Shown here: in pieces, positions 1-64,000 of the stretch
Layout: the number at the start of each line of letters is the position of its first letter
How positions within the stretch are numbered: position 1 is the stretch's first letter
NCBI GenBank assembly: GCA_004298155.1
Contig: SCRD01000012.1
Coordinates: forward strand, 1 to 64,000
DNA length: 64,000 nucleotides
From: Acidobacteriota bacterium
GTDB lineage: Bacteria > Acidobacteriota > Terriglobia > UBA7540
Reading direction: 5' to 3'
Program-made: the position numbers and the translations under genes
Notes under the pieces: generated by a model
What the model saw: only the letters and a program-made list of their open reading frames with translations
The model's database searches: none
What the model was told of the DNA's origin: nothing

Positions 1-465
1 CGGCGAGCCAATCCCGTTGCGGTTCAGGATTCCATGCACACAGTTCTTGGCCCGCGTTGCCCACTGCACGGTGTGCACTCGATAGCGCAGCAGCTGCCGC
101 TGCTCCCGCACCGGGCGTGGCGCGATCCAGGCCTCGGCCAGGAATCCCGTCCGCAGCAGCTCGGCCAGTATCCGCGAATCCAGCCGGTCGTGCTTGATCC
201 GCGCCGAAGCAATCGCCCGCGTCTTCCAAGGATGCACCAGGTGCAACTCCAGACCCAGCGGCTCGATCACGTTCAGAAAGTAATACCAGTTGAATGTCGC
301 TTCCACCGCCAGCGCCGCCGGCTTCCGCACCCTGCTGAAATATTCCACCAGCTCCCGCTTCTCCGTCCCCATCCTCCGGGACTCCACCAACTGACCGTCC
401 GCGTCGAGCACGGTCACCCAGCAACTCCTCTTGTGTAAATCCACTCCAAGATATAACTTCTCCAT
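1..465 (-). CDS. IS110-family transposase, N-terminal part (runs off the window)
   Basis: Reading the minus strand from the ATG at 465 gives 155 codons with no stop before the window edge. The start has a GGAGGGCCCCCG ribosome binding site directly upstream. The product begins MEKLYLGVDLHKRSCWV, the first aspartate strand of the DEDD RuvC-like fold of IS110 transposases. A glutamate follows in AVEATFNWYY near residue 58, then the KHDRLDSR aspartate motif near residue 92. The KHDRLDS form points to the IS110 rather than the IS1111 subgroup. These enzymes cut and join the element via a circular intermediate. The element sits upstream of the padR-permease pair, and only its 5-prime end is visible, so intactness cannot be judged. 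Confidence 0.9.
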   Translation of the reverse strand, partial: MEKLYLGVDLHKRSCWVTVLDADGQLVESRRMGTEKRELVEYFSRVRKPAALAVEATFNWYYFLNVIEPLGLELHLVHPWKTRAIASARIKHDRLDSRILAELLRTGFLAEAWIAPRPVREQRQLLRYRVHTVQWATRAKNCVHGILNRNGIGSP

Positions 466-618
466 CGGGGGCCCTCCTTTCGATCGTAAGATTTAGTCTT
501 CCAACAACCAAATCCTACTCGAATCGAGCCGCCCCCTTCATGACATCAGACGTCGCGCTCTTTGCGATGTATGCGGCCCTTCTGCTGACATTGGCGCTCG
601 TGCCTTCTGATTTACCTG

Positions 619-652
619 GTAGACAATCTACTGCCGGATGTGGTAGATTACC
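619..652 (+). promoter_or_regulatory. Putative PadR operator: two spaced dyads before padR
   Basis: Two short inverted repeats lie just upstream of the padR start: GTAGA-CAA-TCTAC at 619-631 and GGTA-GAT-TACC at 642-652. Both contain GGTAGA, at 618 and 642, a 24-base phase. PadR repressors normally bind dyads over their own promoter, so autoregulation is a reasonable inference. No binding evidence is available. Confidence 0.45.
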
Positions 653-659
653 TCCCACT

Positions 660-1022
660 ATGGCCAGGCAATCACCTGAAAAGCGAATTGAACTTGTTTA
701 TGGCTCGCTCGACATGCTGGTCCTGCGCACGTTGGTCTGGGGGCCAACGCACGGGCACGGCATTGCCAAGTCCATTGAGCGCATGTCTGATGAAATACTG
801 AAGGTGGAGCACGGATCGCTCTACCCGGCGCTCCAGCGCCTGCAGCAGGAAGGCTGGATCAAAGGCGAATGGGGCGTGTCAGAAAATAAACAGCGGGCCA
901 GGTACTACCGGCTCACGGCGGCCGGGCGGCGGCAATTGGCGGCGGAGACTTCGCGGTGGGAGCGGTTTGTGCGTGCGGTGACAAGCGTCATCAGCCCTGC
1001 CGAACCAGAGGAGGGGAAATGA
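660..1022 (+). CDS. PadR family transcriptional regulator
   Basis: A 120-residue protein starting MARQSPEKRIELVYGSLD. The PadR winged-helix domain covers nearly all of it: the LDMLVLRTL helix, GHGIAKSIE, then the VEHGSLYPALQRLQQEGWI recognition helix and wing, and a C-terminal helix ending in RFVRAVTSVI. An upstream in-frame ATG exists at 540, but the added residues do not look like the family and would cross the putative operator, so 660 is preferred. The stop overlaps the next start as ATGA (1019-1022), so the permease is translationally coupled. In Acidobacteriota this pair is very common, and PadR is presumed to repress the permease. The ligand is unknown. Confidence 0.9.
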   Translation: MARQSPEKRIELVYGSLDMLVLRTLVWGPTHGHGIAKSIERMSDEILKVEHGSLYPALQRLQQEGWIKGEWGVSENKQRARYYRLTAAGRRQLAAETSRWERFVRAVTSVISPAEPEEGK

Positions 1023-3892
1023 GCTGGCGGCGGCAGTTTGCCAAGATCGGTGCGTTGTTGCGCCGAAAGAAACCACCGGATGATCTCGGTGAGGAAATTC
1101 GTGCGCATCTGGCCATGGAAGAGCAGGAGAACCGTGAAGCCGGCATGCCGTCCGAAGAAGCCCGCTACGCAGCACTGCGCCGGTTCGGCAACGTGACCCA
1201 GGCGCAGGAAAGGAGCCGGGAGATGTGGGAATGGCAATGGCTCGAGACCCTGCTCCAGGACATCCGTTACGGCCTGCGCCAATTGCGCCGAAGTCCTGGC
1301 CTCACCGCTGTCGCCGTGCTGACGCTGGCCCTTGGAATTGGCGCCAACACCGCGATTTTTAGCTTGATTGATGCCGTCATGCTTCGTTCAATTCCGGTAC
1401 ACGATCCGTCCGGGCTGGTGGTGCTTCGCTGGAGCGCGCATCATGACAGACGCGGCCCAATCAATAGCAGTTCTTTTGGCGATTGCGATGAAAGATACGG
1501 AGGCGCCATTGCTTCCGGCTGCACATTTCCTTATCCCGTTTTACAAACGCTCCAGTCTCAATCAAAGGTATTTTCAGGAATAACAGCTTTTGGCGGTCCG
1601 GACGACTTAGTCCTGGGCGGCAAGGGATCGGCGATGATGGCGAGAGGCGAAATTGTCTCCGGCGATTACTTCTCAACCTTGGGTGTAAAAGCTGCCGTCG
1701 GCCGTACGCTCGGCCCTGGCGATGACGACCCATCCGCCTCGCCCGCCATCGTTCTAAGTTACGCCTTCTGGCAGAGCGCCTTTGGCGGCGATCGTTCTGC
1801 AGTCGGGCGCACTATCGTTTTGAACTCGGTGCCTTTCACTATTGCGGGTGTGGCCGAGCGCAGCTTTACGAATCTCGCTCCCGGCAAGACTCAGGACCTC
1901 TGGCTGCCCATCGCGATGGAGTTGCGGCTGAATATACCCTGGGCCACGGACCTTCAGTCCTTTAGAAATTGGCGGGTCGTGTTGTTGGGGCGGCTCGACC
2001 CAGGAGTCTCCATTCAAAAAGCGCAGGCGGCGGCAGACCTCGCTTTTCGGAACGAAGTGCTGCACGGCTCTGAGCCGGTGTGGAAAGTGTCCGATAACCC
2101 GAAGATTGAGCTCATTCCGGCCCAACAAGGACTTACAGGGTTTCGGGGATTCTTTTCAACGCCTCTCTACGTCCTGATGGTTGTGGTCGGGCTCATTCTC
2201 CTGATTGCCTGCGCGAATGTCGCCGGGCTGTTGCTCTCACGCGCCGCTGCGCGGCAAACGGAAATGGCGGTCCGGCTGGCAGTGGGCGCGGGGCGGCGCC
2301 GGATCGTGCGGCAATTGCTCACGGAAAGCGTGCTGCTCTCGCTGGCCAGCGGCGCGGTCGGGGTTCTATTTGCTTGCTGGGGAGTCCGGCTGATTGTTTC
2401 GCTGATTTCGTCCAGCAGGTTTGGGTCTTTCCCGTTTGTAGTCGCTCCCGATTGGCGCGTGCTTGCCTTCACTGTGTCGATCTGCTTCTTTACAGGAATC
2501 GTCTTCGGTCTCGCACCGGCATTTCGGAGCGCCCGGCTGGACCTGACGCCCGCGCTCAAAGCTAATGCCTCTTCGTCGTCGCTGAGGGGAAGGGGCACGG
2601 GAGGTCGGCTCCATCTAGGGAAATCGCTCGTGGTTGTCCAGGTGGTTCTGTCGGTCGTCGTCCTGATGGGCGGAGGTTTGCTGGTGCGAACCCTGCGGAA
2701 TCTTCGAGACATAAACCCTGGCTTTGACACACAAAACCTGCTTCTCTTCAAGATTGATCCTACCCTTCAGAAATACACTCCTTCACAAGTGCAGACCTAC
2801 TATCGTGAATTGCAACAGCGGCTGGCGGCGTTGCCCGGTGTCAGCTCGGCCAGCTATTCACACCCTGCACTGCTGAATGGAAGCCTGATGGCGACGGGCT
2901 TCCACGTCGAAGGGCAGCCGGAGAAAAAGAGCGTGCCTTCGGACCTGTTGAGCATCGGGCCGGGCTTCCTGAGCACGATGCACATTCCCTTGATGGGTGG
3001 ACGGACCTTTACGGATGAGGACTTTGAGCAGGCTGCCAAGGCGACTGCGGCTGAAGAAAAGGCCTCTGCTGCCGCAGCGCCATCTAAAACATCGCATCGG
3101 GCAACGCCGACGCAACCGGCGGTGGTGCCCCCTGTGGCTGCCCTAATCAACCAGACGTTCGCTCGCAAATACTGTCTCGGACAGAACCCGTTGGGCAAGC
3201 AGCTTATGGAGCCCGGCCCCGAGGAAGGCGGAGAAGCATCGAGTCGCAAAATGCCGCGCAGAAGCTGGGTGATCGTTGGAATTATTGGCGACACAAAATA
3301 CGAAAACCTGCGGCGGGAAATTCATCCCACAGTCTTTCTGCCGATAAGCCGCGGCGGGGCGCACTTCGAACTGCGTACGGCCGGGAATCCCGCCGCGCTG
3401 ATTCCTTCCGTTCGCCATGCCGCTGAGCTAATCAACAAAAATCTTCCTGTTTTCACAGTTCAGACCCAGACACAAAGCATCGACGAACTGTTGTTTCAGG
3501 AGCGGCTGATCGTGCGGCTCTCGGTCCTGTTTGGCCTGCTTGCCCTTCTGCTTGCCTGCATCGGGCTCTACGGCATGCTCTCCTATGAAATGGCCCGCCG
3601 CCGGCGCGAAATCGGCATCCGCATGGCGCTGGGCGCAGAGAAGGGTGATGTTTTGAGGATGGTCGTGGGACAGGGGCTCAGACTGGCATTCATCGGAATG
3701 GCCATCGGCATTGCCGGGGCGCTGGCGCTGACGCGATTTCTATCGAGCCTGCTCTACGGTGTCAAGCCCACCGATCCGCTGACGTTCGCCGCCGTCTCGC
3801 TGGTTCTGATCGCCGTCGCGCTCGCGGCCTGTTATCTCCCCGCCCGCCGCGCCGCCAAAGTCGATCCCATGGTGGCCTTACGCTACGAGTAG
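1019..3892 (+). CDS. ADOP-type duplicated ABC permease (MacB/FtsX family)
   Basis: A 957-residue inner-membrane protein. The first ~85 residues are the cytosolic N-terminal segment typical of acidobacterial duplicated permeases. Next comes a MacB-type half ([20 protein letters not shown] membrane helix, periplasmic domain, FtsX core near residues 385-500), then a second half whose FtsX core near 830-950 carries [13 protein letters not shown]. No ATPase is adjacent, which is usual for ADOP proteins. They are thought to be MacB-like exporters or envelope machines; the substrate is unknown. GAGGGG upstream and the ATGA overlap with padR fix the start. An Ala/Thr/Pro-rich stretch of about 40 residues (coordinates near 3030-3140) interrupts the second periplasmic domain and looks like a low-complexity insertion. 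Confidence 0.9.
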
Positions 3893-3913
3893 CGCAGGCC
3901 CTTGCGGCCTGCG
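3893..3913 (+). terminator. Hairpin directly after the permease gene
   Basis: A perfect 8-base inverted repeat CGCAGGCC-cttgc-GGCCTGCG begins immediately after the permease stop. It lacks a clear T tract, so it may be a transcript-stabilising hairpin or a weak terminator rather than a classical intrinsic terminator. Confidence 0.5.
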
Positions 3914-3987
3914 GCTCTTGCTGATGGGGTCGAGGCGGTGATCAGTGGATCGTGGTTAGTGCAAGCCGATCACTAAATGTTAAATTT

Positions 3988-5046
3988 TCAATCTGAGATC
4001 GTGGCACGGATTGGTGAACCTGCAGACATCGCCAGGCCAACATCTGCGCCACTCGGGGACAATATCGTTCCAAAGAAATCGTCGACTCGCGCCAACACTT
4101 CCTGGGGGCGCTGGGCACTTTGGACGCTGCGCCGCAGTTCTGCTCCGTTTCTGACGCCGTGCGTGAACCAGCTTGCGAACTGCTTCATCTTTCCGATGGC
4201 GCCGGGCATCTCTTCTTCCAATAGCATGGCATAGTAATCGCGAATTAGTTGATAGCGATCGGCGTCGGAAGGCTGATCATAATGACCGCTGCGTGCAAAC
4301 GATTCCATCTGGCGGAAAATCCACGGATTGGTGGGCGCGGCACGGCCGATCATCACGGCGTCGCAGGCGGTATCGCAACGTAACCGGAGCGCGTCCTCCG
4401 GAGCCATCACGTCTCCGTTGCCAATTACTGGAATGTTGACAGCGTTTTTAACTTCCGTGATGATGTCCCAGCGCGCGCGCCCGCTGTATCCCTGGAGGCG
4501 AGTGCGCGGATGGATGGCGATGGCCTCCACGCCCGAATCTTCCGCGAGGCGCGCAACTTCCAGCGCTACAATTTCCTCGTCACTCCAGCCCGAGCGGATT
4601 TTGGCAGTGAAGGGAATACTGACCGCGGCCCGAATCTTCTGGAAAATGGACTTAAGCAGGGGCAGGTCGCGCAACAGTCCGGAGCCTCCGCACTTCACAA
4701 CTTTTTTGGCGGGGCAACCCAGGTTCAGGTCGATGATGTCAAAGCCCAGATCTTCAATCATGCGGGCAGCATCGGCCAGGTGGTTGGGGTCAGCACCGAA
4801 AATCTGTGCCGTGATCGGGCGTTCTTCTTCCGCGTAAAAGAGATAGCGGCGCGAGCGGAGATTCTGTCGGACCATCGCCTCGCTTGATACGAACTCCGTC
4901 ATGATCAGGCCGCAGCCGCCCAATCGCTTGATGAAACGCCGGAAAACGGTATCCGTTATTCCTGCCATCGGCGCCAGAATGTGGGCCGGCCGGATTCGGA
5001 CGTTGCGGATCAGCAGTTCTTGAAACAGCATAGGATAACTATTCAT
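3988..5046 (-). CDS. tRNA-dihydrouridine synthase (Dus family)
   Basis: A flavoenzyme of about 352 residues that reduces uridines in the tRNA D-loop using NAD(P)H. The TIM barrel opens with APMAGITDTVFRRF. The active-site cysteine lies in LNLGCPAKKVVKCGGSGLL. FMN-binding elements are seen in AIAIHPRTRLQGYSG and PVIGNGDV. The CDAVMIGRAAPTNPWIF segment and helical C-terminus are typical of DusB-like enzymes, but I cannot fix the subtype. The start is uncertain. The ATG at 5046 overlaps the end of the FabZ-like gene by 8 bases, and an ATG at 5031 would leave a 7-base gap. Either way it is the last gene of the minus-strand housekeeping run. Confidence 0.9.
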   Translation of the reverse strand: MNSYPMLFQELLIRNVRIRPAHILAPMAGITDTVFRRFIKRLGGCGLIMTEFVSSEAMVRQNLRSRRYLFYAEEERPITAQIFGADPNHLADAARMIEDLGFDIIDLNLGCPAKKVVKCGGSGLLRDLPLLKSIFQKIRAAVSIPFTAKIRSGWSDEEIVALEVARLAEDSGVEAIAIHPRTRLQGYSGRARWDIITEVKNAVNIPVIGNGDVMAPEDALRLRCDTACDAVMIGRAAPTNPWIFRQMESFARSGHYDQPSDADRYQLIRDYYAMLLEEEMPGAIGKMKQFASWFTHGVRNGAELRRSVQSAQRPQEVLARVDDFFGTILSPSGADVGLAMSAGSPIRATISD

Positions 5047-5515
5047 TGAGTATAGCGGCGCGGTCGGCAATTGCAAACCGCATCTGGCCCTCGGCGATGA
5101 GCTCGCTTTTTACGTAGGCCGAGCCGCGTAATTCACCAAGCGTTTCACGCAGTTTCAGCACGCGGGCTTCAAACCGCACCGTCTCGCCCGGCACGACAAT
5201 CCTGCTAATCGAGGCGGACGGAATCTGCAGGATCATGGCGATCTTGCCGGCCATCTCAGGCCGTTCCAGCACCAGAATGGCCCCGAGCTGCGTGACCGCT
5301 TCCAGCAGAATGCCGGGCGGGACCACCGGAAATGCGGGCGAGTGGCCAAGCAGGATTGCTTCATTGGCGGTGAAGTTCTTGATGCCGTGAATTTCGACCC
5401 CAGGCGTAAAACCCGTGACGCGATCCACCAGCAGAAACGGATAGCGGTGGGGCAGCGCTCGCTGGATGATGGATTCAAACGATTGGATTGTTTGTTGCGG
5501 TGCTGGGTCTGTCAT
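5039..5515 (-). CDS. fabZ: FabZ-like 3-hydroxyacyl-ACP dehydratase
   Basis: A 158-residue hotdog-fold protein. It opens with the FabZ-typical LPHRYPFLLVDRVTGF. The catalytic histidine is in LGHSPAFPVVPP and the acidic partner in GILLEAVTQLGAIL. The usual motif reads GHFPxxP, so the Phe-to-Ser change next to the histidine is unusual. The length matches the family. FabZ dehydrates 3-hydroxyacyl-ACP in type II fatty acid synthesis. The gene lies between the YhaM-like gene (31-base gap) and the Dus gene (overlap), not in a fab or lpx cluster. It could therefore be a paralogue acting on another acyl chain. Confidence 0.75.
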   Translation of the reverse strand: MTDPAPQQTIQSFESIIQRALPHRYPFLLVDRVTGFTPGVEIHGIKNFTANEAILLGHSPAFPVVPPGILLEAVTQLGAILVLERPEMAGKIAMILQIPSASISRIVVPGETVRFEARVLKLRETLGELRGSAYVKSELIAEGQMRFAIADRAAILNE

Positions 5516-5546
5516 CGGGCTGATGCCGGTCTGCGGTCAGATGAGC

Positions 5547-6542
5547 CTAGAACTTGAGCGTATCACCCTTCGCGGGAGCAGCAGCGGGCGCCGGACCGGC
5601 GGGACGCTTCAGCAATTCCCGGCCCAGCGGACGGCTGCGGGCGGTGAAATCGCCGGGACGGTCCTTGTCCGCTTCGTATTGTTCCTGCATGGCTTCAAGT
5701 TTTGAGTCCAAATCGTCCAGATAGTTCACGGCCAGCGCTTCCATGAACATCGGCTCCTTGGGCGAGCCGAATTCCAGCTTGCCGTGGTGCGAAAGAATGA
5801 TGTGCTGCAGGCGGTCCCACAACTCCGGGGGAAAATCCGGTATCTCCCGCAGCTTGTCACGGACCATTTCAACCCCCATGCTGATGTGTCCTACCAGCTG
5901 GCCGCGCGTTGAATAACTGAAACCTCGAGCGAAATTGAGCTCTTCGATTTTTCCCAGGTCGTGCAGCAGGAGCCCGGCGAGAATCAATTCGCGGTCAAGG
6001 AAAGGGTAATGGTCCGAGACGCGGTCTCCGAGTCCTACCAGGGAACTCACATGTTCAATGAGCCCGCCCAGGAAGGCATGGTGATAGGACATGGCGGCAG
6101 GCGCCAGCTTGTACTTGCGGGCGATCTCCGGATCTTCAAAAATACGGAGAAGCAACGTTTGCAGAGGGCCCTGGGCCATCTGCTTTATTCTTTTCAGCAG
6201 GCCCGCGAATAGCTTTTCAGGGTTTTGCTTTCCGTGGGGAAGATAGTCAGCAAGGTCGATGTCGGCTTCGCGGCACTTTGCGATCTTGCGCAGTGAGAGC
6301 TGAAGATTGCCCTGATAGAGCTCAACTGCAGCGGCGGCGCGCACTACGTCATCGGCTTCGAAGGCCAGGTCAGAGCTGTCGCAATCCCAGAGCTTTGCCT
6401 TGATGGTCCCGGTGGAGTCCTGAAACTCGAGATCGAGGTAAGCGCTTCCGTTGCGGGCCGTCTTGCGTTCTTTGGCGCGCACGAGAAAAGTTGTCGTAAC
6501 GTGAGTCCCGGGCTTCAGATCGGCAATGTAGGCTTCTTTCAT
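5547..6542 (-). CDS. YhaM-like 3'-5' exoribonuclease (OB fold plus HD domain)
   Basis: A 331-residue cytosolic protein. The N-terminal ~95 residues resemble an OB nucleic-acid-binding domain (TFLVRAKERKTARNGSAYLDLEFQD, GTIKAKLWD). An HD phosphohydrolase domain follows: HHAFLGGLIEHV, then LLLHDLGKIEEL with the metal-binding His-Asp pair, then HIILSHHGKLEFGSP. This architecture is that of YhaM/CBF1 exonucleases, which degrade RNA or single-stranded DNA from the 3' end. The last ~30 residues are Ala/Pro-rich, as often seen in acidobacterial homologues. The gene follows the SurA-like gene by 20 bases and is probably co-transcribed with it. Confidence 0.85.
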   Translation of the reverse strand: MKEAYIADLKPGTHVTTTFLVRAKERKTARNGSAYLDLEFQDSTGTIKAKLWDCDSSDLAFEADDVVRAAAAVELYQGNLQLSLRKIAKCREADIDLADYLPHGKQNPEKLFAGLLKRIKQMAQGPLQTLLLRIFEDPEIARKYKLAPAAMSYHHAFLGGLIEHVSSLVGLGDRVSDHYPFLDRELILAGLLLHDLGKIEELNFARGFSYSTRGQLVGHISMGVEMVRDKLREIPDFPPELWDRLQHIILSHHGKLEFGSPKEPMFMEALAVNYLDDLDSKLEAMQEQYEADKDRPGDFTARSRPLGRELLKRPAGPAPAAAPAKGDTLKF

Positions 6543-6562
6543 CCAGTTGCGCCTCCGCGAGA

Positions 6563-7585
6563 CTATTCGCTCTCATCGCCTCCGGGGGGCGCGCCGGTAT
6601 CCGCAAAACCCGGCGCCAGTCGAATGTAGCTTTGCTGCCGCAACGTCGTCAGAAAGCCCCGCATGGCTCCCGTTACCCTCTGCTCGTAGAGGTAATTCAT
6701 CACATAGTTTGAGACCTGGTCGAAGGTCGGGTGCTGCCCCACACGGCGCTCGATGACTTTGAAAATCATGTATCCGTACTGGGTTTTAATAATTTTGCTG
6801 GTATCGCCGACATCCACCTTGGCGATCGCATTAGATATCTCAGCCGAGATAGTGCCTTCCTTAAAGAACCCGACATCCCCTCCGTCTTTGGCGCTGGGAG
6901 CGTCAGAGAGTTCCTTGGCGACGTCTGAAAAACGCGAGCCACTCTGAAGTTCGCCCTGAGCCTTTTTCGCGAGTGTGTCAGCCTCACCGGCAGAATGTTT
7001 CTCAGTTGAGATCAGGATTTCCGCCAGGTGGACTCCGGGAGGTGAATCAAATTTTTCTTTGTGGGTCTCAAAATACTTCTGCGCGTCGGCCCTCGTCAGG
7101 ATGATCCTCGACCCAACCTCGCGCGAGATCACTTCGCGCATCAGCAATTGCCGCTTGATCTGATCTTTGAAATCCTCCCAGTTTCCTCCGTCTTTCTCGA
7201 CAGCATCCTGCAGGGCTTCGAGCGACGGCATGTTGTATTGCTGCCGGATTTCGTCCAGCCGCTTAATGACGTCCGTATCTACGTTGATGTCATCATCGGT
7301 GGCTTTCTGGACCATCAGGTCCTGGTCAATCAAGTCGCGGAGCAGGTCCTTGCTTTTCAGATTAAACTGCTCATCCAGCTGTGTGCCGGAATATTGCTGG
7401 GCCAGTTGTGCGTGCAAAGTGCCACGCTCTTTGTCGTACTGGCGCTGCGTAATGATCTTGTTGTTGATCCGTGCAATAATGCGCTCAACCAGCACGGTCT
7501 TGGCGTTGGCGCTCGGGGCCGTCCCGGCAACCGCCAGAGCTCCGAGTCCCAGGGCCATCAACAAGGTGAAGATTGGTTTTGGCAT
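6563..7585 (-). CDS. SurA-like periplasmic peptidyl-prolyl isomerase
   Basis: About 340 residues with an N-terminal signal peptide (ATG at 7585, MPKPIFTLLMALGLGALAVA, cleavage probably near NAKT). A GTG three codons earlier is the alternative start; GGGGTGG lies 6-9 bases before the ATG. A SurA-type N-terminal chaperone region (VERIIARINNKIITQRQYD) is followed by a parvulin domain: HLAEILIS, then LSDAPSAKDGGDVGFFKEGTI, then QYGYMIFKVIERR. Parvulins isomerise X-Pro bonds and in this architecture assist outer-membrane protein folding. It is next to mfd and the YhaM-like gene in a minus-strand run, with no outer-membrane assembly genes nearby. Confidence 0.85.
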   Translation of the reverse strand: MPKPIFTLLMALGLGALAVAGTAPSANAKTVLVERIIARINNKIITQRQYDKERGTLHAQLAQQYSGTQLDEQFNLKSKDLLRDLIDQDLMVQKATDDDINVDTDVIKRLDEIRQQYNMPSLEALQDAVEKDGGNWEDFKDQIKRQLLMREVISREVGSRIILTRADAQKYFETHKEKFDSPPGVHLAEILISTEKHSAGEADTLAKKAQGELQSGSRFSDVAKELSDAPSAKDGGDVGFFKEGTISAEISNAIAKVDVGDTSKIIKTQYGYMIFKVIERRVGQHPTFDQVSNYVMNYLYEQRVTGAMRGFLTTLRQQSYIRLAPGFADTGAPPGGDESE

Positions 7586-7683
7586 AGCGTCCACCCCAAA
7601 CAGAAACTTCTTTTCGACCCGGAAATTACGCGCCCGCCTGTGCGTTTATCTGCAGTCGCCGAAACCGCGCGCAATAAATTATG

Positions 7684-10600
7684 TTATCGCTGCGGCTGCA
7701 GTTCCAGCAAGATGTTTTCGATGTCTTTCAGAGGGTCTCCACTGCCGTCCTTGATCTGCATGCGGAGGACCCCATCCGGCTGGAAAGCGACGCCGCGCCT
7801 CTTCTTGATGATTTCCATCAGCTTCTGCGGGCTGACGGATGTCTGTTCGTGAAACCGCATCCGGACTTCACTGCCTTTCCGTTCCACGGTCTGAATCATG
7901 AGCTGTTCGGCCCGGGACTTTACGACAGCATAATTCAACAACTGTTCCACCGGGACTGGAATTGGGCCGTAGCGGTCCGTGAGTTCAGCCTCCATGTCCT
8001 GCAGCCCTTCCATCGTCTTAAGGGCAGAAATACGCTTATACATGCGCAGGCGCTGGCGTTCGTCGGCGATATAGCTTTCCGGAATCTTGATATTGATGCC
8101 CAGATTGAAGGTTGTGCGGACTTCGGGCCGGGAGGGTTCGCCTTTGAGTTCGTGGACCGCCTCGTCCAGCATGCGCAGGTAGAGGTCAATGCCGATGGCG
8201 TTCAGGTGGCCGTGTTGTTGCTGCCCCAGTACGTTACCGGCACCCCGAAGCTCAAGGTCAAGCGCAGCCAGGCGGAAACCCGCGCCGAGATCGGAAAATT
8301 CCTTTAAAGCAGCCAGCCGCCTTTTGGCGATAGGGGTAAGCGTATCAACGGTTGGAACAAGGAAAAACGCGTAGGCCCGGCGGTCAGATCGGCCAACCCG
8401 CCCGCGAAGCTGATAGAGGTCCGACAGGCCAAACCGCTCGGCGTGGTTCACGATCATGGTGTTGGCCCGGGGAATATCCAGGCCGTTCTCGACCAACGAT
8501 GTCGCCACCAGCATGTCGTATTTGCCTTCCATGAACTTCAGCATCGCGCGTTCCAGTTCGCGCTCGCCCATCTGGCCGTGCGCAACTCCGATGCGCGCCG
8601 CCGGAACCAGACGCTGGAGAAGGGCGGCGATGGTGAAGATGGATTCCACGCGGTTGTGCACAAAATAGATCTGGCCGCCGCGGTCCATTTCATGCTGGAT
8701 GGCAGACTGGATGAGGCCGTCATTAAAGGCGGCCACGGTGGTTTGAATGGCCAGGCGCCCGCGCGGAGGGCTTTCAATCACCGAAAGGTCGCGCAGCCCT
8801 CCAAGCGCCATGTGCAGGGTGCGCGGAATGGGAGTGGCGGACATGGTGAGAACGTCGACGTTGGCCTTCAGCTTTTTCAATCGTTCCTTGGCCGCTACGC
8901 CGAACCGCTGCTCTTCGTCCACGACCAGCAGCCCAAGGTCCTGGAACTGCACGTCCTTAGACAGCATTCGATGCGTGCCGATTACGATATCAACCTTGCC
9001 GGCTTCGATATCGGCAACGGTTTTCCTGATCTCCGCGGCGGAGCGGAAGCGGCTGAGCATTTCAACGCGCACGGGGAAGTGTGACATGCGCTGGCAGAAG
9101 GTGGTGTAGTGCTGGAACGCCAAAACAGTGGTGGGGGCGAGCACGGCAACCTGCCGGGACTCCTGGACTACCTTGAAGGCCGCGCGCATGGCGAGCTCGG
9201 TCTTGCCATAGCCCACGTCGCCGCAGAGCAGTCGGTCCATTGGTTCGGGTGATTCCAGGTCCCCCTTGATGTCGGCAATGGCGGTCAACTGGTCGGGTGT
9301 TTCTTCGAAAGGGAAAGAGTCCTCGAACTCTTTCTGCAAATTGTTGTCCGGAGCCACGGCTGTGCCGCCGCGCATTTTTCTTTCGGCGTAGAGGCGGAGA
9401 AGCTCTTCGGCCATATCGCGCAGCGCACGCTGGACGCGTTTCTTCGTCCGCTGCCATGAGCTCCCGCCGAGGCGGTCCAGGCCGGGCTTGACACCGTCGC
9501 CGCTGGATCGGTATTTCTCCACCAGGTCGAGCCGTTCAAGAGGTACGTAGAGCCGGGCGTCGTCCTGGTAGGTGAGAAGCATGAAATCCCGCGTGGAACC
9601 GCCAACCGGAAGTTGTTTGAGCCCCTGGTAAACGCCGATGCCATGATCGATATGCACGACGTAATCGCCCACTTTGAGATCGCTGAGATCTGAGAGAAAA
9701 CTGGAAGTTGCATTCTCCCGCCGGCGTGCAGCGCCCCAGGTAAACTCGCCCAGAATGTCGCGTTCGGAGAGCAGGAGAAGGTGAAGGTCGGGAAAAACCA
9801 CGCCGGCCTCGAGTTCTCCCCTGGCAATCCGCAACGCGCGGCCGGCTGAAGCCACGTCACCCGTGGTAGTCTGCTCCCGGGCATCTTTTCCGCATGCCTT
9901 GGGCCATGCCACATTTTCAAAAGGGATTTCATAGTCAGCAAAAATCTCGCGCAGCCGATCGGCCTTTGCCGAGGTCGGGACAGCCAGGACAATGTTTTCG
10001 CCATTCTCAATCTGTACACGCAGTTGTTCGGCCAGCAGTTTGAGAGAGCCCTGGAATTTGGGCACCGGCTGCGTGTTCAGATAGAACCGGCCGGCGGCTT
10101 CAACCGGAGCGGCAAGAAATTCTGGAGGTTCGCTGGAGCCTTCAATGTCGAGTTCATGGAGAAAGACGGATGGGTGCGACACAATCGAAGACTGAAATTC
10201 CTCAGCCTTCAGGAAGACTTCATCAGGCCGTGGCGGTTGGGGAGAGACGTCCCGCACAGCATCGAAAGCATTTTGCAGGCTTTCGAGGAATTCGGTTAGC
10301 TGCGCCTGTCGGTCGGCAGGTTCGTCCCATAGAATGACGGGGCGCTCCAGCAGCGAAACGAGCGTGCCCATGCGCGGCTCCACGAGCGGCACATAAAATT
10401 CCCAGCCGGGAAAGGGCGCAGAGAACGAATCGGACCAACCAGGCGGGAGACGCCCTGCACGGCCCTCCGGAACCCGCCTCGCCAGGATGTCCACCAGCCG
10501 GCTAAAAAAATTTGATGGCGGCGCAGCTTCCGTCAGGGGAAGGATCATCAATTCCAAGATGCTTTTGCTTGACCGCTGGTTTGCTGGGTCAAACTCCCGC

Positions 10601-11250
10601 ATTGACTCAATGGTGTCACCGAAAAACTCTATCCGTGCGGGCCGTTCGACTTCCGGCGGGAAAATGTCAACGATGCCACCGCGGACGGAATACTGCCCTG
10701 CGCTTAGAACTGGTTCCGATGGTTCGTAACCGACTCTCAGCAGGTGCTCGGCGAGATCTTCCGGTGCAATCTCGTCGGAGATTTTCAGCCGGAGGGCGAG
10801 AGAGCGATAAAAAGAGAGGGGGCGGTAGCGCATCATTGCAGCCGGCAATGGCGCGGCGAGAACACGGACCTGACCGCACGCGATGCGCCAAAGGCCCACG
10901 GCGCGGCGCTCCAGAATGTCGGGATGCGGGGAGCGCGCTTCATATGGCGAGCAATCGAATGCGGAAAGGGATACGACCGCCTCGCCTGCGCCAGGCTCCA
11001 GCCAATCGAGCACGGTGGAAGCTGTCCGGGCCAGTCCCTCTGCAGCATCGTTATCGCTGGTAAGAATGACGATGGGTCTTGACAGTTGATGGGCAAGGAG
11101 CGCTGCTGCGATTGCTTTGGCCGGGCTCGTCAGTCCTGAAATTGAAATTCCACCCACGGTCCCGGCAGCTGGCGCCAATGCGCGCTCCTGCGCCGCCCGG
11201 AGCCCGGGATGTTCGAGAATCGCCTGGAGGAATGGTTCAATGGAGACCAT
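7684..11250 (-). CDS. mfd: Transcription-repair coupling factor Mfd
   Basis: A 1188-residue DNA translocase that removes RNA polymerase stalled at lesions and recruits UvrA. The N-terminal UvrB-like module includes LTSDNDAAEGLAR and RGGIVDIFPPEVERPARIEFFGD. The RNA-polymerase-interaction domain begins near residue 520 (KVGDYVVHIDHGIGVYQGL). The superfamily 2 motor has Walker A GDVGYGKTELAM near 675 and the DEEQ box in VVDEEQRFGVAAKE. A QLRGRVGRSDRRAYAF motif and the TRCF C-terminal domain follow. The length is standard. The gene sits 15 bases after rfaE2, consistent with co-transcription. Confidence 0.97.
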   Translation of the reverse strand: MVSIEPFLQAILEHPGLRAAQERALAPAAGTVGGISISGLTSPAKAIAAALLAHQLSRPIVILTSDNDAAEGLARTASTVLDWLEPGAGEAVVSLSAFDCSPYEARSPHPDILERRAVGLWRIACGQVRVLAAPLPAAMMRYRPLSFYRSLALRLKISDEIAPEDLAEHLLRVGYEPSEPVLSAGQYSVRGGIVDIFPPEVERPARIEFFGDTIESMREFDPANQRSSKSILELMILPLTEAAPPSNFFSRLVDILARRVPEGRAGRLPPGWSDSFSAPFPGWEFYVPLVEPRMGTLVSLLERPVILWDEPADRQAQLTEFLESLQNAFDAVRDVSPQPPRPDEVFLKAEEFQSSIVSHPSVFLHELDIEGSSEPPEFLAAPVEAAGRFYLNTQPVPKFQGSLKLLAEQLRVQIENGENIVLAVPTSAKADRLREIFADYEIPFENVAWPKACGKDAREQTTTGDVASAGRALRIARGELEAGVVFPDLHLLLLSERDILGEFTWGAARRRENATSSFLSDLSDLKVGDYVVHIDHGIGVYQGLKQLPVGGSTRDFMLLTYQDDARLYVPLERLDLVEKYRSSGDGVKPGLDRLGGSSWQRTKKRVQRALRDMAEELLRLYAERKMRGGTAVAPDNNLQKEFEDSFPFEETPDQLTAIADIKGDLESPEPMDRLLCGDVGYGKTELAMRAAFKVVQESRQVAVLAPTTVLAFQHYTTFCQRMSHFPVRVEMLSRFRSAAEIRKTVADIEAGKVDIVIGTHRMLSKDVQFQDLGLLVVDEEQRFGVAAKERLKKLKANVDVLTMSATPIPRTLHMALGGLRDLSVIESPPRGRLAIQTTVAAFNDGLIQSAIQHEMDRGGQIYFVHNRVESIFTIAALLQRLVPAARIGVAHGQMGERELERAMLKFMEGKYDMLVATSLVENGLDIPRANTMIVNHAERFGLSDLYQLRGRVGRSDRRAYAFFLVPTVDTLTPIAKRRLAALKEFSDLGAGFRLAALDLELRGAGNVLGQQQHGHLNAIGIDLYLRMLDEAVHELKGEPSRPEVRTTFNLGINIKIPESYIADERQRLRMYKRISALKTMEGLQDMEAELTDRYGPIPVPVEQLLNYAVVKSRAEQLMIQTVERKGSEVRMRFHEQTSVSPQKLMEIIKKRRGVAFQPDGVLRMQIKDGSGDPLKDIENILLELQPQR

Positions 11251-11265
11251 TAAAGGTGAGGGCTC

Positions 11266-11781
11266 TTAACCAAAAATCTTCTGCACGGCGCTGACGATGC
11301 CTGTCGTGGAAAAACCTGGAACCGCCGGCATGGAGACGACGCAACCTCCGGCTGCTTCAACTTCTGCACGGCCCACAATTTCGTTCGCGCCCCATCCGGC
11401 GCCCTTCACCAGCACGTTCGGCAGCATGCGGGCAATCACAGCCTGGGGCGTGGGATCGTCAAAGATAGTTACGTAGTCCACTGCAGCGAGTGCCGCCAGC
11501 AATTCAGCGCGCTCTTCCTGCGGGAAGATGGGCCGGCCTTCGCCTTTCAACCTGCGCACGCTGTGGTCACTATTGACCGCAACAATGAGGAGGTCGCCGA
11601 GCTTCCTGGCGCCGGCCAGATATCGCGTGTGGCCGGGGTGCAGGAGGTCAAAGCATCCATTAGTGAAGACAACGCGCTCACCACAGGCCTTGTGCTGCGC
11701 AATAACCTCGTATGCGTCTTCCAGCGCGAGGATTTTGGACAGTGCCGGCCGGCTTGCCGGTTTCCTGGAATTCACACGCAT
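11266..11781 (-). CDS. rfaE2: D-glycero-beta-D-manno-heptose 1-phosphate adenylyltransferase (RfaE domain II type)
   Basis: A 171-residue single-domain nucleotidyltransferase corresponding to the C-terminal half of Hld[20 protein letters not shown] carries the HxGH ATP-binding motif. Further family blocks are [33 protein letters not shown] and GFSTTGIV. It transfers AMP to heptose 1-phosphate to make ADP-heptose for lipopolysaccharide core. No kinase domain is fused and none is nearby, so a separate HldA-like kinase must be encoded elsewhere if the pathway is complete. It is the first gene of the rfaE2-mfd run. The start ATG is at 11781. Confidence 0.92.
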
Positions 11782-11888
11782 ATTCTAGCACGTGCCGCAT
11801 CTAATCACTTGACCATGGTGGATTTAGGAAGTTACGCTGTGCAAAATCCCATGATATTCTGACAATTGGAAAGGACGGGGCGCACAGG

Positions 11889-13085
11889 TTGAGGACAATT
11901 GCCATCGTCGGCGGTGGACCTGCCGGCTCGATGACCGCCGCCCGGCTTTTGCAAGGGCCAACCGAGCTGCTAAACGGTGGGCAGGCCGCGCGCGTCATCA
12001 TCTTCGAAGAGAGGTTTGGCTGGGAAAAGCCCTGCGGAGGCGGTTTAAGCCACAAGGCGCTGAGGGAATACCCTTTCCTGCTTCAGGCCACAGAGATGGC
12101 AAACCCGGTATGGAAAATGGAGGTCCATGCACCTGGAGGCGTATCCGCCAGCATTAATCTCCGCGAGCCTCTTGCCATTTATTCCAGACGCGAATTGAAC
12201 CACCTGCTTCTCGAACGCAGCCAGCACGCCGGCGCAGAAGTTGTCAACGACCGCGTGATCCGTGCTGAAAGATTGGCTGACAAATGGCATTTGAGGGGCC
12301 GCACCAACCTCTATGAGGCAGATTATCTGATCATTGCCGCCGGTGCGCGCAGCGGTTTGAGAAACCAATTGGCCGGAGCGTTGAAGGCGGAAGACTTTAT
12401 GCTGACGTTTGGTTATTTTGTTCCAGGCCATGAGGACTTGCTTCGGGTTGAATTCTTCGAGAATTTTGAGGGATATGCCTGGTCGTTCCCTCGCCTCAAC
12501 CATCTTTCCGTAGGAATATGCGGCAAGGTGGGTGTTGCCAATATGGCCGACCTTCGGCGAAACCTTTTCGGGTTTATGGAACGGCACGGTTATTCGACTG
12601 AGTCGGCCTCGGTATTCAGCCACCTGCTGCCCTCTCTGGAAGTTGAAAGCTGGGCAGGCATGCGCCTGGAGGGGGACGGATGGGCGCTGGCAGGAGATGC
12701 CGCAGGGTTGACAGATCCCGTCACGGGCGAAGGTCTTTATTTTGCGCTGCGGTCGGGTGAACTGCTGGCAGATGCGATCCTGAAGGGTTTTTCCTATACG
12801 CGAAGGGTGTGGGATGAATTTGGCAGCAAACTGATGTTAGGCGCCCGGATTTGTCCCATGTTCTACCGTGGTGAGTTTCTGGGGGCCAGCCTGCCGACAC
12901 GCATGGTCCAGCTATGCGCTCGGAGCAAGACTTTCCTGAACCTCTTTCATGACATGGTTGAGGGCAATCAGGCGTACTGTGGACTTTCCGGCCGCTTCAT
13001 CAGAGGCCTGCCGAAGTACCTGGTGGAGACAGCAACCCACTCTGTCTGGAAACGGATGGGTATCCAATCGGCAGAGCAGGCATAG
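11889..13085 (+). CDS. FAD-dependent oxidoreductase, geranylgeranyl reductase family
   Basis: A 398-residue flavoprotein. The N-terminal Rossmann motif VGGGPAGSMTAARLL binds FAD. The GDAAGLTDPVTGEGLYFALRSGE block is the family's second FAD-binding signature. The PCGGGLS segment and the overall fold fit the geranylgeranyl reductase/FixC group, which saturates polyprenyl chains of lipids or quinones. The start is TTG at 11889, just before the Rossmann strand, with GGAAAGGA some 13 bases upstream. It is followed 45 bases later by hemL. An isoprenoid substrate is family knowledge; the actual substrate is unknown. Confidence 0.85.
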   Translation: MRTIAIVGGGPAGSMTAARLLQGPTELLNGGQAARVIIFEERFGWEKPCGGGLSHKALREYPFLLQATEMANPVWKMEVHAPGGVSASINLREPLAIYSRRELNHLLLERSQHAGAEVVNDRVIRAERLADKWHLRGRTNLYEADYLIIAAGARSGLRNQLAGALKAEDFMLTFGYFVPGHEDLLRVEFFENFEGYAWSFPRLNHLSVGICGKVGVANMADLRRNLFGFMERHGYSTESASVFSHLLPSLEVESWAGMRLEGDGWALAGDAAGLTDPVTGEGLYFALRSGELLADAILKGFSYTRRVWDEFGSKLMLGARICPMFYRGEFLGASLPTRMVQLCARSKTFLNLFHDMVEGNQAYCGLSGRFIRGLPKYLVETATHSVWKRMGIQSAEQA

Positions 13086-13130
13086 GTCAAGGCCTATTTT
13101 AAATCCAACAACTTTGATCAGGATGGCGAC

Positions 13131-14423
13131 GTGCACAAAAGATCGGAAGAATTGTTTCAGAAGGCAGTCCAACTGATGCCCGGCGGCGTGAACTCGCCTG
13201 TGCGCGCATTCCGGGCGGTCGGCGGAACGCCGCTCTTTATTGCAAGCGGCAGGGGCTCTCATCTGAAGGACGTTGACGGCAATGAATATGTCGATTTTGT
13301 CCTTTCGTGGGGGCCATTGATTCTGGGCCACTGCCACCCGGAGGTGACAAAGGCTCTTTCCGATGTCCTGGGAACAGGAACCAGCTTTGGGGCTCCAACC
13401 GAGGGCGAGGTGACCCTGGCAGAAGAAATCACCAGAGCGTTTCCCTCCGTCGAGCGCGTTCGCCTGGTTAATTCCGGGACTGAAGCTATTCTTTCGGCCA
13501 TCCGTCTCGCACGGGCCGCGACGAAGCGAGATAAGATCCTGAAGTTTGAAGGGTGCTATCACGGGCATTCGGACAGCCTGCTGGTGAAAGCCGGGTCCGG
13601 AGTGGCGACTTTAGGGCTGCCGGACAGTCCGGGCGTCCCGGGAGTACTCGCTGAACTGACGATTACGGTCCCGTTCAATGATTTTGAAGCACTCGAAAGC
13701 GCTTTCGATTGGCACAGGAATCAACTGGCTGCGGTTTTGGTCGAGCCGATAGCGGGCAACATGGGTGTGGTGCCCCCAATGCCGGAGTTTCTGATGCGGT
13801 TGCGCACGCTGACCGAGGAGCAGGGAACAGTGCTGATCTTTGACGAGGTGATCACTGGCTTTCGCGTCGCTTACGGCGGAGCACAACAGCTCTACGGTAT
13901 CCAGGCGGACCTGACTGCTCTAGGCAAGGTGATTGGCGGAGGGTTGCCGGTGGGCGCATACGGGGGTAAAGCATCCCTGATGGACCTGGTTGCTCCCAGT
14001 GGGCCGGTTTACCAGGCCGGCACCCTTTCCGGGAATCCCCTGGCCGTGGCCGCTGGGGCAAAAACCCTGGAAGTGCTGCGGAGGCCAGGAACTTATGATC
14101 GCCTCGAGGTGCTTGGCAAGAAGCTTGCGGGCGGCCTGCAGGAGCAGGCCAGAGAGGCTGAAATTCCGCTCACCGTCAACCGGATGGGCTCCATGCTGAC
14201 TGCGTTTTTCAACCCTGGGCCTGTTACCGACTATTCGTCCGCGAAAAAATCTAATTCTTCGATGTTCGCGAGCTTCTTCGCAGAGCTGCTCAGGCGGGGA
14301 ATTTACTTTCCTCCATCCCAGTTTGAATCACTTTTTGTCTCGATGGCACACACCGAAGAAGATATTGAGCGGGCTGTACGTTCAGCTGGCGAGGCCTTTC
14401 GCGTGATCAGGGTGGCAAAATAG
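13131..14423 (+). CDS. hemL: Glutamate-1-semialdehyde 2,1-aminomutase
   Basis: A 430-residue PLP enzyme of the C5 pathway that converts glutamate-1-semialdehyde to 5-aminolevulinate for tetrapyrrole synthesis. Diagnostic segments are MPGGVNSPVRAF at the N-terminus, VNSGTEAILSAIRLARAAT, FEGCYHGHSDSLLVKAGSG and LIFDEVITGFRVAYGGAQ. The PLP lysine is in LGKVIGGGLPVGAYGG. The start is GTG at 13131 (MHKRSEELF), which matches the usual family start. Other hem genes are absent. It may share a transcript with the upstream flavoprotein. Confidence 0.96.
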   Translation: MHKRSEELFQKAVQLMPGGVNSPVRAFRAVGGTPLFIASGRGSHLKDVDGNEYVDFVLSWGPLILGHCHPEVTKALSDVLGTGTSFGAPTEGEVTLAEEITRAFPSVERVRLVNSGTEAILSAIRLARAATKRDKILKFEGCYHGHSDSLLVKAGSGVATLGLPDSPGVPGVLAELTITVPFNDFEALESAFDWHRNQLAAVLVEPIAGNMGVVPPMPEFLMRLRTLTEEQGTVLIFDEVITGFRVAYGGAQQLYGIQADLTALGKVIGGGLPVGAYGGKASLMDLVAPSGPVYQAGTLSGNPLAVAAGAKTLEVLRRPGTYDRLEVLGKKLAGGLQEQAREAEIPLTVNRMGSMLTAFFNPGPVTDYSSAKKSNSSMFASFFAELLRRGIYFPPSQFESLFVSMAHTEEDIERAVRSAGEAFRVIRVAK

Positions 14424-14433
14424 CCGAGCGGCG

Positions 14434-15687
14434 CTAGGATTCCAGGAAGTAGTTCCGGCAAGCCTGCCGTACGGAGGGGCCATCAAGCTTTGGCTCGATT
14501 CCCTGGTATCGAGCGGCCCAGCTTATATGCTGGGCAATGTCGCGTGGGTAGCAGGCGCGTAGCGGCTGTTGCAGAGCAGCCAACAGGCTCAAGACACCGT
14601 CCACGACTGTCGCGTCATAAATCAGGCCGAATTCATCGCACACACGTTTGAAGATTTCGTGGAACTGGCCGGGGGGCACGTAATCCACTTTGATTTTGGT
14701 CTGAATTCGCCGAAGGAATGCTTCGTCAGCCAGTGACCTGGGGTCGAGGTTGGTTGCAAAGGCAACAAAGAGGTCAAAGGGAATCTCGATTTGCTTTCCG
14801 CCGGCCAGGTTGAGGAAATCGATCCGCCGGTCCAGTGGAACGATCCAGCGGTTGAGCATGTCCTCAGGGCGCATTCTCTGGCGGCCGAAGTCATCCACAA
14901 CCAGAACGCCGTTATTGGCTTTCATCTGCAGCGGTGCGGTGTAAAACTTGGTGAGGGGGTTCATCTGGAGGTCCAGCATCTCGAGGGTCAACTCGCCGCC
15001 CACCACCACGCGGGGACGGCGGCAGAGGACCCATCGCTTGTCAAATTCGCCTAGAGCCTCTTCCTCCTCTTCATAGCGTCCGTGCAGGTGCGTGTCGTAG
15101 ACAGTGATGATCTGTCCATCGACTTCAACCGCGTAGGGAATCCAGACGCGATCACCATAAATCTTGGGGATGCTTTCAGCCATGGCCGTCTTGCCGGTTC
15201 CGGCGGGACCGTAGAGAATAATGCACCGTCCGGAGACGACAGCGGTTCCCATCTGATTCAGGGTTTCCTCAGGAAGGACCAGGTGGCCGAAGGCCTTCTC
15301 CACCTGGGGCGGACGAACTTCGGCATCCCTGATGCTTTGCGCGCGGATGCGCGCAACATAATCGTCAAGCGATACGGGCGTGGGGCCGTAATAGTGATTC
15401 AGCGTCAACAGCTCGAGCGCCCGGCTGCGGCCACCGGAGGTAATTGCGATCCGGTGGACGGCGCCCGTCATGCCTTTCACTTCACAAAGCTGCTCCTTGC
15501 GGAGCCGCTCAAAAAGCAGCTCCACGATGCTGAAACTCAGGCACATTTTCTTCGCAAGTTCGAGAAGGGTGAGTTCTCCTTCGTAGTAGAGGATTTTCAG
15601 CGCCAGGTCTTCCAGCACGCTGCGGCGTATGCCAAGATCCTGGATTTTCTTCGGCGTTTCAATTTCAGCGCTGATCATCTGTTTCAT
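14434..15687 (-). CDS. AAA ATPase with N-terminal helix-turn-helix, at the end of the Tad locus
   Basis: 417 residues. The first ~130 residues look like a winged-helix region (LKILYYEGELTLLELAKKMCLS). An AAA module follows with Walker A ILYGPAGTGKTAMAE, Walker B GVLVVDDFGRQ and a downstream FVAFATNLDPRSLADEAFLRRI sensor region. It is oriented like the pilus genes and ends just after hemL, which converges on it. It is not the CpaF secretion ATPase, which is encoded separately. A regulatory or remodelling role in pilus biogenesis is inference from position. A second start at 15678 is possible. TATAAT lies about 60 bases upstream, so it may have its own promoter. Confidence 0.75.
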   Translation of the reverse strand: MKQMISAEIETPKKIQDLGIRRSVLEDLALKILYYEGELTLLELAKKMCLSFSIVELLFERLRKEQLCEVKGMTGAVHRIAITSGGRSRALELLTLNHYYGPTPVSLDDYVARIRAQSIRDAEVRPPQVEKAFGHLVLPEETLNQMGTAVVSGRCIILYGPAGTGKTAMAESIPKIYGDRVWIPYAVEVDGQIITVYDTHLHGRYEEEEEALGEFDKRWVLCRRPRVVVGGELTLEMLDLQMNPLTKFYTAPLQMKANNGVLVVDDFGRQRMRPEDMLNRWIVPLDRRIDFLNLAGGKQIEIPFDLFVAFATNLDPRSLADEAFLRRIQTKIKVDYVPPGQFHEIFKRVCDEFGLIYDATVVDGVLSLLAALQQPLRACYPRDIAQHISWAARYQGIEPKLDGPSVRQACRNYFLES

Positions 15688-15797
15688 CCCTCGGTTCGGT
15701 TTCTAACGGCAATCCTCATCCGGCGAATTATAATGTCCTGGCCCAGGCCGTTTGCGGGAGCCGTTACATTCAGCAGAGTGAGGGCCCGCGAAAGATT

Positions 15798-16157
15798 TTA
15801 ATGGCACGCCTCTTCCTGCGCGGGACGGAATCCCTTCAGCAATGCCGCTTCCTGTTCCATGCTTTCGCCGGGCAGCATTTTCCCGTAAAACCTGCTGTCG
15901 TGACAGTAATAGAGCCCTGACCGGCGGTTGACCCAAACATTGTGCTTCATGCCCATATTCGGAGCAGCGGGTTGGGCCTGGCTCATGGCTTCCAGTTTTG
16001 CCACCCAGACTTCTGGCGCGTTGCGGTGCTTGGCCAGAAGAGGGGCCATAAATGCCAGTATGATAAGGAGGAGGACCACCATGACGGTGGCGGCGAAGCG
16101 GCTACGCGGGGATCTGCCAGATCTTCCGTGCGGTGCGATTTTGAGAATTTCAGCCAT
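15798..16157 (-). CDS. Small membrane-anchored protein with C-terminal Cys/His motif
   Basis: 119 residues from the ATG at 16157; a TTG at 16166 would add three. A basic N-terminus precedes one membrane helix near residues 25-42 (ATVMVVLLLIILAFMAPLL), which places the C-terminus outside. The C-terminal 45 residues contain VWVNRRSGLYYCHDSRFYG, then EQEAALLKGFRPAQ and a final CH. The pattern of a Tyr-Tyr-Cys-His, a conserved GxRPA-like turn and a terminal Cys resembles small Ada-like or sunset metal- or peptide-binding domains. That relation is my reading and is unproven. It lies between DUF192 and the AAA ATPase at the 3' end of the Tad locus. Confidence 0.6.
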   Translation of the reverse strand: MAEILKIAPHGRSGRSPRSRFAATVMVVLLLIILAFMAPLLAKHRNAPEVWVAKLEAMSQAQPAAPNMGMKHNVWVNRRSGLYYCHDSRFYGKMLPGESMEQEAALLKGFRPAQEEACH

Positions 16158-16325
16158 AATGATCAACAGGGCATCTTGCCCTTATCCGGAGCATATGTCG
16201 CGCTTAACTCTGCTTTTCGCTCAACCAATTCGCCTCTGCGAAGGCAGGCGGAAGCTCCGCAGGTTAACCGGATTGTTAACTCCATACTCGGGCCACAGAG
16301 GGACAGCGCTGGATGCGAAGGGTAC

Positions 16326-16784
16326 CTATGCCCTGACCGTGGTGCCGTTCTTCGGTATGCCTTCCGAAGACTGGGGCGCGGATACGGAGCGTGATTTCAC
16401 CGAGGTGGGCAGAGGGCCTATTTCAAGAAGGTCTCCAACGTGCGTTCGAGTTCTGAAAATCGTGTGAGGCGGCAACTCGAGCACGCTGTCGGCTTTCAGG
16501 ATAACCTTGGAGATCCTAAACGGGCGGACGTGTTCCTCGATGTGGACCACGTGGTTGCTTCGATCGAGGAAGACAATGTCAATTGAGAACAACATTCCGA
16601 TGGTATGCACGCCATAAGAAGGGACAATCCACAATCCCTGCCCAGGCCGTGCCCAGCGGCTCGTCCTTCCCAAAAGACCCACAAGCCGACCCATGTAACT
16701 GTCCGCGACGGAAGCATTCGTGGCGACGAATGTTTCGCGAGTCTTATTGTAAACGTACACCCGTTTCCGGTTATTGTTGCCCAC
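16326..16784 (-). CDS. DUF192 family protein
   Basis: 152 residues. Conserved DUF192 blocks are visible: RLVGLLGRTS near 35, GLWIVPSYGVHTIGMLFSID, VFLDRSNHVVHI, SVLELPPHTI and THVGDLLEI. Family function is not established. The Ser/Thr-rich C-terminal tail of about 25 residues lies outside the domain. The start is taken as GTG at 16784, with GGGAG eight bases upstream; a TTG at 16799 is also open. DUF192 proteins often have a signal peptide, but I see none here. It is among the last genes of the pilus operon, 36 bases after the 32-residue membrane peptide. Confidence 0.8.
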   Translation of the reverse strand: MGNNNRKRVYVYNKTRETFVATNASVADSYMGRLVGLLGRTSRWARPGQGLWIVPSYGVHTIGMLFSIDIVFLDRSNHVVHIEEHVRPFRISKVILKADSVLELPPHTIFRTRTHVGDLLEIGPLPTSVKSRSVSAPQSSEGIPKNGTTVRA

Positions 16785-16820
16785 GCCTATTGCTCCCAAC
16801 TCAATCTATCAATCTGGCAT

Positions 16821-16919
16821 CTAGTCGCGAGATGCCTGCCGTTTACGACGCCAAATGATGATGTACAGCACGATAACAGCTCCGATTCCGGCGATGATTC
16901 GAATGGTCGTAACGTCCAT
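16821..16919 (-). CDS. 32-residue single-span membrane peptide
   Basis: A short reading frame below usual annotation limits. The ATG at 16919 is preceded by a strong GGAGG (16927-16931, 7-base spacing). The product starts MDVTTIRIIAGIGAV and ends RRKRQASRD. Residues 6-23 form one hydrophobic helix, and the positively charged end predicts a cytosolic C-terminus. It lies in the gap between tadC and DUF192 in the same direction. Small membrane peptides in pilus and secretion loci often stabilise platform proteins; that role is inferred from position only. I do not recognise a family. Confidence 0.65.
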   Translation of the reverse strand: MDVTTIRIIAGIGAVIVLYIIIWRRKRQASRD

Positions 16920-17001
16920 GGTGTTTCCTCCACGCTTTTTGAGTTTTGGGTGAACCTACTTGCTTTGCTTGAATCTAATTCAATTGATGGTCAAGAGCTC
17001 C

Positions 17002-17916
17002 TTATTGATGCATTCCGATGAACTGGCGGAATATCGTTATGATTGCAGGCCCCAGGATAACTACAAACAGAGCGGGGAAGATAAAAAACACCAGAGGCGG
17101 AACCATTTTAACGGGGGTCTTGGCCGCTGCCTCCTCCGCTCTTTGCCGCCGCTTCATTCGCATATCGTCTGCGTGGACGCGCAAAGACTGCGAAACGCTG
17201 GTACCAAAACGGTCTGTCTGGATGAGCATCGCCACCAGCGCCTTGATGTCGTCCACGCCTGTGCGGGAGGCCAACTCGCGCATGGATTCAATCCGTGTCC
17301 GCCCCACGCGGATTTGGGCGTTGACAAGGTCAAGCTCGCCGCAGAGTTCGGGATGGGTTATTCTCAACTCCTGTGAGACGCGCATAAACGCCTGGTCAAG
17401 GCCCAGGCCTGCCTCGATGCAAACCACGAGCAGGTCGAGGGCATCCGGGAGGGCTTTGCGGAGGATTGTCTGACGCTTCCTGACGCGCCGGGATAGCCAC
17501 ATATCGGGCAGGAGAAAGCCTGCCACCAGGGCCAGTATCCAGACGAAGACCCCATTATTTGAATTTGTCAAACCGGATACGTAAACAATAATTGCGAAGA
17601 CGATTGGCAAGAGTACCTTGGCACCCCGCAATGCCATGATTGCTTCCGGGCGGCGATACCCCGCGCGCACAAGCATCAGCTTCGTGGCAGAAAGGTCCTT
17701 GGACGAAGGGAGCAGCTTTCCCACGTCGCTCAGGACTTGAGCGGCCTTCTGCGTTTGCCTTTCGCGGAAGGAGACCTTTCTCTGTGCGGCAAGAGGTTGC
17801 CAGAGCCTGGACAACCGGTCTGCAATCGGAAACTCACCCGGTGCGAACGCATAAACGAGAGCGCCCGCCACCACGAGAATCGCAACAAACGTTAAACCTA
17901 CCGCTACCCAAAGCAT
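17002..17916 (-). CDS. tadC: Tad pilus inner-membrane platform protein TadC (T2SS F family)
   Basis: 304 residues. The start is the ATG at 17916 (MLWVAVGLTFVAILVVAGAL), preceded by GAGGTAAG. An N-terminal helix, a central pair of helices (VLLPIVFAIIVYVSGL, VFVWILALVAGFLLPDMW) and a C-terminal helix (VFFIFPALFVVILGPAIITI) surround the cytosolic T2SSF domain. That domain includes ALPDALDLLVVCIEAGLGLDQAF. TadC pairs with TadB to form the platform on which the CpaF motor acts. It lies 19 bases after tadB. Confidence 0.9.
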   Translation of the reverse strand: MLWVAVGLTFVAILVVAGALVYAFAPGEFPIADRLSRLWQPLAAQRKVSFRERQTQKAAQVLSDVGKLLPSSKDLSATKLMLVRAGYRRPEAIMALRGAKVLLPIVFAIIVYVSGLTNSNNGVFVWILALVAGFLLPDMWLSRRVRKRQTILRKALPDALDLLVVCIEAGLGLDQAFMRVSQELRITHPELCGELDLVNAQIRVGRTRIESMRELASRTGVDDIKALVAMLIQTDRFGTSVSQSLRVHADDMRMKRRQRAEEAAAKTPVKMVPPLVFFIFPALFVVILGPAIITIFRQFIGMHQ

Positions 17917-17935
17917 GTCTCTTACCTCAGTTGAC

Positions 17936-18907
17936 TCAAATGTCGATGTTAACGATCTTCCACAGCAATAAAGAACCGACAACCTGGAGGAACACCGCAA
18001 GGGCTATAATCCAGGGGCCAATCGGATCAGTGAACAGGGGGCGCATATAGCTGGGATTGAGAAAACGCAGGATGAGCCCCATGATAGGGGGTAGTGAAAT
18101 GAGGATAGCCGCCGTCAGGCGCCCCTGCGCAGTCTTGATCTTTACTTCTCCAAGAATCCTGAACCTCTCCCGAACCACGTGCGCAAGGTTATCGAGGATT
18201 TCCGCCAAGTTACCGCCAGTATCCTTCTGGATGAGAACCGCAGTTACGAAGAAACGCACGTCGATCAGCGGAATCCGTTCTGAAAGGTTCAATAACGCGT
18301 CCCGTAAGGGGAGGCCGAAATTCTGCTCTTCAAAAGTCGTGCGGAACTCTCCGGCTACTGGTTCCGGCAATTCGGTTGTAATCATCTCGAGACCGGTGGA
18401 AAAAGAATGGCCGGCGCGCACAGCGCGTCCGAGAAGGTCGATGGCTTCGGGGAAAATCTTTTCAAACGCCTTCAGACGCCCTCTGCGTTTGAAGGCCACG
18501 ACAGCAATGGGAATCAGGCCGCCAACGGGAACAAACAGGAGGCCAATCAGCGAACTGGACATTGCCCTGGTACCGATCAGAAACGCGGCAACAGCGAATA
18601 CGGCGCTTAAAAGGATCAACCTGCCTGGCTTGATTTTCATGCCAGCCTGGCCGATAAAGTTTCGCAGCTTGTCGGACCACTTCCACCTCAGCAACATTCG
18701 GTGAAGGACAGGAACGTCGCTGAGAAGTTCGTCGCGGACCACCTTCAGTTCGAGGGACTCGCTCCCGCGCTTGGTGCTGCGCTCAATTGCATCAAGGCGC
18801 TTTGCCACGACTTTGTCAGGAGCCGATCCCGCGGCGGAGAAAAGGAAGACGCCGCCCACGAGCAGGACGATGACCAGAAACGTTAATCCGGCTAGTACCA
18901 ACGCCAT
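17936..18907 (-). CDS. tadB: Tad pilus inner-membrane platform protein TadB (T2SS F family)
   Basis: 323 residues with SD AAGGAG before the ATG at 18907. It has an N-terminal helix (VLAGLTFLVIVLLVGGVFLF) and two helices near 95-140. The T2SSF domain contains FPEAIDLLGRAVRAGHSFSTGLEMI and the DTGGNLAEILDNLAHVVRERF motif. A C-terminal helix pair follows. It forms the platform with TadC. The gene order cpaF-tadB-tadC is canonical for Tad/Flp systems, and spacing on both sides is only 10-20 bases. Confidence 0.92.
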   Translation of the reverse strand: MALVLAGLTFLVIVLLVGGVFLFSAAGSAPDKVVAKRLDAIERSTKRGSESLELKVVRDELLSDVPVLHRMLLRWKWSDKLRNFIGQAGMKIKPGRLILLSAVFAVAAFLIGTRAMSSSLIGLLFVPVGGLIPIAVVAFKRRGRLKAFEKIFPEAIDLLGRAVRAGHSFSTGLEMITTELPEPVAGEFRTTFEEQNFGLPLRDALLNLSERIPLIDVRFFVTAVLIQKDTGGNLAEILDNLAHVVRERFRILGEVKIKTAQGRLTAAILISLPPIMGLILRFLNPSYMRPLFTDPIGPWIIALAVFLQVVGSLLLWKIVNIDI

Positions 18908-18917
18908 CGCAATCTCC

Positions 18918-20216
18918 TTAACGAACTGCTACTGGTGCGTGTTCGAACATTTCCACGGGGAGGTGAATGCCCGATGTCACCAGCCTCTCAGCGAACTTCG
19001 GGCGAATGCCAGTTGGGACAAACTGTCCCAGCACTTCGCCGTTTTCTCCGATGCCCATCTTCCTATAGACAAAAATATCCTGCATGGTGACCACTTCGCC
19101 TTCCATTCCGGTCACCTCCGCCAGGTTAGTCACACGCCGTTTACCATCGCTCAAACGGGTGATTTGGACGACTACGTCAATCGCGGAAGCGATCTGGCGG
19201 CGAATGGCCGTGTCGGGAATGTTGAGGTTCGCCATAGCGACCATCGTTTCCAGGCGGGAAAGTGCATCGCGGGGAGAGTTTGCGTGGATGGTGGTCAGGG
19301 ACCCATCGTGGCCCGTGTTCATGGCTTGGAGCATGTCCAGGGCCTCTTCGCCACGAACTTCACCGACGATGATGCGGTCCGGACGCATACGGAGGCAGTT
19401 GATGACCAGTTCCCGCTGGCGGACCGCTCCCCTGCCTTCAACGTTGGGCGGACGCGTTTCCAGCCGTACCACGTGGTCTTGGTGGAGTTGCAATTCCGCA
19501 GCGTCTTCAATGGTGACGATCCGTTCCCGGTTGGAAATGAAGGATGACAACACGTTGAGCAAGGTGGTTTTTCCGGCGCCGGTACCGCCAGAGACCAGAA
19601 CGTTTAGCCGGGAGTAGACACACCCTCGAAGCAACTCAACCATCTTCGCCGTCAGCGAGTCATTTTCGACCAGTTCACTCGCCGTCAGTGGATCGCGTCC
19701 AAAACGGCGAATCGAAAGGCATGGGCCGTCAATGGCCAGCGGCGGAATAATAGCGTTTACGCGGGAGCCGTCGGCCAGGCGGGCGTCCACCATCGGCGAC
19801 GACTCGTCAATTCTGCGGCCTACAGCGGAGACAATCCGGTCAATGATGGACATCAGGTGCGCGTCATTCCGGAAGCTCGCCGATGTGCGCTCCAGAAGGC
19901 CGTTCCTCTCTATGTAGACGCTCTTGTAAGTGTTGACCAGAATGTCGGAGATGGTGTGGTCCTTCATGAGAGGTTCGAGCGGGCCAAGTCCGAAGACTTC
20001 GTCAAGAACCTCCTGAGAGAGCCGTTCTCTCTCAGTCAGAGTCATGGGAGCGTTTTCTTCAGCGGCAAGAGTTTCCACCATTTCCGTAACTTCGGCCTTG
20101 ACGGTACTGCGGTCAAGCTGATTGATGCGCTCAAGGTCAAGCTTCTGAATCAGCTTATGGTGGATTGCCACCTTAATGCTGCTCAGGTCGTTCCGCATTG
20201 GATTCGGTGTGACCAT
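18918..20216 (-). CDS. cpaF: Tad pilus assembly/secretion ATPase CpaF (TadA)
   Basis: A 432-residue cytosolic hexameric ATPase powering Flp pilus assembly. The N-terminal part carries [22 protein letters not shown]. Walker A is [17 protein letters not shown] near residue 215, followed by an Asp box ([14 protein letters not shown]). Walker B is in [20 protein letters not shown], and the His box is in [24 protein letters not shown]. Length and motif order match CpaF. SD GAGGTAA precedes the ATG at 20216. The N-terminal flexible domain of larger CpaF proteins is short here. Confidence 0.95.
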
Positions 20217-20223
20217 GATTCAG

Positions 20224-21411
20224 TTACCTCTTTTGAGTGTTAGAAAACAGGCCAAAGATCGCTGCCGGCTTCTTTGGCGGTTCAGAAAATGTAGTGCCGG
20301 TTAGCCGCGTAGCAAGCTGCTGGAAATTAGAAACCAGCGGGTTATTGTGATTGCGGGAAAGCGGAGTCCCCAGGTTGATGGATTCGCTGACCTGCCGGAA
20401 GTCGTTCGGCAATCGTGCGAAAACCGGCAACTTTGTCCGTTTTTCAAAAGCCTTGATGGCATCTTCGTCAGAGCGGTGATAGCGGTTAATAATCACACGG
20501 CACTGGTCGGGTTCGATCCCCCAGGACGACAATTTTGCGAGATGTTTTTCCAGGGTCCAGAGGGCCGGAACGTCAGCCTCAGCCACCAGCATCACCATGC
20601 GAGCCATCCGGAGAATGGGCCTGGAGTGCATCGAGTAGCTGGATCCCATGTCCATAATCAGGTGGCTGCAGCAGCTCTGGGCCACGTTAACAACCCTGAG
20701 TAGGGCGGAGGTTTGAATATCATCCCATTCATCAGGGTCTGAGGCACCAGCCAGAACCTCCAGGCCGCTTTTCTCGTGCATCGTCAGCAGCGCGTTGAAG
20801 AAATGACTATCCAGCCGATCGAGGTTCTGGGTTGCATCACGAACAGAAAATCGTGACCGGAGATCGAGCAGGAGAGATACGTGCCCCATGGGGCGGGCAA
20901 GGTCGACCAGGATAACTCGCTTCTGGGAGATGCGGGCAAGCTGTGCCCCAAGGTTGACGGCCACCGTGGTGGAACCAACCCCTCCCTTTGCGCCCATGAC
21001 GATAATTAGCTTTCTTTCAAGGGACTTTTCGCCCGGGGCCTGCTCTTCGCGGATGCGCTTCAGTGCCGCTTCCAGCGAAATGGTGTCAACGGGTTGAGGG
21101 AGAAACTCGCGCACCCCGCTCCGCATGGCCTGCATCAGGAGTTCGGGGTCAGGTTGTTTTAAGGGAGAGCAGGCGATGACAACCACCGAAGGTTTAAGCC
21201 GGCGGACATGCGCCCCAAATTCAAGAGAGACTTCAGTTCCTCCCGCAAGGTCCAACAGCACGACGTCCGGAATGCTTTCACCGGGGCCGGGATGCTGCTC
21301 CGGGGACGGGGCCCATTCGACCACCGACTCGGTAAGGCCCGTCTGCTCGATGCACGCACGCAGGTAAGAAGTGCTCTTAGCGTCCGTAGCGACAACAGCC
21401 GCAGTCAACAT
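20224..21411 (-). CDS. cpaE: CpaE/TadZ-like pilus localisation protein (pseudo-receiver plus ParA/MinD ATPase)
   Basis: 395 residues. The N-terminal ~125 residues form a receiver-like domain (PDVVLLDLAGG, VVVIACSPL, GVREFLPQPVD) lacking the usual acidic pair. The C-terminal domain is a MinD/ParA ATPase with deviant Walker A MGAKGGVGSTTVAVNLG near residue 145. It also has HLIMDMGSSYSMHSRPIL and VAEADVPALWTLEKHL. TadZ/CpaE proteins position the Tad machine in the cell. It is placed between the secretin and the motor gene, as in many Tad loci. Confidence 0.9.
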   Translation of the reverse strand: MLTAAVVATDAKSTSYLRACIEQTGLTESVVEWAPSPEQHPGPGESIPDVVLLDLAGGTEVSLEFGAHVRRLKPSVVVIACSPLKQPDPELLMQAMRSGVREFLPQPVDTISLEAALKRIREEQAPGEKSLERKLIIVMGAKGGVGSTTVAVNLGAQLARISQKRVILVDLARPMGHVSLLLDLRSRFSVRDATQNLDRLDSHFFNALLTMHEKSGLEVLAGASDPDEWDDIQTSALLRVVNVAQSCCSHLIMDMGSSYSMHSRPILRMARMVMLVAEADVPALWTLEKHLAKLSSWGIEPDQCRVIINRYHRSDEDAIKAFEKRTKLPVFARLPNDFRQVSESINLGTPLSRNHNNPLVSNFQQLATRLTGTTFSEPPKKPAAIFGLFSNTQKR

Positions 21412-21453
21412 CTATTCGTCCTCTTTCCAGCCTAATAGAAATTTGCAGTAAAC

Positions 21454-22878
21454 CTATTGGCCAGAACTCTGAGCCTGCCCGCTGGTCGCCGGCGGCAGAA
21501 ACTGCATCGGGAATTGCGGTCCGCCGGGAACCTGGCCGGGAGGTAGCGGATGAACAATCTGGGGCGTCACCAGGACCAGCAATTCCGTCTTGCTCTTGTT
21601 CAGGCTCTCACTCTGGAATAACTTCCCCAGAAGTGGAATATCTCCCAAAGCCGGAATTTTCTCCAGTGTCCTGGTGAGGCGGTTGTCCATCAATCCAGCG
21701 ATTACAAAGCTCTGTCCATCCCGCAGTTCCATCTCTGATTGTACCCGACGAACGGCAAGAGCGGGGATTGTAAAACCAGTGATGGTCAGCGCGTTCGAGA
21801 AATCGAGGGAACTGACTTCCGGCTCGACCTTCAGGTGGATCGCATCGTCCGGAAGTATTGTGGGAGTAAAGTCAAGCCTTATCCCGAACTGCCGGAACTG
21901 GATGGTAATCGCAGGGACTCCTCCTCCGGCTCCTGTTGACTGAACAACAGGGAAAGGAAACTCGCCGCCAGAGAGGAATGTGGCCTCCTTGCCGGACTCT
22001 GTCAACACATTGGGTTCAGCCAGGATCTGCAGGAGGTTCTTCGTCTGGAGCGCCTGAATCGTGGCCGCCAGGTTGATGTCCGGACGGAATATGAATACAT
22101 TAAGCAGGCTACCCAACGTAAATCCGCCTGCACTGGCGCTCAGTTCCGTAAGTCCGGGAGGCGAATACTGGCCGGTGCTGATCGTTCCAACGTTTTTTGC
22201 CCCCGGCAGGCTCATGATGTTCACGCCAAGTTGCCTGAGGGCCGACCGGTCCACTTCCGCAAATCGAACTTTCAGGAGGACCTCTCCAGTGGGGGGAGCC
22301 GGCACTTCCAGCAGGCTAACGACGTTGTTCTTATTGGGCACCATTGACTGGGCCAGTTCCAGGATCTTATCGGCCACCGCGGCTGATGAAACATGTCCCG
22401 ACAGGGTCACGATGTCCTTGCTGACTGTGACCTTCACCTGCTCATTGGGGAAGGTGTTGCGGATGTCCCCGGTCAGATCAAGGACGTCCAGGTCAACGTA
22501 AACGTCGAACGTCTGCATCTGGCCGGACTGCCCCCAAATGACCAGCGAGGTTGCGCCAGCCCTCTTGCCATTCAGGAGGATCTCGGTAGGGCTAACGACA
22601 ACGGCATCACAAATCTCCGGATTGGCAAGGGAAACACGGGTGACCTGGGACGGGGATGTGACCACCAGTGAGCGGTCCACGATCAGATGCAGTGCTTCCG
22701 GGCCTCCTGACGGCGTGCCCTGGTTCTCCGCCTGCTGGACGCTGGTGCGCGGGTTGATCTGGGATGCTCCTGCCAAAATAGAGCCGGGACCTAGCACAAC
22801 GGACACTGCCGTGAAAACGACCAGAGCCGTGAGTGCGTGAAGGGTATATCTTGCGTTTCTGCTATTTTTTCTTGTCAT
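21454..22878 (-). CDS. cpaC: Tad/Flp pilus outer-membrane secretin CpaC (RcpA)
   Basis: 474 residues with a signal peptide (LHALTALVVFTAVSVVLG). The periplasmic N-terminal region has the secretin-and-TonB-N-like/BAE block (SLVVTSPSQVTRVSLANPEI). A BON-like segment follows (DIRNTFPNEQVKVTVSKDIVTLSGHVSS). The C-terminal secretin domain includes LLQILAEPNVLTESGKEATFLSGGEFPFPV and ends around LFQSESLNKSKTELLVLVTPQIV. The tail is Pro/Gln-rich. It forms the outer-membrane channel for the pilus. It lies 30 bases after cpaB. Confidence 0.93.
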   Translation of the reverse strand: MTRKNSRNARYTLHALTALVVFTAVSVVLGPGSILAGASQINPRTSVQQAENQGTPSGGPEALHLIVDRSLVVTSPSQVTRVSLANPEICDAVVVSPTEILLNGKRAGATSLVIWGQSGQMQTFDVYVDLDVLDLTGDIRNTFPNEQVKVTVSKDIVTLSGHVSSAAVADKILELAQSMVPNKNNVVSLLEVPAPPTGEVLLKVRFAEVDRSALRQLGVNIMSLPGAKNVGTISTGQYSPPGLTELSASAGGFTLGSLLNVFIFRPDINLAATIQALQTKNLLQILAEPNVLTESGKEATFLSGGEFPFPVVQSTGAGGGVPAITIQFRQFGIRLDFTPTILPDDAIHLKVEPEVSSLDFSNALTITGFTIPALAVRRVQSEMELRDGQSFVIAGLMDNRLTRTLEKIPALGDIPLLGKLFQSESLNKSKTELLVLVTPQIVHPLPPGQVPGGPQFPMQFLPPATSGQAQSSGQ

Positions 22879-22908
22879 CGATTCCGCCTGAATTTAGCTT
22901 GAATTAGC

Positions 22909-23763
22909 TTATTGACCCGAAAAAGTTTGGTTCGTCTTCTTGTCACCTCTGATAACTTCAACTACAAAAGGAGCGGGGCCAGCCGGCTTCTGGGTGGTTG
23001 CCTCGCGCCGTGGACGGGACTTTCCACCACCGCCAGCGGTGGGGTGTGGTTGTGCGCCGCCAAGCAGGAGCGCTGACTTAAAAACAGGTTCCGCCTTATC
23101 TTCAATCTTGGTGTCAATCGTGTTGCGCAAGGCCAGATGGATTCTGTTGTCCGTGCTCGCCATGGTGAGCTGGTCGGCCTGCTTCGGGGTGAGGAGCAGA
23201 GTAACCACGCCTACCGTGTGGGGCTTTCCTTGTTTGTCCTGCTCGACGGTCTGTCCGGCGGCCAGAACTCGAACGTCCTGGATGATATTGCGCGTCAAAC
23301 TATCGCTCTCGCCTTCGGGAGTGCCAGTTGCCAGAACGTCAACCATCGTTCCCGGCATTGCGAACCCGGAAACCCCTACCACATCGTCGACTCGCACCGA
23401 AACTGCTCGCATTCCGACGGGAATGGCGGCGGGCAAGCCGATTCCTGCCTCTCTGGGAGCGAGCTTCGACTCCAAAATCGGCTCATTTTTTGAAATCGGA
23501 GTGATCAGTGACCGGCCTATGCAATCCTGAACCCGGGTGAAGGACCCATCCAGCGGAGTGCCTTCCGGCCAGGTAATCAATTCCACATCCTGCGCTGTCA
23601 AGGGTGTGCCCAGGGCCAGGGGCCGTGAAGCTACAACAATGTGTGACACAGGCAACGGCTTGACCGCAGACGCCTGTTGGATTTGCCGGTACACAAAACG
23701 GCTTGCGATCACAGCAATCACGATTGCCACGACCAAGGCGATTAAAGCTCGATTCCTATTCAT
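22909..23763 (-). CDS. cpaB: Flp pilus assembly protein CpaB (RcpC)
   Basis: 284 residues, ATG at 23763 after AGGAAGGAAAC. One N-terminal membrane helix (ALIALVVAIVIAVIASRFVY) is followed by the CpaB/SAF region (VVASRPLALGTPLTAQDVELITWP) and the RcpC domain. RcpC includes RAVSVRVDDVVGVSGFAMPGTMVDVL and VTLLLTPKQADQLTMA. The C-terminal ~50 residues are Gly/Arg/Pro-rich. CpaB sits in the periplasm and is thought to gate or stabilise the secretin. Confidence 0.92.
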   Translation of the reverse strand: MNRNRALIALVVAIVIAVIASRFVYRQIQQASAVKPLPVSHIVVASRPLALGTPLTAQDVELITWPEGTPLDGSFTRVQDCIGRSLITPISKNEPILESKLAPREAGIGLPAAIPVGMRAVSVRVDDVVGVSGFAMPGTMVDVLATGTPEGESDSLTRNIIQDVRVLAAGQTVEQDKQGKPHTVGVVTLLLTPKQADQLTMASTDNRIHLALRNTIDTKIEDKAEPVFKSALLLGGAQPHPTAGGGGKSRPRREATTQKPAGPAPFVVEVIRGDKKTNQTFSGQ

Positions 23764-23781
23764 GTTTCCTTCCTCGGTACC

Positions 23782-24336
23782 TTAAAAGGTCAACAAACTC
23801 GAGTTTGTAATGACAACAAGAACCATCGCTAAAGCTATTGCTACTCCAAAAGGGAGGCGCAGCGTACCAGGATCATCGAGAGTCACTATGGATTCCCTTG
23901 CACTCATGCCGAATGTGGCGAATGCCCGAATGAGAACTGCCAGGTTGCTCAACGTCTGTTTGACCCGGCGCTTCCTTACTATTTCTACAATTGCCATAAA
24001 GCCGGCAATAAAAATACTTGCCAGCAGCACATTGAGGAATTTTCGCGGTCCGAGGCACGCTCCCAGCGCTATCGTCAGTTTCAAGTCTCCAGCCCCAATG
24101 CCTCGAAGAATGACTGGAATGATCAGGACGGCCGTGGCTATGCCAGCGCCTTCCAACCCGCTCTTGATTCCAGCCCAGCCCGAAAGGATGCCGTTAATGC
24201 CCAGACCTATAATAAATCCCGAAACTGTGAGCCAATTGGGGATACGCCGAAAGCGCCAGTCCAGCCATCCTGCCCATAGCGCCAAAAGCAACGCCACGGC
24301 CCAAGCAGTAAATTGGCTCCATACGATGCTGTGCAT
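23782..24336 (-). CDS. cpaA: Prepilin peptidase, A24 family (TadV/CpaA)
   Basis: A 184-residue polytopic membrane protease that removes the prepilin leader from Flp. The two catalytic aspartates are in WAGWLDWRFRRIPNWLT near residue 26 and in the GAGDLK motif near residue 82. About five to six hydrophobic helices are visible. It lacks the N-terminal zinc/methylase domain of PilD, as is normal for TadV. It lies between the pilin genes and cpaB. Confidence 0.9.
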   Translation of the reverse strand: MHSIVWSQFTAWAVALLLALWAGWLDWRFRRIPNWLTVSGFIIGLGINGILSGWAGIKSGLEGAGIATAVLIIPVILRGIGAGDLKLTIALGACLGPRKFLNVLLASIFIAGFMAIVEIVRKRRVKQTLSNLAVLIRAFATFGMSARESIVTLDDPGTLRLPFGVAIALAMVLVVITNSSLLTF

Positions 24337-24579
24337 AGCTGGTATTCTCTAATCCCAGTGCAGAGTCAGTGAGGAGGGGAAATGGTTGACCAGATATTGA
24401 GGACTTAGTGAACAAGCCGGGCACACCAAATGCCTTGCCCAGGAGATCCGCGAAGCCCAGAAGCTGATCTTCAGCTGCCCCCTCCGGGGTTGTTCCTGGG
24501 AATTGATTCTTTCCTGCAACGCTCCGTTCAGATTGAGCCTGGGAGCGTTATCCTTTTGCATCCCAGTAAGGAGTACTCA

Positions 24580-24613
24580 CCAGCCGAGGAAGCAAGCCAG
24601 ACTCCTCAGCTGG
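24580..24613 (-). terminator. Hairpin downstream of the distal Flp pilin gene
   Basis: On the minus strand, 19 bases after the pilin stop, there is a stem of CCAGC and GAGGA paired with TCCTC and GCTGG around a 12-base loop, with one C-A mismatch. No strong T tract follows, so it is more likely an attenuator or mRNA-stabilising stem than a full terminator. Such hairpins often let pilin mRNA exceed that of the downstream assembly genes. Confidence 0.4.
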
Positions 24614-24631
24614 TGATTGTCTTTCATAGGC

Positions 24632-24805
24632 CTAGCTGGCAGCAGTCAGGTTGCTGGCTGCCTGCGAGAACACGTTGTTGATTGCACTGCCCAGCGTTCC
24701 CATGACCGTGATAGCAGCCAGGGCAATTAGAACCAGAAGTAACGCGTATTCAGTGAGATCCTGGCCTTCTTCTTCATGCCAAAGTCTCTTCAGTAGCTCC
24801 GTCAT
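24632..24805 (-). CDS. flp: Flp family type IVb pilin (copy 1, distal)
   Basis: A 57-residue major pilin precursor. The leader MTELLKRLWHEEEG is cut before QDLTEYALLLVLIALAA, where Glu at +5 and Tyr at +6 are the Flp signature. A hydrophobic helix follows, and the tail ends SNLTAAS. The start ATG at 24805 has GGGAGG upstream; longer open frames read into the intergenic repeat and are not real. It differs from the neighbouring pilin at two residues: leader position 10 (His versus Gln) and position 48 (Gln versus Arg). It is processed by the adjacent A24 peptidase. Confidence 0.95.
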   Translation of the reverse strand: MTELLKRLWHEEEGQDLTEYALLLVLIALAAITVMGTLGSAINNVFSQAASNLTAAS

Positions 24806-24879
24806 CGGTAAAATCCTCCCGTGAGTTGCACGTGAACGCACATGCGAAACACCTGGGCATTGCCGGAATATTGCAGGCG

Positions 24880-24900
24880 GGGGAGCTTTTGGAACTCCCC
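24880..24900 (-). terminator. Hairpin between the two pilin genes
   Basis: The inverted repeat GGGGAG-N9-CTCCCC lies about 25 bases after the stop of the promoter-proximal pilin gene. It may act as a processing or attenuation stem. It has no poly-T tail. Confidence 0.35.
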
Positions 24901-24925
24901 AGCCGGTGATTGTTTTCACTTACGA

Positions 24926-25099
24926 CTAACTGGCAGCGGTCAGGTTGCTGGCTGCTCTCGAAAACACGTTGTTGATGGCACTGCCGAGCGTTCCCATGAC
25001 AGTGATAGCAGCCAGGGCAATTAGAACCAGAAGCAACGCGTATTCAGTGAGGTCCTGGCCTTCTTCTTCCTGCCACAGCCTCTTAAGTAGCTCCGTCAT
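24926..25099 (-). CDS. flp: Flp family type IVb pilin (copy 2, promoter-proximal)
   Basis: 57 residues, too short for many gene callers. The ATG at 25099 has GGGAGG upstream. The leader is MTELLKRLWQEEEG, the cleavage site precedes QDLTEYALL, and the body is almost identical to copy 1, with Arg instead of Gln at residue 48. The mature pilins thus differ at only one position. It is the first gene of the Tad operon and lies about 57 bases after the predicted sigma-54 start site. Confidence 0.95.
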   Translation of the reverse strand: MTELLKRLWQEEEGQDLTEYALLLVLIALAAITVMGTLGSAINNVFSRAASNLTAAS

Positions 25100-25166
25100 C
25101 GGTAAAATCCTCCCGTGAGTTGAAGTTTAGGTGGACACCTTCTTGATCGCACCCTGCCTGCTTAAT

Positions 25167-25183
25167 AGCATTCGGTGTACCAA
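25167..25183 (-). promoter_or_regulatory. Predicted sigma-54 (-24/-12) promoter of the Tad operon
   Basis: The minus strand reads TTGGTACACCGAATGCT, matching TTGGCACG-N4-TTGCT at the invariant GG and GC with the required 10-base separation. The start site would be about 57 bases before the first pilin codon. Related half-sites (GTAGCGCTCT at 25187-25196 and its inverted form at 25241-25250) lie upstream and could bind the activator, but this is speculative. Confidence 0.55.
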
Positions 25184-25487
25184 ACTGTAGCGCTCTGAAC
25201 ATAATGATCAAAAAATATAGCGGCTTAAGAATCAATGTATTAGAGCGTAGTTTTGGCCGCTTCATTCGATCAGAGCCTTTGCTCATTCATAAGCGTTACC
25301 ATTTGTTGACGCCGCATATCTCGTTTGATTAATTTCTGGTGACGCTTTGGAGCGCATAGTGCTTTTGAAAAAGCTCAGTCTTGCCCAAAGAGCAGGCTCC
25401 ATGATTAGTTTCATCGGCTATGCCCTGTCGGTACTTGATATGGCCCGATAGGCGGAGTGAGAATTCCTGAGGCGACGCAACGAGCGG
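25184..25487. other. AT-rich gap upstream of the pilin promoter
   Basis: No convincing gene on either strand. The first ~120 bases are notably AT-rich compared with the surroundings, as expected for an activator or IHF-type region upstream of a sigma-54 promoter. The rest lies downstream of the 25488 membrane-protein gene and shows no clear terminator. Confidence 0.5.
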
Positions 25488-26999
25488 CTAGTTTCCTTTT
25501 AACTCTTTGAATCGAGGAACATAAATGTAAAAGCGATCATCTTTCCAGAGCTTTTCGGGGTCAGGCACATCCAGGGAGTTAATCACCTGGTAGGAACTCT
25601 TGATCGCTTCACGCGCAGACGGTGTCAGGTAGTAGTTCAGCCAGATGGGATCGGTTTCTGTCCGAAGGTCAAAGTCCAGCACGATCAACGAGAACCAGCC
25701 CGCCCGGATCTGATTAAGGAGATGCCCGTCAGGAACCACACCTCGTCGTGCAAGAAGTTCAGTCTGCAACAAATCGGAAAACGGAGTATCGAACCCTGAC
25801 TGTATCAAATCACCGCCTCTAAGACCTATTGCGCGAGCGTGCGGGGGAAAGTTTCGACGAAAGTAAGTTTGCACCGTCTCACACTGACCGACCGCGCTTG
25901 AATCTGGAGCTGGAGGCGTGTACCATTGGCCAGCAAACAGAGCAATTGCCATGAGAAGCATGACATCTACCGGGTAGGACGCTCTTTCGACCCGCTTTAT
26001 CACGAGAGCGGGGACGAGGACACTCACCATCAGAATAGATTCGAAAAAGTACTGGATAAAAGCTGTTTGTTTTCCAATGGTTGCAATCCCAAGCGCCACA
26101 GCGCAACAGAGATAACAAAGCAGCATTCTGTCCGGATGGGTCCGAAGATACTCAAAGGCCAGCAGTATGGCGACACCAAACATCAGCACAAAGACTAAGA
26201 GTCCGATTTTGAACTGATACCAGGAAAAAAGAGTTGCCTGGTAAAGGAAGAAGTGCCGCCAGAACTGCTGCCCGGGAAAGGCAATCCATTGGAAAAATCC
26301 CAGCAGACCAAAGCCAAACAGCGCTAACGCTCCCAGGAACTGTGCCAGCCGGGCATAGCTTTTTTCAAGGAAAAGAAAGACCATGACAGCTAGCGGCCCG
26401 GCAATATACTGAGGCTTGTAATAAAAACCAAGGCACATGAGAGGCGCGGCAAGGAGAATTGCCCTGCTGTTGCGGAATCTGTATGCTACCAGGAATCCCG
26501 CAAAGAATAAGAGCAGGGAAACGCTGTCTGAAAGCGCTGAAACGCCATGAAAAGTCACAACTCCATAAGATAAGAAGAAGAGAGGGCCCAGGAGCGCGGC
26601 CAGCCAGCTCCGCGTAATCCAGAATGCCAGCAGGCCGCACCCTGCTGCACACCCCAGAATAGCAAGCGCGGAAAGAAGCCGGAGTGGCGTATAGCTTGGT
26701 CTTTCAGGATGGATCAGACTCGATCCAATCAGGTAATACAGGGGCCCGTAGGTGGCGCCGGCAAACCCTTCATCCGATGGCGGCGCATAGATTGGAACTC
26801 CCTGCCCAAGTCGAGCGATTTCGGCCAGAGCGCAGCCTTCATAGCTCTCCTCGCCGGGGTAGGTGATTCGGGTTCGCCAGGATGAGATATTTCGAACAGC
26901 GAAAAAGCCGGCCAGGAGAAAGGCAGTAAGAACACAGGCAAGTCCCGCGCGGGATAATTTCTTTACGGTCTGCCGAGCCGTGAGTTCAGTGGTTGACAT
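25488..26999 (-). CDS. Multi-spanning membrane protein, GT39/GT-C glycosyltransferase-like
   Basis: 503 residues with an N-terminal helix and many further hydrophobic segments (LAALLGPLFFLSYGVVTF, IGLLVFVLMFGVAILLAF). A C-terminal soluble domain ends KLWKDDRFYIYVPRF. The first extracytoplasmic loop contains YPGEESYEGCALAEIARLGQ and YGPLYYLIGSSL. Acidic residues in this loop and the GPLYY motif recall GT-C enzymes (PMT/ArnT type) that use polyprenyl-phosphate sugars. The ATG at 26999 is preferred over a TTG at 27011. It differs from the four paralogues beyond the methyltransferase but lies in the same direction and probably the same transcript. Confidence 0.6.
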   Translation of the reverse strand: MSTTELTARQTVKKLSRAGLACVLTAFLLAGFFAVRNISSWRTRITYPGEESYEGCALAEIARLGQGVPIYAPPSDEGFAGATYGPLYYLIGSSLIHPERPSYTPLRLLSALAILGCAAGCGLLAFWITRSWLAALLGPLFFLSYGVVTFHGVSALSDSVSLLLFFAGFLVAYRFRNSRAILLAAPLMCLGFYYKPQYIAGPLAVMVFLFLEKSYARLAQFLGALALFGFGLLGFFQWIAFPGQQFWRHFFLYQATLFSWYQFKIGLLVFVLMFGVAILLAFEYLRTHPDRMLLCYLCCAVALGIATIGKQTAFIQYFFESILMVSVLVPALVIKRVERASYPVDVMLLMAIALFAGQWYTPPAPDSSAVGQCETVQTYFRRNFPPHARAIGLRGGDLIQSGFDTPFSDLLQTELLARRGVVPDGHLLNQIRAGWFSLIVLDFDLRTETDPIWLNYYLTPSAREAIKSSYQVINSLDVPDPEKLWKDDRFYIYVPRFKELKGN

Positions 27000-27037
27000 A
27001 GGATCCAGCAAGGTGTGAGGCGGTCTCAGGGTCGCGA

Positions 27038-27856
27038 CTACGAATCAGCCTTCTTCTCACCCCACATCACTACGTTCCACGCCAGCCAGCGGATACCCGG
27101 AATTCGTGTGAGCAGAACATCCGCGGAGCGGAGAGGCAGCCACCAGCGAAGGCCCTTTTCACTTTCGTGGGTGATCCGCTTCCAGTAGCGGTCGCGGTTT
27201 GGATGTACGTGGTCTTTTAGATAGTACTTTGCAAACAGCGCAAGAGATGCAATCCAGAATTCGCGATGTCCGAAATTTGAGAAGTACTCACTGGCGAGCT
27301 TTACATCGGCACGGGTCAGGGGCCGCTCGTCTGGCGTTCGTACTTCCGTGGCCATCCTCCGGTACATATTAATCGCTGGATTGTAGGCAAGCGGGTCGTA
27401 GGAGAAGAAGCGCCCGCCGGGTTTTAGAACGCGGCGGATCTCATCGAACATTTTATTTCGGTCCTGCACATGGTGAATGGCATTCGCTATGTAGACGATA
27501 TCGTAGCTCTCCTTGGGGACGTTTAATTCCTCAGCCACGGACACAACGCCTTTGAGCTCCACCCCGAACCGCTTGCCCAGGTTCAGTGATGTCTCAACCA
27601 TTCCAGGTGAGATGTCGAGTGCGGTAACGTCCGCGCCCTGCAGCGCAAAATACACAGAAGATTCGCCAAGGCCGGAACCGATGTCAAGCAGCCGCTTGCC
27701 GGCCAGCGGCCCCATCAGCTTCAGGATAAATCGGTTCTCAACCGCGGTTGGCCCTTCGAAGGACTCGCGCACCAGCACGTCATCGGGGCGGGTGCTTCCT
27801 GCCCAGGCGTCATGAAAAGCGGCTTCGCGGTCATGAGTCATTGCGTCAGGTGTCAT
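27038..27856 (-). CDS. Class I SAM-dependent methyltransferase
   Basis: 272 residues. The SAM-binding motif I is LLDIGSGLGESSVYFALQGA, followed by VTALDISPGMVE, YDIVYIANAIHHV and the RRVLKPGGRFFSYDPLA post-motif. The C-terminal ~100 residues are basic and contain FGHREFWIASLALFAKYYL, a possible membrane-associated amphipathic region. The start codon overlaps the stop of the upstream membrane-protein gene by one base (TGATG), so the two are translationally coupled. The substrate is unknown; context suggests a sugar, lipid or peptide in the surface-modification module. Confidence 0.85.
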   Translation of the reverse strand: MTPDAMTHDREAAFHDAWAGSTRPDDVLVRESFEGPTAVENRFILKLMGPLAGKRLLDIGSGLGESSVYFALQGADVTALDISPGMVETSLNLGKRFGVELKGVVSVAEELNVPKESYDIVYIANAIHHVQDRNKMFDEIRRVLKPGGRFFSYDPLAYNPAINMYRRMATEVRTPDERPLTRADVKLASEYFSNFGHREFWIASLALFAKYYLKDHVHPNRDRYWKRITHESEKGLRWWLPLRSADVLLTRIPGIRWLAWNVVMWGEKKADS

Positions 27857-29445
27857 CAGCTCGCTCCTGCGTTTGCCCTGGCGGCGCAGGAATTCGTGCC
27901 AGATTGGATTTGCGATGGATCCTGTTTGGCGCCTGGTTGGAGCAGCCGGTTCCTGACGAAAATCGAGCTGATTGGATCTTTATAGATCTCTTTCCAGTCA
28001 GCGCGCGCGCGAAGCAGCGTAGCCAGGGGACTTCCATGTTGAATCATGCACGAGTTGATATGGTAGCTTTGCAAGATAGCAAGAGCGTCGGGATGGATAT
28101 CCTGGATACTGATGCAATCCGCGAACACGCCTGCCTGCTCATAGAAATCGCCACGGCCATCGATGAAAACCTTGTGCTCCGGTCCCAAAGCCCAGAGCAG
28201 ATAGCCTCCAAATCCATAATCGTTGTACATGGGTCCGGGCACAAAATTCTGCCGCAGATAGTCGACCGCCGCAACAGGGAAGTTGCTGGCCACCCGCTTA
28301 ACAAGCTCCTTTCGGGTCGGGATTCCCAATCCTAGGCCCAGAATAATCAGAATAATGAGTACCGCATTGACCACGGGCTTGTCGTTTTCCGGCTCGTAGG
28401 CGGGCGCCCAGCGCGCCAGGACGGAAGCGGCCACGGGCGCGAAAACCAGCGCGAACAATATAACAAAGCGCGTGTGAACACAGGTCATATAAGCCGTGAA
28501 CAGGACCAGGAAGAGTTCTTCCACCCGATACGTGAACCGGTACGTAACCTGGGCCAGCAGAAAGGCGAGGAGGAGGGCCAGCATTACCTTTGGCTCCCAC
28601 TGGCTGAAATTTAACGGCAGCCACTCCTGGATGTGCGCCGACTGCTGAGGGAAAAACAGTGCCTTCTCGATTGGAAAAATGAAAGCCTGTCCTCCAAAGG
28701 GCGTGAAAGGAAGCGCCACGCAGCCCAGCAGGAATACAATCTCGAGATGAATTCGCTGGCGCGGCCGCCAGGGTTCCATCGTAAGGCCGCCAGCCGTAAA
28801 GGGGACCAGGCCAGAAATCCAATAGAGCCCTACAACACAGAACCCGAGGATGAATGAGCCGTGGGTGTTGACCCAGACCAGGAAAAGTGGAGGCAGGACC
28901 CAGAGTGATTTCTGCAAGCCCTGCTTGTAGCGCTCCAGGCAGATGAGCGTGATGAGCAGGAAGATATATCCCAGTAACTGGGGGCGGAGCGTAAAGCACA
29001 TTCCGGCCAGTGGGATAATCATGACCGTGGCGGCCATGGCCGCCTTGGAATTGCGGCTTCGCAAGGTGGCGTAATAGTACGTAAGAACGAGGATGGCGCT
29101 GGTCAGCACAAAGAGCAGGACATGCAAGCCTCTGAGCGCAGCAATTTTATATGCAAGCGCCAGCACAACTTCACCCAACCACTCAAAAGCCAATGGAGGA
29201 TTCCCGTAGGCCGTAAACGAGTAGATGTCAGCCTTAAGCCAATGCCCTGTGAGCAGAATTTGCTGGCCGAGTTTCAAATGCCACCACGTATCCGGCTCCA
29301 GCCGGAAGGTGGGGAACATGATGACTGCGTTGAGAGTAACCAGCAGGGCTCCCATCAGCACGGGGAACGAAAAACATTTGCACAGGCCCAGTCGCAGCCC
29401 TGAGTGTTTTTGGTCTTGAGCTTGAACCATGGTTTCTGTTGCCAT
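27856..29445 (-). CDS. Tandem GT-C-like membrane protein, paralogue 4
   Basis: 529 residues and about ten membrane helices. It shares with its three upstream neighbours EPDTWWHLKLGQ in the first outer loop, FEWLGEV, TLRPQLLGYIFL, WVNTHGSF and VFIDGRGDFYEQAGVFAD. It also shares a C-terminal soluble segment ending in IFVRN. An Asp in the first loop followed by an aromatic/His cluster is typical of GT-C glycosyltransferases, but I do not recognise a named family and the activity is unproven. It is coupled to the methyltransferase by a one-base overlap. The ATG at 29445 has a weak ribosome binding site. Confidence 0.75.
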   Translation of the reverse strand: MATETMVQAQDQKHSGLRLGLCKCFSFPVLMGALLVTLNAVIMFPTFRLEPDTWWHLKLGQQILLTGHWLKADIYSFTAYGNPPLAFEWLGEVVLALAYKIAALRGLHVLLFVLTSAILVLTYYYATLRSRNSKAAMAATVMIIPLAGMCFTLRPQLLGYIFLLITLICLERYKQGLQKSLWVLPPLFLVWVNTHGSFILGFCVVGLYWISGLVPFTAGGLTMEPWRPRQRIHLEIVFLLGCVALPFTPFGGQAFIFPIEKALFFPQQSAHIQEWLPLNFSQWEPKVMLALLLAFLLAQVTYRFTYRVEELFLVLFTAYMTCVHTRFVILFALVFAPVAASVLARWAPAYEPENDKPVVNAVLIILIILGLGLGIPTRKELVKRVASNFPVAAVDYLRQNFVPGPMYNDYGFGGYLLWALGPEHKVFIDGRGDFYEQAGVFADCISIQDIHPDALAILQSYHINSCMIQHGSPLATLLRARADWKEIYKDPISSIFVRNRLLQPGAKQDPSQIQSGTNSCAARANAGAS

Positions 29446-29508
29446 AAAGAGTTGCCTGACTGCAAGTGCTAAAGCCCGCGCTTCAGGGCCTCAATTTAAT
29501 ATCCTGTT

Positions 29509-31071
29509 CTAAAGAGCCTTCCCTTCAGCGGCGGTTCCTGCTGTGTGAGTTGTTGTGGCGGCCTCATTCTGTCCTCGAACGAAGATCACGCTCAGCTTGT
29601 CTCTGTAGACTTGTCTCCAATTGCGGCTCGCAGCCAGCAAAGTTGCAAGAGGACTGTCCTGAAGGATCAGACAGGAATTGATCTGGTAACTTTGTAGCAC
29701 AGCCAATGCATCCGGTTTGATATCAATCACGTCCATGTAGTCCGCGAAAACACCGGCCCCCTCGTAAACATCGCCGCGGCCGTCGATAAAGACCTTGTGC
29801 TCGGGAGCCCTCGTCCAGACCAGGTAACCACCAAAGGCGTATTCGTTGAACATGCGGCCTGGAGGAGTATGGTCGCGAAGATAGCGGACAGCCTGCACAG
29901 GATATTCACTGGTGATATGCTCCTGCAGCGTAGCCTGCGATGGCATGTACCAAACAAACGCTGCGACTGCCGCGAGAATAAGAACAGCATTGAGTGCGTA
30001 TTTATCTACACGCGGATCATAGCCAGGCATCCAGCGTGAAAGAACGGAGGCCGCAAGGGGCACAAAGACGATGGCATACAGGATCGCAAATCGGGAGTGT
30101 ACAAATGTCAAGTAGGCAATCAGGAAGAACAAGGCTAACTCTTCCAACCGGTACCGCAAACGGAAAGTAATATTCGCCAGAATGAACCCAGCCGCGAGAA
30201 TCAGTAGCAACTTGGCTTCCCAGAAACTAAAGTTTAAGGGCTGCCATTCCATGACGTCGGCGAAATTGACTGGCAGGGATGTCGCGACTTCCATGGGAAC
30301 GGTAGCCAATCGTGTACCGTAAGGCGTGATAGGAAGGACAGCCACGCTCAACAGGGTGACAAGTTCCAGATGGATCCGCTGCCTCGGCTCCCATTTAATT
30401 GCGTGAAGCCCGCCGCAGGAAAATTCGGTCAATCCGCTCAGCCAATACAATCCGATCACCATGAAGCCCAGCGTGAACGACCCGTGAGTGTTGACCCAGA
30501 GCAGGAAAATCGGAGGCAGCACCCACAGGTGTCTCTGCCTGCCCTGCCGAAACCTCTCCAGCAGGATGAGCGTAACGAGAAGAAGAATATAGCCAAACAA
30601 CTGGGGCCGAAGCGTAAAACACATCGCAGCAACCGGCAGAGTGACAGCGGTTGCAACGAATGCAGCCTTCGAGTTCCGGCAGCATAAGCTGGCATAATAG
30701 TACATGAGCACGACAAAGATGCTGGTTAATGTGATGAGCAGAATGTCCAGGCCGCAGAGCCCTCCCATGCGGTAGGCAAACGCCGTTGCGACTTCGCCGC
30801 CCCACTCATACGCGATGCGGGGCATTCCGTGGACTGTGAATGACCAGTTATCGACCGTTGGCCAATGCCCTGTACCGAGAATGGCCTCTCCGTACTTCAT
30901 ATGCCACCAGGTGTCCGGGTCCAGGCGCAGTGACCTCACTGTCACATAGCTTTCCCCCACAAGGACTGTGCCCAACAGAACCGGAAATGAAAAAACCTTC
31001 CGCAGCATGCGCAGAAAGGCCGACCTCTCCCCTCCCTTTTCCTGGATCGGAATCATGGTCTCTGTCGCCAT
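29509..31071 (-). CDS. Tandem GT-C-like membrane protein, paralogue 3
   Basis: 520 residues starting MATETMIPIQEK, nearly the same opening as paralogue 4 (MATETMVQAQDQ). Motifs are LDPDTWWHMKYGEAIL, AYEWGGEVATAFAY, TLRPQLFGYILL, WVNTHGSFTLGF and VFIDGRGDVYEGAGVFADY. The C-terminus ends SVIFVRGQNEA. The ATG at 31071 is used; a TTG one codon earlier is possible. Closest in sequence to paralogue 1, judging by shared WTVDNWSFTVHGMPR/WPTVDGWSFTVHGMPR-type segments. Probably cotranscribed with its neighbours; gaps are 63 and 30 bases. Confidence 0.75.
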   Translation of the reverse strand: MATETMIPIQEKGGERSAFLRMLRKVFSFPVLLGTVLVGESYVTVRSLRLDPDTWWHMKYGEAILGTGHWPTVDNWSFTVHGMPRIAYEWGGEVATAFAYRMGGLCGLDILLITLTSIFVVLMYYYASLCCRNSKAAFVATAVTLPVAAMCFTLRPQLFGYILLLVTLILLERFRQGRQRHLWVLPPIFLLWVNTHGSFTLGFMVIGLYWLSGLTEFSCGGLHAIKWEPRQRIHLELVTLLSVAVLPITPYGTRLATVPMEVATSLPVNFADVMEWQPLNFSFWEAKLLLILAAGFILANITFRLRYRLEELALFFLIAYLTFVHSRFAILYAIVFVPLAASVLSRWMPGYDPRVDKYALNAVLILAAVAAFVWYMPSQATLQEHITSEYPVQAVRYLRDHTPPGRMFNEYAFGGYLVWTRAPEHKVFIDGRGDVYEGAGVFADYMDVIDIKPDALAVLQSYQINSCLILQDSPLATLLAASRNWRQVYRDKLSVIFVRGQNEAATTTHTAGTAAEGKAL

Positions 31072-31101
31072 CAAAAAACTCTAAACAAAACGCTCTGCAC
31101 T

Positions 31102-32775
31102 TCAGGCGCCTGCACTCAGTATTTTGCGTTTTGTAATCTTGCCGTTCACCGCGGCGGCATTCCTGGGATTGAGTTCTGCGTTCTCACGTACAAAAATCGC
31201 GCTGATTCCATCCCGATAGACCTGTTTCCAGCCAGAGCTTGAAGCCAGCAGAGTTGCGAGCTGGTTATCGGGAGGAACCAGGCAGGACCTTACGTGATAT
31301 TTGCTCAAGAGCGGTTCCACATCAGGCTTAAGGGACATGATGGACATGTAGTCGGCAAGCACGCCTGAATATTCATAGATGTCCAATCTCCCGTCAATAA
31401 ACACCTTGCCCTCAGGCGTGTGGTTCTGGATCAGGTGCCCGCCCCAGAAAAAGTAATTGAACGTCGGCCCTAAATCAGGATGGGCAGCCAGATAGTGGAC
31501 AGCCCCTGTCGGCATCTCGCTCGCCAATTGCTGTTCCAGCCTGGCGCTGGAAGGGAAAAAGACGGCGATCCCGGCGATGATGAGGCCGATCAGCGCGAAA
31601 TTCAAAACAGGGTGGTCTTTAGTTTCCGCGTAAGGGGGAAACCACGGCGCGGTCAGCTCCGCCAGCAAGGGCGCAAAAACAGGTACGAAAAACACCATGA
31701 AACGCGCATGCATGACGGTTTCAGCCGTTGCTATCAGCAGGAGGGCAACATCTTCCAGCCGGATGCGAAATCGCCGCGCTATAACGAGGACCCAGAATGC
31801 GAAAAGCAATACGAGGAATAATTTTCCGTAGGATTCCGACAGGGCCAGAGGCTGCCATTCCTGGACAATCTGAATGATCATAGGCTGGGAGCCGGCCATT
31901 TCCAGCGGATAGGCGGCCAGCTGGGTTCCATAGGGTGTGATGATTGAGGCGATCAGACTGAGGAGAGCGATGAGTTCAAGCTGCCGCCGTTCACGCGGCG
32001 TCCATCGCTGGCCGTAGATATCGCCGAAATGGAGCTCCTTCAAACCGCTCAACCAGTAAATGCCCAGGACTCCGAACCCCAATATAAAAGTGCCATGCGT
32101 GTTGGTCCAGAGCAGGAAAATAAGCGGCAGGACCCAGATGCTCTTTCTGTGACCCTGGCGAAACCTCTTCAGCACAATCAGAGTAATAATCAGGAAAACG
32201 TATCCCAGGAGTTGCGGCCGCAGCGTCCATGAGATAGCAGACAGCGGCAGAAGCACCGCACAGGCTGCGAACGCCGATTTGGAGCTTTTGCTGCCGAGAT
32301 ATGCAAGATAAAAAAGACCCAGGATGATTGCACTGATGATCGCCAAAACGAGGACAGCCAGTCCGTGCAGGTTGCCCACCCGCCAGGCTAAGGCCATAAC
32401 GACTTCACCCAGCCACTCGTAGGCAATCCAGGGGCTTCCGTGCACGGTGAATGAGTAAATGTCGTGAGTCGGCCATATGTGGGTCCTCAGGATCAGGTTG
32501 CCCACTGTGACGTGCCATAGAGTATCGCTTTCCACCCAACGAAGCGACTGAGAGCCTGGCGTCAAGGCCTGATGAATGTTAGTGAAAGTCCCGACATAGG
32601 CGCCGCCAAGCAGTAATGCTGCGAGGAAAGCATGAAAGGAGAATACCTTTCTGAGGACATATCCGATGGTCAAGTCCCGCCGCGATGATGGAGCGTCCCC
32701 CAAACTGCTGACCGGGGCGGTCATGTGGCCGGCGGGCGAATCTAATGGGTCAAAGGCATCGTTTCGATTAATCAT
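31102..32775 (-). CDS. Tandem GT-C-like membrane protein, paralogue 2 (most divergent)
   Basis: 557 residues. It keeps the family plan, but several motifs differ. The first loop reads RWVESDTLWHVTVGNLIL (DTLWH rather than DTWWH), and the C-terminal motif reads VFIDGRLDIYEYSGVLADY rather than DGRGD. Other blocks are YEWLGEVVMALAWR, TLRPQLLGYVFL and WTNTHGTFILGF. The start ATG overlaps the upstream stop as ATGA, indicating translational coupling. Changes at otherwise invariant positions suggest a different substrate or a partner role. Confidence 0.75.
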   Translation of the reverse strand: MINRNDAFDPLDSPAGHMTAPVSSLGDAPSSRRDLTIGYVLRKVFSFHAFLAALLLGGAYVGTFTNIHQALTPGSQSLRWVESDTLWHVTVGNLILRTHIWPTHDIYSFTVHGSPWIAYEWLGEVVMALAWRVGNLHGLAVLVLAIISAIILGLFYLAYLGSKSSKSAFAACAVLLPLSAISWTLRPQLLGYVFLIITLIVLKRFRQGHRKSIWVLPLIFLLWTNTHGTFILGFGVLGIYWLSGLKELHFGDIYGQRWTPRERRQLELIALLSLIASIITPYGTQLAAYPLEMAGSQPMIIQIVQEWQPLALSESYGKLFLVLLFAFWVLVIARRFRIRLEDVALLLIATAETVMHARFMVFFVPVFAPLLAELTAPWFPPYAETKDHPVLNFALIGLIIAGIAVFFPSSARLEQQLASEMPTGAVHYLAAHPDLGPTFNYFFWGGHLIQNHTPEGKVFIDGRLDIYEYSGVLADYMSIMSLKPDVEPLLSKYHVRSCLVPPDNQLATLLASSSGWKQVYRDGISAIFVRENAELNPRNAAAVNGKITKRKILSAGA

Positions 32776-34364
32776 TTTCCAATGGACAAGGCGATTGCCG
32801 CCTTACGAACAAAGATATCGCTGACCCCATCCCTGTGGACTTCCTTCCAATCGTGACTTGAGGCCAGCAGGGCCGCAATGGGAGCATCTCTTTGGATCAG
32901 GCAGGTGTTGATTTGGTAACTTTGAAGGACCGCCATCGCTTCCGGTTTCAATTCCGTGACCGTTGCGTAGTCTGAGAAGACCCCGGCGTGCTCATAGATA
33001 TCGCCTCGCCCATCGATAAAGACTTCGCGCTCCGGCGCCAGTGACCAGACGAGGTAGCCGCCAAAATTGTAGTTGTTCAATATTCGGCCGGGTACGGGAT
33101 GCTGTTGAATGTAGCGGACAGCCTCAACGGGATAATCCTGGGAAATGCTTTTCTGCAATATGAGCTCCGAGGGCAGGAACAATATGAAGGCCAGAATTGC
33201 GAGGAAGGTGAGGGCAGCGTTTAGCGCATACTTGTCGTTTCGAGGATCGTAAGTGGGTGCCCAACGGACAAAAATCGAAGCCGCCAACGGCGCAAAGATA
33301 ATCGCAAACAGGATTGCAAAGCGAAAATGTACGAAGGTTGCGTATAGAACAATAAGGAAAAGCGAGAACTCTTCCAGCCGATAGCGGAATCGGAACGCTG
33401 CCTGGGCGACAAAAAATCCCAACACGAGAACCAGCAACAGCTTGGCCTGCCAGAAGTCTGTATTGATAGGTTGCCATTCAATGATATGGGAAAAATTGAG
33501 GGGCAGGGAACTTGCAACGCCAAAGGGAACAGCGGCCAATCGGGTGCCATAGGGCGTCAAGGGAAGAACCGCGACGCTTAGCAGAGAGACCAGTTCAATG
33601 TGGAGACGTTGCTCCGGCTGCCATCGGACAGCGTAAAGTCCGCCGACAGAAAAGTCTTTGAGCCCGGCTAACCAATAGAGCCCGAGTACCATAAAACCCA
33701 GCGTAAACGACCCGTGAGTATTGACCCAGAGCAGGAATACCAGCGGCAGAACCCATAAATGTTTCTGTTCACCCTGTCGGAACCGCTCCAGCGAGATGAG
33801 TGTTATGAGGAGAAAAATGTAGCCTAACAACTGGGGCCGGAGCGTGAAGCAAAGGACCGTCACAGGCAGCAGGACGAAAGTCGCAAAAAAAGCAGCGTGT
33901 ACGTTCCGGCAACGCAGCCAGGCAAAGTAGTACATCAAAATAATGAACGCACTGGTAAGTGTGATGAGCAGCACGTCCATTCCGCGCAGGCCGCCAAGCT
34001 TATAGGCGAGCGCGGTTAAGACTTCGCCGCCCCATTCATAGGCAACTCGCGGCATCCCGTGGACGGTGAACGACCAGCCATCAACCGTCGGCCAGCGGCC
34101 GGTTTGCAGGATTGTTTCGCCGTACTTGAGGTGCCACCAGGTGTCTGGGTCGAGGCGCAGCCCGCGCACGATTGCAAAGTTGGCTGCCACCAGTATGGCG
34201 CCAAGGAAAGTGGGAAACGAGAAGCACTTCTTCAGAAAGATGATGGCTGAAGACTGAAGGCTAGCTGGTGGAGGCAAATCACGATTCGAGCCCTCATGAT
34301 CATCTTGAGATGGAGGCCCGGTCCCAGGGTCCTCTTGAACTAAGATATGCGAATCTTGCGTCAT
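32772..34364 (-). CDS. Tandem GT-C-like membrane protein, paralogue 1 (first of the array)
   Basis: 530 residues from the ATG at 34364 (MTQDSHILVQEDPG). A TTG at 34436 would add 24 residues that do not align with the paralogues. A hydrophilic Pro/Ser-rich leader of about 45 residues precedes the first helix. Motifs: LDPDTWWHLKYGETIL, AYEWGGEVLTALAY, TLRPQLLGYIFL, WVNTHGSFTLGF and VFIDGRGDIYEHAGVFSDY. It follows the polyprenyl-phosphate glycosyltransferase gene by 135 bases and overlaps paralogue 2 by four bases. The natural inference is that the glycosyltransferase makes the lipid-linked donor these proteins use. Confidence 0.75.
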   Translation of the reverse strand: MTQDSHILVQEDPGTGPPSQDDHEGSNRDLPPPASLQSSAIIFLKKCFSFPTFLGAILVAANFAIVRGLRLDPDTWWHLKYGETILQTGRWPTVDGWSFTVHGMPRVAYEWGGEVLTALAYKLGGLRGMDVLLITLTSAFIILMYYFAWLRCRNVHAAFFATFVLLPVTVLCFTLRPQLLGYIFLLITLISLERFRQGEQKHLWVLPLVFLLWVNTHGSFTLGFMVLGLYWLAGLKDFSVGGLYAVRWQPEQRLHIELVSLLSVAVLPLTPYGTRLAAVPFGVASSLPLNFSHIIEWQPINTDFWQAKLLLVLVLGFFVAQAAFRFRYRLEEFSLFLIVLYATFVHFRFAILFAIIFAPLAASIFVRWAPTYDPRNDKYALNAALTFLAILAFILFLPSELILQKSISQDYPVEAVRYIQQHPVPGRILNNYNFGGYLVWSLAPEREVFIDGRGDIYEHAGVFSDYATVTELKPEAMAVLQSYQINTCLIQRDAPIAALLASSHDWKEVHRDGVSDIFVRKAAIALSIGK

Positions 34365-34499
34365 ATGAGGCTGAATTCCTGATAAAGCTCGAGGTGATCT
34401 GCCTGGGTAACGGGCGTGACGCATTTCCAGCGGCAAGAAAAGAATTCTAGGTTGAACGCCGGCACTCGATCATCCATGAAGCAAATCCAAAACCACGAA

Positions 34500-35621
34500 T
34501 CATTTTGCGATTTTTTCCACCTCATCGATGATTGCAGGCCGGTTCTGCTCACTAAATCCAAGCCGCTCGCGCACAAAATAGAGTGGTCGCCTTTTGGACT
34601 CCCCATAGATTCGCCCGACGTACTCGCCGATGATCCCCAGGCAGATCAGTTGGACGCCGCCGATAAACAGCACGGCAATGAGGGATGAGGTCCAGCCTCT
34701 CACAAGGTGGGTGGCGAAGAATCGCGCGTACAAGGCATAGAAGATCCCCATGATGGCCAACGCGGAGGCGGCGAAGCCCACCCACGTGGCAAGCCGAAGA
34801 GGCGTGATAGAAAACGAAAGCACGCCGTCAGTTGCCAGACGCAGCATCCTGAAAAGGGGGTACTTGGTGGTTCCTGCGTACCGCACGGAACGCGTGTAGG
34901 GAACGGCAACCTGTGAGAACCCAAGCCAGCTTACCATGCCTCGCACAAAGCGGTCGCGTTCCGGCATGGATAGCAGGGCGTCCACCGCGGCTCGGTCCAT
35001 CAGCCGAAAATCGCCGGTGTCCAGAGGGATGCGGGTTTCAGACAGGCGATTGATGAACCGGTAGAATGCCTTCGCCGTCCACAGCTTGAAAGCAGTTTCT
35101 CCGGGCCGGTCAGTGCGCACTCCATACACGACGTCATAACCTTCGCGCCAGCGGGCAAGAAACTCGCCGATTACTTCCGGCGGATCCTGCAGATCGGCGT
35201 CAATTATCACGACTGCATCGCCCGAGGCGTGCTCCAGCCCGGCAGTAATCGCCACCTGATGGCCGAAGTTTCGAGAAAGCCGGACTACCCGGACGTAACT
35301 GTTTGTCGCCTGGAGTTCACGCAGGATAAGCGCCGTCCCGTCCGTGCTTCCGTCGTCAACGTAAATGATTTCAAAAGATATGGCCCTAACCCTCACGAGG
35401 CTTTTGGGCTCGGAGAATGGCCCGGGCCTGATGTCTGACGGCGGAGAATCGCGCCCCACGATCGACTCGAGAGTAGCCGCGAGTCGCCGATGTGTTTCCT
35501 GGAGCCCTTCTTCCTCGTTCTTGCACGGTACGACGACCGAAAGCAACGTCGATCGACCTTCGGCGCGCCTTGGTTCAAGCGTCCCGTACGATCGTCCCTG
35601 GTGGTAGAAAGATTGGCTCAT
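34500..35621 (-). CDS. Family 2 glycosyltransferase, polyprenyl-phosphate sugar synthase type
   Basis: 373 residues. The GT-A domain begins LLSVVVPCKNEEEGL. The metal-binding motifs are YVDDGSTDGT and VVIIDADLQDPPEVI, and the acceptor region is VRTDRPGETAFKLWTAKAFYRFINRL. Two C-terminal membrane helices follow (LATWVGFAASALAIMGIFYALY, SLIAVLFIGGVQLICLGIIGEYVGRIY). This is the DPM1/GtrB/ArnC-like layout, making undecaprenyl-phosphate sugars on the cytosolic face. Between the first two motifs there is an extra ~25-residue Pro/Arg-rich insertion compared with typical members. It is the first gene of the membrane-protein array. Confidence 0.88.
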   Translation of the reverse strand: MSQSFYHQGRSYGTLEPRRAEGRSTLLSVVVPCKNEEEGLQETHRRLAATLESIVGRDSPPSDIRPGPFSEPKSLVRVRAISFEIIYVDDGSTDGTALILRELQATNSYVRVVRLSRNFGHQVAITAGLEHASGDAVVIIDADLQDPPEVIGEFLARWREGYDVVYGVRTDRPGETAFKLWTAKAFYRFINRLSETRIPLDTGDFRLMDRAAVDALLSMPERDRFVRGMVSWLGFSQVAVPYTRSVRYAGTTKYPLFRMLRLATDGVLSFSITPLRLATWVGFAASALAIMGIFYALYARFFATHLVRGWTSSLIAVLFIGGVQLICLGIIGEYVGRIYGESKRRPLYFVRERLGFSEQNRPAIIDEVEKIAK

Positions 35622-36066
35622 TTTTGGACCCCTTGTGATGACAGAGCTCTTTCACCCGTTGCCGCCGGCGGACTGCGGAGGCCGACAACAAACAATGCTA
35701 CATAGCACGTCACGGGCCAACTGGCAAGTGTTCGAGGAGGATTGTGGAGATCTGGGGTTATCTGGTTGATTATTGGCGAGCGTGGGTTAGTTTACAATCC
35801 TTTAATTCCTGCCAAATCGAGATAACTTCTTATTCTTCAATAACTAATGACAACAGCCGGAGACGGACAGCATTCTAAAATGTCACCAGAAGTGGACATG
35901 GCTGGGGTAAGGGGATAAACCAAGCTGTGGGCAGTAGCCTGGCTCCTTGGCACTTCTTATCTCCCCGGGCCATCGCCAAGTGTACGGCACCGGGATAATC
36001 TAATCTCTGCCCGATAGCAAATTTCAGCTTCCCGGCCTTGTAAGACGTTCACCTGCAATCGGCGCC
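35622..36066. other. Intergenic region between tadG and the glycosyltransferase gene
   Basis: 445 bases with no credible gene. It contains the predicted sigma-54 promoter at 35704-35720. Beyond that is a region with a possible long-range stem (CTTGGC near 35953 with GCCAAG near 35982). I looked for a cyclic-di-GMP riboswitch and found no convincing match. Confidence 0.5.
35704..35720 (-). promoter_or_regulatory. Predicted sigma-54 promoter of the glycosyltransferase/membrane-array operon
   Basis: The minus strand reads TTGGCCCGTGACGTGCT. GG and GC are separated by exactly 10 bases, and only two positions differ from TTGGCACG-N4-TTGCT. The start would lie about 70 bases before the glycosyltransferase ATG. 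It shares TTGG-N9-TGC with the sites before the pilin and TadE operons. Confidence 0.55.
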
Positions 36067-37383
36067 CTACTGGATGAGGCGAACTGGAACGGGTGAAGAG
36101 CCTCCCGCGGACACCGCTATGGTACCCCCGCCAGTGCTACCTCCACCACCGCCCTGCACGCAGGAGGAGACATTCATCACGTAGGTCAGGACGTTCCCGC
36201 TGTTGGAGCCATCCTCGTACCTGATGAACAACTGTATGAATCCCATAATCGTTACCGTCGTCGTCGGAGGGCACGAACTTCCGGGGCATAGGACTGTCCC
36301 GTCGTAAACCGGGATTGTAACAACCGAGTCGGAAGAAGCAATCGCCCCCGTCAGGCCGTAGGGATTGTTTGACCCTGCGGTTATCGTCCATGATGCGGGA
36401 TCAAAGAGATCCATACCCGTTGGGCTGCTTTTGGTGCCGCTCTGGTGGATCAGGCAATCAACTCCCTGTTCGGTCGGTCCAACCATATTTCCGGTTATGG
36501 GTTGAATAAGCTTCTGGCCACAAACGATCGAATTGTGGTTGCAGCATTCGATGTTTTGCCGATAAAACGATCCGCTGGACGGTCCGCTTCCGCCTCCGGT
36601 GGTTGCGCAGGCGGGGCAATCGGTTGCTACGGACCCTGCGGGGAGGAATACCGGCCAGAATTTTCCAGGGGAGGCAGTTGCGCCGCCGTTAGGGTCGCCG
36701 GGTTTGACCGTGAATGCTTCACCCTGGACTCCTGTGGGAGCAGGACCAGGATTCTGAATGGCGCCGGTAGTCGGATTAATGAAATAGTCATACCCAGGGC
36801 AGTTCGGATTCCCTGGATTAGCAGTGTGCCCTGGATCGCAATTCGGCAAGAGCCATGGTTTAAGACACTCCGCGCCCACGTTTCCCGGAGTACCCGAAGG
36901 ATTGTACGCTTCCGCCTTGGCTGATGCAGACACATTGGCGGAATCAACGCCAAAAATCTTTACAAAGAAAGTGGGCATGGCGTTGCTGTGGCTCGTGTCT
37001 CGTGCGGCTACAACCTTGATTTGAGGGTCGCTGGTGCTTGTTGAGGGAAAAGTGACGTCGGAACTCGTGATTCCGGGGCTCACACCGGCAATCAGGTTTG
37101 CGTTGCCCACGGCTAAAGCCCTTTGCCGTGCAAGGTCCTGGCAAGTCTGCGAAATATCCGAACCGCCGGCGGATGTGCAGCCCTGCGCCACAAGCGTCTG
37201 AGCGCCTGCAAGCGCCGCCGCATCGGCCGAGCGCTGGGCCTGGCTTCGCCCGACGTAAAGCGAGGCAAGGTCTACGCCCAGCCCGGCCATCCCCAGGACA
37301 AAGACCATTCCGACTGCAATCATTACGATACTCACACCAAGGTCATTACAGCGTTTCTCTGGCGCGCATTCCCGTACTCTCAT
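36067..37383 (-). CDS. TadG-like pilus-associated protein (TadE/G N-terminal helix)
   Basis: 438 residues. The start ATG at 37383 (MRVRECAPEKR) has AAGGAG at 9-base spacing; an ATG at 37425 would overlap tadE by 26 bases and is less likely. The N-terminal GVSIVMIAVGMVFVLGMAGLGVDLASL is the TadG-type anchor, followed by AQRSADAAALAGAQTL, the DUF2134-like signature. The long ectodomain is rich in Gly, Ser, Thr, Pro and Cys, with Cys in pairs (NCDPGH, ECCNHN) that may form disulfides. It ends in a Gly/Ser-rich tail. It is probably surface-exposed and associated with the Tad pilus. It lacks an obvious VWA domain, unlike some TadG proteins. Confidence 0.85.
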   Translation of the reverse strand: MRVRECAPEKRCNDLGVSIVMIAVGMVFVLGMAGLGVDLASLYVGRSQAQRSADAAALAGAQTLVAQGCTSAGGSDISQTCQDLARQRALAVGNANLIAGVSPGITSSDVTFPSTSTSDPQIKVVAARDTSHSNAMPTFFVKIFGVDSANVSASAKAEAYNPSGTPGNVGAECLKPWLLPNCDPGHTANPGNPNCPGYDYFINPTTGAIQNPGPAPTGVQGEAFTVKPGDPNGGATASPGKFWPVFLPAGSVATDCPACATTGGGSGPSSGSFYRQNIECCNHNSIVCGQKLIQPITGNMVGPTEQGVDCLIHQSGTKSSPTGMDLFDPASWTITAGSNNPYGLTGAIASSDSVVTIPVYDGTVLCPGSSCPPTTTVTIMGFIQLFIRYEDGSNSGNVLTYVMNVSSCVQGGGGGSTGGGTIAVSAGGSSPVPVRLIQ

Positions 37384-37399
37384 ACCTGCCTGCTCCTTA

Positions 37400-38059
37400 T
37401 CAAGAGAAGTTCGAAATGGTGGCATCTGTCTGGATTCTAATGGGGTTTGAAAAGGTCGACGACGGAAGCATCAGCTTGATGATGTTATTAAAGCCAAAAG
37501 TCCAGTCGTAAGGGTAATACAAGGTTACCCGTGTTGACTGGATCGAGACGCCGGAAGCGTCCACAACCGGCACGCACCGTTCAACCTCCAACCCATAGTT
37601 AACGCTGCTTGTTCCTGTTGTCGTGTAATATGTTCCAGTGCAAACTCCCGGGGCTGGGTTATAGGTCAGAGCTGTGCCAATGAAGGAGGTGTCGAGGCCT
37701 GCGTTCGTGAGGTAGTTTACCACGTCATCCCTTAACGTCTGTACAGATGCGGGATTGGACAGGGTGATATCGGCGGTCTCAGTGGACTGGTACCTGGCGC
37801 CCTCGCGGACTGCGTTGGCAAGCTTTTGTTTGATGTTGTAAGCACGGGCAAAATCCAACAGGCCTGCCACCATCACCAGAATCATCGGCAACGCCAGTGC
37901 GAATTCAAGCAGCTCTGCACCATCAGTTTCGCTGACGTGCCTGGAAAATCGACTTGCTATAGCAGAGACGGCATTGAGCAACCGCGCCGGCAGACTTTTG
38001 GGGTTGTGCCGCTGCTCCGGATTTCTAAGCGTTCTCATACTGAAGCCTGTTTTTTGCAC
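37400..38059 (-). CDS. TadE-like pseudopilin (copy 1)
   Basis: 219 residues from a GTG at 38059; an ATG at 38038 is also possible. A basic N-terminus precedes DGAELLEFALALPMILVMVAGLLDFARA. This is the TadE signature: a prepilin-like region with an acidic residue and a long helix. AVREGARYQS follows, then a short periplasmic domain with two Cys (GVCTGTYY, VERCVPV). TadE pseudopilins are processed by the A24 peptidase and help initiate Flp pili. It lies between the second tadE and tadG. Confidence 0.88.
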   Translation of the reverse strand: MQKTGFSMRTLRNPEQRHNPKSLPARLLNAVSAIASRFSRHVSETDGAELLEFALALPMILVMVAGLLDFARAYNIKQKLANAVREGARYQSTETADITLSNPASVQTLRDDVVNYLTNAGLDTSFIGTALTYNPAPGVCTGTYYTTTGTSSVNYGLEVERCVPVVDASGVSIQSTRVTLYYPYDWTFGFNNIIKLMLPSSTFSNPIRIQTDATISNFS

Positions 38060-38078
38060 TGACTTTCTGTCTCCCTGC

Positions 38079-38645
38079 TTAGTAACTGGTTCCTATTGGG
38101 CAGATTGCCGGTTGGTTCTCAAGCCGCATACGGACTGTTGTCGAAAGATTGATGGTGGATAAATTAACGCTCGTGAAGGGAAGCGAGAAAGTATAGGGAT
38201 ATGCAAACGTGAGCTCTATGCCACAAACATGGGGGGGCGTGCCGTTCGGGTCCATCTGGACGTAAGTAATTGAAGAGTTCGCGACTAATGTGGGGTCAAG
38301 ATTGTCCGACTGCAGGACCGGACCCACAAAATTGGTCCAGATATCGGTGGAGGTGTAGTTCGTAGCCCCCGAACAATACGCAGAGTTTGCGCACGGCGTC
38401 AGAACAGCTGACTTTGCGCCCTCGCGCGCCGCCCGTGTGATGGTCTGGTACACATTCCAGGCCCGGCCGAAAGTAACGATCCCAAGCAATAACATCAAGA
38501 GGATAGGGAGGACAACCGCGGCTTCAACCAGTTCAGCGCCGGACTCTTCTTTCCAGTTTGTAATCAGTTGGACACAAAAACGGCTAGCCTGTGTTCCCAA
38601 CGAATGACACATGCGCCCCCGTCCTATCCCTCGGGTGTAAAGCAT
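38079..38645 (-). CDS. TadE-like pseudopilin (copy 2, first gene)
   Basis: 188 residues. EESGAELVEAAVVLPILLMLLLGIVTFGRAWNVYQTITRAAREGA is the TadE helix and following segment (read from positions near 38550 to 38410). The C-terminal domain contains paired Cys (TPCANSAYC) and a β-rich Thr/Ser segment. The ATG at 38645 has AAGGGA upstream; an ATG at 38612 is an alternative. It is the first gene of the tadE-tadE-tadG operon and lies downstream of a predicted sigma-54 promoter. Confidence 0.88.
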   Translation of the reverse strand: MLYTRGIGRGRMCHSLGTQASRFCVQLITNWKEESGAELVEAAVVLPILLMLLLGIVTFGRAWNVYQTITRAAREGAKSAVLTPCANSAYCSGATNYTSTDIWTNFVGPVLQSDNLDPTLVANSSITYVQMDPNGTPPHVCGIELTFAYPYTFSLPFTSVNLSTINLSTTVRMRLENQPAICPIGTSY

Positions 38646-38701
38646 AAGAGATAATCCCTTTCAAATGTAGCAAATCCCAATCTTCGCCACCGGAAACATG
38701 G

Positions 38702-38717
38702 GCAACTTGCTTGCCAA
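38702..38717 (-). promoter_or_regulatory. Predicted sigma-54 promoter of the tadE-tadE-tadG operon
   Basis: The minus strand reads TTGGCAAGCAAGTTGC, very close to TTGGCACG-N4-TTGC with exact GG/GC spacing. The predicted start is about 45 bases before the ATG at 38645. The same bases also form a perfect dyad (GGCAA-N5-TTGCC), so a repressor-type site is an alternative reading. Confidence 0.6.
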
Positions 38718-38731
38718 AACCTGTATTGGGT

Positions 38732-38748
38732 GGGCATCGATATTGCCC
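38732..38748. promoter_or_regulatory. Dyad upstream of the tadE promoter
   Basis: The inverted repeat GGGCA-N7-TGCCC lies with its centre 32 bases, about three helical turns, from the centre of the dyad in the -24/-12 element. It could be an activator or operator site. Evidence is positional only. Confidence 0.35.
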
Positions 38749-38872
38749 AAACCTGCCAGCAATCCCTTATATTAGTACCGAGGAATCTACCTATTGTCAA
38801 TAGGGTAAACACCCAGAGCATCCATTTAGTTATTACCATAGACACAAACTTCACACCCAAAATTGTCTATCG

Positions 38873-39787
38873 TCAGGCCCGGAGCGACTGAAAAGCAGGC
38901 AGCATTTCGAACGGCTTGCGCGTACTGGAGATCGTTTCGCCCAACTGCTCAATCCTTTCTTCGTCCATATTTCCCAGGAGCAGGGAAGCGCGCTTGAGGT
39001 AGTCAATGCGCGCTGGAACAAGCCCCATGATCCGGGCACAAGTAGCGTCTACGGCCACGGCGTCGTCGCCGGCAACCAGGACTCCGCATGCCTTGGGAGT
39101 TCCCTGGATGGGGCCGTTTCCTTCCATCCCAAGGATGCCATCCACGATGGCGAAATCCGGTCGGACCGTGCTGTTGATATCGAGGATCGACTTGCTGATG
39201 CCCGCCCAGTGGAGCACGTTTTTGGGCCATCCGTAACAATTTCCAGGCACAATGCCGAACATGTTCTTAAGCGACAGGGTGACTCCAACCCAGTGGTGGG
39301 TCTTCATCTTGGGCATTGAGACTACGAAGTCCGCTGCCAGGACCGTCTTTGGCAGGCACAGCGACTTAAGCTTTGAGGCATGCGTACGCGTTGAGACTTG
39401 CGAAACTTCGTCTGTATTCAGGTCGACGAAACGGCGCTCCAACGGGCCCAGGTAGTCCCTCACACGCAGCACTTCAAGAATTCCTTCGGTATCGCGCTCG
39501 TGCCCAGGCCCTTCCGCAATGACGACAGATTTTGCGCCCATTCGCAGAAACGCTTCGCGCGCCGCCCTGATCACCACGGGGTGTGTGTTGATGGTCCCTT
39601 CAAGATTGGGTTCGACGAAGTTCGGTTTGATCAGGACCGATTTGGCGCGCACAGGTGGCTCGAGTTCCTTGAGCGTTTCCCACAGGATTGCCTCCACATC
39701 AGCCTCATAACTGGAGACGGCCCTGATCGCTACGCTCGAAGGCGAGCGGTGGAAGGGCGGGACCAGGCGCGTGTTGGAGTAGCTCAT
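38873..39787 (-). CDS. DUF362 domain-containing protein
   Basis: 304 residues from the ATG at 39787, which overlaps the upstream stop as ATGA. The DUF362 domain is recognisable from VLIKPNFVEPNLEGTINTHP, EGPGHERDTEGILE, VSMPKMKTHHWVGVTLSLKN, FAIVDGILGMEGNGP and VAGDDAVAVDATCARIMG. No ferredoxin-type CxxC cluster is present, although many DUF362 proteins carry one. Function is not established for the family. It is the last gene of the operon containing the sigma-54 regulator and the cyclase-repeat protein. Confidence 0.9.
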   Translation of the reverse strand: MSYSNTRLVPPFHRSPSSVAIRAVSSYEADVEAILWETLKELEPPVRAKSVLIKPNFVEPNLEGTINTHPVVIRAAREAFLRMGAKSVVIAEGPGHERDTEGILEVLRVRDYLGPLERRFVDLNTDEVSQVSTRTHASKLKSLCLPKTVLAADFVVSMPKMKTHHWVGVTLSLKNMFGIVPGNCYGWPKNVLHWAGISKSILDINSTVRPDFAIVDGILGMEGNGPIQGTPKACGVLVAGDDAVAVDATCARIMGLVPARIDYLKRASLLLGNMDEERIEQLGETISSTRKPFEMLPAFQSLRA

Positions 39788-40773
39788 TTCGAGTCTCTTG
39801 GCTGCAATGAACCTTTCAGCCATCGGGGAATGTCACTCAATGAAAGCAGCGCCCAGGCGAGCACCGGAATGCTCTGCAGGAAGTGGTTGCTGCAATAAAG
39901 GTCGTAAAGGGCGGTCTCGATCGGCTTCGCAGGGCGGCTGTAGACCTTGAAGCACAATTGAGCCAGGGCGAGCGAAGTCGGGCTCCCGGGAGTTTGACAA
40001 TTCAGTTCCAGCCAGTTGAGTCCTTCCTGCACAGTGGGATTCTCCGGATGGTGTCTCAAAGCAAGCAGCGCCCACGCTGTCGGTCCAATTCGCGGAACGC
40101 CGGCAACGCCGTAGACCAGGGGATTGCCCGCATTCCATCCGCCGCCGGGGCAGGCGCGGTCGTAGAGCATCTGTTCGCCCAGATGGATGCGCCTGGCTGC
40201 TAGCGAAGGGCGGAGCTCCGGTGAAAGGTCCTGCAGCATAATCAGAGCGCAGGCCGTCGGTTCCACCCAGCTTGCGGTATGCGGGGTCCAGCCCCAGCCG
40301 CGAAGGGAATCATCCTGGTGGACGAGCGGTTCAGATTTATGCCGCCGGCGTTGACGGAGGCGCCATAAAAGGTTGCCTTCCGCCGGCCAGGTATCGCAAA
40401 GCCACCTTGTTCCACGGATGATCGCGTCATTTGAAGCGTCGGCCGCATTTGCCAGTGCCAGGCATGCCAATGCGGTTACCCAGCATCCCGGGTCCTTTCC
40501 GGAACTGGTGGGCCAGGCGCCCTCGTCTGTCTGCGCATGCCTCAGCCAGTCGCATGCTGAAGAGATGGCTTTCTCCGATGGGCCTTCATGCGCCAGAAGG
40601 GCAAGAATGGACCATGCCGTCGGCTCAGCAGTGCTTTGAAGTCCGTGCCGATAACCCCACCCGCCATCCACATTCTGTGCGTGCCGTAAAAGGTCGGGGA
40701 AGAAATTGTGCTGCGGGGTATGAATGTCTCGCTCCTGAGGCGGTATTCTATACAAGTCAATGCCTGCGGACAT
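39784..40773 (-). CDS. Prenyltransferase/squalene-cyclase repeat protein (alpha-toroid)
   Basis: 329 residues from the ATG at 40773 (MSAGIDLYRIPPQERD); longer frames run back into the regulator gene. Repeated QW-like units typical of squalene-hopene cyclase and prenyltransferase alpha-toroids are visible. They are VDGGWGYRHGLQSTAEPTAW, DEGAWPTSSGKDPGCWVTAL, GWGWTPHTASWVEPTACAL and GGGWNAGNPLV with GPTAWALLAL. The protein is half the length of a squalene-hopene cyclase, and no DXDD catalytic motif is seen. Catalysis of cyclisation is therefore unlikely, and it may bind polyprenyl lipid. It lies 25 bases after the sigma-54 regulator gene and is coupled to DUF362. Confidence 0.8.
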   Translation of the reverse strand: MSAGIDLYRIPPQERDIHTPQHNFFPDLLRHAQNVDGGWGYRHGLQSTAEPTAWSILALLAHEGPSEKAISSACDWLRHAQTDEGAWPTSSGKDPGCWVTALACLALANAADASNDAIIRGTRWLCDTWPAEGNLLWRLRQRRRHKSEPLVHQDDSLRGWGWTPHTASWVEPTACALIMLQDLSPELRPSLAARRIHLGEQMLYDRACPGGGWNAGNPLVYGVAGVPRIGPTAWALLALRHHPENPTVQEGLNWLELNCQTPGSPTSLALAQLCFKVYSRPAKPIETALYDLYCSNHFLQSIPVLAWALLSLSDIPRWLKGSLQPRDSK

Positions 40774-40798
40774 TCCTGATACCCGGGGGTCGGACGAA

Positions 40799-42238
40799 TT
40801 ACATGACGTGTTCCTGCGAGGCAGGCTCTTCGGCCTCTTCAACTTCAGCAATTCCCAGTTCCTCGTCATCAATCTGGATCTGCAGTTGGTTGATGAGACG
40901 GTGCAGATATCCACGCGCTACGCCCAACGTGCGGGCGGCGTCCACCTTGCGGCCTCCACACTCGCGGAGCGTTCTCATGATCAGCCGCCGTTTAAATTCG
41001 CGGACCTCGTCTTCGTAGGACCGTCCAACAACCGTCTTCTCAAAATCTCCGCGAAGGGTGTTGGGAAGGTGCCATGTCTCAATCGCAGGCCCTTCTGCCA
41101 TGACCACGGCGTGCTGCACAGCGTTCTCCAGCTCGCGGACATTTCCCGGCCACTGGTATTCCTCGAGAGCGTGAATGGCCAGAGGCGAGAAGCGCGTGAC
41201 GTTCTTCCCGAACTGCTGGGCGAACCTTTGCAGGAAGTACTGGGCCAGAATTGGAATCTCGTCGCGGCGGTCGCGCAACGCCGGGATATGGATTTGGACG
41301 ACGTTGAGCCTGTAAAAGAGGTCTTTTCTGAACTGCCCTTCCTCGACCATTTTTCCCAGGTCTCGATGCGAAGCGCATAGGACCCGCACGTTGGCTTCGA
41401 CGGGCGTGTTGCTGCCCAGCCGCTCAAAAGACCGTTCCTGGAGGACCCTTAGAAGCTTGGATTGCAGGCCCAGCGGCAAATCGCCGATCTCATCCAGAAG
41501 GAGCGTTCCGCCATGGGCCGCCTCAAACCGTCCGCGCCGCGCGGCAATTGCCCCTGTAAACGCGCCCTTCTCATGGCCAAACAGCTCATCTTCCACCAGG
41601 GTTTCGGGCAGATTTGCGCATGAAAACGCCACCAGAGGGCCAGCGGACCGGGCACTCAAGCGATGGATGGCCCGGGCCAGAAGCTCTTTGCCTGTACCGG
41701 TCTCGCCTGAGATCAGCACGCTGACATCGCAGGACGCCACTTTTCGGGAGGTCTCAAATACGGCGTGCATTGATTCGGAGGTCCCAAGCATGTCTCCAAA
41801 TCGTCCGCCGGAAAGTTCCCGGGACCGCAGGTCAGCAAGTTCTCTTTCAATTCTCCGAAAGCGGCATGCACGGCGGAGGAGGAGCCGAAGGTCAGCCATG
41901 TTGGGAGGGCTGGAGAGTGTGTCGTAACCGCCATTTTCAATCACGGTTCGGCCGAGGTTCTCGTCGACGTCACCGACGATGGCAACTATAGGCGTTGACG
42001 GATTGAGCTTTTTGATCTCATCCATCAATCGAAGGGTCTCATCAGCGTCCGCATCGTCGCCGCTGTCGTGCAAATCGAGTAGGACGACATCACACCACTC
42101 CCGTCCTGCGGGATTTGCTACAAGGTCACTCTGTTCGTTGGTACGGACTTCGTAGCCAGGCCCGAGCGCCCTTGTTACGACCTCGGCGAAAGGACCGTCT
42201 GAACTGAAAAATAAAACCCGGATAGCTTGTTCACACAT
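40799..42238 (-). CDS. Sigma-54-dependent enhancer-binding regulator with degenerate receiver
   Basis: 479 residues. The receiver-like N-terminus has the phosphoacceptor-position Asp55 (VVLLDLHDSG). It lacks the usual acidic pair (VLFFSSDG) and the conserved Lys (LSSPPN instead of a K-P), so it is probably not phosphorylated in the normal way. The AAA+ domain has Walker A ISGETGTGKELLARAIH, the sigma-54 contact loop EKGAFTGA, Walker B GGTLLLDEIGDLP and RQFRKDLFYRLNV-type motifs. A Fis-type helix-turn-helix (DAARTLGVARGYLHRLI) is followed by an acidic tail. It is the obvious candidate activator for the three predicted sigma-54 promoters nearby. Confidence 0.93.
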   Translation of the reverse strand: MCEQAIRVLFFSSDGPFAEVVTRALGPGYEVRTNEQSDLVANPAGREWCDVVLLDLHDSGDDADADETLRLMDEIKKLNPSTPIVAIVGDVDENLGRTVIENGGYDTLSSPPNMADLRLLLRRACRFRRIERELADLRSRELSGGRFGDMLGTSESMHAVFETSRKVASCDVSVLISGETGTGKELLARAIHRLSARSAGPLVAFSCANLPETLVEDELFGHEKGAFTGAIAARRGRFEAAHGGTLLLDEIGDLPLGLQSKLLRVLQERSFERLGSNTPVEANVRVLCASHRDLGKMVEEGQFRKDLFYRLNVVQIHIPALRDRRDEIPILAQYFLQRFAQQFGKNVTRFSPLAIHALEEYQWPGNVRELENAVQHAVVMAEGPAIETWHLPNTLRGDFEKTVVGRSYEDEVREFKRRLIMRTLRECGGRKVDAARTLGVARGYLHRLINQLQIQIDDEELGIAEVEEAEEPASQEHVM

Positions 42239-42282
42239 AAGCTATACCCCGCTCTCCTGGCAGCCACAAACGGGCATGCCAC

Positions 42283-42313
42283 CTGTACATCCCACCCAGG
42301 TGGGGACGTACAG
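42283..42313. promoter_or_regulatory. 31-base palindrome upstream of the sigma-54 regulator gene
   Basis: Outer arms CTGTAC and GTACAG are perfect, and inner arms (about TCCCACC with GGTGGGGA) pair imperfectly around a central CA-GG. It starts 45 bases upstream of the regulator ATG. This suggests an operator or an enhancer site for autoregulation. A transcript hairpin is the alternative. Confidence 0.5.
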
Positions 42314-42613
42314 TGACCCAGTGAATCTTAATGTGATCTTCTTTCCCCCCTTCGGAAAACTTTTACAGCATGTGGGGTGTGGTTGCAATGGTACTAAAGT
42401 ATGATGTGAAACTTCTAAGAAAACAAGAACTTAACAACTGGTCTGTGCGAGGGCTTTCGGCGTCCGCAGAAGCAAAACTGCGGGTTTCTGCCTGCCTCCC
42501 CGTCCAGCGCAACAAGAGGCGCATTCCGCTACGCCCGTTCCTTTCGGGAATCGGAGGGCTCTGGAGGTCCGGCTCAGCGCCGGCCGCGGGCTTGTCATTT
42601 CGGGCAAAGCGAG

Positions 42614-42651
42614 GGATCTGCTGTTCCCGCCAGGAAGGGCAAAGCAGATCC
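42614..42651. repeat. REP-like dyad element
   Basis: Perfect 9-base arms GGATCTGCT (42614-42622) and AGCAGATCC (42643-42651) flank a 20-base loop. The element is preceded by GTCATTTCGGGCAAAGCGA. I know this arrangement as a widespread intergenic repeat in acidobacterial genomes, but that is from memory. Confidence 0.6.
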
Positions 42652-42858
42652 TTCGGCCAGAAACCGGCTTCAGGATGGCGTCGCGTAAAGCGCTCGTGGC
42701 GAATACTTCAATGGCGTTGTTTGCGATCCGGGCCAATTGAAACCAGGCGAATCCCGGCAGTGGGGGACGCCACCGTTACAGTTTCAGGCGCGAATTTGCT
42801 TGACACGCACTGGCCTAGCATGGTAGCCTTCCCCCAATGCCTGCAAGCGCGGGTTTCG

Positions 42859-42903
42859 TGGGACAAATGGGACAAATGGGACAAATGGGACAAATGGGAC
42901 AAA
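42859..42903. repeat. Five tandem copies of TGGGACAAA
   Basis: Five exact, adjacent 9-base units, which in one frame would encode Trp-Asp-Lys repeats. No flanking structure suggests a gene. The multiple-of-three length is probably incidental. Confidence 0.95.
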
Positions 42904-42914
42904 ACAATTCGTTT

Positions 42915-43100
42915 TTTGAAAAACGAACCGGAGAGGTTGTTGAAAACAAAGGACCGGTCCCAAAAAACGAACCGGAACGAAGCTAAAAACGAAGCGGAGA
43001 AGTTGTTGAAAACACGTGGCTGTGGGAAAAACGAACCGAAACGAACCGGAAAACGAAGCGGGCTATGTTGCTGAAAATACAGCGCAGTGGAAAAAACACT
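42915..43100. repeat. Degenerate tandem repeats (AAAACGAACCGG family)
   Basis: Three related blocks of about 65-75 bases each begin AAAACGAAcCGG or AAAACGAAGCGG and continue GAGAgGTTGTTGAAAACA or a variant. Short AACGAACCGG spacers lie between them. The stretch is purine-rich on the plus strand and unlike neighbouring genes in base use. Confidence 0.7.
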
Positions 43101-43132
43101 GAAAACCAGCCGGAATACGTAACGGCCGCGGC

Positions 43133-44395
43133 CTAGCCCTGTTTCCCGGCGGAGTGCCGGGCAATTTCCCTCACGCCCTCGATGAGCCGGTCAACCTCAT
43201 CGCTTGTTGTGTAACACGCGCAACCCGCCCGGACGACTCCTTTGCCGGCGAAGCCCAGACGTTCCACGACTGTGGCCGCATAAAAGTTTCCATGCGAAAC
43301 AAAAACGCCCCGTGTTGCCAGATGTGCGGAAACCTCGGAAGGCGCAATGCCCTGGACGATGAATGCCAGCGTTGGCGTCCGCCGTTCCGTGGGCGTGGGT
43401 CCAAACAACCTCACACCCGGAATATTCGAGAGGCCGTTCCATAGTTGCGTTATCAGAGCGTGGCCTCGCTCGTCGAGCCCGGCAAGGGCCCCCTGTACCT
43501 TATCGCGTCTCGATGCTCCCGCTGAAAGAGAGGCAAGAAAGTCCACGGCGGCCGCCGAGCCAGCTATCCCTTCATGGTTCTGCGTGCCGGTCTCGGCCCT
43601 TTCCGGGGCGGTATCAGGCGCTGGCAGGAGCTTTGGGAAATCGATCGATTGCAACAGATCTTGCCGGCCGTACAGAACTCCCATATGCGGGCCATAGAAT
43701 TTGTAAGCGGAACAGGCAAGAAAATCGCAGTCCCAGGCTTTCACGTCCGTGGGAATGTGCGGCGTGGAGTGGACTGCGTCCGCGAAAAGCAGCGCGCCCG
43801 CGTTGTGAGCAATTTCGGCGGCGCGTGGGATGTCATTGATGGTTCCCAGTGCGTTCGAGGCCACGCCAATGGCAAGGACCTTCGTCCGCTTGTTGACTTT
43901 CGATTCGAGGTCTTTCCAGTCAAGCTGGCCCGTTTCTGGCACGACTCTCACCGAACGGATTGCAACGCCGCGTTCCTTTGCCAGAGAACGCCACGGGTCG
44001 ATGTTTGCATGGTGGTCCAGTTCGGTCACAACGATTTCATCACCGGGACCATAGGCGCGCCCGAGCGCGCGCGAAAGATGAAACGTCAGTGTCGTCATGT
44101 TCGGGCCGAAAACGATCTCAGATGGGCTCGAATTCAGCAGCGCCGCCAATGCCGCCCGCCCGTTGCGGATGGTTTCGTCGGTTTCATTGCTGGTTGCATA
44201 GCCCCAATGGGTATTCGAGTTGTGATGATAAAGGTGGTCGCTGATGGCCTCGACCACAGGGCAGGGAACTTGCGTTCCGCCGGGGCCGTCAAAGTAAGCG
44301 ACCGGATAGCCGCCTTCGCGCCGTTCAAGCGCGGGAAATTGCGCGCGAATTTCCTTCACTGGTGCAATCGCGGTTTGGTTTGTGGCAGTGTTCAT
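43133..44395 (-). CDS. Class V aminotransferase, cysteine desulfurase-like (TIGR01976 type)
   Basis: 420 residues. PLP-binding features are ELDHHANIDPW, VASNALGTINDI and DAVHSTPHIPTDV, with the Schiff-base lysine in CSAYKFYGPHMGVLYGR. The N-terminal FDGPGGTQVPCPVVEAI matches the cysteine-desulfurase-like VC1184 subgroup. A Cys is present in the C-terminal loop (VRAGCACYTT), but whether it is a desulfurase active site is unclear. The subgroup's reaction is not established. GGGGAGA precedes the ATG. It follows the MFS gene by 111 bases in the same direction. Confidence 0.85.
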   Translation of the reverse strand: MNTATNQTAIAPVKEIRAQFPALERREGGYPVAYFDGPGGTQVPCPVVEAISDHLYHHNSNTHWGYATSNETDETIRNGRAALAALLNSSPSEIVFGPNMTTLTFHLSRALGRAYGPGDEIVVTELDHHANIDPWRSLAKERGVAIRSVRVVPETGQLDWKDLESKVNKRTKVLAIGVASNALGTINDIPRAAEIAHNAGALLFADAVHSTPHIPTDVKAWDCDFLACSAYKFYGPHMGVLYGRQDLLQSIDFPKLLPAPDTAPERAETGTQNHEGIAGSAAAVDFLASLSAGASRRDKVQGALAGLDERGHALITQLWNGLSNIPGVRLFGPTPTERRTPTLAFIVQGIAPSEVSAHLATRGVFVSHGNFYAATVVERLGFAGKGVVRAGCACYTTSDEVDRLIEGVREIARHSAGKQG

Positions 44396-44506
44396 AATGT
44401 CTCCCCGAAGTCGGTCGCCGGGGGGCGGCTTATAGAATCTAGTATTGTAGTGCCAGCCATCCTGGGAAGCGAGGGTGTTCTGCCAATGGTATGCAACTTT
44501 GAGAGA

Positions 44507-45289
44507 TCAGGCAGGCGGCATATGGGTGACTTTCACCTGAAAGAGCAGGAGAGCGGCAACAAGAATCACGCCGCTTGCGGCGACCATCGCGCCGCCAAGC
44601 CCGATCGAGTGCTTGAGCGCGCCGGCAAGGGCAGCGGAAATACCGCCGGTGAAAGTCCCGACAAAGTTAAACACACCGTAGCCGGTTGCCCGAAGCTCGG
44701 GGGACGCAATCTGGCTGAGGACAGGCATGCAACTGCAATCGTAGGATCCCCGTCCGACCCCGTAAATGGTAAGAGCTGCCAGCAGTACCCAGCCCGAACC
44801 CGTTATACCTACGATACACAGGAATGGCGCCGCCAGCGCGAGACCGGCCGCCTGTGTCAGGAGGCGGCCGCGAGAGGATCGCGTTCGCTCGCGGTGGTGA
44901 TCGGCGATCATGGCTAGACCTGCAGGCAGGTAGGCGGCTTCACTCACGCCCATCAGGCCGCGCACCACGAGAAGTTCGCGGAAATTTCTGGCTTTGCCGG
45001 TCGCCCAGGTCATCAGTGACCAGACCAGGAGGCTGGCGATGATTATCTTCTTGCGGCCAAACCGGTCCGCCATATAGCCCGCCAGAGGGCTGGCGATGGC
45101 GTATACCCACAGGAAGGAGGTGCTGAGAAGGCCCAGCTCCAGATCTGTGAGCTTGAGGTTTTGTTGTAAGAGGGGGAAGACAGAAAAGATGACCTGGCGA
45201 TCGAGGTAATTCAGCAGAAAGGCAAACCAAAGGAGCGCGACCAGGACCCAGGGATAGAGAGGCTTGCTGGTCTCGCGCCCTGCGCTCAT
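44507..45289 (-). CDS. MFS transporter, internally shortened (probably defective)
   Basis: 260 residues from the ATG at 45289, which overlaps the lyase stop as ATGA. The first ~125 residues are a normal MFS N-terminus: WFAFLLNYLDRQVIFSVFPLL, then GYMADRFGRKKIIIASLL with the motif A loop, then GVSEAAYLPAGLAMIADHH. The sequence then passes straight to a C-terminal half (LTIYGVGRGSYDCSCMPVLSQI, GVFNFVGTFTGGISAALAG). Family members are ~400-430 residues, so roughly 140-160 residues (about helices 5-7) appear missing, without a frameshift. By context the intact ancestor would import sialic acid or another sugar acid. Confidence 0.75.
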   Translation of the reverse strand: MSAGRETSKPLYPWVLVALLWFAFLLNYLDRQVIFSVFPLLQQNLKLTDLELGLLSTSFLWVYAIASPLAGYMADRFGRKKIIIASLLVWSLMTWATGKARNFRELLVVRGLMGVSEAAYLPAGLAMIADHHRERTRSSRGRLLTQAAGLALAAPFLCIVGITGSGWVLLAALTIYGVGRGSYDCSCMPVLSQIASPELRATGYGVFNFVGTFTGGISAALAGALKHSIGLGGAMVAASGVILVAALLLFQVKVTHMPPA

Positions 45290-46197
45290 CGCACACCGGC
45301 GAGCGATGGACTGAGGCTGCTGCTTTCGATCATGCCGCGCAGTTGGATTTCCTGCTCTTGCGTCAGGTTCTGTCGCGGCGCAAGGCATTTCCCGCAATCG
45401 AACCCTTGCCACTTCAGCATTGTTTTAACGGCCGAGAGCATGGGGAACTGCAGCGTGATCCGGATAAGTTCATTCACCTGGTCCTGTGCCTGGCGTGCTT
45501 CGTTCCATTTGCCGCTGCGCGCACTCTCATAAATCTTGAGGAACAGTTCAGGAACCAGGTTGTAAAACGTTCCGATTCCGCCTCCGGCGCCCATCAGCAG
45601 TCCTGCGGCAAGCACTTCATCGCGGCCGTTGAAAATCACTTTTCCGGACTGGCTGATCTGGTGCAGCTTGTAGAGATCGAAGTCCGTGAACTTCAGCCCG
45701 GCCACATTGGGGATTGAACAGAGGTCGAGAAGATGCTCAAGCGTAACCGTAAGCCGGCTGGCCTCTGGATAGTAGTACACAAGAAGCGGCAGGCTGGTGG
45801 CTTCCGCGAGTTGTTGATAGTAACTTCGCAGTTCAACGAAGCTATAATTTCCGGCTGGAGGCAGGCTGCTGACGGCCGCGGCTCCGATACGCTCTGCGTG
45901 GCGCGCCAGATGGATGGCGTCCGCCAGGCGTGCGGCGCCCACATGCAGGATCACCGTCTGGCCTTTGGGGGTGCAGCGCACGGCCGTCTCGGCCACTTGC
46001 TGCCGCATGCTGACGGGCTGCAAAATGCCTTCGCCTGTCTGGCCGCATACATAGATGCCGTGGACGCCGGCCCCATAGAGCCGCGCCAGGAGCTGTTCGA
46101 AGGATTCGGCTGCAAATTCTCCTTCTGCATTAAATGGAGTAACAACGGCAGGAAAAATTCCACGGAAACGATGTGCCCACTCTTCGTTAGACGTCAT
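45286..46197 (-). CDS. nanA: N-acetylneuraminate lyase-type aldolase (DapA/NanA family)
   Basis: 303 residues with a GGGGG ribosome binding region before the ATG at 46197. The TIM-barrel enzyme of the DHDPS family has VVTPFNAEGEF, then IYVCGQTGEGILQP (substrate carboxylate loop), then the catalytic Tyr in LLVYYYPEAS. The Schiff-base Lys is in VAGLKFTDFDLYKL. GLKFTDxDLY is the lyase-type (NanA) signature rather than the DapA type. The neighbouring sialidase supports cleavage of N-acetylneuraminate to N-acetylmannosamine and pyruvate. Another keto-acid aldolase activity cannot be excluded. Confidence 0.8.
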   Translation of the reverse strand: MTSNEEWAHRFRGIFPAVVTPFNAEGEFAAESFEQLLARLYGAGVHGIYVCGQTGEGILQPVSMRQQVAETAVRCTPKGQTVILHVGAARLADAIHLARHAERIGAAAVSSLPPAGNYSFVELRSYYQQLAEATSLPLLVYYYPEASRLTVTLEHLLDLCSIPNVAGLKFTDFDLYKLHQISQSGKVIFNGRDEVLAAGLLMGAGGGIGTFYNLVPELFLKIYESARSGKWNEARQAQDQVNELIRITLQFPMLSAVKTMLKWQGFDCGKCLAPRQNLTQEQEIQLRGMIESSSLSPSLAGVR

Positions 46198-46368
46198 GAT
46201 GGCCGGGCCCCCTTGTCTTATAAATCATTTACTGCCCAATCTTCCAGGCGTCGCGTCCTGGCCCGTTCGGGCAACCTCTCCTCGCGAAATCATTATATGA
46301 ATTTATCGCACCTGGATGAATCGATTGCGGCCGGCAAGGCCGGTGTGGGCCAGCCGAAAGGCTTCGCG

Positions 46369-47532
46369 CTATTTTGCCTTGAAGTGATCGGCGCCTTGCG
46401 TAAGCCATTCCAGATTGAAACGCGCAAACTCGATTCCTTTGTAAGCGTTCGCTGCTCCCCGCTCGTAGAGCAGGCCAATGGTTCCATCCCGCAAGACCGC
46501 GAGCGAGGAATACGCGGAAGGCCCTGCGTAAACCAGACGGCCAACGGGCCAGCTCTTTGCCTCGTCATAGCTCAGCCGGACAGTCATGCGGTCGCGCTGG
46601 TCGGTATCTGCGGGGTTCGAAAACACCAGGCGATTTCTGCCGGTAGCGCGCGCGAGCGAATAGCGAACCAAGCTCGCCTGGCAAACCGGCTCAATCAAGG
46701 CGGGGTCGAGGTGAACGGCGGACCATGTGAGCCCGCCATCGTGGCTCAGAGCAATGGCACGCTGGTGTTTGTCCGCGTAGCTGCGCATGTTCAGCAGGAG
46801 GGACCCATCGGCCAGTTCGACCACTGCCGACTCGTTGGTTTCGGGACCGGCGCTTCCACCCGTCTTCCATGTTTTGCCGTGGTCGTCGCTGTAAATCACG
46901 TGCGAATAAAATGCGTTTGTTCCGGCTACTTTGTGGTCGCAGGGGACCACCAGACGGCCGTTCGTAAGCTGGATGCCGTTGCCGGGGCCAGTGGCGTACC
47001 AGGTCCAATTCGATTTTTTGGCGGACGCGGTGATCTCTTTCGCTGCGGCCCAGTGCGCTCCGCCGTCGCTGCTGTGCGTGATCCATACGGTGCGTGCGCC
47101 TTTGAGGGAACTTTCGTCAATCTCTTTTTCGGTCTCTCCAGCGGGATTGGCCGTCATCAGCAGCCAGATGACGCCTGTGGCATCGTCCTCGACCGGGGTG
47201 GGGTTTCCCACCGTGAAGCCCGGGAAATGCGCGACCACCTGGGCCGCAGTCCAGGTCATCCCGTTATCAAGACTCCGTTTCAGCACCAGGTCGGTTGGCG
47301 CTGAATCGCTGGCGGAGCCTGCGCGGGCCTCGCAGAAAGCAAGCAGCGCGCCCGTGCCGGTTGCGAGAAGCGCAGGAATACGATGGGCGAAGTATCCGTC
47401 GTCCCTTGCCGCATAGACGGAAACTTGGCTGATGAGCGGGCGGGCCGGGTAAGCGCGGCCCAAACCCAGGAAACCCGCGGCGGTAACACATGCTGCAACC
47501 TTCAATCCGACTGTATTCCAATAGACGCCCAT
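46369..47532 (-). CDS. Exo-alpha-sialidase (GH33-like, exported)
   Basis: 387 residues with GGAGGGCGG before the ATG and a signal peptide ending near residue 30 (VAACVTAAGFLGLGRAYPA). The sialidase RIP motif is YFAHRIPALL near residue 50. Asp-box repeats are SLDNGMTW, SSDGGAHW, SDDHGKTW and SHDGGLTW, giving the six-bladed propeller. Further residues of the active site are suggested by ESAVVELADGSLLLNMRS and by GLLYERG near the C-terminus, which carries the nucleophile Tyr/Glu pair. It releases terminal sialic acid in the periplasm or outside, feeding the adjacent lyase. Confidence 0.88.
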   Translation of the reverse strand: MGVYWNTVGLKVAACVTAAGFLGLGRAYPARPLISQVSVYAARDDGYFAHRIPALLATGTGALLAFCEARAGSASDSAPTDLVLKRSLDNGMTWTAAQVVAHFPGFTVGNPTPVEDDATGVIWLLMTANPAGETEKEIDESSLKGARTVWITHSSDGGAHWAAAKEITASAKKSNWTWYATGPGNGIQLTNGRLVVPCDHKVAGTNAFYSHVIYSDDHGKTWKTGGSAGPETNESAVVELADGSLLLNMRSYADKHQRAIALSHDGGLTWSAVHLDPALIEPVCQASLVRYSLARATGRNRLVFSNPADTDQRDRMTVRLSYDEAKSWPVGRLVYAGPSAYSSLAVLRDGTIGLLYERGAANAYKGIEFARFNLEWLTQGADHFKAK

Positions 47533-47775
47533 CCGCCCTCCATGTTAAAAGCAGCCGGCGCACCAAGCGCTGTGTGGTGTGCAGGAGCCGTTATCCCCCG
47601 ATCCGCACATGTCTTTCGGGTGGCGCCGCAAAAAATCCAGGGGGCCGCATTTTACCACTGCTGACGCAATGTAGTGCACGGTTGTGTCTGGGTTTTATTA
47701 CGGATATCTCAGGAAAGATTTCCCGTTTGGAATCTCAATGGTGAGGTTGGTCATGGAATTAAAATGAGATGAAGA

Positions 47776-47852
47776 TGGTACGCCTGGAGGGATTCGAACC
47801 CCCGACCTGTTGCTCCGGAGGCAACCGCTCTATCCATCTGAGCTACAGGCGC
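47776..47852 (-). tRNA. tRNA-Arg (anticodon CCG)
   Basis: The minus strand gives a complete cloverleaf. The acceptor GCGCCTG pairs with CAGGCGT (first pair G-U). The D arm is AGCTCAGATGGATAGAGC, the anticodon loop CTCCGGA and the T arm GTCGGGGGTTCGAATCCCTCC. The CCA end is encoded. The anticodon CCG reads CGG arginine codons. Confidence 0.97.
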
Positions 47853-47925
47853 ACTTAAACAGAGTGTAATGTCTTGGCCAGATACGGTCAAGGGTCGTGC
47901 CTCTTGCGTCCTTTCACGCCAAAGC

Positions 47926-48597
47926 TCAACCAATCGCGTGAACGGTGGGTCGTTCGGGGTCGAGATAATATGCCACCAGCGTTTCGGGCCAGAATGTTAC
48001 ACGGACTTTTTCGATGCTGCCGCTTGGAAAAAGTCTTCCCAGGTCTCTTGCCGAGAGCAGGCCCAGTTCCTGGGTCTGTCCTTTGGGGATGTGGGTGCCA
48101 ATCATGCTGTTGTAACGGCGCTGTAGATTTGCCGGCAGGAACTGAATGAACGGAAGGTGATAATGGCTTTCAAATGGATACCAGTAGTTCGGCGTGGTCA
48201 CAAACCAGCTTTTGCCCACACGCATGACTTCCCGCGCAAAATGCTCCTGGCGACCCTGGCCCAGGATGTGTTCGATAACGGCGTTTGAGAACACGATGTC
48301 AAAAGCTTTGTCAGGAAAGGGCAGGGAACATCCGTCAAAAACAATGTAAGTAGGTTCCGGGTAAGCCCGGCGAGCACTTTTGACCTCGCGGGGATCATAG
48401 CCGCCGGCGACAATTTGCGAAGGATAGGGATAGGCGTCCTCAAATGTGTAGCGCAGAAACACCTCGCCGCTCGCGCCGATATCCAGTACGCGCTCTTCCG
48501 GACGAGGCCGGAACAGAGATTCGAAGAGATGGAACTTCTTCGTCCGGGATCTGTGGCTGAAATCTCTCAGAATCGATTTGAAGCGGGAACTGGCCAT
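47926..48597 (-). CDS. Class I SAM-dependent methyltransferase
   Basis: 223 residues from the ATG at 48597 (MASSRFKSILRDFS). Longer starts (TTG at 48660 or ATG at 48651) are open but add an unconserved leader. Motif I is ERVLDIGASGEVFL. GGYDPREVKSARR, FDIVFSNAVIEHI and the FVTTPNYWYPFESHYHLPFIQFLP segment follow. The latter is typical of methyltransferases acting on sugar or lipid-linked surface molecules. It lies between two tRNA genes, with no partner genes. The substrate is unknown. Confidence 0.82.
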   Translation of the reverse strand: MASSRFKSILRDFSHRSRTKKFHLFESLFRPRPEERVLDIGASGEVFLRYTFEDAYPYPSQIVAGGYDPREVKSARRAYPEPTYIVFDGCSLPFPDKAFDIVFSNAVIEHILGQGRQEHFAREVMRVGKSWFVTTPNYWYPFESHYHLPFIQFLPANLQRRYNSMIGTHIPKGQTQELGLLSARDLGRLFPSGSIEKVRVTFWPETLVAYYLDPERPTVHAIG

Positions 48598-48854
48598 TGT
48601 GAGAATCTGCCCACACCTTGCGCGCATAGGTGTCGCGGTGATGGACCCCATTCCGATCAACTATCTTGCAGCAAGTTCGGCCAAAGCGCATGATTTTCTG
48701 TGGATCAACCCCTGTGGACAAGGAACTGGAGGAGGCAAGAGAGTTCTTCTCTTGCGGTGATCGGCCCGAAGGCCCTAAAATCATTGGAGCCACAAACTTG
48801 CCGGAACCGCCTGCTGGCAATCCTCAAGCAAGTTTGCATTACGGGTCGCGACAC

Positions 48855-48944
48855 GGAGAGGTGTCCGAGTGGCTGAAGGAGCACGCTTGGAAAGCGTGTT
48901 CACGAGAAATCGTGACGTGGGTTCGAATCCCACCCTCTCCGCCA
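48855..48944 (+). tRNA. tRNA-Ser (anticodon GGA)
   Basis: A class II tRNA with a long variable arm. The acceptor GGAGAGG pairs with CCTCTCC, the D arm is GTCCGAGTGGCTGAAGGAGC, and the anticodon stem CACGC/GCGTG carries a TTGGAAA loop with anticodon GGA. The variable stem is TCACGAGAAATCGTGA and the T arm GTGGGTTCGAATCCCAC. CCA is encoded. It reads UCC and UCU serine codons. Confidence 0.97.
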
Positions 48945-49197
48945 GCAAATTTTCGATTTTGGAATTCCCCGATTCTTTCTTGTGAAACCTCAGGATCAAG
49001 GTTGAATACGGTTTGAGCGTTGCGTTTCCGAGGCCATAAGAGAACGCCTAAGCGACCGGCCTCAAAATTTCTGACCAACTCTGATAATTCGGTCCCGGCT
49101 TGTGAATTGACGCTACTGTCAATCTGCAGGAATGAAGCCCCCGGGCTTGTGATAAACTCGTCTCCGGTATTTTCAGCTTTCCAATCAGGAGGGCCTC

Positions 49198-50991
49198 ATG
49201 CGATTAATTCGCCATTCTGGTCTACTGTTGTTCGTGGTCGTCTCCCTTGTTGCCTGGAGCGTACAATGCTCGAGGACGCCGACCCAGACCGAGAATCGTG
49301 CAGCTTCAAAAACTCAAAGCCAGGCATGCCAGGACAACAGCGGCCTGAAATTGCCTCCTGGATTTTGCGGGACAATATTTGCTGATGACATTGGCCATGC
49401 CCGTCACTTGGTCGTGGCCGCTGACGGCGTAGTCTATGCCAACACCTGGTCGGGCGATTACTACGGCAACCAACCCCCCCACCCCGGCGGGTTCCTGGTA
49501 GCACTCCAGGACACCACGGGCGCCGGCAAGGCGGACGTGATCAGGCGGTTCGGCGAAACCGCGCAGACCGGCGGAGCCGGCGGGGTAGGAATTGGCCTGT
49601 ATAAGGGTTCGATTTATGCGGAGATCAACGATCGCATCGTGCGTTATGCGTTAACTTCGGGTTCCATCGTGCCGACAGGTTCTCCAGAGACCATCGTTTC
49701 CGGATTGCCACTGGGCGGGGACCATCCCATGCATCCGTTCGTCATCGATCCCGAAGGGAACATGTACGTTGATGTTGCCACGGCAACCAATGCCTGCCAG
49801 TCGCAGAATCGGATGCTGCATTCGCCCGGCAGGAAGCCGTGCACTGAACTCGAGACCCGCGGAGGTGTCTGGCGTTTCGATGCAAACAAAACGGGGCAAA
49901 AGTTTTCACCAGCCGAGCGTTTTGCAACGGGAATCCGCAACGCGGAAGGCCTGGCCATCGACCCGACCGGCCAGCACATCTATGCGACCCAGCACGGCCG
50001 CGACCAATTGCACGCGAACTGGCCCGAGCTTTATAAACCCGAGGAAGAGGCCACGCAGCCCGCGGAGGAGTTGATACTGCTAAAGGAAGGCGGCGATTAC
50101 GGCTGGCCCGCATGTTACTACGACGCCATACAGGGGAAACTGGTTCTGGCCCCGGAATACGGCGGTGACGGCGGCAAAAAGACTGGCATTTGCGCAAAGA
50201 AGACGCCTCCTATCGCGGCTTTCCCAGCGCACTGGGGGCCAAATGCGATGGCGTACTACGACAAGAAGGAATTTCCGGCCCACTATCACGATGGTGTGTT
50301 TATTGCCTTCCACGGTTCATGGGACCGGGCACCCTACCCCCAAGGCGGTTACAACGTGGTTTTTCAGCCGCTGGCCGGCGATCATGCATCAGCAGGATGC
50401 GATATCTTTGCGGACGGTTTCGCTGGGACGGTGAAGTCTCCCGATAAAGCCGTACATCGTCCAAGCGGTCTTGCCGTTGGCCCGGACGGGGCGCTGTACG
50501 TTTCCGACGATGTGCGCGGAACGATCTACCGAATTGTCTATCAAGGGGGCTCGGCGGGCGGTGCCGCGAGCTACACTCCCTGTCCAAGCGCTTCGGCGCC
50601 GGCTGGCGAAATCGCCGAGACCCCTGCCAAACCTCCGGAAGGCACGCATGCCAACGCCGGCACAGCCGCGGCCAGGCGACCCCCCGTTCCTGAAGGGGCG
50701 ACGCGCGAAATGGTCGCGCTGGGCGATCGCATCTACCACGGGCAGGTGGGCGGTGGGACTTGCACAGCCTGCCACGGCATGAATGGCAAGGGCTCGCCCT
50801 TGGGTCCCGACCTGACGGACAAGAAATGGCTGTGGAGCGATGGCAGTTACAAGGGGATTGCCAAAACGATTAGGGAGGGCGTCATGCATCCCAAAGATTA
50901 CCGCAGCCCGATGCCGCCCAGGGGCGGCGCGCAACTCACGGATGAGCAGGTAATGGCGCTCGCAGCCTATGTCTGGTCTCTGAGCCATTGA
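49198..50991 (+). CDS. Sugar/aldose dehydrogenase-like propeller fused to cytochrome c
   Basis: 597 residues. A signal peptide with Cys at about 24 (LVAWSVQCSRT) may be a lipoprotein site. Residues ~50-450 form a PQQ-type glucose/sorbosone dehydrogenase propeller: GIRNAEGLAIDPTGQHIYAT, QHGRDQLHANWPEL, GGDYGWPACYYD and HRPSGLAVGPDGALYVSDD. A Pro/Ala linker leads to a cytochrome c domain with heme site CTACHGMNGKGSPLGPDL near 520 and an axial Met in YRSPMPPRGGAQL. The substrate is presumably a sugar or related alcohol oxidised in the periplasm, with electrons passed to the fused heme. It stands alone, with tRNA-Ser upstream. Confidence 0.88.
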   Translation: MRLIRHSGLLLFVVVSLVAWSVQCSRTPTQTENRAASKTQSQACQDNSGLKLPPGFCGTIFADDIGHARHLVVAADGVVYANTWSGDYYGNQPPHPGGFLVALQDTTGAGKADVIRRFGETAQTGGAGGVGIGLYKGSIYAEINDRIVRYALTSGSIVPTGSPETIVSGLPLGGDHPMHPFVIDPEGNMYVDVATATNACQSQNRMLHSPGRKPCTELETRGGVWRFDANKTGQKFSPAERFATGIRNAEGLAIDPTGQHIYATQHGRDQLHANWPELYKPEEEATQPAEELILLKEGGDYGWPACYYDAIQGKLVLAPEYGGDGGKKTGICAKKTPPIAAFPAHWGPNAMAYYDKKEFPAHYHDGVFIAFHGSWDRAPYPQGGYNVVFQPLAGDHASAGCDIFADGFAGTVKSPDKAVHRPSGLAVGPDGALYVSDDVRGTIYRIVYQGGSAGGAASYTPCPSASAPAGEIAETPAKPPEGTHANAGTAAARRPPVPEGATREMVALGDRIYHGQVGGGTCTACHGMNGKGSPLGPDLTDKKWLWSDGSYKGIAKTIREGVMHPKDYRSPMPPRGGAQLTDEQVMALAAYVWSLSH

Positions 50992-51172
50992 GAGAAGACC
51001 AAATTGGCCATTGCGCGGCACTTCCTGACAGACTTGTTATGCGGGGAGTGAAAAACGTCCCAGGAAGGTTCCGTCGTGGGGCCGAAATGCCCAGTCATTC
51101 CAGAGAAGAGTGCCCGGAGGAAAATGGGAGGAACGATACTCGAGCGAGTAAACTGAGGCAGGAAAACCAGCC

Positions 51173-51892
51173 CTAGGACTTGCGTTTGGTTCCTTCCCCC
51201 GCGATTAGCCCGTCGCCGGCCAGGCGCTCGAAAACACGCTGCACCAATCTGTCGCAGCGGGCGCCCATGAAAGGAAAGGCTTCCCCACGCGCGGCGTCCG
51301 CCCGGTTATAGAGTTCCCGGCGCAGGAGCACCCGCGCACGATGCAGCCGGACTTTCACGTTCTCTTCGGTAAGATTAAGGGCACTCGCAGTTTCCGCGGT
51401 GTTCATTTCCTCAATATCCCGCAGCATAAGCACAACACGGTAGACCTCCGGCAGAGACAGAATGGCTGCCTCCATGAGGTTGCGGATCTCGGCTGTGGAT
51501 GCCTGCTGTTCGGGGCTCGCCAGATGGCTCGTCAATTCGTGGTTTCCATTGCCATTCAGCATGACCATCCCTTCCAGACTTTGCAGTTGTTTTCGCTTTC
51601 CGGCCCGGGCCAGAGCCTCGTGCACGGCGATTCTGGTCAGCCAGGTTGAAAATGCGGCCCGACCTGCGAACTGGCTCAGGTGCTGATAGGCCCGGACGTA
51701 CGCGTCCTGCGCAACATCTTCCGCTTCCGCTTCGTCGCGCAAAATGCCAAGCGCTACGCGAAACAGCCTTTGGTTGTATCGCCGCATGATGATTTCGAAT
51801 AATGCCGTCTCACCCTGGAGAATGCGTGCCACAACCTCTTCGTCAGGCCACTTTTCGGCTTTGGCTTTTTCAACTACTTCTACCGCTTCCAT
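51173..51892 (-). CDS. ECF RNA polymerase sigma factor
   Basis: 239 residues. Region 2 is YNQRLFRVALGILRDEAEAEDVAQDAYVRAYQHL and FSTWLTRIAVHEAL. Region 4 is LPEVYRVVLMLRDIEEMNTAETASALNLTEENVKVRLHRARVLLR. A C-terminal extension of about 45 residues (GARCDRLVQRVFERL) recalls the tail of a betaproteobacterial ECF group. No anti-sigma gene is adjacent. The divergent DoxX gene starts 135 bases away, so DoxX and the following gene are possible targets. Confidence 0.93.
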   Translation of the reverse strand: MEAVEVVEKAKAEKWPDEEVVARILQGETALFEIIMRRYNQRLFRVALGILRDEAEAEDVAQDAYVRAYQHLSQFAGRAAFSTWLTRIAVHEALARAGKRKQLQSLEGMVMLNGNGNHELTSHLASPEQQASTAEIRNLMEAAILSLPEVYRVVLMLRDIEEMNTAETASALNLTEENVKVRLHRARVLLRRELYNRADAARGEAFPFMGARCDRLVQRVFERLAGDGLIAGEGTKRKS

Positions 51893-52026
51893 GATTTAGC
51901 CCTCATACCTTAGAGTGGCGGGAAGACTTTCGGTTACAAAGAAAAACAGCTTTGGGCCCCCGGAAGAAACACCCCCGCATGCTGTAACCTCATGGCCGCT
52001 TGCTCACTCATTAGGATTGGAGGCCA

Positions 52027-52473
52027 ATGATGCAGAAAGGCGCAAGGCAACTGAATCTTGCGTGGTTGGTGTTGCGGATCGGGCTGGGACTTTGTCCGAT
52101 CATCACCGGCGTGGATAAGTATTTCAACCGGCTCACGGATTGGAGCATGTATTTGAGCCCGTTGGCAACGAAAGTGATCCCGATAGCGCCCTCCAGTTTT
52201 ATGCACCTCGTGGGCGCGGTCGAAATCCTGGCCGGTGTTCTCGTTCTTAGCCGGTGGACAAAGCTTGGCGCCTACCTGGTGATGTTCTGGTTGTCTGGAA
52301 TTGCTGTGAATCTCCTCACGACGGGTATGTTTTACGACCTTGCGGTTCGCGATGTGGAACTTGCCCTCAGCGCCTTCGTGTTAGCTCAGATGACAAGCGC
52401 CCGGGAGGCGGGCGTATGGGCAGGGCCGGCTGCGGCACAGGCCCGGCACGCAGGGAAGGCGACGAATGTTTGA
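52027..52473 (+). CDS. DoxX-like membrane protein
   Basis: 148 residues with GGAGG before the ATG at 52027 (a second ATG follows at once). Four hydrophobic segments are seen: AWLVLRIGLGLCPIITGVDKYF, FMHLVGAVEILAGVLVL, AYLVMFWLSGIAVNLL and VELALSAFVLAQM. The GVDKYFNRLTDW loop is characteristic of DoxX/SURF4-like proteins. Function in this group is poorly defined; some members work with thiol-redox or oxidative-stress systems. Divergent from the ECF sigma gene and followed closely by a secreted-protein gene. Confidence 0.8.
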   Translation: MMQKGARQLNLAWLVLRIGLGLCPIITGVDKYFNRLTDWSMYLSPLATKVIPIAPSSFMHLVGAVEILAGVLVLSRWTKLGAYLVMFWLSGIAVNLLTTGMFYDLAVRDVELALSAFVLAQMTSAREAGVWAGPAAAQARHAGKATNV

Positions 52474-52498
52474 ACAAATCAAAAACAGGAGGAAGAAA

Positions 52499-52840
52499 GT
52501 GAAACAGAAAGTTATTGTAGCGTTGTTTTTGTCGGTCTTCGCAATTTCCGCGGCGGCATGGGCCGAGCAGTTCCATAACGTGCCGCTGGTGGACGCAAAT
52601 TGCGCGGGTAAGGTGAAGGCGAACCCTGATGCTCACACGCGCGCCTGTGAACTCCAGTGCCAGAAGTCCGGCCTCGGGATCATCGCGGCGGACGGAAAGT
52701 TCTTGAAGTTCGATGCGAAAGGTGACGCCGAAGCGATCGATCTCCTGAGCAAATCGACCAAAGCCGACCACCTTCGTGTCAACGTCACGGGCAAGGTTGC
52801 GGATGGCACCCTCACGGTTCAGTCGATCAGCATGGAGTAA
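52499..52840 (+). CDS. Small secreted protein of unknown function
   Basis: 113 residues. The start is a GTG at 52499 with AGGAGG six bases upstream; an ATG at 52466 overlapping DoxX is possible but has no such site. The signal peptide (VIVALFLSVFAISAAAWA) is cleaved before EQFHN. The mature part has three Cys (NCAG, RACELQCQKSG), a DGKFLKFDAKGDAEAIDLL helix and a β-rich end (HLRVNVTGKVADGTLTVQS). I do not recognise a named family. Pairing with DoxX and the nearby ECF sigma factor suggests an envelope stress or redox role. The order and spacing indicate an operon. Confidence 0.7.
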   Translation: MKQKVIVALFLSVFAISAAAWAEQFHNVPLVDANCAGKVKANPDAHTRACELQCQKSGLGIIAADGKFLKFDAKGDAEAIDLLSKSTKADHLRVNVTGKVADGTLTVQSISME

Positions 52841-52857
52841 ATACAGCTACTCGAAAG

Positions 52858-52895
52858 CCGGCGGTGAATTCCGTCTATTGACCGGAAGCCGCCGG
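52858..52895 (+). terminator. Hairpin downstream of the DoxX operon
   Basis: The inverted repeat CCGGCGG/CCGCCGG, with a 24-base loop, starts 18 bases after the stop of the secreted-protein gene and is followed by ATTCTTCG. The loop is long, so a transcription terminator is plausible but weakly supported. Confidence 0.4.
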
Positions 52896-53136
52896 ATTCT
52901 TCGATCCAACATATTCGGCAGCGCCATGCGGCGGGGCGGTGCGCCGTGCGTCGATCCGGTAATCGAGGAGCAAAGCTGGCTGATTGCCATTTATCAGCAG
53001 AAATCCGGGCCGGGTTAGCATGCCGGGATTGAAGATCCAGCCGGTGGTGAAGCTTAGTCGGCAAATAGGTAGTGACGCTGAAGCCCGGTGCAGCTCGAAC
53101 GCTTGTGAAGGGCTGGGAAGAAATGTTGCGCTCGGC

Positions 53137-54711
53137 CTACCCGTGTCCCAGAAGGCTCAGGATGCCTTCAACCGGGATTTGCAACCAGGACGGCCGGTTG
53201 GCCAGCTCGTACCGGACTTCGTAAAGGGCTTTTTCAAGAATGAAAAGGTCGAGTAAACGGTGAAAGGTGGTTGGTTTGGCCGGAAAGGACAGGCAACCCT
53301 TGGCGGCTTTCATGTAACCTTGCAACATTGCGTCCGAGGATGCCTGCACCCATTCGAGGGCGGGTTTTTGGAGTTGGGCTAACCTGCCAGCTTCTTCCGC
53401 TTCAGATTCAAGCAGTACTGACCATGCGGCATAATTGAGGGAGCGCAACATGCCCGCTACGTCCTTGATAGGGCTCTGCTTTGCGCGACGTTGTGCAAAG
53501 GAGCGCGCAGGTTCTCCTTCAAAATCGACAATGTAAAAGTCGTCTCCAGCCACCAGAACCTGCCCGAGGTGAAGGTCACCGTGGAAGCGAGTTTTCGCCA
53601 GGGCTGAACCAGGCTCGACGATAAAAGATGATATCAGGCTCAAAATGTGGTTTTGTTTGCCGAGTAATGCCCGCACGCGGGTCTGTTGTTCGGGGAGGAG
53701 AAAAGCCTCAGAGTTCGCAAGAATCCCAAAAGTGATTTTGGCCTCGGTTTGGATCTCGTTTTTCTGCAGCTCGAGGTCCGCCACACTGATGGGCTCGGGC
53801 TCAAACGCTGGATCGCTCGTTCCCATCGCCAATGCCTGATGAAGTTCTCCAATGCGAGTGCCGAGACGCTCCATAAGCGCCATAAATGAATCCTTGTCCC
53901 AATGTTCTGACTTTCCCTGAAGAATTCCATCAAACAGGCCTCTCAGGTGGTTTAAGGTAAACGACCACCCATCCGCCAGGTTCGGGACAAAGCCCTGAAT
54001 GACGGCAAGGGCCGCAGGTTGTCCGCTGGCATCGAATTGTTCAATTGTGCCGAGCAGCGGCGGCGTGTTGCGATAGCCGGCTACATCCGTGAGGTAACGC
54101 CCCATTTCAAGTTCCGGCTGAATTCCGCGCGCCAGCTTCCTGTAAGCTTTCAGCACCATTTTGCTGGCAATCAGGATGCTCGTGTTGCTTTGCTCGGCGC
54201 CGAGCTTTCTGATGTTTCGTTCCTCATCGTCCTGCAACGGGAAGTAAGCGTGGGTATGGCTGAAACGCAGGGCGCCTTGGGACCCGGTGAGCGTCATGTT
54301 GTTTCCTGCGGCCCGAGCGAGGTCCGCCGCGAAACGGGGTTCTGCCAGTGCATCACGCAAGATCCCTGTTCGTTCACCCGCGCAAATATTGGCAAGAACC
54401 TGGTTTGAATCAGTCGGCGGTTGAGTAGGCGATTGCGGGTCCCACACGGCAGCCAACGGAACGAAGTAATCTTCGGAGCGGTCGCCCGCAAGATGAACGC
54501 GGAAAATCGCAAGCAACCAATCGTCGAAGAGGCCGGAAAGGATGGATCTGTTGATCAATTCCGCGCGATCAATTTTGGCGCCCTTGGAAGCGAACCATCG
54601 CTGATGGGAAAGGTATATCGGCAGCACCTGCCTCTCGAGTTGATCCAGAGTCCACCCGTATTCGAGGGCATGCCAATCGTCCGAAAAATCCAGGGTCAGC
54701 AATTGAGGCAT
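53137..54711 (-). CDS. Maltokinase-like protein (trehalose/maltose phosphorylation)
   Basis: 524 residues. The N-terminal cap contains LPIYLSHQRWFASKGAKIDRA, a strong maltokinase marker. The aminoglycoside-phosphotransferase-like kinase core has FHGDLHLGQVLVAGDDFYIVDFEGEPARS, with catalytic Asp in HGDLHLGQ and metal Asp in VDFEGEP. The HxDLHLGQ and SPIKDVAGMLRS motifs are those of Pep2/Mak and the TreS C-terminal domain. The enzyme makes maltose 1-phosphate with ATP for glucan building via GlgE. No treS or glgE lies in the window. It is preceded by a 250-base gap from the RhaT-like gene. Confidence 0.85.
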   Translation of the reverse strand: MPQLLTLDFSDDWHALEYGWTLDQLERQVLPIYLSHQRWFASKGAKIDRAELINRSILSGLFDDWLLAIFRVHLAGDRSEDYFVPLAAVWDPQSPTQPPTDSNQVLANICAGERTGILRDALAEPRFAADLARAAGNNMTLTGSQGALRFSHTHAYFPLQDDEERNIRKLGAEQSNTSILIASKMVLKAYRKLARGIQPELEMGRYLTDVAGYRNTPPLLGTIEQFDASGQPAALAVIQGFVPNLADGWSFTLNHLRGLFDGILQGKSEHWDKDSFMALMERLGTRIGELHQALAMGTSDPAFEPEPISVADLELQKNEIQTEAKITFGILANSEAFLLPEQQTRVRALLGKQNHILSLISSFIVEPGSALAKTRFHGDLHLGQVLVAGDDFYIVDFEGEPARSFAQRRAKQSPIKDVAGMLRSLNYAAWSVLLESEAEEAGRLAQLQKPALEWVQASSDAMLQGYMKAAKGCLSFPAKPTTFHRLLDLFILEKALYEVRYELANRPSWLQIPVEGILSLLGHG

Positions 54712-54964
54712 TATTTCCAGTGCCGGTGAACGCTGTGCCGGCGCCCCGTATGAATTTAGCTGTTAACCGCCACTCTTTATGATTATCCAATCACTGGGCA
54801 GTTGCAAAGGGGGATACCGGCTTCGAAAAGTCATCACGACGCTTGCTCCGTCTACAAAGGCACGGGCAACGCTATATCCGTGCGGACCGCACGCCCACGC
54901 GATCAGGCGCTTCACCTTCGTGGGGCAATCCAAGGGCAATGTGTCGTGAGCAGGGTCCCTGGGA

Positions 54965-56002
54965 TTAATTCAGGCTGCTTGAAACGGCCAGTGCAACGAA
55001 GCCGAGGATCAGTACGAAGATTCCTGCCAGGATGATGAGCCGGGGCTTGCGGGTAGTGCCCGTCCATTCGCCTGTAGCAAACCCCCAGATGTTTGAAGTA
55101 ATAATGATGGATGACATAAATAGCGGCCAGCCCAGAATGGGACCCATCGCTTGAAGGTGAGAAGCCGAGGCGCCGTAGATCGCAGTGCTCCCGAACCACA
55201 GCACTCCCATAATCGCGCCAAAGACCCAGTAGGCGCCAGTCCCCGGCAGAGCGTAGTTGTGAAAACTACGGTTTTTTCTCCAGAGGTAGATGCAATAAAT
55301 AAGGTAGGGAACCAACGAAGCCGAGACCAGGGGCGCCCAGATCACATTTGCCTGGCTTGCTTTGCTGACTCCAAGTTCGAGCGCCCGCTCGGTGAGCGGC
55401 GTGCCAAAAGCCAAACCGAAATTGATAAATGGTGATCCCAGGCCGGCCAGGATGCAAATGATCAATCCCGCTTTGAAGCTGATTCTCTTTTCACTTTCTT
55501 TGGGTCCAGCCTGCGGAGCGACCTGGAATTCCTTCTCTTTCTCGCGGCCGGCGACCGCGCAAAGAACAATGCCTGCGAGGACTAGTCCTACGCCGAGGAA
55601 GATGGTTTCACCTTTCGGTGTCGGAATCGTTTGTGGCTGCAAAAAGACCAGCGGTACCAGCGATCCGAGAGCCGTGGAGAGTCCGATCGCAATGGCGAAG
55701 TTGAGTGAAATGCCGATGGCAGCGATTCCGAGCCCAAAGAAGATTTGCGCCAGGCCGAATCCTATTCCGAACAAAATGACCAGCCACATGGTGCGGGCTG
55801 AGGCGCTGGCGTAAAAGCCACTGACATGGGGGACAGTGGCAAAAACCAGAAACCACGGAAAGAGCAGCATTCCCACCACGGCCCACACTGCCCAGATATT
55901 TTCCCATTTCCATCGCTTGCCGTATTTCGTAGGGGCAGCAAAACTTCCGTTGAGGACGCCAGCTATCGCTGACAGAAGAATTCCGATTGATACGTCTGAC
56001 AT
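54965..56002 (-). CDS. RhaT-like sugar-proton symporter
   Basis: 345 residues from the ATG at 56002, with AAAGGCGG upstream (MSDVSIGILLSAIAGVLNGSF). About ten membrane helices are seen, with the RhaT signatures GILLSAIAGVLNGSFAAP, KYGKRWKWENIWAVWAVVG, FGIGFGLAQIFFGLGIAAIG and WGFATGEWTGT. The hydrophilic loop after helix 5 (EKEKEFQVAPQAGPKESEKR) is charged. The family imports L-rhamnose with protons. No rhamnose catabolic genes are visible, so the substrate is only inferred. The next gene is the sulfatase, 572 bases away. Confidence 0.88.
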   Translation of the reverse strand: MSDVSIGILLSAIAGVLNGSFAAPTKYGKRWKWENIWAVWAVVGMLLFPWFLVFATVPHVSGFYASASARTMWLVILFGIGFGLAQIFFGLGIAAIGISLNFAIAIGLSTALGSLVPLVFLQPQTIPTPKGETIFLGVGLVLAGIVLCAVAGREKEKEFQVAPQAGPKESEKRISFKAGLIICILAGLGSPFINFGLAFGTPLTERALELGVSKASQANVIWAPLVSASLVPYLIYCIYLWRKNRSFHNYALPGTGAYWVFGAIMGVLWFGSTAIYGASASHLQAMGPILGWPLFMSSIIITSNIWGFATGEWTGTTRKPRLIILAGIFVLILGFVALAVSSSLN

Positions 56003-56574
56003 GGTCCGCCTTTCAATGCTGCTCGATAACAATCCCCATCTCATTCATCCGCGCAGTGAGCCTGCGCCGACATTGCCTCGGAACGACCGCCGAGGGAAGG
56101 GAATACGGCAGGCCTGATTGTAAGGGATAAAAGGTAATTTTGCACCGAAGAGTAGAGCAACAGGTTTGGAGATACGAGTTTCTGTGCAAGCCCACATATT
56201 GTTGTAGTTCAGGGAATCTCTCCTGCAAGTGACGGCCCTATTTTACAGGCTTTACATTGATCATTACGGCGTCGCGCTCCCCAACATCGACAGAAAAACT
56301 GCGATTGAAAACCCCAGGGTTCTTGTACGCTCACGGGTCACGAACGCTGGCCTCGCTCACGTTGCAGGCGAAGCGGTTCCAACCACTCCATCCCATTGGC
56401 AGAGTCTAGGCGAGCTTTGCCTGGGCAGAAGCTGCCGGAGAATAGCAGTTGAATGGCAGCAAGACCGTGATAACAAGTGAGATGCTGCAGGGCGAACCTC
56501 TGCGCGTGTTCGTCTCCCCCTGCTTGTTCAGTGGTGAAGGTCTTGAACAACGAGCCGCTAACGATTTTTCGCCG
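56003..56574. other. 572-base gap with a possible gene remnant
   Basis: No convincing gene. On the minus strand near 56410-56490, one frame gives a signal-peptide-like stretch, SLVITVLLPFNCYSPAASAQ, followed soon by a stop. This may be the N-terminus of a deleted exported protein. The codon pattern does not extend, and confidence is low. Confidence 0.4.
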
Positions 56575-58278
56575 TCACCTGGGCTCGTGATGTCGCACCG
56601 CCACCAGCCCTGCCCGCATGGCGGCCTCGCGAGGATAATTCGGTGAAATGGGCATGCTTTCGCGCCGTAAAACCAGCTTGCCATCTTTCACCCACTGCAC
56701 GCCGCGAATCGCCAGATGCTGCACCAATCGTGCGCGCCACATATTCAATTGGGGCTGGTGCGACTCTTGCGGCGCGAGGTCATGCAATTCCTGCGGGTCG
56801 TTATCCAGGTCGAATAACTGTTCCGAGCCGTCATGCGCGTGGAAGATATATTTCGCGTGGCCATCGGTCAGAGCGTTCCAGTGGACCAGCGGACTGTAGC
56901 AGACGTCGTGTTCCATGTCGATATATTGCCGCCAGCCATCGGTTTTTCCCTCCGCCAGCGGCAGAAGGCTGCGCCCGTCGAGTCTTTCGGCGAGCGGCGC
57001 CAGCACTCCCGCCGCGTCCAGAAACGTAGGCATCAGGTCGCGCAGTTCGGTGGTCTGGCCGATCACGCTGCCGCGTTCGCCGCCCACCAGCCCTTTAGGC
57101 CAGCGCATCAGCATAGGGATGCGCGCCGACGATTGGTAGGGCTGGCACTTGCGCCACATGTTGTGGTCGCCGAGCATATCGCCGTGGTCCGAGGTATAAA
57201 CGATCAGCGTATCTTCCATCCATCCGCGCGCATCGAGTTCTTCCAGGATCTGCCCAACCTGTTCGTCCACATAAGTCACCTGGCCGTAGTATCCCGCGCG
57301 CGAGCGCCGCACCTGTTCCGCGCCGAGGTCGCCGTGCCAGATGTCAAGCCCGGTGCCGCTGCGGGGGCGGTATTTCTCCGACCACGCGGAGTGGAAGGCT
57401 TCCGGCAGGTCAGCATCTTCGTACTGGCGCATCAATCGGGCGGGCGGAATGTACGGGCTGTGCGGAGGAATAAAGGAAACCTTCAGGAAGAATGGCTGCC
57501 GGCGGTCGTAAGTCCGCAGAAAGTTTACCGCCGATCTTCCCACCCAGCGCGTGCGGTGCAGCCGCTCCGGGTAGGGGAAGGCCCTGGCGTCATAGGCGTT
57601 CCAGAAATCTTTCCAGCCAAAGCCGCAGCCGTCCACGGCGTCAAAGGTATCGTCCGGGCTGGCGAGGTCTTTGATGTTGGGAGCGTTCTGCCAGAAAAAT
57701 GAATGGTAGTCAGACTGATAAATGTTATCGATGTCGTGGTGCTCGTCGTCGAGCATCAGGTTGTAGCCGTGCGCCTGGCGCGGCGGATCAAAATGATTTT
57801 TGCCGATCGCGGCGGTGTAGTATCCGGCATCGGCGAGCGCCTGCGGCATTTCATGGCGATACTTTGTGGCGATGGGCCAGCCGTCCATGCCCAGCAGGCC
57901 GTGGTTCCAGGGCGAGAGCCCGGTCAGCAGCCCCGCGCGCGCCGGAATGCAGCTCGGAGTGGCGGTATAAGCGTTGCGGAAACGGACACCTTCGCGCGCC
58001 AGCGCGTCCATGTTGGGAGTGCGGATGGCGCGATTGCCGTCGCATCCCATACAGTCGCCGCGATGCTGGTCGGCGATGATCAGCAGGATGTTCGGCCGGC
58101 CTTTGCGCCGCGGCTGCGCGCTCCGTCCCTGGTTCGGGTCACGCATCGGTTCTGCTGTTTCGGATGTATGTCGCGGCGCGGCTTGTGCCCTCGCCGGCGC
58201 CTGCATCGACGCCGTGGCCGCTACCGCCATCTTGAACACGTCCCTGCGGCTCAGTTTCTCGCCCTTCGAGTTTCCCAC
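56575..58278 (-). CDS. Tat-exported sulfatase (formylglycine-dependent)
   Basis: 567 residues from a GTG at 58278 with GGAGG 7 bases upstream (MGNSKGEKLSRRDVF). An upstream frame extends into a repeat and is not used. The Tat signal has SRRDVFKMAVAATASM. The sulfatase core begins RPNILLIIADQHRGDCMGCDG. The formylglycine site is SCIPARAGLLTG near residue 110, a Cys-type site matured by an external enzyme. The metal/active-site region is YTSDHGDMLGDHNMW. The substrate is probably a sulfated polysaccharide. A maturase gene is not in the window. A 31-base palindrome lies about 80 bases upstream. Confidence 0.92.
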   Translation of the reverse strand: MGNSKGEKLSRRDVFKMAVAATASMQAPARAQAAPRHTSETAEPMRDPNQGRSAQPRRKGRPNILLIIADQHRGDCMGCDGNRAIRTPNMDALAREGVRFRNAYTATPSCIPARAGLLTGLSPWNHGLLGMDGWPIATKYRHEMPQALADAGYYTAAIGKNHFDPPRQAHGYNLMLDDEHHDIDNIYQSDYHSFFWQNAPNIKDLASPDDTFDAVDGCGFGWKDFWNAYDARAFPYPERLHRTRWVGRSAVNFLRTYDRRQPFFLKVSFIPPHSPYIPPARLMRQYEDADLPEAFHSAWSEKYRPRSGTGLDIWHGDLGAEQVRRSRAGYYGQVTYVDEQVGQILEELDARGWMEDTLIVYTSDHGDMLGDHNMWRKCQPYQSSARIPMLMRWPKGLVGGERGSVIGQTTELRDLMPTFLDAAGVLAPLAERLDGRSLLPLAEGKTDGWRQYIDMEHDVCYSPLVHWNALTDGHAKYIFHAHDGSEQLFDLDNDPQELHDLAPQESHQPQLNMWRARLVQHLAIRGVQWVKDGKLVLRRESMPISPNYPREAAMRAGLVAVRHHEPR

Positions 58279-58356
58279 TCCGCTTCCTCCGCTCTTGGCC
58301 TCGCAGCGATCTTTTCGGTAGCTCAAGTGTTGTTTTGTGACTCTGCGGCGAGGTCG

Positions 58357-58387
58357 CGCATACCTTCCGTTGTTTGAAATGTATGTG
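58357..58387. repeat. 31-base palindromic repeat, copy A
   Basis: CGCATACCTTCC at the left pairs with GAAATGTATGTG at the right (imperfectly) around a 7-base centre. It matches similar 31-base units at 61343, 63201 and 63340. It lies in the divergent region upstream of the sulfatase. Confidence 0.7.
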
Positions 58388-58560
58388 GCTTCTTGCCCTC
58401 TGCCTTTGTAGCGCCGACCCCGGCACCGCATGGCACGAATCCTCTGAAGCGTGACAGGGCACGAGTTTACTGGTGCCGAAAAAGCGTCCCAATTTCCCGA
58501 GCTTCAGCCCCTGAGCCGCTTCGGAGCCGTGTACCCCACGTTCGCTCTCTGCAACCACCA

Positions 58561-58612
58561 GCGGCTAAAGCCGCAGTCGATTGCGGCCCTAAGCGGCACG
58601 GATGAATCCGTG
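58561..58612. repeat. Twin short hairpins
   Basis: GCGGCT-AA-AGCCGC (58561-58574) and CACGGAT-GA-ATCCGTG (58597-58612) are both perfect with a 2-base centre. The first matches the CGGCTAAAGCCG pattern I know from acidobacterial intergenic regions. Function is unknown. Confidence 0.7.
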
Positions 58613-58719
58613 TCCTTTCGCATTACACAGCACGCGGCTCGTTCACCCTGGTTCCGTCATTCCGATCCCGCAGCGCAGGAGTGGAATCTGCTTTTTGTCT
58701 TGCCCGACACGCCTGCGCG

Positions 58720-58800
58720 CAGAAAGCTTTGCACCACCCATCGCGCCGCGCTGCATATTATCACAGGCCAGACACGGCAGAGTTGTTCTCTGGCTCTGCG
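58720..58800. repeat. Composite repeat core, copy A
   Basis: Contains TGCATATTATCACAGGCC and AGAGTTGTTCTCTGGCTCTG, in the same order and spacing as in the two complete copies at 61.4 and 63.25 kb, and the CTTTGCACCACCCATCGCG lead-in of the 61.4 kb copy. Its bounding palindromes are not obvious. Confidence 0.65.
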
Positions 58801-59251
58801 GGGTTTAAACCGAGAACAGACAGACCGCAGAGTGGCATGCTGCCGTGCGCGACGCTGTGTCAGTTCCTCACATCTCCCTATGGGGGTGGATTTCTGTCTT
58901 CGTTCTCTGAGAGTGCAGAGAGTCTGTCACTGCCCTTTTTCTTGCGTTTACAAATCTGAAAAAGGCCTTGACATCCTGACCGGGGCAAAGTAACACTTCA
59001 GTTATTACGCCTCGTTGAAGCCGACCATGGTAACCATTTTCCTTTGTGCGTACAGGTTCCTTTGGGGCACCGGCCAACCGTTAGATCGAATCCCCTCGGG
59101 TACCAGAAGAGAAGCAGGTTAAGTGTTAGCGACGGAATACCCAGAGGAGGAACCTTTCACAGATTTCGCCCTAGCAGCCTTCAGTCGGCACTGCGTTGGC
59201 CTATAGGAAAAGAAAGATGGTCGGCTCGAATAATGTTTGGAGGATACGCCA

Positions 59252-61300
59252 ATGAAACTCTCCATGTCATCGTGCCACGGCATTACCAAGGTTCTTCGCA
59301 TCGCAACTGTAGTGAGTCTCCTGACTTTTCTTTTTCCATTCTACGTCGCCTCTGCCCAGCCCCAGGAGAAGCCACCGGCTCAGAAGCAATCTTCGACGAA
59401 GGCGAAAGCTGGCGCCACTTCTCCGCCCAAGACCGGGCAGGTCTCGGCTGAGGAAAACAGGAAGCGCAAGGAGTGGCACGACTCGATGCTGCGCAAACCA
59501 GTTCCCAAGAAAGGGTGCTTCCACGCCACCTACCCGAGCTTGGAGTGGCAGGAAGTCGCGTGCGTGGCGCCACCACCGCCAAACGTACGCTTCAACGTGG
59601 GGGCGACATACGGCGACTACGCGGCGGTAAGGGCGCTGCCGTTGACGAATCTCATCAGCTCGGCGACCGGTTCATTCCCGGCTGTGGCCGTCAAAACCGA
59701 GACCGACAGCTTAAGCAACGGCGCGGACGCTTACACTCTCCAGCTGAACACGAACAACTTCTTTACTACCACTGCCGTCGATCCTGTTTGTCCTACCGCC
59801 AGCCCGCAGTGCAAAGGCTTTCAGCAATTCATCTTTGAAAACACAAACGGTAACGTATTCATGGAGTACTTTCTAAGTATACCCGGCGCCACGTCGTGCC
59901 CGTCAGGGTGGACCTCGGTCGGCTCGAGTGGTGGCTACCTCAGTTGCACCATATTCTCGCCAGCCGTGCACATCGGATCCCAGCCGGCCTCGAATCTCCA
60001 ATCCTTAACCCTGACGGGAACCGCAACCGCGGGCGGCAACGACACGGCGTTCGTGGGGATGGGAAGCACGATGGCCGCGGTGAACGCGGACAGCATGCTG
60101 AAGCTCGCGTCCGGCTGGGTGGCCGCTGAGTTCAACGTCTTTGGCGCCTGCTGTAGTTCAACGGCAAACTTCAACGCGAATTCGACGATCACCGTGAATA
60201 CCACCATTCACTACGGGGGAACGGCCGCGCCAGGTTGCGCAATGATAAGCTACACGGCAGAGACTAACAATCTGAGCCTGGTAGGGGCCCCGGTTCTCGG
60301 CACTCAGCCTGCGCCAGCCATCGAGTTCACGGAGAGCAACAAACCTGGCGGCGCGCCGGCGTGTGCGGCAGCGGCCGGAATTGGCGACACGCACCTAAGG
60401 ACCTTCAGCGGTTTATTCTACGACTTTCAGGCGGCCGGTGATTTCGTTTTGGCGGAGGTCACGCCGGGATTCGAGGTCCAGACCCGCCAGGTGTCGGGAG
60501 CGCCGATCTGGCCGAACGCATCGGTGAACAAGGCCGTTGCCGCCCGGTTCGGCAAGGCCCGCGTCGCAATCTGTCTGCCCCCTAAGGGAAGCGAATCGGC
60601 GGAGCGGGTCTTCGTCGACGCCAAGCCCACCGCTGTGGAGGATGGCCAGACGCTCGGGTTGCCTGAAGGGGGCGGCATAACGCGCCACGGCAACGTCTAC
60701 CAGATGTTCGGCTCTGACGGCAATTCCGTGCGCGCCACCGTGAACGCCTATAACGGCACCACCTGGATGGACCTGGACGTCGGCCTCGGCCTCTGGCCGT
60801 CCGCTGTCAAGGGCCTGCTTGCCAACGTCAATGATGATGTCAACCAGATCGCATCGCGGGACAACTTTGTGCTGACGAACCCGTTCAACTTCGACCAGCT
60901 CTATCACCGGTTTGCTGATAGCTGGCGTGTGGGAGAGAGGGAATCGCTGCTGTCGGTCTGCAACACCGAGGGGCCGATCGAGCGCGGCATTCCCGCGCGG
61001 CCGTTCTACGCCAGGGATCTTGAGCCGAGCGTTCAGGAGAAGGCACTGGGGGTCTGTCAGGCGGCAGGCGTGGAGCCGGGAGCGCTGCTGGATGCCTGTA
61101 CCCTCGACGTAGCCGTCATTGGCCAGGATGCTGCGGCCAAAGTTTTTGTTGGTGCTCGTGTTCCTATCGCCGTAGGTTTGCCCCTGGTCACCGGTTCCAG
61201 CTTCAGTCGGCTGTGCGTCATATTGTTCTTGGTGTTGCTGGTTGTCATCGCGGTCCTTCTGTGGATACTCCTCAAGCGAAGGAGACGGCCGACTCCGTGA
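59252..61300 (+). CDS. Exported VWD-domain protein with C-terminal membrane anchor
   Basis: 682 residues from the ATG at 59252, preceded by GGAGG; the earlier TTG at 59237 is less likely. A signal peptide (VVSLLTFLFPFYVASAQ) is followed by a Lys/Pro/Gln-rich segment. A ~270-residue secreted region has many Thr/Asn/Ser. A von Willebrand factor type D domain runs from about residue 375 to 540 (GDTHLRTFSGLFYDFQAAGDF, then PGFEVQTRQVSGAP and SVNKAVAARFGKARVAICLP). A stretch resembling the post-VWD C8-like region follows. A membrane helix (VILFLVLLVVIAVLLWIL) and a basic tail close it. It is probably a surface adhesin or protease-inhibitor-like protein. It is cysteine-poor in the domain compared with animal VWD. 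It stands alone, between repeats. Confidence 0.85.
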   Translation: MKLSMSSCHGITKVLRIATVVSLLTFLFPFYVASAQPQEKPPAQKQSSTKAKAGATSPPKTGQVSAEENRKRKEWHDSMLRKPVPKKGCFHATYPSLEWQEVACVAPPPPNVRFNVGATYGDYAAVRALPLTNLISSATGSFPAVAVKTETDSLSNGADAYTLQLNTNNFFTTTAVDPVCPTASPQCKGFQQFIFENTNGNVFMEYFLSIPGATSCPSGWTSVGSSGGYLSCTIFSPAVHIGSQPASNLQSLTLTGTATAGGNDTAFVGMGSTMAAVNADSMLKLASGWVAAEFNVFGACCSSTANFNANSTITVNTTIHYGGTAAPGCAMISYTAETNNLSLVGAPVLGTQPAPAIEFTESNKPGGAPACAAAAGIGDTHLRTFSGLFYDFQAAGDFVLAEVTPGFEVQTRQVSGAPIWPNASVNKAVAARFGKARVAICLPPKGSESAERVFVDAKPTAVEDGQTLGLPEGGGITRHGNVYQMFGSDGNSVRATVNAYNGTTWMDLDVGLGLWPSAVKGLLANVNDDVNQIASRDNFVLTNPFNFDQLYHRFADSWRVGERESLLSVCNTEGPIERGIPARPFYARDLEPSVQEKALGVCQAAGVEPGALLDACTLDVAVIGQDAAAKVFVGARVPIAVGLPLVTGSSFSRLCVILFLVLLVVIAVLLWILLKRRRRPTP

Positions 61301-61342
61301 TACCCTGGGGTGAGGTGTAGGAACGTTGTCGGACGTGGGCAG

Positions 61343-61528
61343 CGTATACCTTCCGCTATTTGGAATGTATGCGGCTTGTTTGAAAAGACCTTGCATCACC
61401 CATCGCGAGGCCGCATATTATCACAAGCCGGGCAGGGCAGAGTTGTTCTTTGGCTCAGGGTGTTTTATTCAGGGCTGGGCTGCAATAGTGCTGATTGGCA
61501 TACATCGCAATAAGCGCCAAGGGTGCGC
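61343..61528. repeat. Composite intergenic repeat, copy B (186 bases)
   Basis: Left end: palindrome 61343-61373 (CGTATACCTTCC/GGAATGTATGCG). Core: GCATATTATCACAAGCC from 61413 and AGAGTTGTTCTTTGGCTC (61439-61456). Right end: GGCATACATCGC at 61498 with a degenerate partner to 61528. It occupies almost all of the 276-base gap between the VWD gene and the membrane-protein gene. Confidence 0.75.
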
Positions 61529-61576
61529 CTCCGCCTGATTTTGGCACGTGAAATTGAACTCCACGGAGAGAGACCT

Positions 61577-62353
61577 ATGAGCACGACCGTTTCTGCGGCC
61601 AGCGCGCGCGGGCTGACGGTTCAGAGGGAGCAAAGGGAGCGTCTTTTCTACCTGATTGCCGGCCTGGCGATGATTATCGGCGTGGCCGCGGGCTTCCACA
61701 TGTTCTACCTGCACGGCCGGAACGATGCGGGAGAACCCGTGACGCAGCAGATTGCACCGCTCGTTTACGTCCACGCGGCGTTCATGACCTGCTGGATGGT
61801 CCTTTTCCTCTTGCAATGTGGCCTCGTGATGAAAGGCAATCGCCGTTTGCATATGCGGGTGGGAAAGGCTGCGGTTGTGCTCTACGCTGTCATTATTCCC
61901 ATCGGTGTTATCACTGCCCTGCTGCAGATCCGCTACGCTGATCCGGGCTCCTTTCCACCCTTTGGACCCTATCGCTTTCTCACCCTTCCGCTGGCGGAAA
62001 TTGCCAACTTCACTTTCTTTGTAGGCGTGGCGTTTCTGTTTCGGCGCAGGCCCGAGGTGCATCGGCCCTTCATGATGATGGGTACGTTATCGGTTGCCGA
62101 GGCGGGTATGGGGCGCATCGGGTATATCCGCAACGCGTTTTTTCAATCCAGTCACGCCGCCTTTTTTCCTACCTTCTGGGGATCGACGGTCACGGTTGCC
62201 CTGGTTCTGTGGTTGGTCAAATTCGCCATGACGCGCCGTCTGGATCGACATTTTTCCACTGCCCTCGCTCTTTTCGTTGCCTCCGGACTGCTGAGCAGCT
62301 ATGTCTCCACCACCGCCTGGTGGTTCCAGCTTGCGCAACGGATGACACACTAA
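61577..62353 (+). CDS. Polytopic membrane protein of unknown function (~258 residues)
   Basis: ATG at 61577 (MSTTVSAASARG) with GAGAGAGA upstream. About six membrane helices are visible, the first in LFYLIAGLAMIIGVAAGFHMF. The family-like segment VYVHAAFMTCWMVLFLLQCGLVMKG is followed by RRLHMRVGKAAVVLYAVI. Conserved His residues at helix ends recall DUF2306 or cytochrome b561-like proteins, but I cannot confirm heme binding. Later helices are ALVLWLVKFAM and LFVASGLLSSYVSTTAWWF. Neighbours give no functional clue. Confidence 0.75.
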   Translation: MSTTVSAASARGLTVQREQRERLFYLIAGLAMIIGVAAGFHMFYLHGRNDAGEPVTQQIAPLVYVHAAFMTCWMVLFLLQCGLVMKGNRRLHMRVGKAAVVLYAVIIPIGVITALLQIRYADPGSFPPFGPYRFLTLPLAEIANFTFFVGVAFLFRRRPEVHRPFMMMGTLSVAEAGMGRIGYIRNAFFQSSHAAFFPTFWGSTVTVALVLWLVKFAMTRRLDRHFSTALALFVASGLLSSYVSTTAWWFQLAQRMTH

Positions 62354-62620
62354 GAAAGGCATGCAGCGTGTATGGCCGGTGTTGAAGCGCGTCGCACCTA
62401 CTGCGGGACTGGCACTTGCTCGATCTCGAAAACGGCCAGGCTGAAGCGCGGCCCTACAACGGGCTCGCGCCAGTCTTCTGCACTGGGAAAGGGCACGACT
62501 GCCGTCTTCCGACTTCTGGCTTCTTCCTTCTAAACCCTAGCCCCTAATCCCTGATCCCTGTGTCCACTTGCGCCAGGCATCGCCCCGGCGTTACAGGTGC
62601 GCCACGTTGGCGTCCACGCG

Positions 62621-63085
62621 CTACTGCTTGTCGTAGTAGGACACGCTTTTCACCTTCCGGCCCTGCGCATTGGTAGCGGTGCTGGTAACAACGCGCGATT
62701 TACCGTCGGGTGAAATCTCGATACGAGTCTCGATGATGACCTTGCCGTCCCTCTTGACGCGAGTGGCGAGCGTGCGGCTGTTGATCCGCCGCACCGAGCG
62801 GACATCGGAAGGCGAGCCCCCGATGACCGGATAGTCCTTGCCGTCGAACTTGCCCATCCACACAATGTGGGTTGGATTGCCGGCGCCGTCGGTGCCGTCG
62901 AGGGTGATCCTGACGCGGTCACCGACAGGCTCATAAATCACAGTGGAATTTTTACGCGCTCCCGCGCCCAGGTGCGACTTGGCCTCGTTCAGTTTCCAGG
63001 TTCCGGTGGAAAGGTCATCGGCAAAACACGCCGCCACCGCAACAAGGCACACCGCCAGAGTGAGTACGGCCGCTCTTGCTTTCAT
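62621..63085 (-). CDS. Small secreted GTWKLN-type protein (lipocalin-like fold suspected)
   Basis: 154 residues. A signal peptide (VLTLAVCLVAVAACFADD) is cleaved near residue 23. The mature protein has LSTGTWKLNEAKSHLG, VIYEPVGDRVRITLDGTDGAG, WMGKFDGKDYPVIGGSP, SRTLATRVKRDGKVIIETRIEISPDGKSR and a final SVSYYDKQ. I have seen this repetitive β-strand pattern in many small acidobacterial secreted proteins. Function is unknown; a β-barrel binding small hydrophobic ligands is a guess. A composite repeat lies upstream. Confidence 0.75.
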   Translation of the reverse strand: MKARAAVLTLAVCLVAVAACFADDLSTGTWKLNEAKSHLGAGARKNSTVIYEPVGDRVRITLDGTDGAGNPTHIVWMGKFDGKDYPVIGGSPSDVRSVRRINSRTLATRVKRDGKVIIETRIEISPDGKSRVVTSTATNAQGRKVKSVSYYDKQ

Positions 63086-63200
63086 GTCTCCTCCTGTCGC
63101 GACAAATTCTTTGGGAGTCCTTGGGTTGGCGCTATTTTACAACGGCGTAAGCGCGCAGGCGCTTTTGCCTGTGCAGGTTGGCCTGGTGTTCTGCGGGTAA

Positions 63201-63370
63201 CGCATACGTTCCGATGTCGGGAATTGCGGCAACTCAGAGAACGCCTTGCGCCGCCGCATATTATCTCAAGCCGGGCAGGGTAGAGATGTCGTTTAGCTCT
63301 GTGGTTTTTGCCAAACCGGGTGCTGGGGTACTCATGAGTCGCATACATCGCAAATGCGGCGACGTATGCG
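63201..63370. repeat. Composite intergenic repeat, copy C (170 bases)
   Basis: Left end: palindrome at 63201-63229 (CGCATACGTTCC with a degenerate right arm). Core: GCATATTATCTCAAGCC from 63256 and AGAGATGTCGTTTAGCTCTG. Right end: the best palindrome, 63340-63370 (CGCATACATCGC/GCGACGTATGCG, one mismatch). Same order and spacing as copy B. Confidence 0.8.
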
Positions 63371-63503
63371 CCACCCGGGGGATTCCGTTGTCAGGAACGT
63401 GCGGTTTCTCAGAGAAGCGAGCCCAACAAAGTATCAGCGGTTGGTGAGTAGTGATTAGTGGCAGAGGAGCGGGGAAAACGCTGGCGGGCTCACCCTCAAT
63501 GGG

Positions 63504-63602
63504 ATCTCAGATTTCAGATCGAAGATTTCAGAGGCTTTCAGATTTCAGAATCAGAACAGTCTGCGGTTGGATTGCGGATTTCACATCGAAGATTCCAGAA
63601 TC
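63504..63602. repeat. Degenerate ATTTCAGA repeats
   Basis: Several short, imperfect copies of TTTCAGATCGAAGATTTCAG-like units. Two blocks share TTCAnATCGAAGATTyCAGA (63513-63532 and 63580-63600). The low-complexity pattern is unlike flanking genes. Confidence 0.65.
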
Positions 63603-63615
63603 GCCGTGGCGCTGC

Positions 63616-64000
63616 TCAGTTCATCGGGTGAGGGTGGCGCACCACTGTGATGGTGATCTTTGACGGGTACCGGGTGGAGTGATGGACCTCATTGTGGGCC
63701 GCGACGCCTTTCACCTCGTCGTAGTTGTTGCCGCCCGTATTCAGGTTCCGGTCGAAGCGCGGAAAGTTGCTGCTGGAAACCTCGATGCGGAGCGAATGGC
63801 CGGCGGCAAAGTAGTTGCTGGTATCCATGGGCTGAAGCGCCACGCGATAGACCTTGCCCGGCTCCATCCACTCGAGCGGCTTGTCATAGCCGTTCCGATA
63901 CCGCATTCGCTGAATATTCTCATCCAGGTTATAGGCGGGACCGTGCGGGTACACGTCGAGCAGCTTCACGGTGAAATCCGTATCTTTCGCGTCCGAAGAA
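63616..64000 (-). CDS. CocE/NonD family hydrolase, C-terminal part (runs off the window)
   Basis: The C-terminal ~128 residues of a larger protein, open to the right edge; a GTG at 63969 is internal, not a start. It begins [20 protein letters not shown], typical of the C-terminal jelly-roll domain of X-Pro dipeptidyl-peptidase/CocE-type esterases. [44 protein letters not shown] and ITVVRHPHP follow. The catalytic α/β-hydrolase part is outside the window. These enzymes cleave esters or peptides, often in the periplasm. Confidence 0.9.

Follow-up and report, generated by a model that had tools for sequence, protein, structure and literature searches.

Tad pili, fibres used in adhesion, are widespread, and the question raised by this locus is whether a single sigma-54-dependent switch governs the genes for such a pilus together with a neighbouring array of glycosyltransferase genes. 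The window considered here is the whole 64-kb stretch of DNA from an Acidobacteriota bacterium that was analysed. Our reading, to which we assign a probability of roughly 0.6, is that the locus would be a sigma-54-controlled Tad pilus regulon driven by the activator encoded at 40799-42238, with the glycosyltransferase operon included. The original prediction had been one sigma-54 regulon; this is supported for the Flp/Tad and glycosyltransferase operons, and tadE-tadE-tadG is a weaker member without the common upstream element.

The window encodes a Tad/Flp system comprising Flp pilin, prepilin peptidase, CpaB, secretin, CpaE, CpaF, two T2SSF proteins and TadE/TadG (Table 1). The sigma-54 activator with a GAFTGA motif that had been proposed from the sequence is real: its product combines the AAA+ domain (Sigma54_activat, 233 bits), GAFTGA loop (residue 225) and HTH of a bacterial enhancer binding protein. 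The genome holds a single copy of rpoN.

Table 1. Genes, putative promoters and upstream elements of the Tad locus (positions in the window)
Feature	Position	Strand	Remarks
Tad machine: prepilin peptidase, CpaB, secretin, CpaE, CpaF, TadB, TadC	17002..24336	-	Pfam
flp2 pilin	24632..24805	-	near-identical to flp1
flp1 pilin	24926..25099	-	Flp_Fap 32.4 bits
Flp/Tad operon sigma-54 (-24/-12) site	25168-25183	-	TTGGTACACCGAATGC; 14.2 bits; 67 bp 5' of flp1 start
IHF-like sequence	25230..25242	+	AATCAATGTATTA; between Flp element and promoter; putative
Proximal palindrome of Flp element	25295..25310	-	GTCAACAAATGGTAAC
Distal half, GTCACCA	25337..25343	-	starts 33 bp before palindrome; composite 25295-25343
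Five related polytopic GT-C-like proteins + methyltransferase (27038-27856)	25488..34436	-	
GT2 glycosyltransferase, leads array operon	34500..35621	-	Glycos_transf_2 117 bits
Glycosyltransferase operon sigma-54 site	35705-35720	-	TTGGCCCGTGACGTGC; 14.1 bits; 82 bp 5' of GT2 start
GT2-upstream palindrome	35882..35897	+	GTCACCAGAAGTGGAC; same type as Flp element; leave-genus-out score 15.2
tadE1, tadE2, tadG pseudopilins	36067..38645	-	TadE + Tad Pfam matches
tadE-tadE-tadG operon sigma-54 site	38702-38717	-	TTGGCAAGCAAGTTGC; 14.8 bits; 55 bp 5' of tadE1 start
tadE1-upstream palindrome	38789..38809	-	TTTACCCTATTGACAATAGGT; genus-conserved; upstream of sigma-54 site
DUF362 + squalene-cyclase-like genes	38873..40914	-	between activator and tadE1; not assigned to the regulon
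Sigma-54 activator	40799..42238	-	degenerate receiver, AAA+ with GAFTGA, Fis-type HTH

All three predicted GG-N10-GC sites are present on the coding (minus) strand, with flanking consensus and in promoter position (14.1-14.8 bits; start codons 55-82 bp downstream). The first two had been drawn one base too wide (correctly 25168-25183 and 35705-35720), and the distance to the start codon, given as 45-70 bases, is 67, 82 and 55 bp and was thus partly off. Scores come from a sigma-54 matrix in which all conserved positions were counted; with this matrix four sites in 64 kb reach at least 14 bits, three of them the operon sites and the fourth, at 14113 (+), within an open reading frame. The observed scores were equalled in 0.46% (Flp), 0.39% (GT2) and 0.24% (tadE1) of shuffled upstream regions.

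What was computed is the presence of the sites, how far they are conserved, how they co-occur with the activator and how specific the upstream element is. Conservation of the motif in related Tad loci, on which the original prediction had been made to depend, was borne out for the Flp promoter: of 21 Acidobacteriota loci with a neighbouring activator, 15 have a site of at least 10 bits at 45-80 bp upstream of the first Flp gene (17 at 8 bits or more). It occurs in none of the 24 Tad loci without the activator, a set that excludes loci lacking Flp and consists mostly of distant relatives, G033 and G034 being the sole members from the same family; random windows contain a site in 1.8% (at least 8 bits) and 0.8% (at least 10 bits) of cases. 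Among 13 loci whose contig also carries the activator, a scan of 300 bp placed the best Flp upstream site at 52-70 bp in 12. Weak sites at 45-80 bp were found in L112 (6.4 bits), L211 (4.7), L212 (1.5) and L218 (5.8), all of which carry the 33-bp-spaced element described below; L211 and L212 have candidates further up (10.7 and 10.2 bits), and no further-up candidate was found upstream of Flp in L112 and L218. Rows outside the 21 (L102, L107-L110, L114, L129, L208-L210, L213-L215, L217, L220-L226, L239-L241) have no Flp on the contig, a contig ending before the promoter, an activator away from the Tad cluster, or are duplicates; L216 stands for L108, and longer G033 and G034 stretches replace L119 and L121. 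Also outside the 21 are L244-L246, with Pep homologues at 32-33% identity, and two later additions, L242 and L243, with sigma-54 sites of 11.4 and 10.3 bits and, in L242, an element of 20.6 bits. Because the site is conserved across genera and families and tracks the neighbouring activator, the sequence evidence for sigma-54 control of the Flp/Tad operon is good.

Upstream of Flp lies a bipartite element, GTCACCA followed by GTCNMC-N4-GGTRAC beginning 33 bp further on, which looks new as a DNA control element. Of 23 Flp upstream regions (a set that includes L242 and L243), eight show this spacing and none any other, against at most one in shuffles, and a leave-group-out matrix scored 16/21 Flp upstream regions above 95% of random pieces. 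Among 399 genomes of the class the exact composite has seven matches, all of them Flp promoters in activator-bearing genomes, as is to be read with the pattern's derivation from these same promoters; sigma-54 sites are weak in three of the seven. With one mismatch there are 12 matches, 11 of them not Flp promoters, against a near-equal 7 in the control. The short element GTCAMCAAAANNTGAC alone was rejected as uninformative in these 399 genomes (15 matches versus 13 for the reversed pattern; 4 of the 15 upstream of Flp, all in activator genomes). The own-genome pattern GTCAMCARAWGKKRAC, found exactly only upstream of Flp and GT2, was likewise set aside as fitted to those two sites; allowing at most one mismatch, it has 5 matches in the genome versus 2 in the control.

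Of all matches to the Flp matrix across 64 kb, the palindrome upstream of GT2 ranks second (leave-group-out p 0.01). G038, the one congener in which the GT2 promoter could be compared, keeps all three sigma-54 sites, including that of GT2. Co-control of the glycosyltransferase operon is therefore supported, since its predicted sigma-54 site and the common upstream palindrome are both kept in one congener.

For tadE-tadE-tadG, it is conceivable, and we think rather unlikely, that only Flp and GT2 form one regulon and that the tadE1 sigma-54 promoter answers to another activator or cue. The region upstream of tadE1 yielded no element when searched with the Flp-element matrix (score 2.3, p 0.70), and a different, genus-conserved palindrome lies there, which was not accepted as a Flp-type element, its half-sites being similar and its spacing different. 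Against this, the promoter is of the same class, the operon adjoins the activator, and the TadE/TadG products are needed by the same Tad machine. The site is kept in G037, G038 and G028, that is, in the genus and part of the wider group; within 300 bp upstream of tadE1 a sigma-54 site was present in 8 of 13 activator loci (in three of these 1-12 bp from an extrapolated start) and not found in the other 5. With the common element absent there, regulon membership of tadE-tadE-tadG, which we consider probable and weaker than that of the other operons, rests on promoter class and proximity.

A second alternative is that the promoters are sigma-54-dependent and driven by another activator encoded in the genome, the neighbour serving something else. 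The genome has 18 sigma-54 activator-domain matches, so that the neighbour, though the likeliest activator, is not proven; 13 of them, including 40799-42238 and 12 others, are strong (E below 1e-60), and G037 holds a second close homologue. This explanation is nevertheless improbable: the Flp site and element follow the presence of this activator next to the locus, and across 27 orthologues its HTH helix hardly varies, which would fit a conserved DNA site. Its receiver domain scores 21 in Pfam, under the cut-off of 30.2. In a register checked against 4l4u, the phospho-acceptor Asp is present in 27/27 orthologues and the switch Lys in 0/27, a pattern that departs from a canonical NtrC-type response regulator (Asp plus switch Lys); ordinary phosphotransfer therefore seems unlikely as the activator's signal. 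Autoregulation through sigma-54 was discarded, the best site before the activator gene in the window's genus reaching 4.2 bits. In some relatives a sigma-54 site does precede the activator gene.

The original estimate that the bare seven-base motif arises once per 16 kb per strand was about right, and the motif is not enriched: both strands of the window have 18 matches versus 13.9 expected (19 of 100 shuffles reach 18), so the motif is uninformative by itself. Likewise, TadC of one activator-less locus contains a sigma-54-like sequence of 18.8 bits, and single strong matches can thus be chance. That the three sites are chance matches, with the operons driven by other sigma factors, is nonetheless scarcely credible given their scores, positions and cross-genus conservation, even with the bare motif at background and the TadC match. 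The excess of TTGGCNNGN5TGC in the genome (94 matches versus 45 for the reversed pattern) is a general sign of sigma-54 use.

The predicted model of the array protein encoded at 32772-34436 folds like oligosaccharyltransferases (STT3-type GT-C). It aligns with yeast OST at Z 21.1 (rmsd 4.3, 436 residues, 12% identity) and with PglB at Z 17.2, other GT-C enzymes being lower (e.g., ArnT, 14.6). Compared with Pfam, the five array proteins gave no oligosaccharyltransferase family match, only unrelated weak ones (up to E 5). An N-glycosylation sequon at residue 52 is present in both window pilins and many relatives; it was rejected as evidence of glycosylation, being missing in G038 despite the same array, and where a locus lacks the array, sequon-bearing pilins are common as well.

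We infer binding, looping, activation and the activator's identity as follows. In the regulon reading, the activator would occupy both halves of the flp1 element, GTCACCA and GTCNMC-N4-GGTRAC, probably with two dimers on one DNA face (33 bp, about three helical turns). A DNA loop, perhaps aided by an IHF-like bend (assigned by likeness to the IHF consensus), would carry the AAA+ ring to sigma-54 polymerase poised on the -24/-12 site, 67 bp from flp1, and so start transcription of the Flp pilins and Tad machine. On the glycosyltransferase operon, which encodes the oligosaccharyltransferase-like GT-C proteins, this activator would act through a single palindrome, and tadE-tadE-tadG, with its own sigma-54 promoter, would probably join through some other element. 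A more speculative extension, which we regard as doubtful, is a glycopilus regulon in which an activator with a lysine-less receiver, sensing no ordinary kinase signal, acts via a bipartite element of fixed three-turn spacing and co-induces the Tad pilus and a tandem oligosaccharyltransferase-like array that decorates the pilus or pseudopilins.

Sigma-54 control of Flp/Tad is known from the DVU2114 regulon of Desulfovibrio vulgaris Hildenborough, which, in the parts of the reports bearing on it, resembles this locus in its GAFTGA NtrC-family activator, its targets (pilin genes beside cpa/Tad assembly genes) and its sigma-54 promoters (PMC3333781, PMC4641369). DVU2114, likened here by its description, is reported to be a two-component response regulator, whereas our activator is without the switch lysine, and the glycosyltransferase array appears co-controlled here, unlike in that regulon. 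In Pectobacterium, as far as the relevant sections state, a two-component system flanking the Flp/Tad locus controls it, which is similar in placing a regulator gene beside the flp/tad cluster, and the sigma-54 activator VasH left flp/tad expression unchanged by qPCR (PMC3767616). The general thesis that sigma-54 governs the bacterial exterior names pili and surface polysaccharide genes as targets, as here; a search of its main text found neither Acidobacteriota nor Flp or Tad (PMC3162934). Type IV pilins of Geobacter, Myxococcus and Pseudomonas are under sigma-54 and response regulators, as cited in PMC3333781. Those systems, so described, share with this locus pilus genes under a sigma-54 activator, and differ in pilus subclass and activator. 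We know of no bipartite element in their control.

We found no paper on Tad pilus control in Acidobacteriota in the literature searched. A similar switch is already known in Desulfovibrio vulgaris, and the Acidobacteriota locus adds a member in which a candidate activator, three promoters and a specific DNA element can be tested directly. It also connects an oligosaccharyltransferase-like array with a pilus, and raises the question of how an enhancer binding protein is activated when its receiver is without the usual switch residue. In some Acidobacteriota, a neighbouring regulator probably switches on the Tad pilus together with genes for sugar-transferring enzymes.

The sigma-54 signal at this Tad locus is real; it is well supported before the Flp pilins, has good support before the glycosyltransferase (GT2) operon and is incomplete before tadE. 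The GG-N10-GC sequences of the original prediction are present on the coding strand of all three operons, and the distance of 45-70 bases claimed for them holds for the Flp and tadE1 sites (67 and 55 bp before the start codon) and fails for the GT2 site (82 bp). The bare motif TTGG-N9-TGC, whose three hits in these regions had been considered notable, has 18 copies in the window where 13.9 would be expected, and therefore proves nothing. Scoring with a sigma-54 matrix finds only four sites of at least 14 bits on both strands of the 64 kb; three are the operon sites and the fourth lies within an open reading frame. Shuffles of each upstream region that preserve neighbour frequencies seldom equal the observed score (see table).

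Features of the window, with sigma-54 matrix scores and the percentage of upstream-region shuffles that equal them
Feature	Coordinates	Strand	Score (bits)	Shuffles (%)
Site within open reading frame	14113	+	>=14	
Flp pilin genes, nearly identical tandem pair	24632-25099	-		
Flp/Tad site	25168-25183	-	14.2	0.46
Membrane array	25488-34436	-		
Modelled array protein	32772-34436	-		
GT2 site	35705-35720	-	14.1	0.39
tadE1 site	38702-38717	-	14.8	0.24
Squalene-cyclase-like and DUF362 genes	38873-40914	-		
Activator	40799-42238	-		
CTTTAGTACCATTGC, upstream of activator	42385-42399			

The genome (G000; 5.2 Mb, 29 contigs) holds a single rpoN; the sigma-54 activator domain is matched 18 times, in 13 cases with E below 1e-60. 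On the minus strand the genes run from the activator through the squalene-cyclase-like, DUF362, tadE1, tadE2, tadG and GT2 genes to five polytopic proteins, with a single methyltransferase encoded within their run, and on to two Flp pilins whose leader region is duplicated, prepilin peptidase, CpaB, secretin, CpaE, CpaF, TadB and TadC. Relatives from Acidobacteriota, Planctomycetota and Melainabacteria/Cyanobacteria (loci L123-L180) also carry the squalene-cyclase-like/DUF362 pair, in many of these loci next to Tad genes with no activator present. The same genome has a second TadE-TadE-TadG cluster, outside the window's Tad locus, on contig 9 (L073, 4491-7211), and relatives have one as well (L074, L075, L076, L077).

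The sites are shared to differing degrees by related genomes. The congener G038 has one at all three promoters (tadE 12.8, GT2 14.1, flp 14.7 bits), and the congener G037 keeps the tadE site (17.4 bits), has no GT2 match, and its flp promoter falls past the contig end. Within another genus of the same family, G028 retains the tadE and flp sites (14.4 and 15.8 bits) and G027 the flp site (14.3 bits) but not that of tadE. Of 13 loci whose contig includes the activator, 12 have their best site within 300 bp at 52-70 bp before the first Flp gene. In a set enlarged to 21 loci, which takes in two where the contig cuts off the activator gene wholly or partly (L104, L106), a site 45-80 bp before Flp reaches at least 8 bits in 17 and at least 10 bits in 15, as compared with 1.8% and 0.8% of same-size random windows. 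Such a site is absent, at either threshold, from all 24 Tad loci that lack the activator, and it should be noted that these are mostly distant kin (e.g., Bryobacterales, Planctomycetota, Melainabacteria). G033 and G034, also among the loci lacking the activator, belong to the same family and have a similar layout, and they too are without the Flp site; an 18.8-bit sigma-54-like sequence occurs within the TadC gene of G034 (L071, 803-819). At tadE1, a site of at least 11.9 bits lies within 300 bp in 8 of 13 activator loci, three of these only 1-12 bp from the extrapolated start, and nothing is found within 300 bp in the other five.

Among 27 activator homologues (L222, with a divergent helix-turn-helix (HTH), may be a paralogue), 26 have GAFTGA and one has GAYTGA; all retain the phospho-acceptor Asp, and all have S, N, G or C in place of the switch Lys; the receiver register was confirmed against the NtrC-family structure 4l4u (LTKP vs LSSP). 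Hardly any variation is seen in the HTH stretch ARGYLHRL. Of the NCBIfam models, that of the PEP-CTERM-box response regulator fits best, with a score under its cut-off. Close homologues also occur on stretches without a matched Tad cluster (L223 on contig 10 of G027, L224 on contig 116 of G037, L210 in G305), meaning that this family serves other functions or has lost its neighbours. Upstream of the activator, all three genomes from the genus share CTTTAGTACCATTGC, of which G028 has a near copy; this sequence is no sigma-54 site.

When Flp upstream regions of two genera are aligned, conserved islands appear at the sigma-54 site, at the ribosome-binding region, at GTCAACAAATGGTAAC and, farther upstream, at GTCACCA. 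The last two form a bipartite element, in which GTCACC lies exactly 33 bases before the palindrome GTCNMC-N4-GGTRAC in 8 of 23 Flp upstream regions, with no other spacing among the 23; in 300 shuffle rounds any one offset was reached once at most. A matrix built from eight distinct Flp elements matches 200-230 or 362-364 bp upstream of Flp in 11 loci, mostly at training sites. When the groups are omitted one at a time, 16 of the 21 Flp upstream regions score better than 95% of random 400-bp pieces, which themselves include true element sites. The GT2 upstream region is the second-best match of the whole window (15.7 bits; 13.2 in G038) and scores 15.2 (p 0.01) when the window's genus is left out, at which setting the tadE1 upstream region scores 2.3 (p 0.70). 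For comparison, the Flp element of locus L212 is TGTCCACCTCTGGTGACG and the sequence before GT2 in the window is TGTCCACTTCTGGTGACA. Loci L109 and L111 carry an element of the same kind (20.6 bits) before a membrane-array gene, followed by weak sigma-54 candidates (10.6 and 7.7 bits).

Across 399 genomes of the class, the composite of both halves with at most one mismatch gives 19 matches vs 7 for a reversed control. The seven exact matches (G000, G038, G027, G028, G077, G243, G258) are all upstream of Flp, in genomes that are among the 28 (of 399) with the activator at E 1e-130; of the 12 one-mismatch matches, that in G148 is a Flp promoter and the remaining 11 are near control level. Because these promoters supplied the pattern, the result demonstrates specificity and not sensitivity. 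The 33-bp element is present in each of the four Flp promoters whose sigma-54 site at 45-80 bp is weak (L112, L211, L212, L218), which counts against the simple reading; L211 and L212 have candidates of 10.7 and 10.2 bits farther upstream, and L112 and L218 have none there. A possible bend site is WATCAANNNNTTR, the consensus for IHF: exact copies lie between element and promoter in 4 of 23 regions (0.1 expected), and 9 of 23 hold one if a single mismatch is allowed (2.1 expected), both counts being inflated by sequence relatedness.

The five polytopic proteins of the array gave no meaningful Pfam match; they are tandem paralogues sharing a DPDTWWH motif, and their copy number differs between relatives. 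One of them, modelled with 26 relatives (mean pLDDT 87.2, pTM 0.85), has oligosaccharyltransferases as its top structural matches (yeast OST, Z 21.1 with 436 residues aligned at rmsd 4.3; AglB 19.0; PglB 17.2), with ArnT lower at 14.6. By its predicted fold, this protein is likely a glycosyltransferase.

In open-licence papers on sigma-54/RpoN, Tad/Flp pili and Acidobacteriota we found nothing on this locus, which leaves absence unproven, and no description of the upstream element was found in that literature. In Pectobacterium, one report describes Flp as controlled by a flanking two-component system and unchanged by deletion of the sigma-54 activator VasH (PMC3767616). In Desulfovibrio vulgaris, DVU2114 is described as a sigma-54-dependent response regulator whose targets are pilin genes with cpa/Tad-like assembly genes behind them (PMC3333781, PMC4641369). 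The regulation described here is a lineage-specific case of an already known kind.
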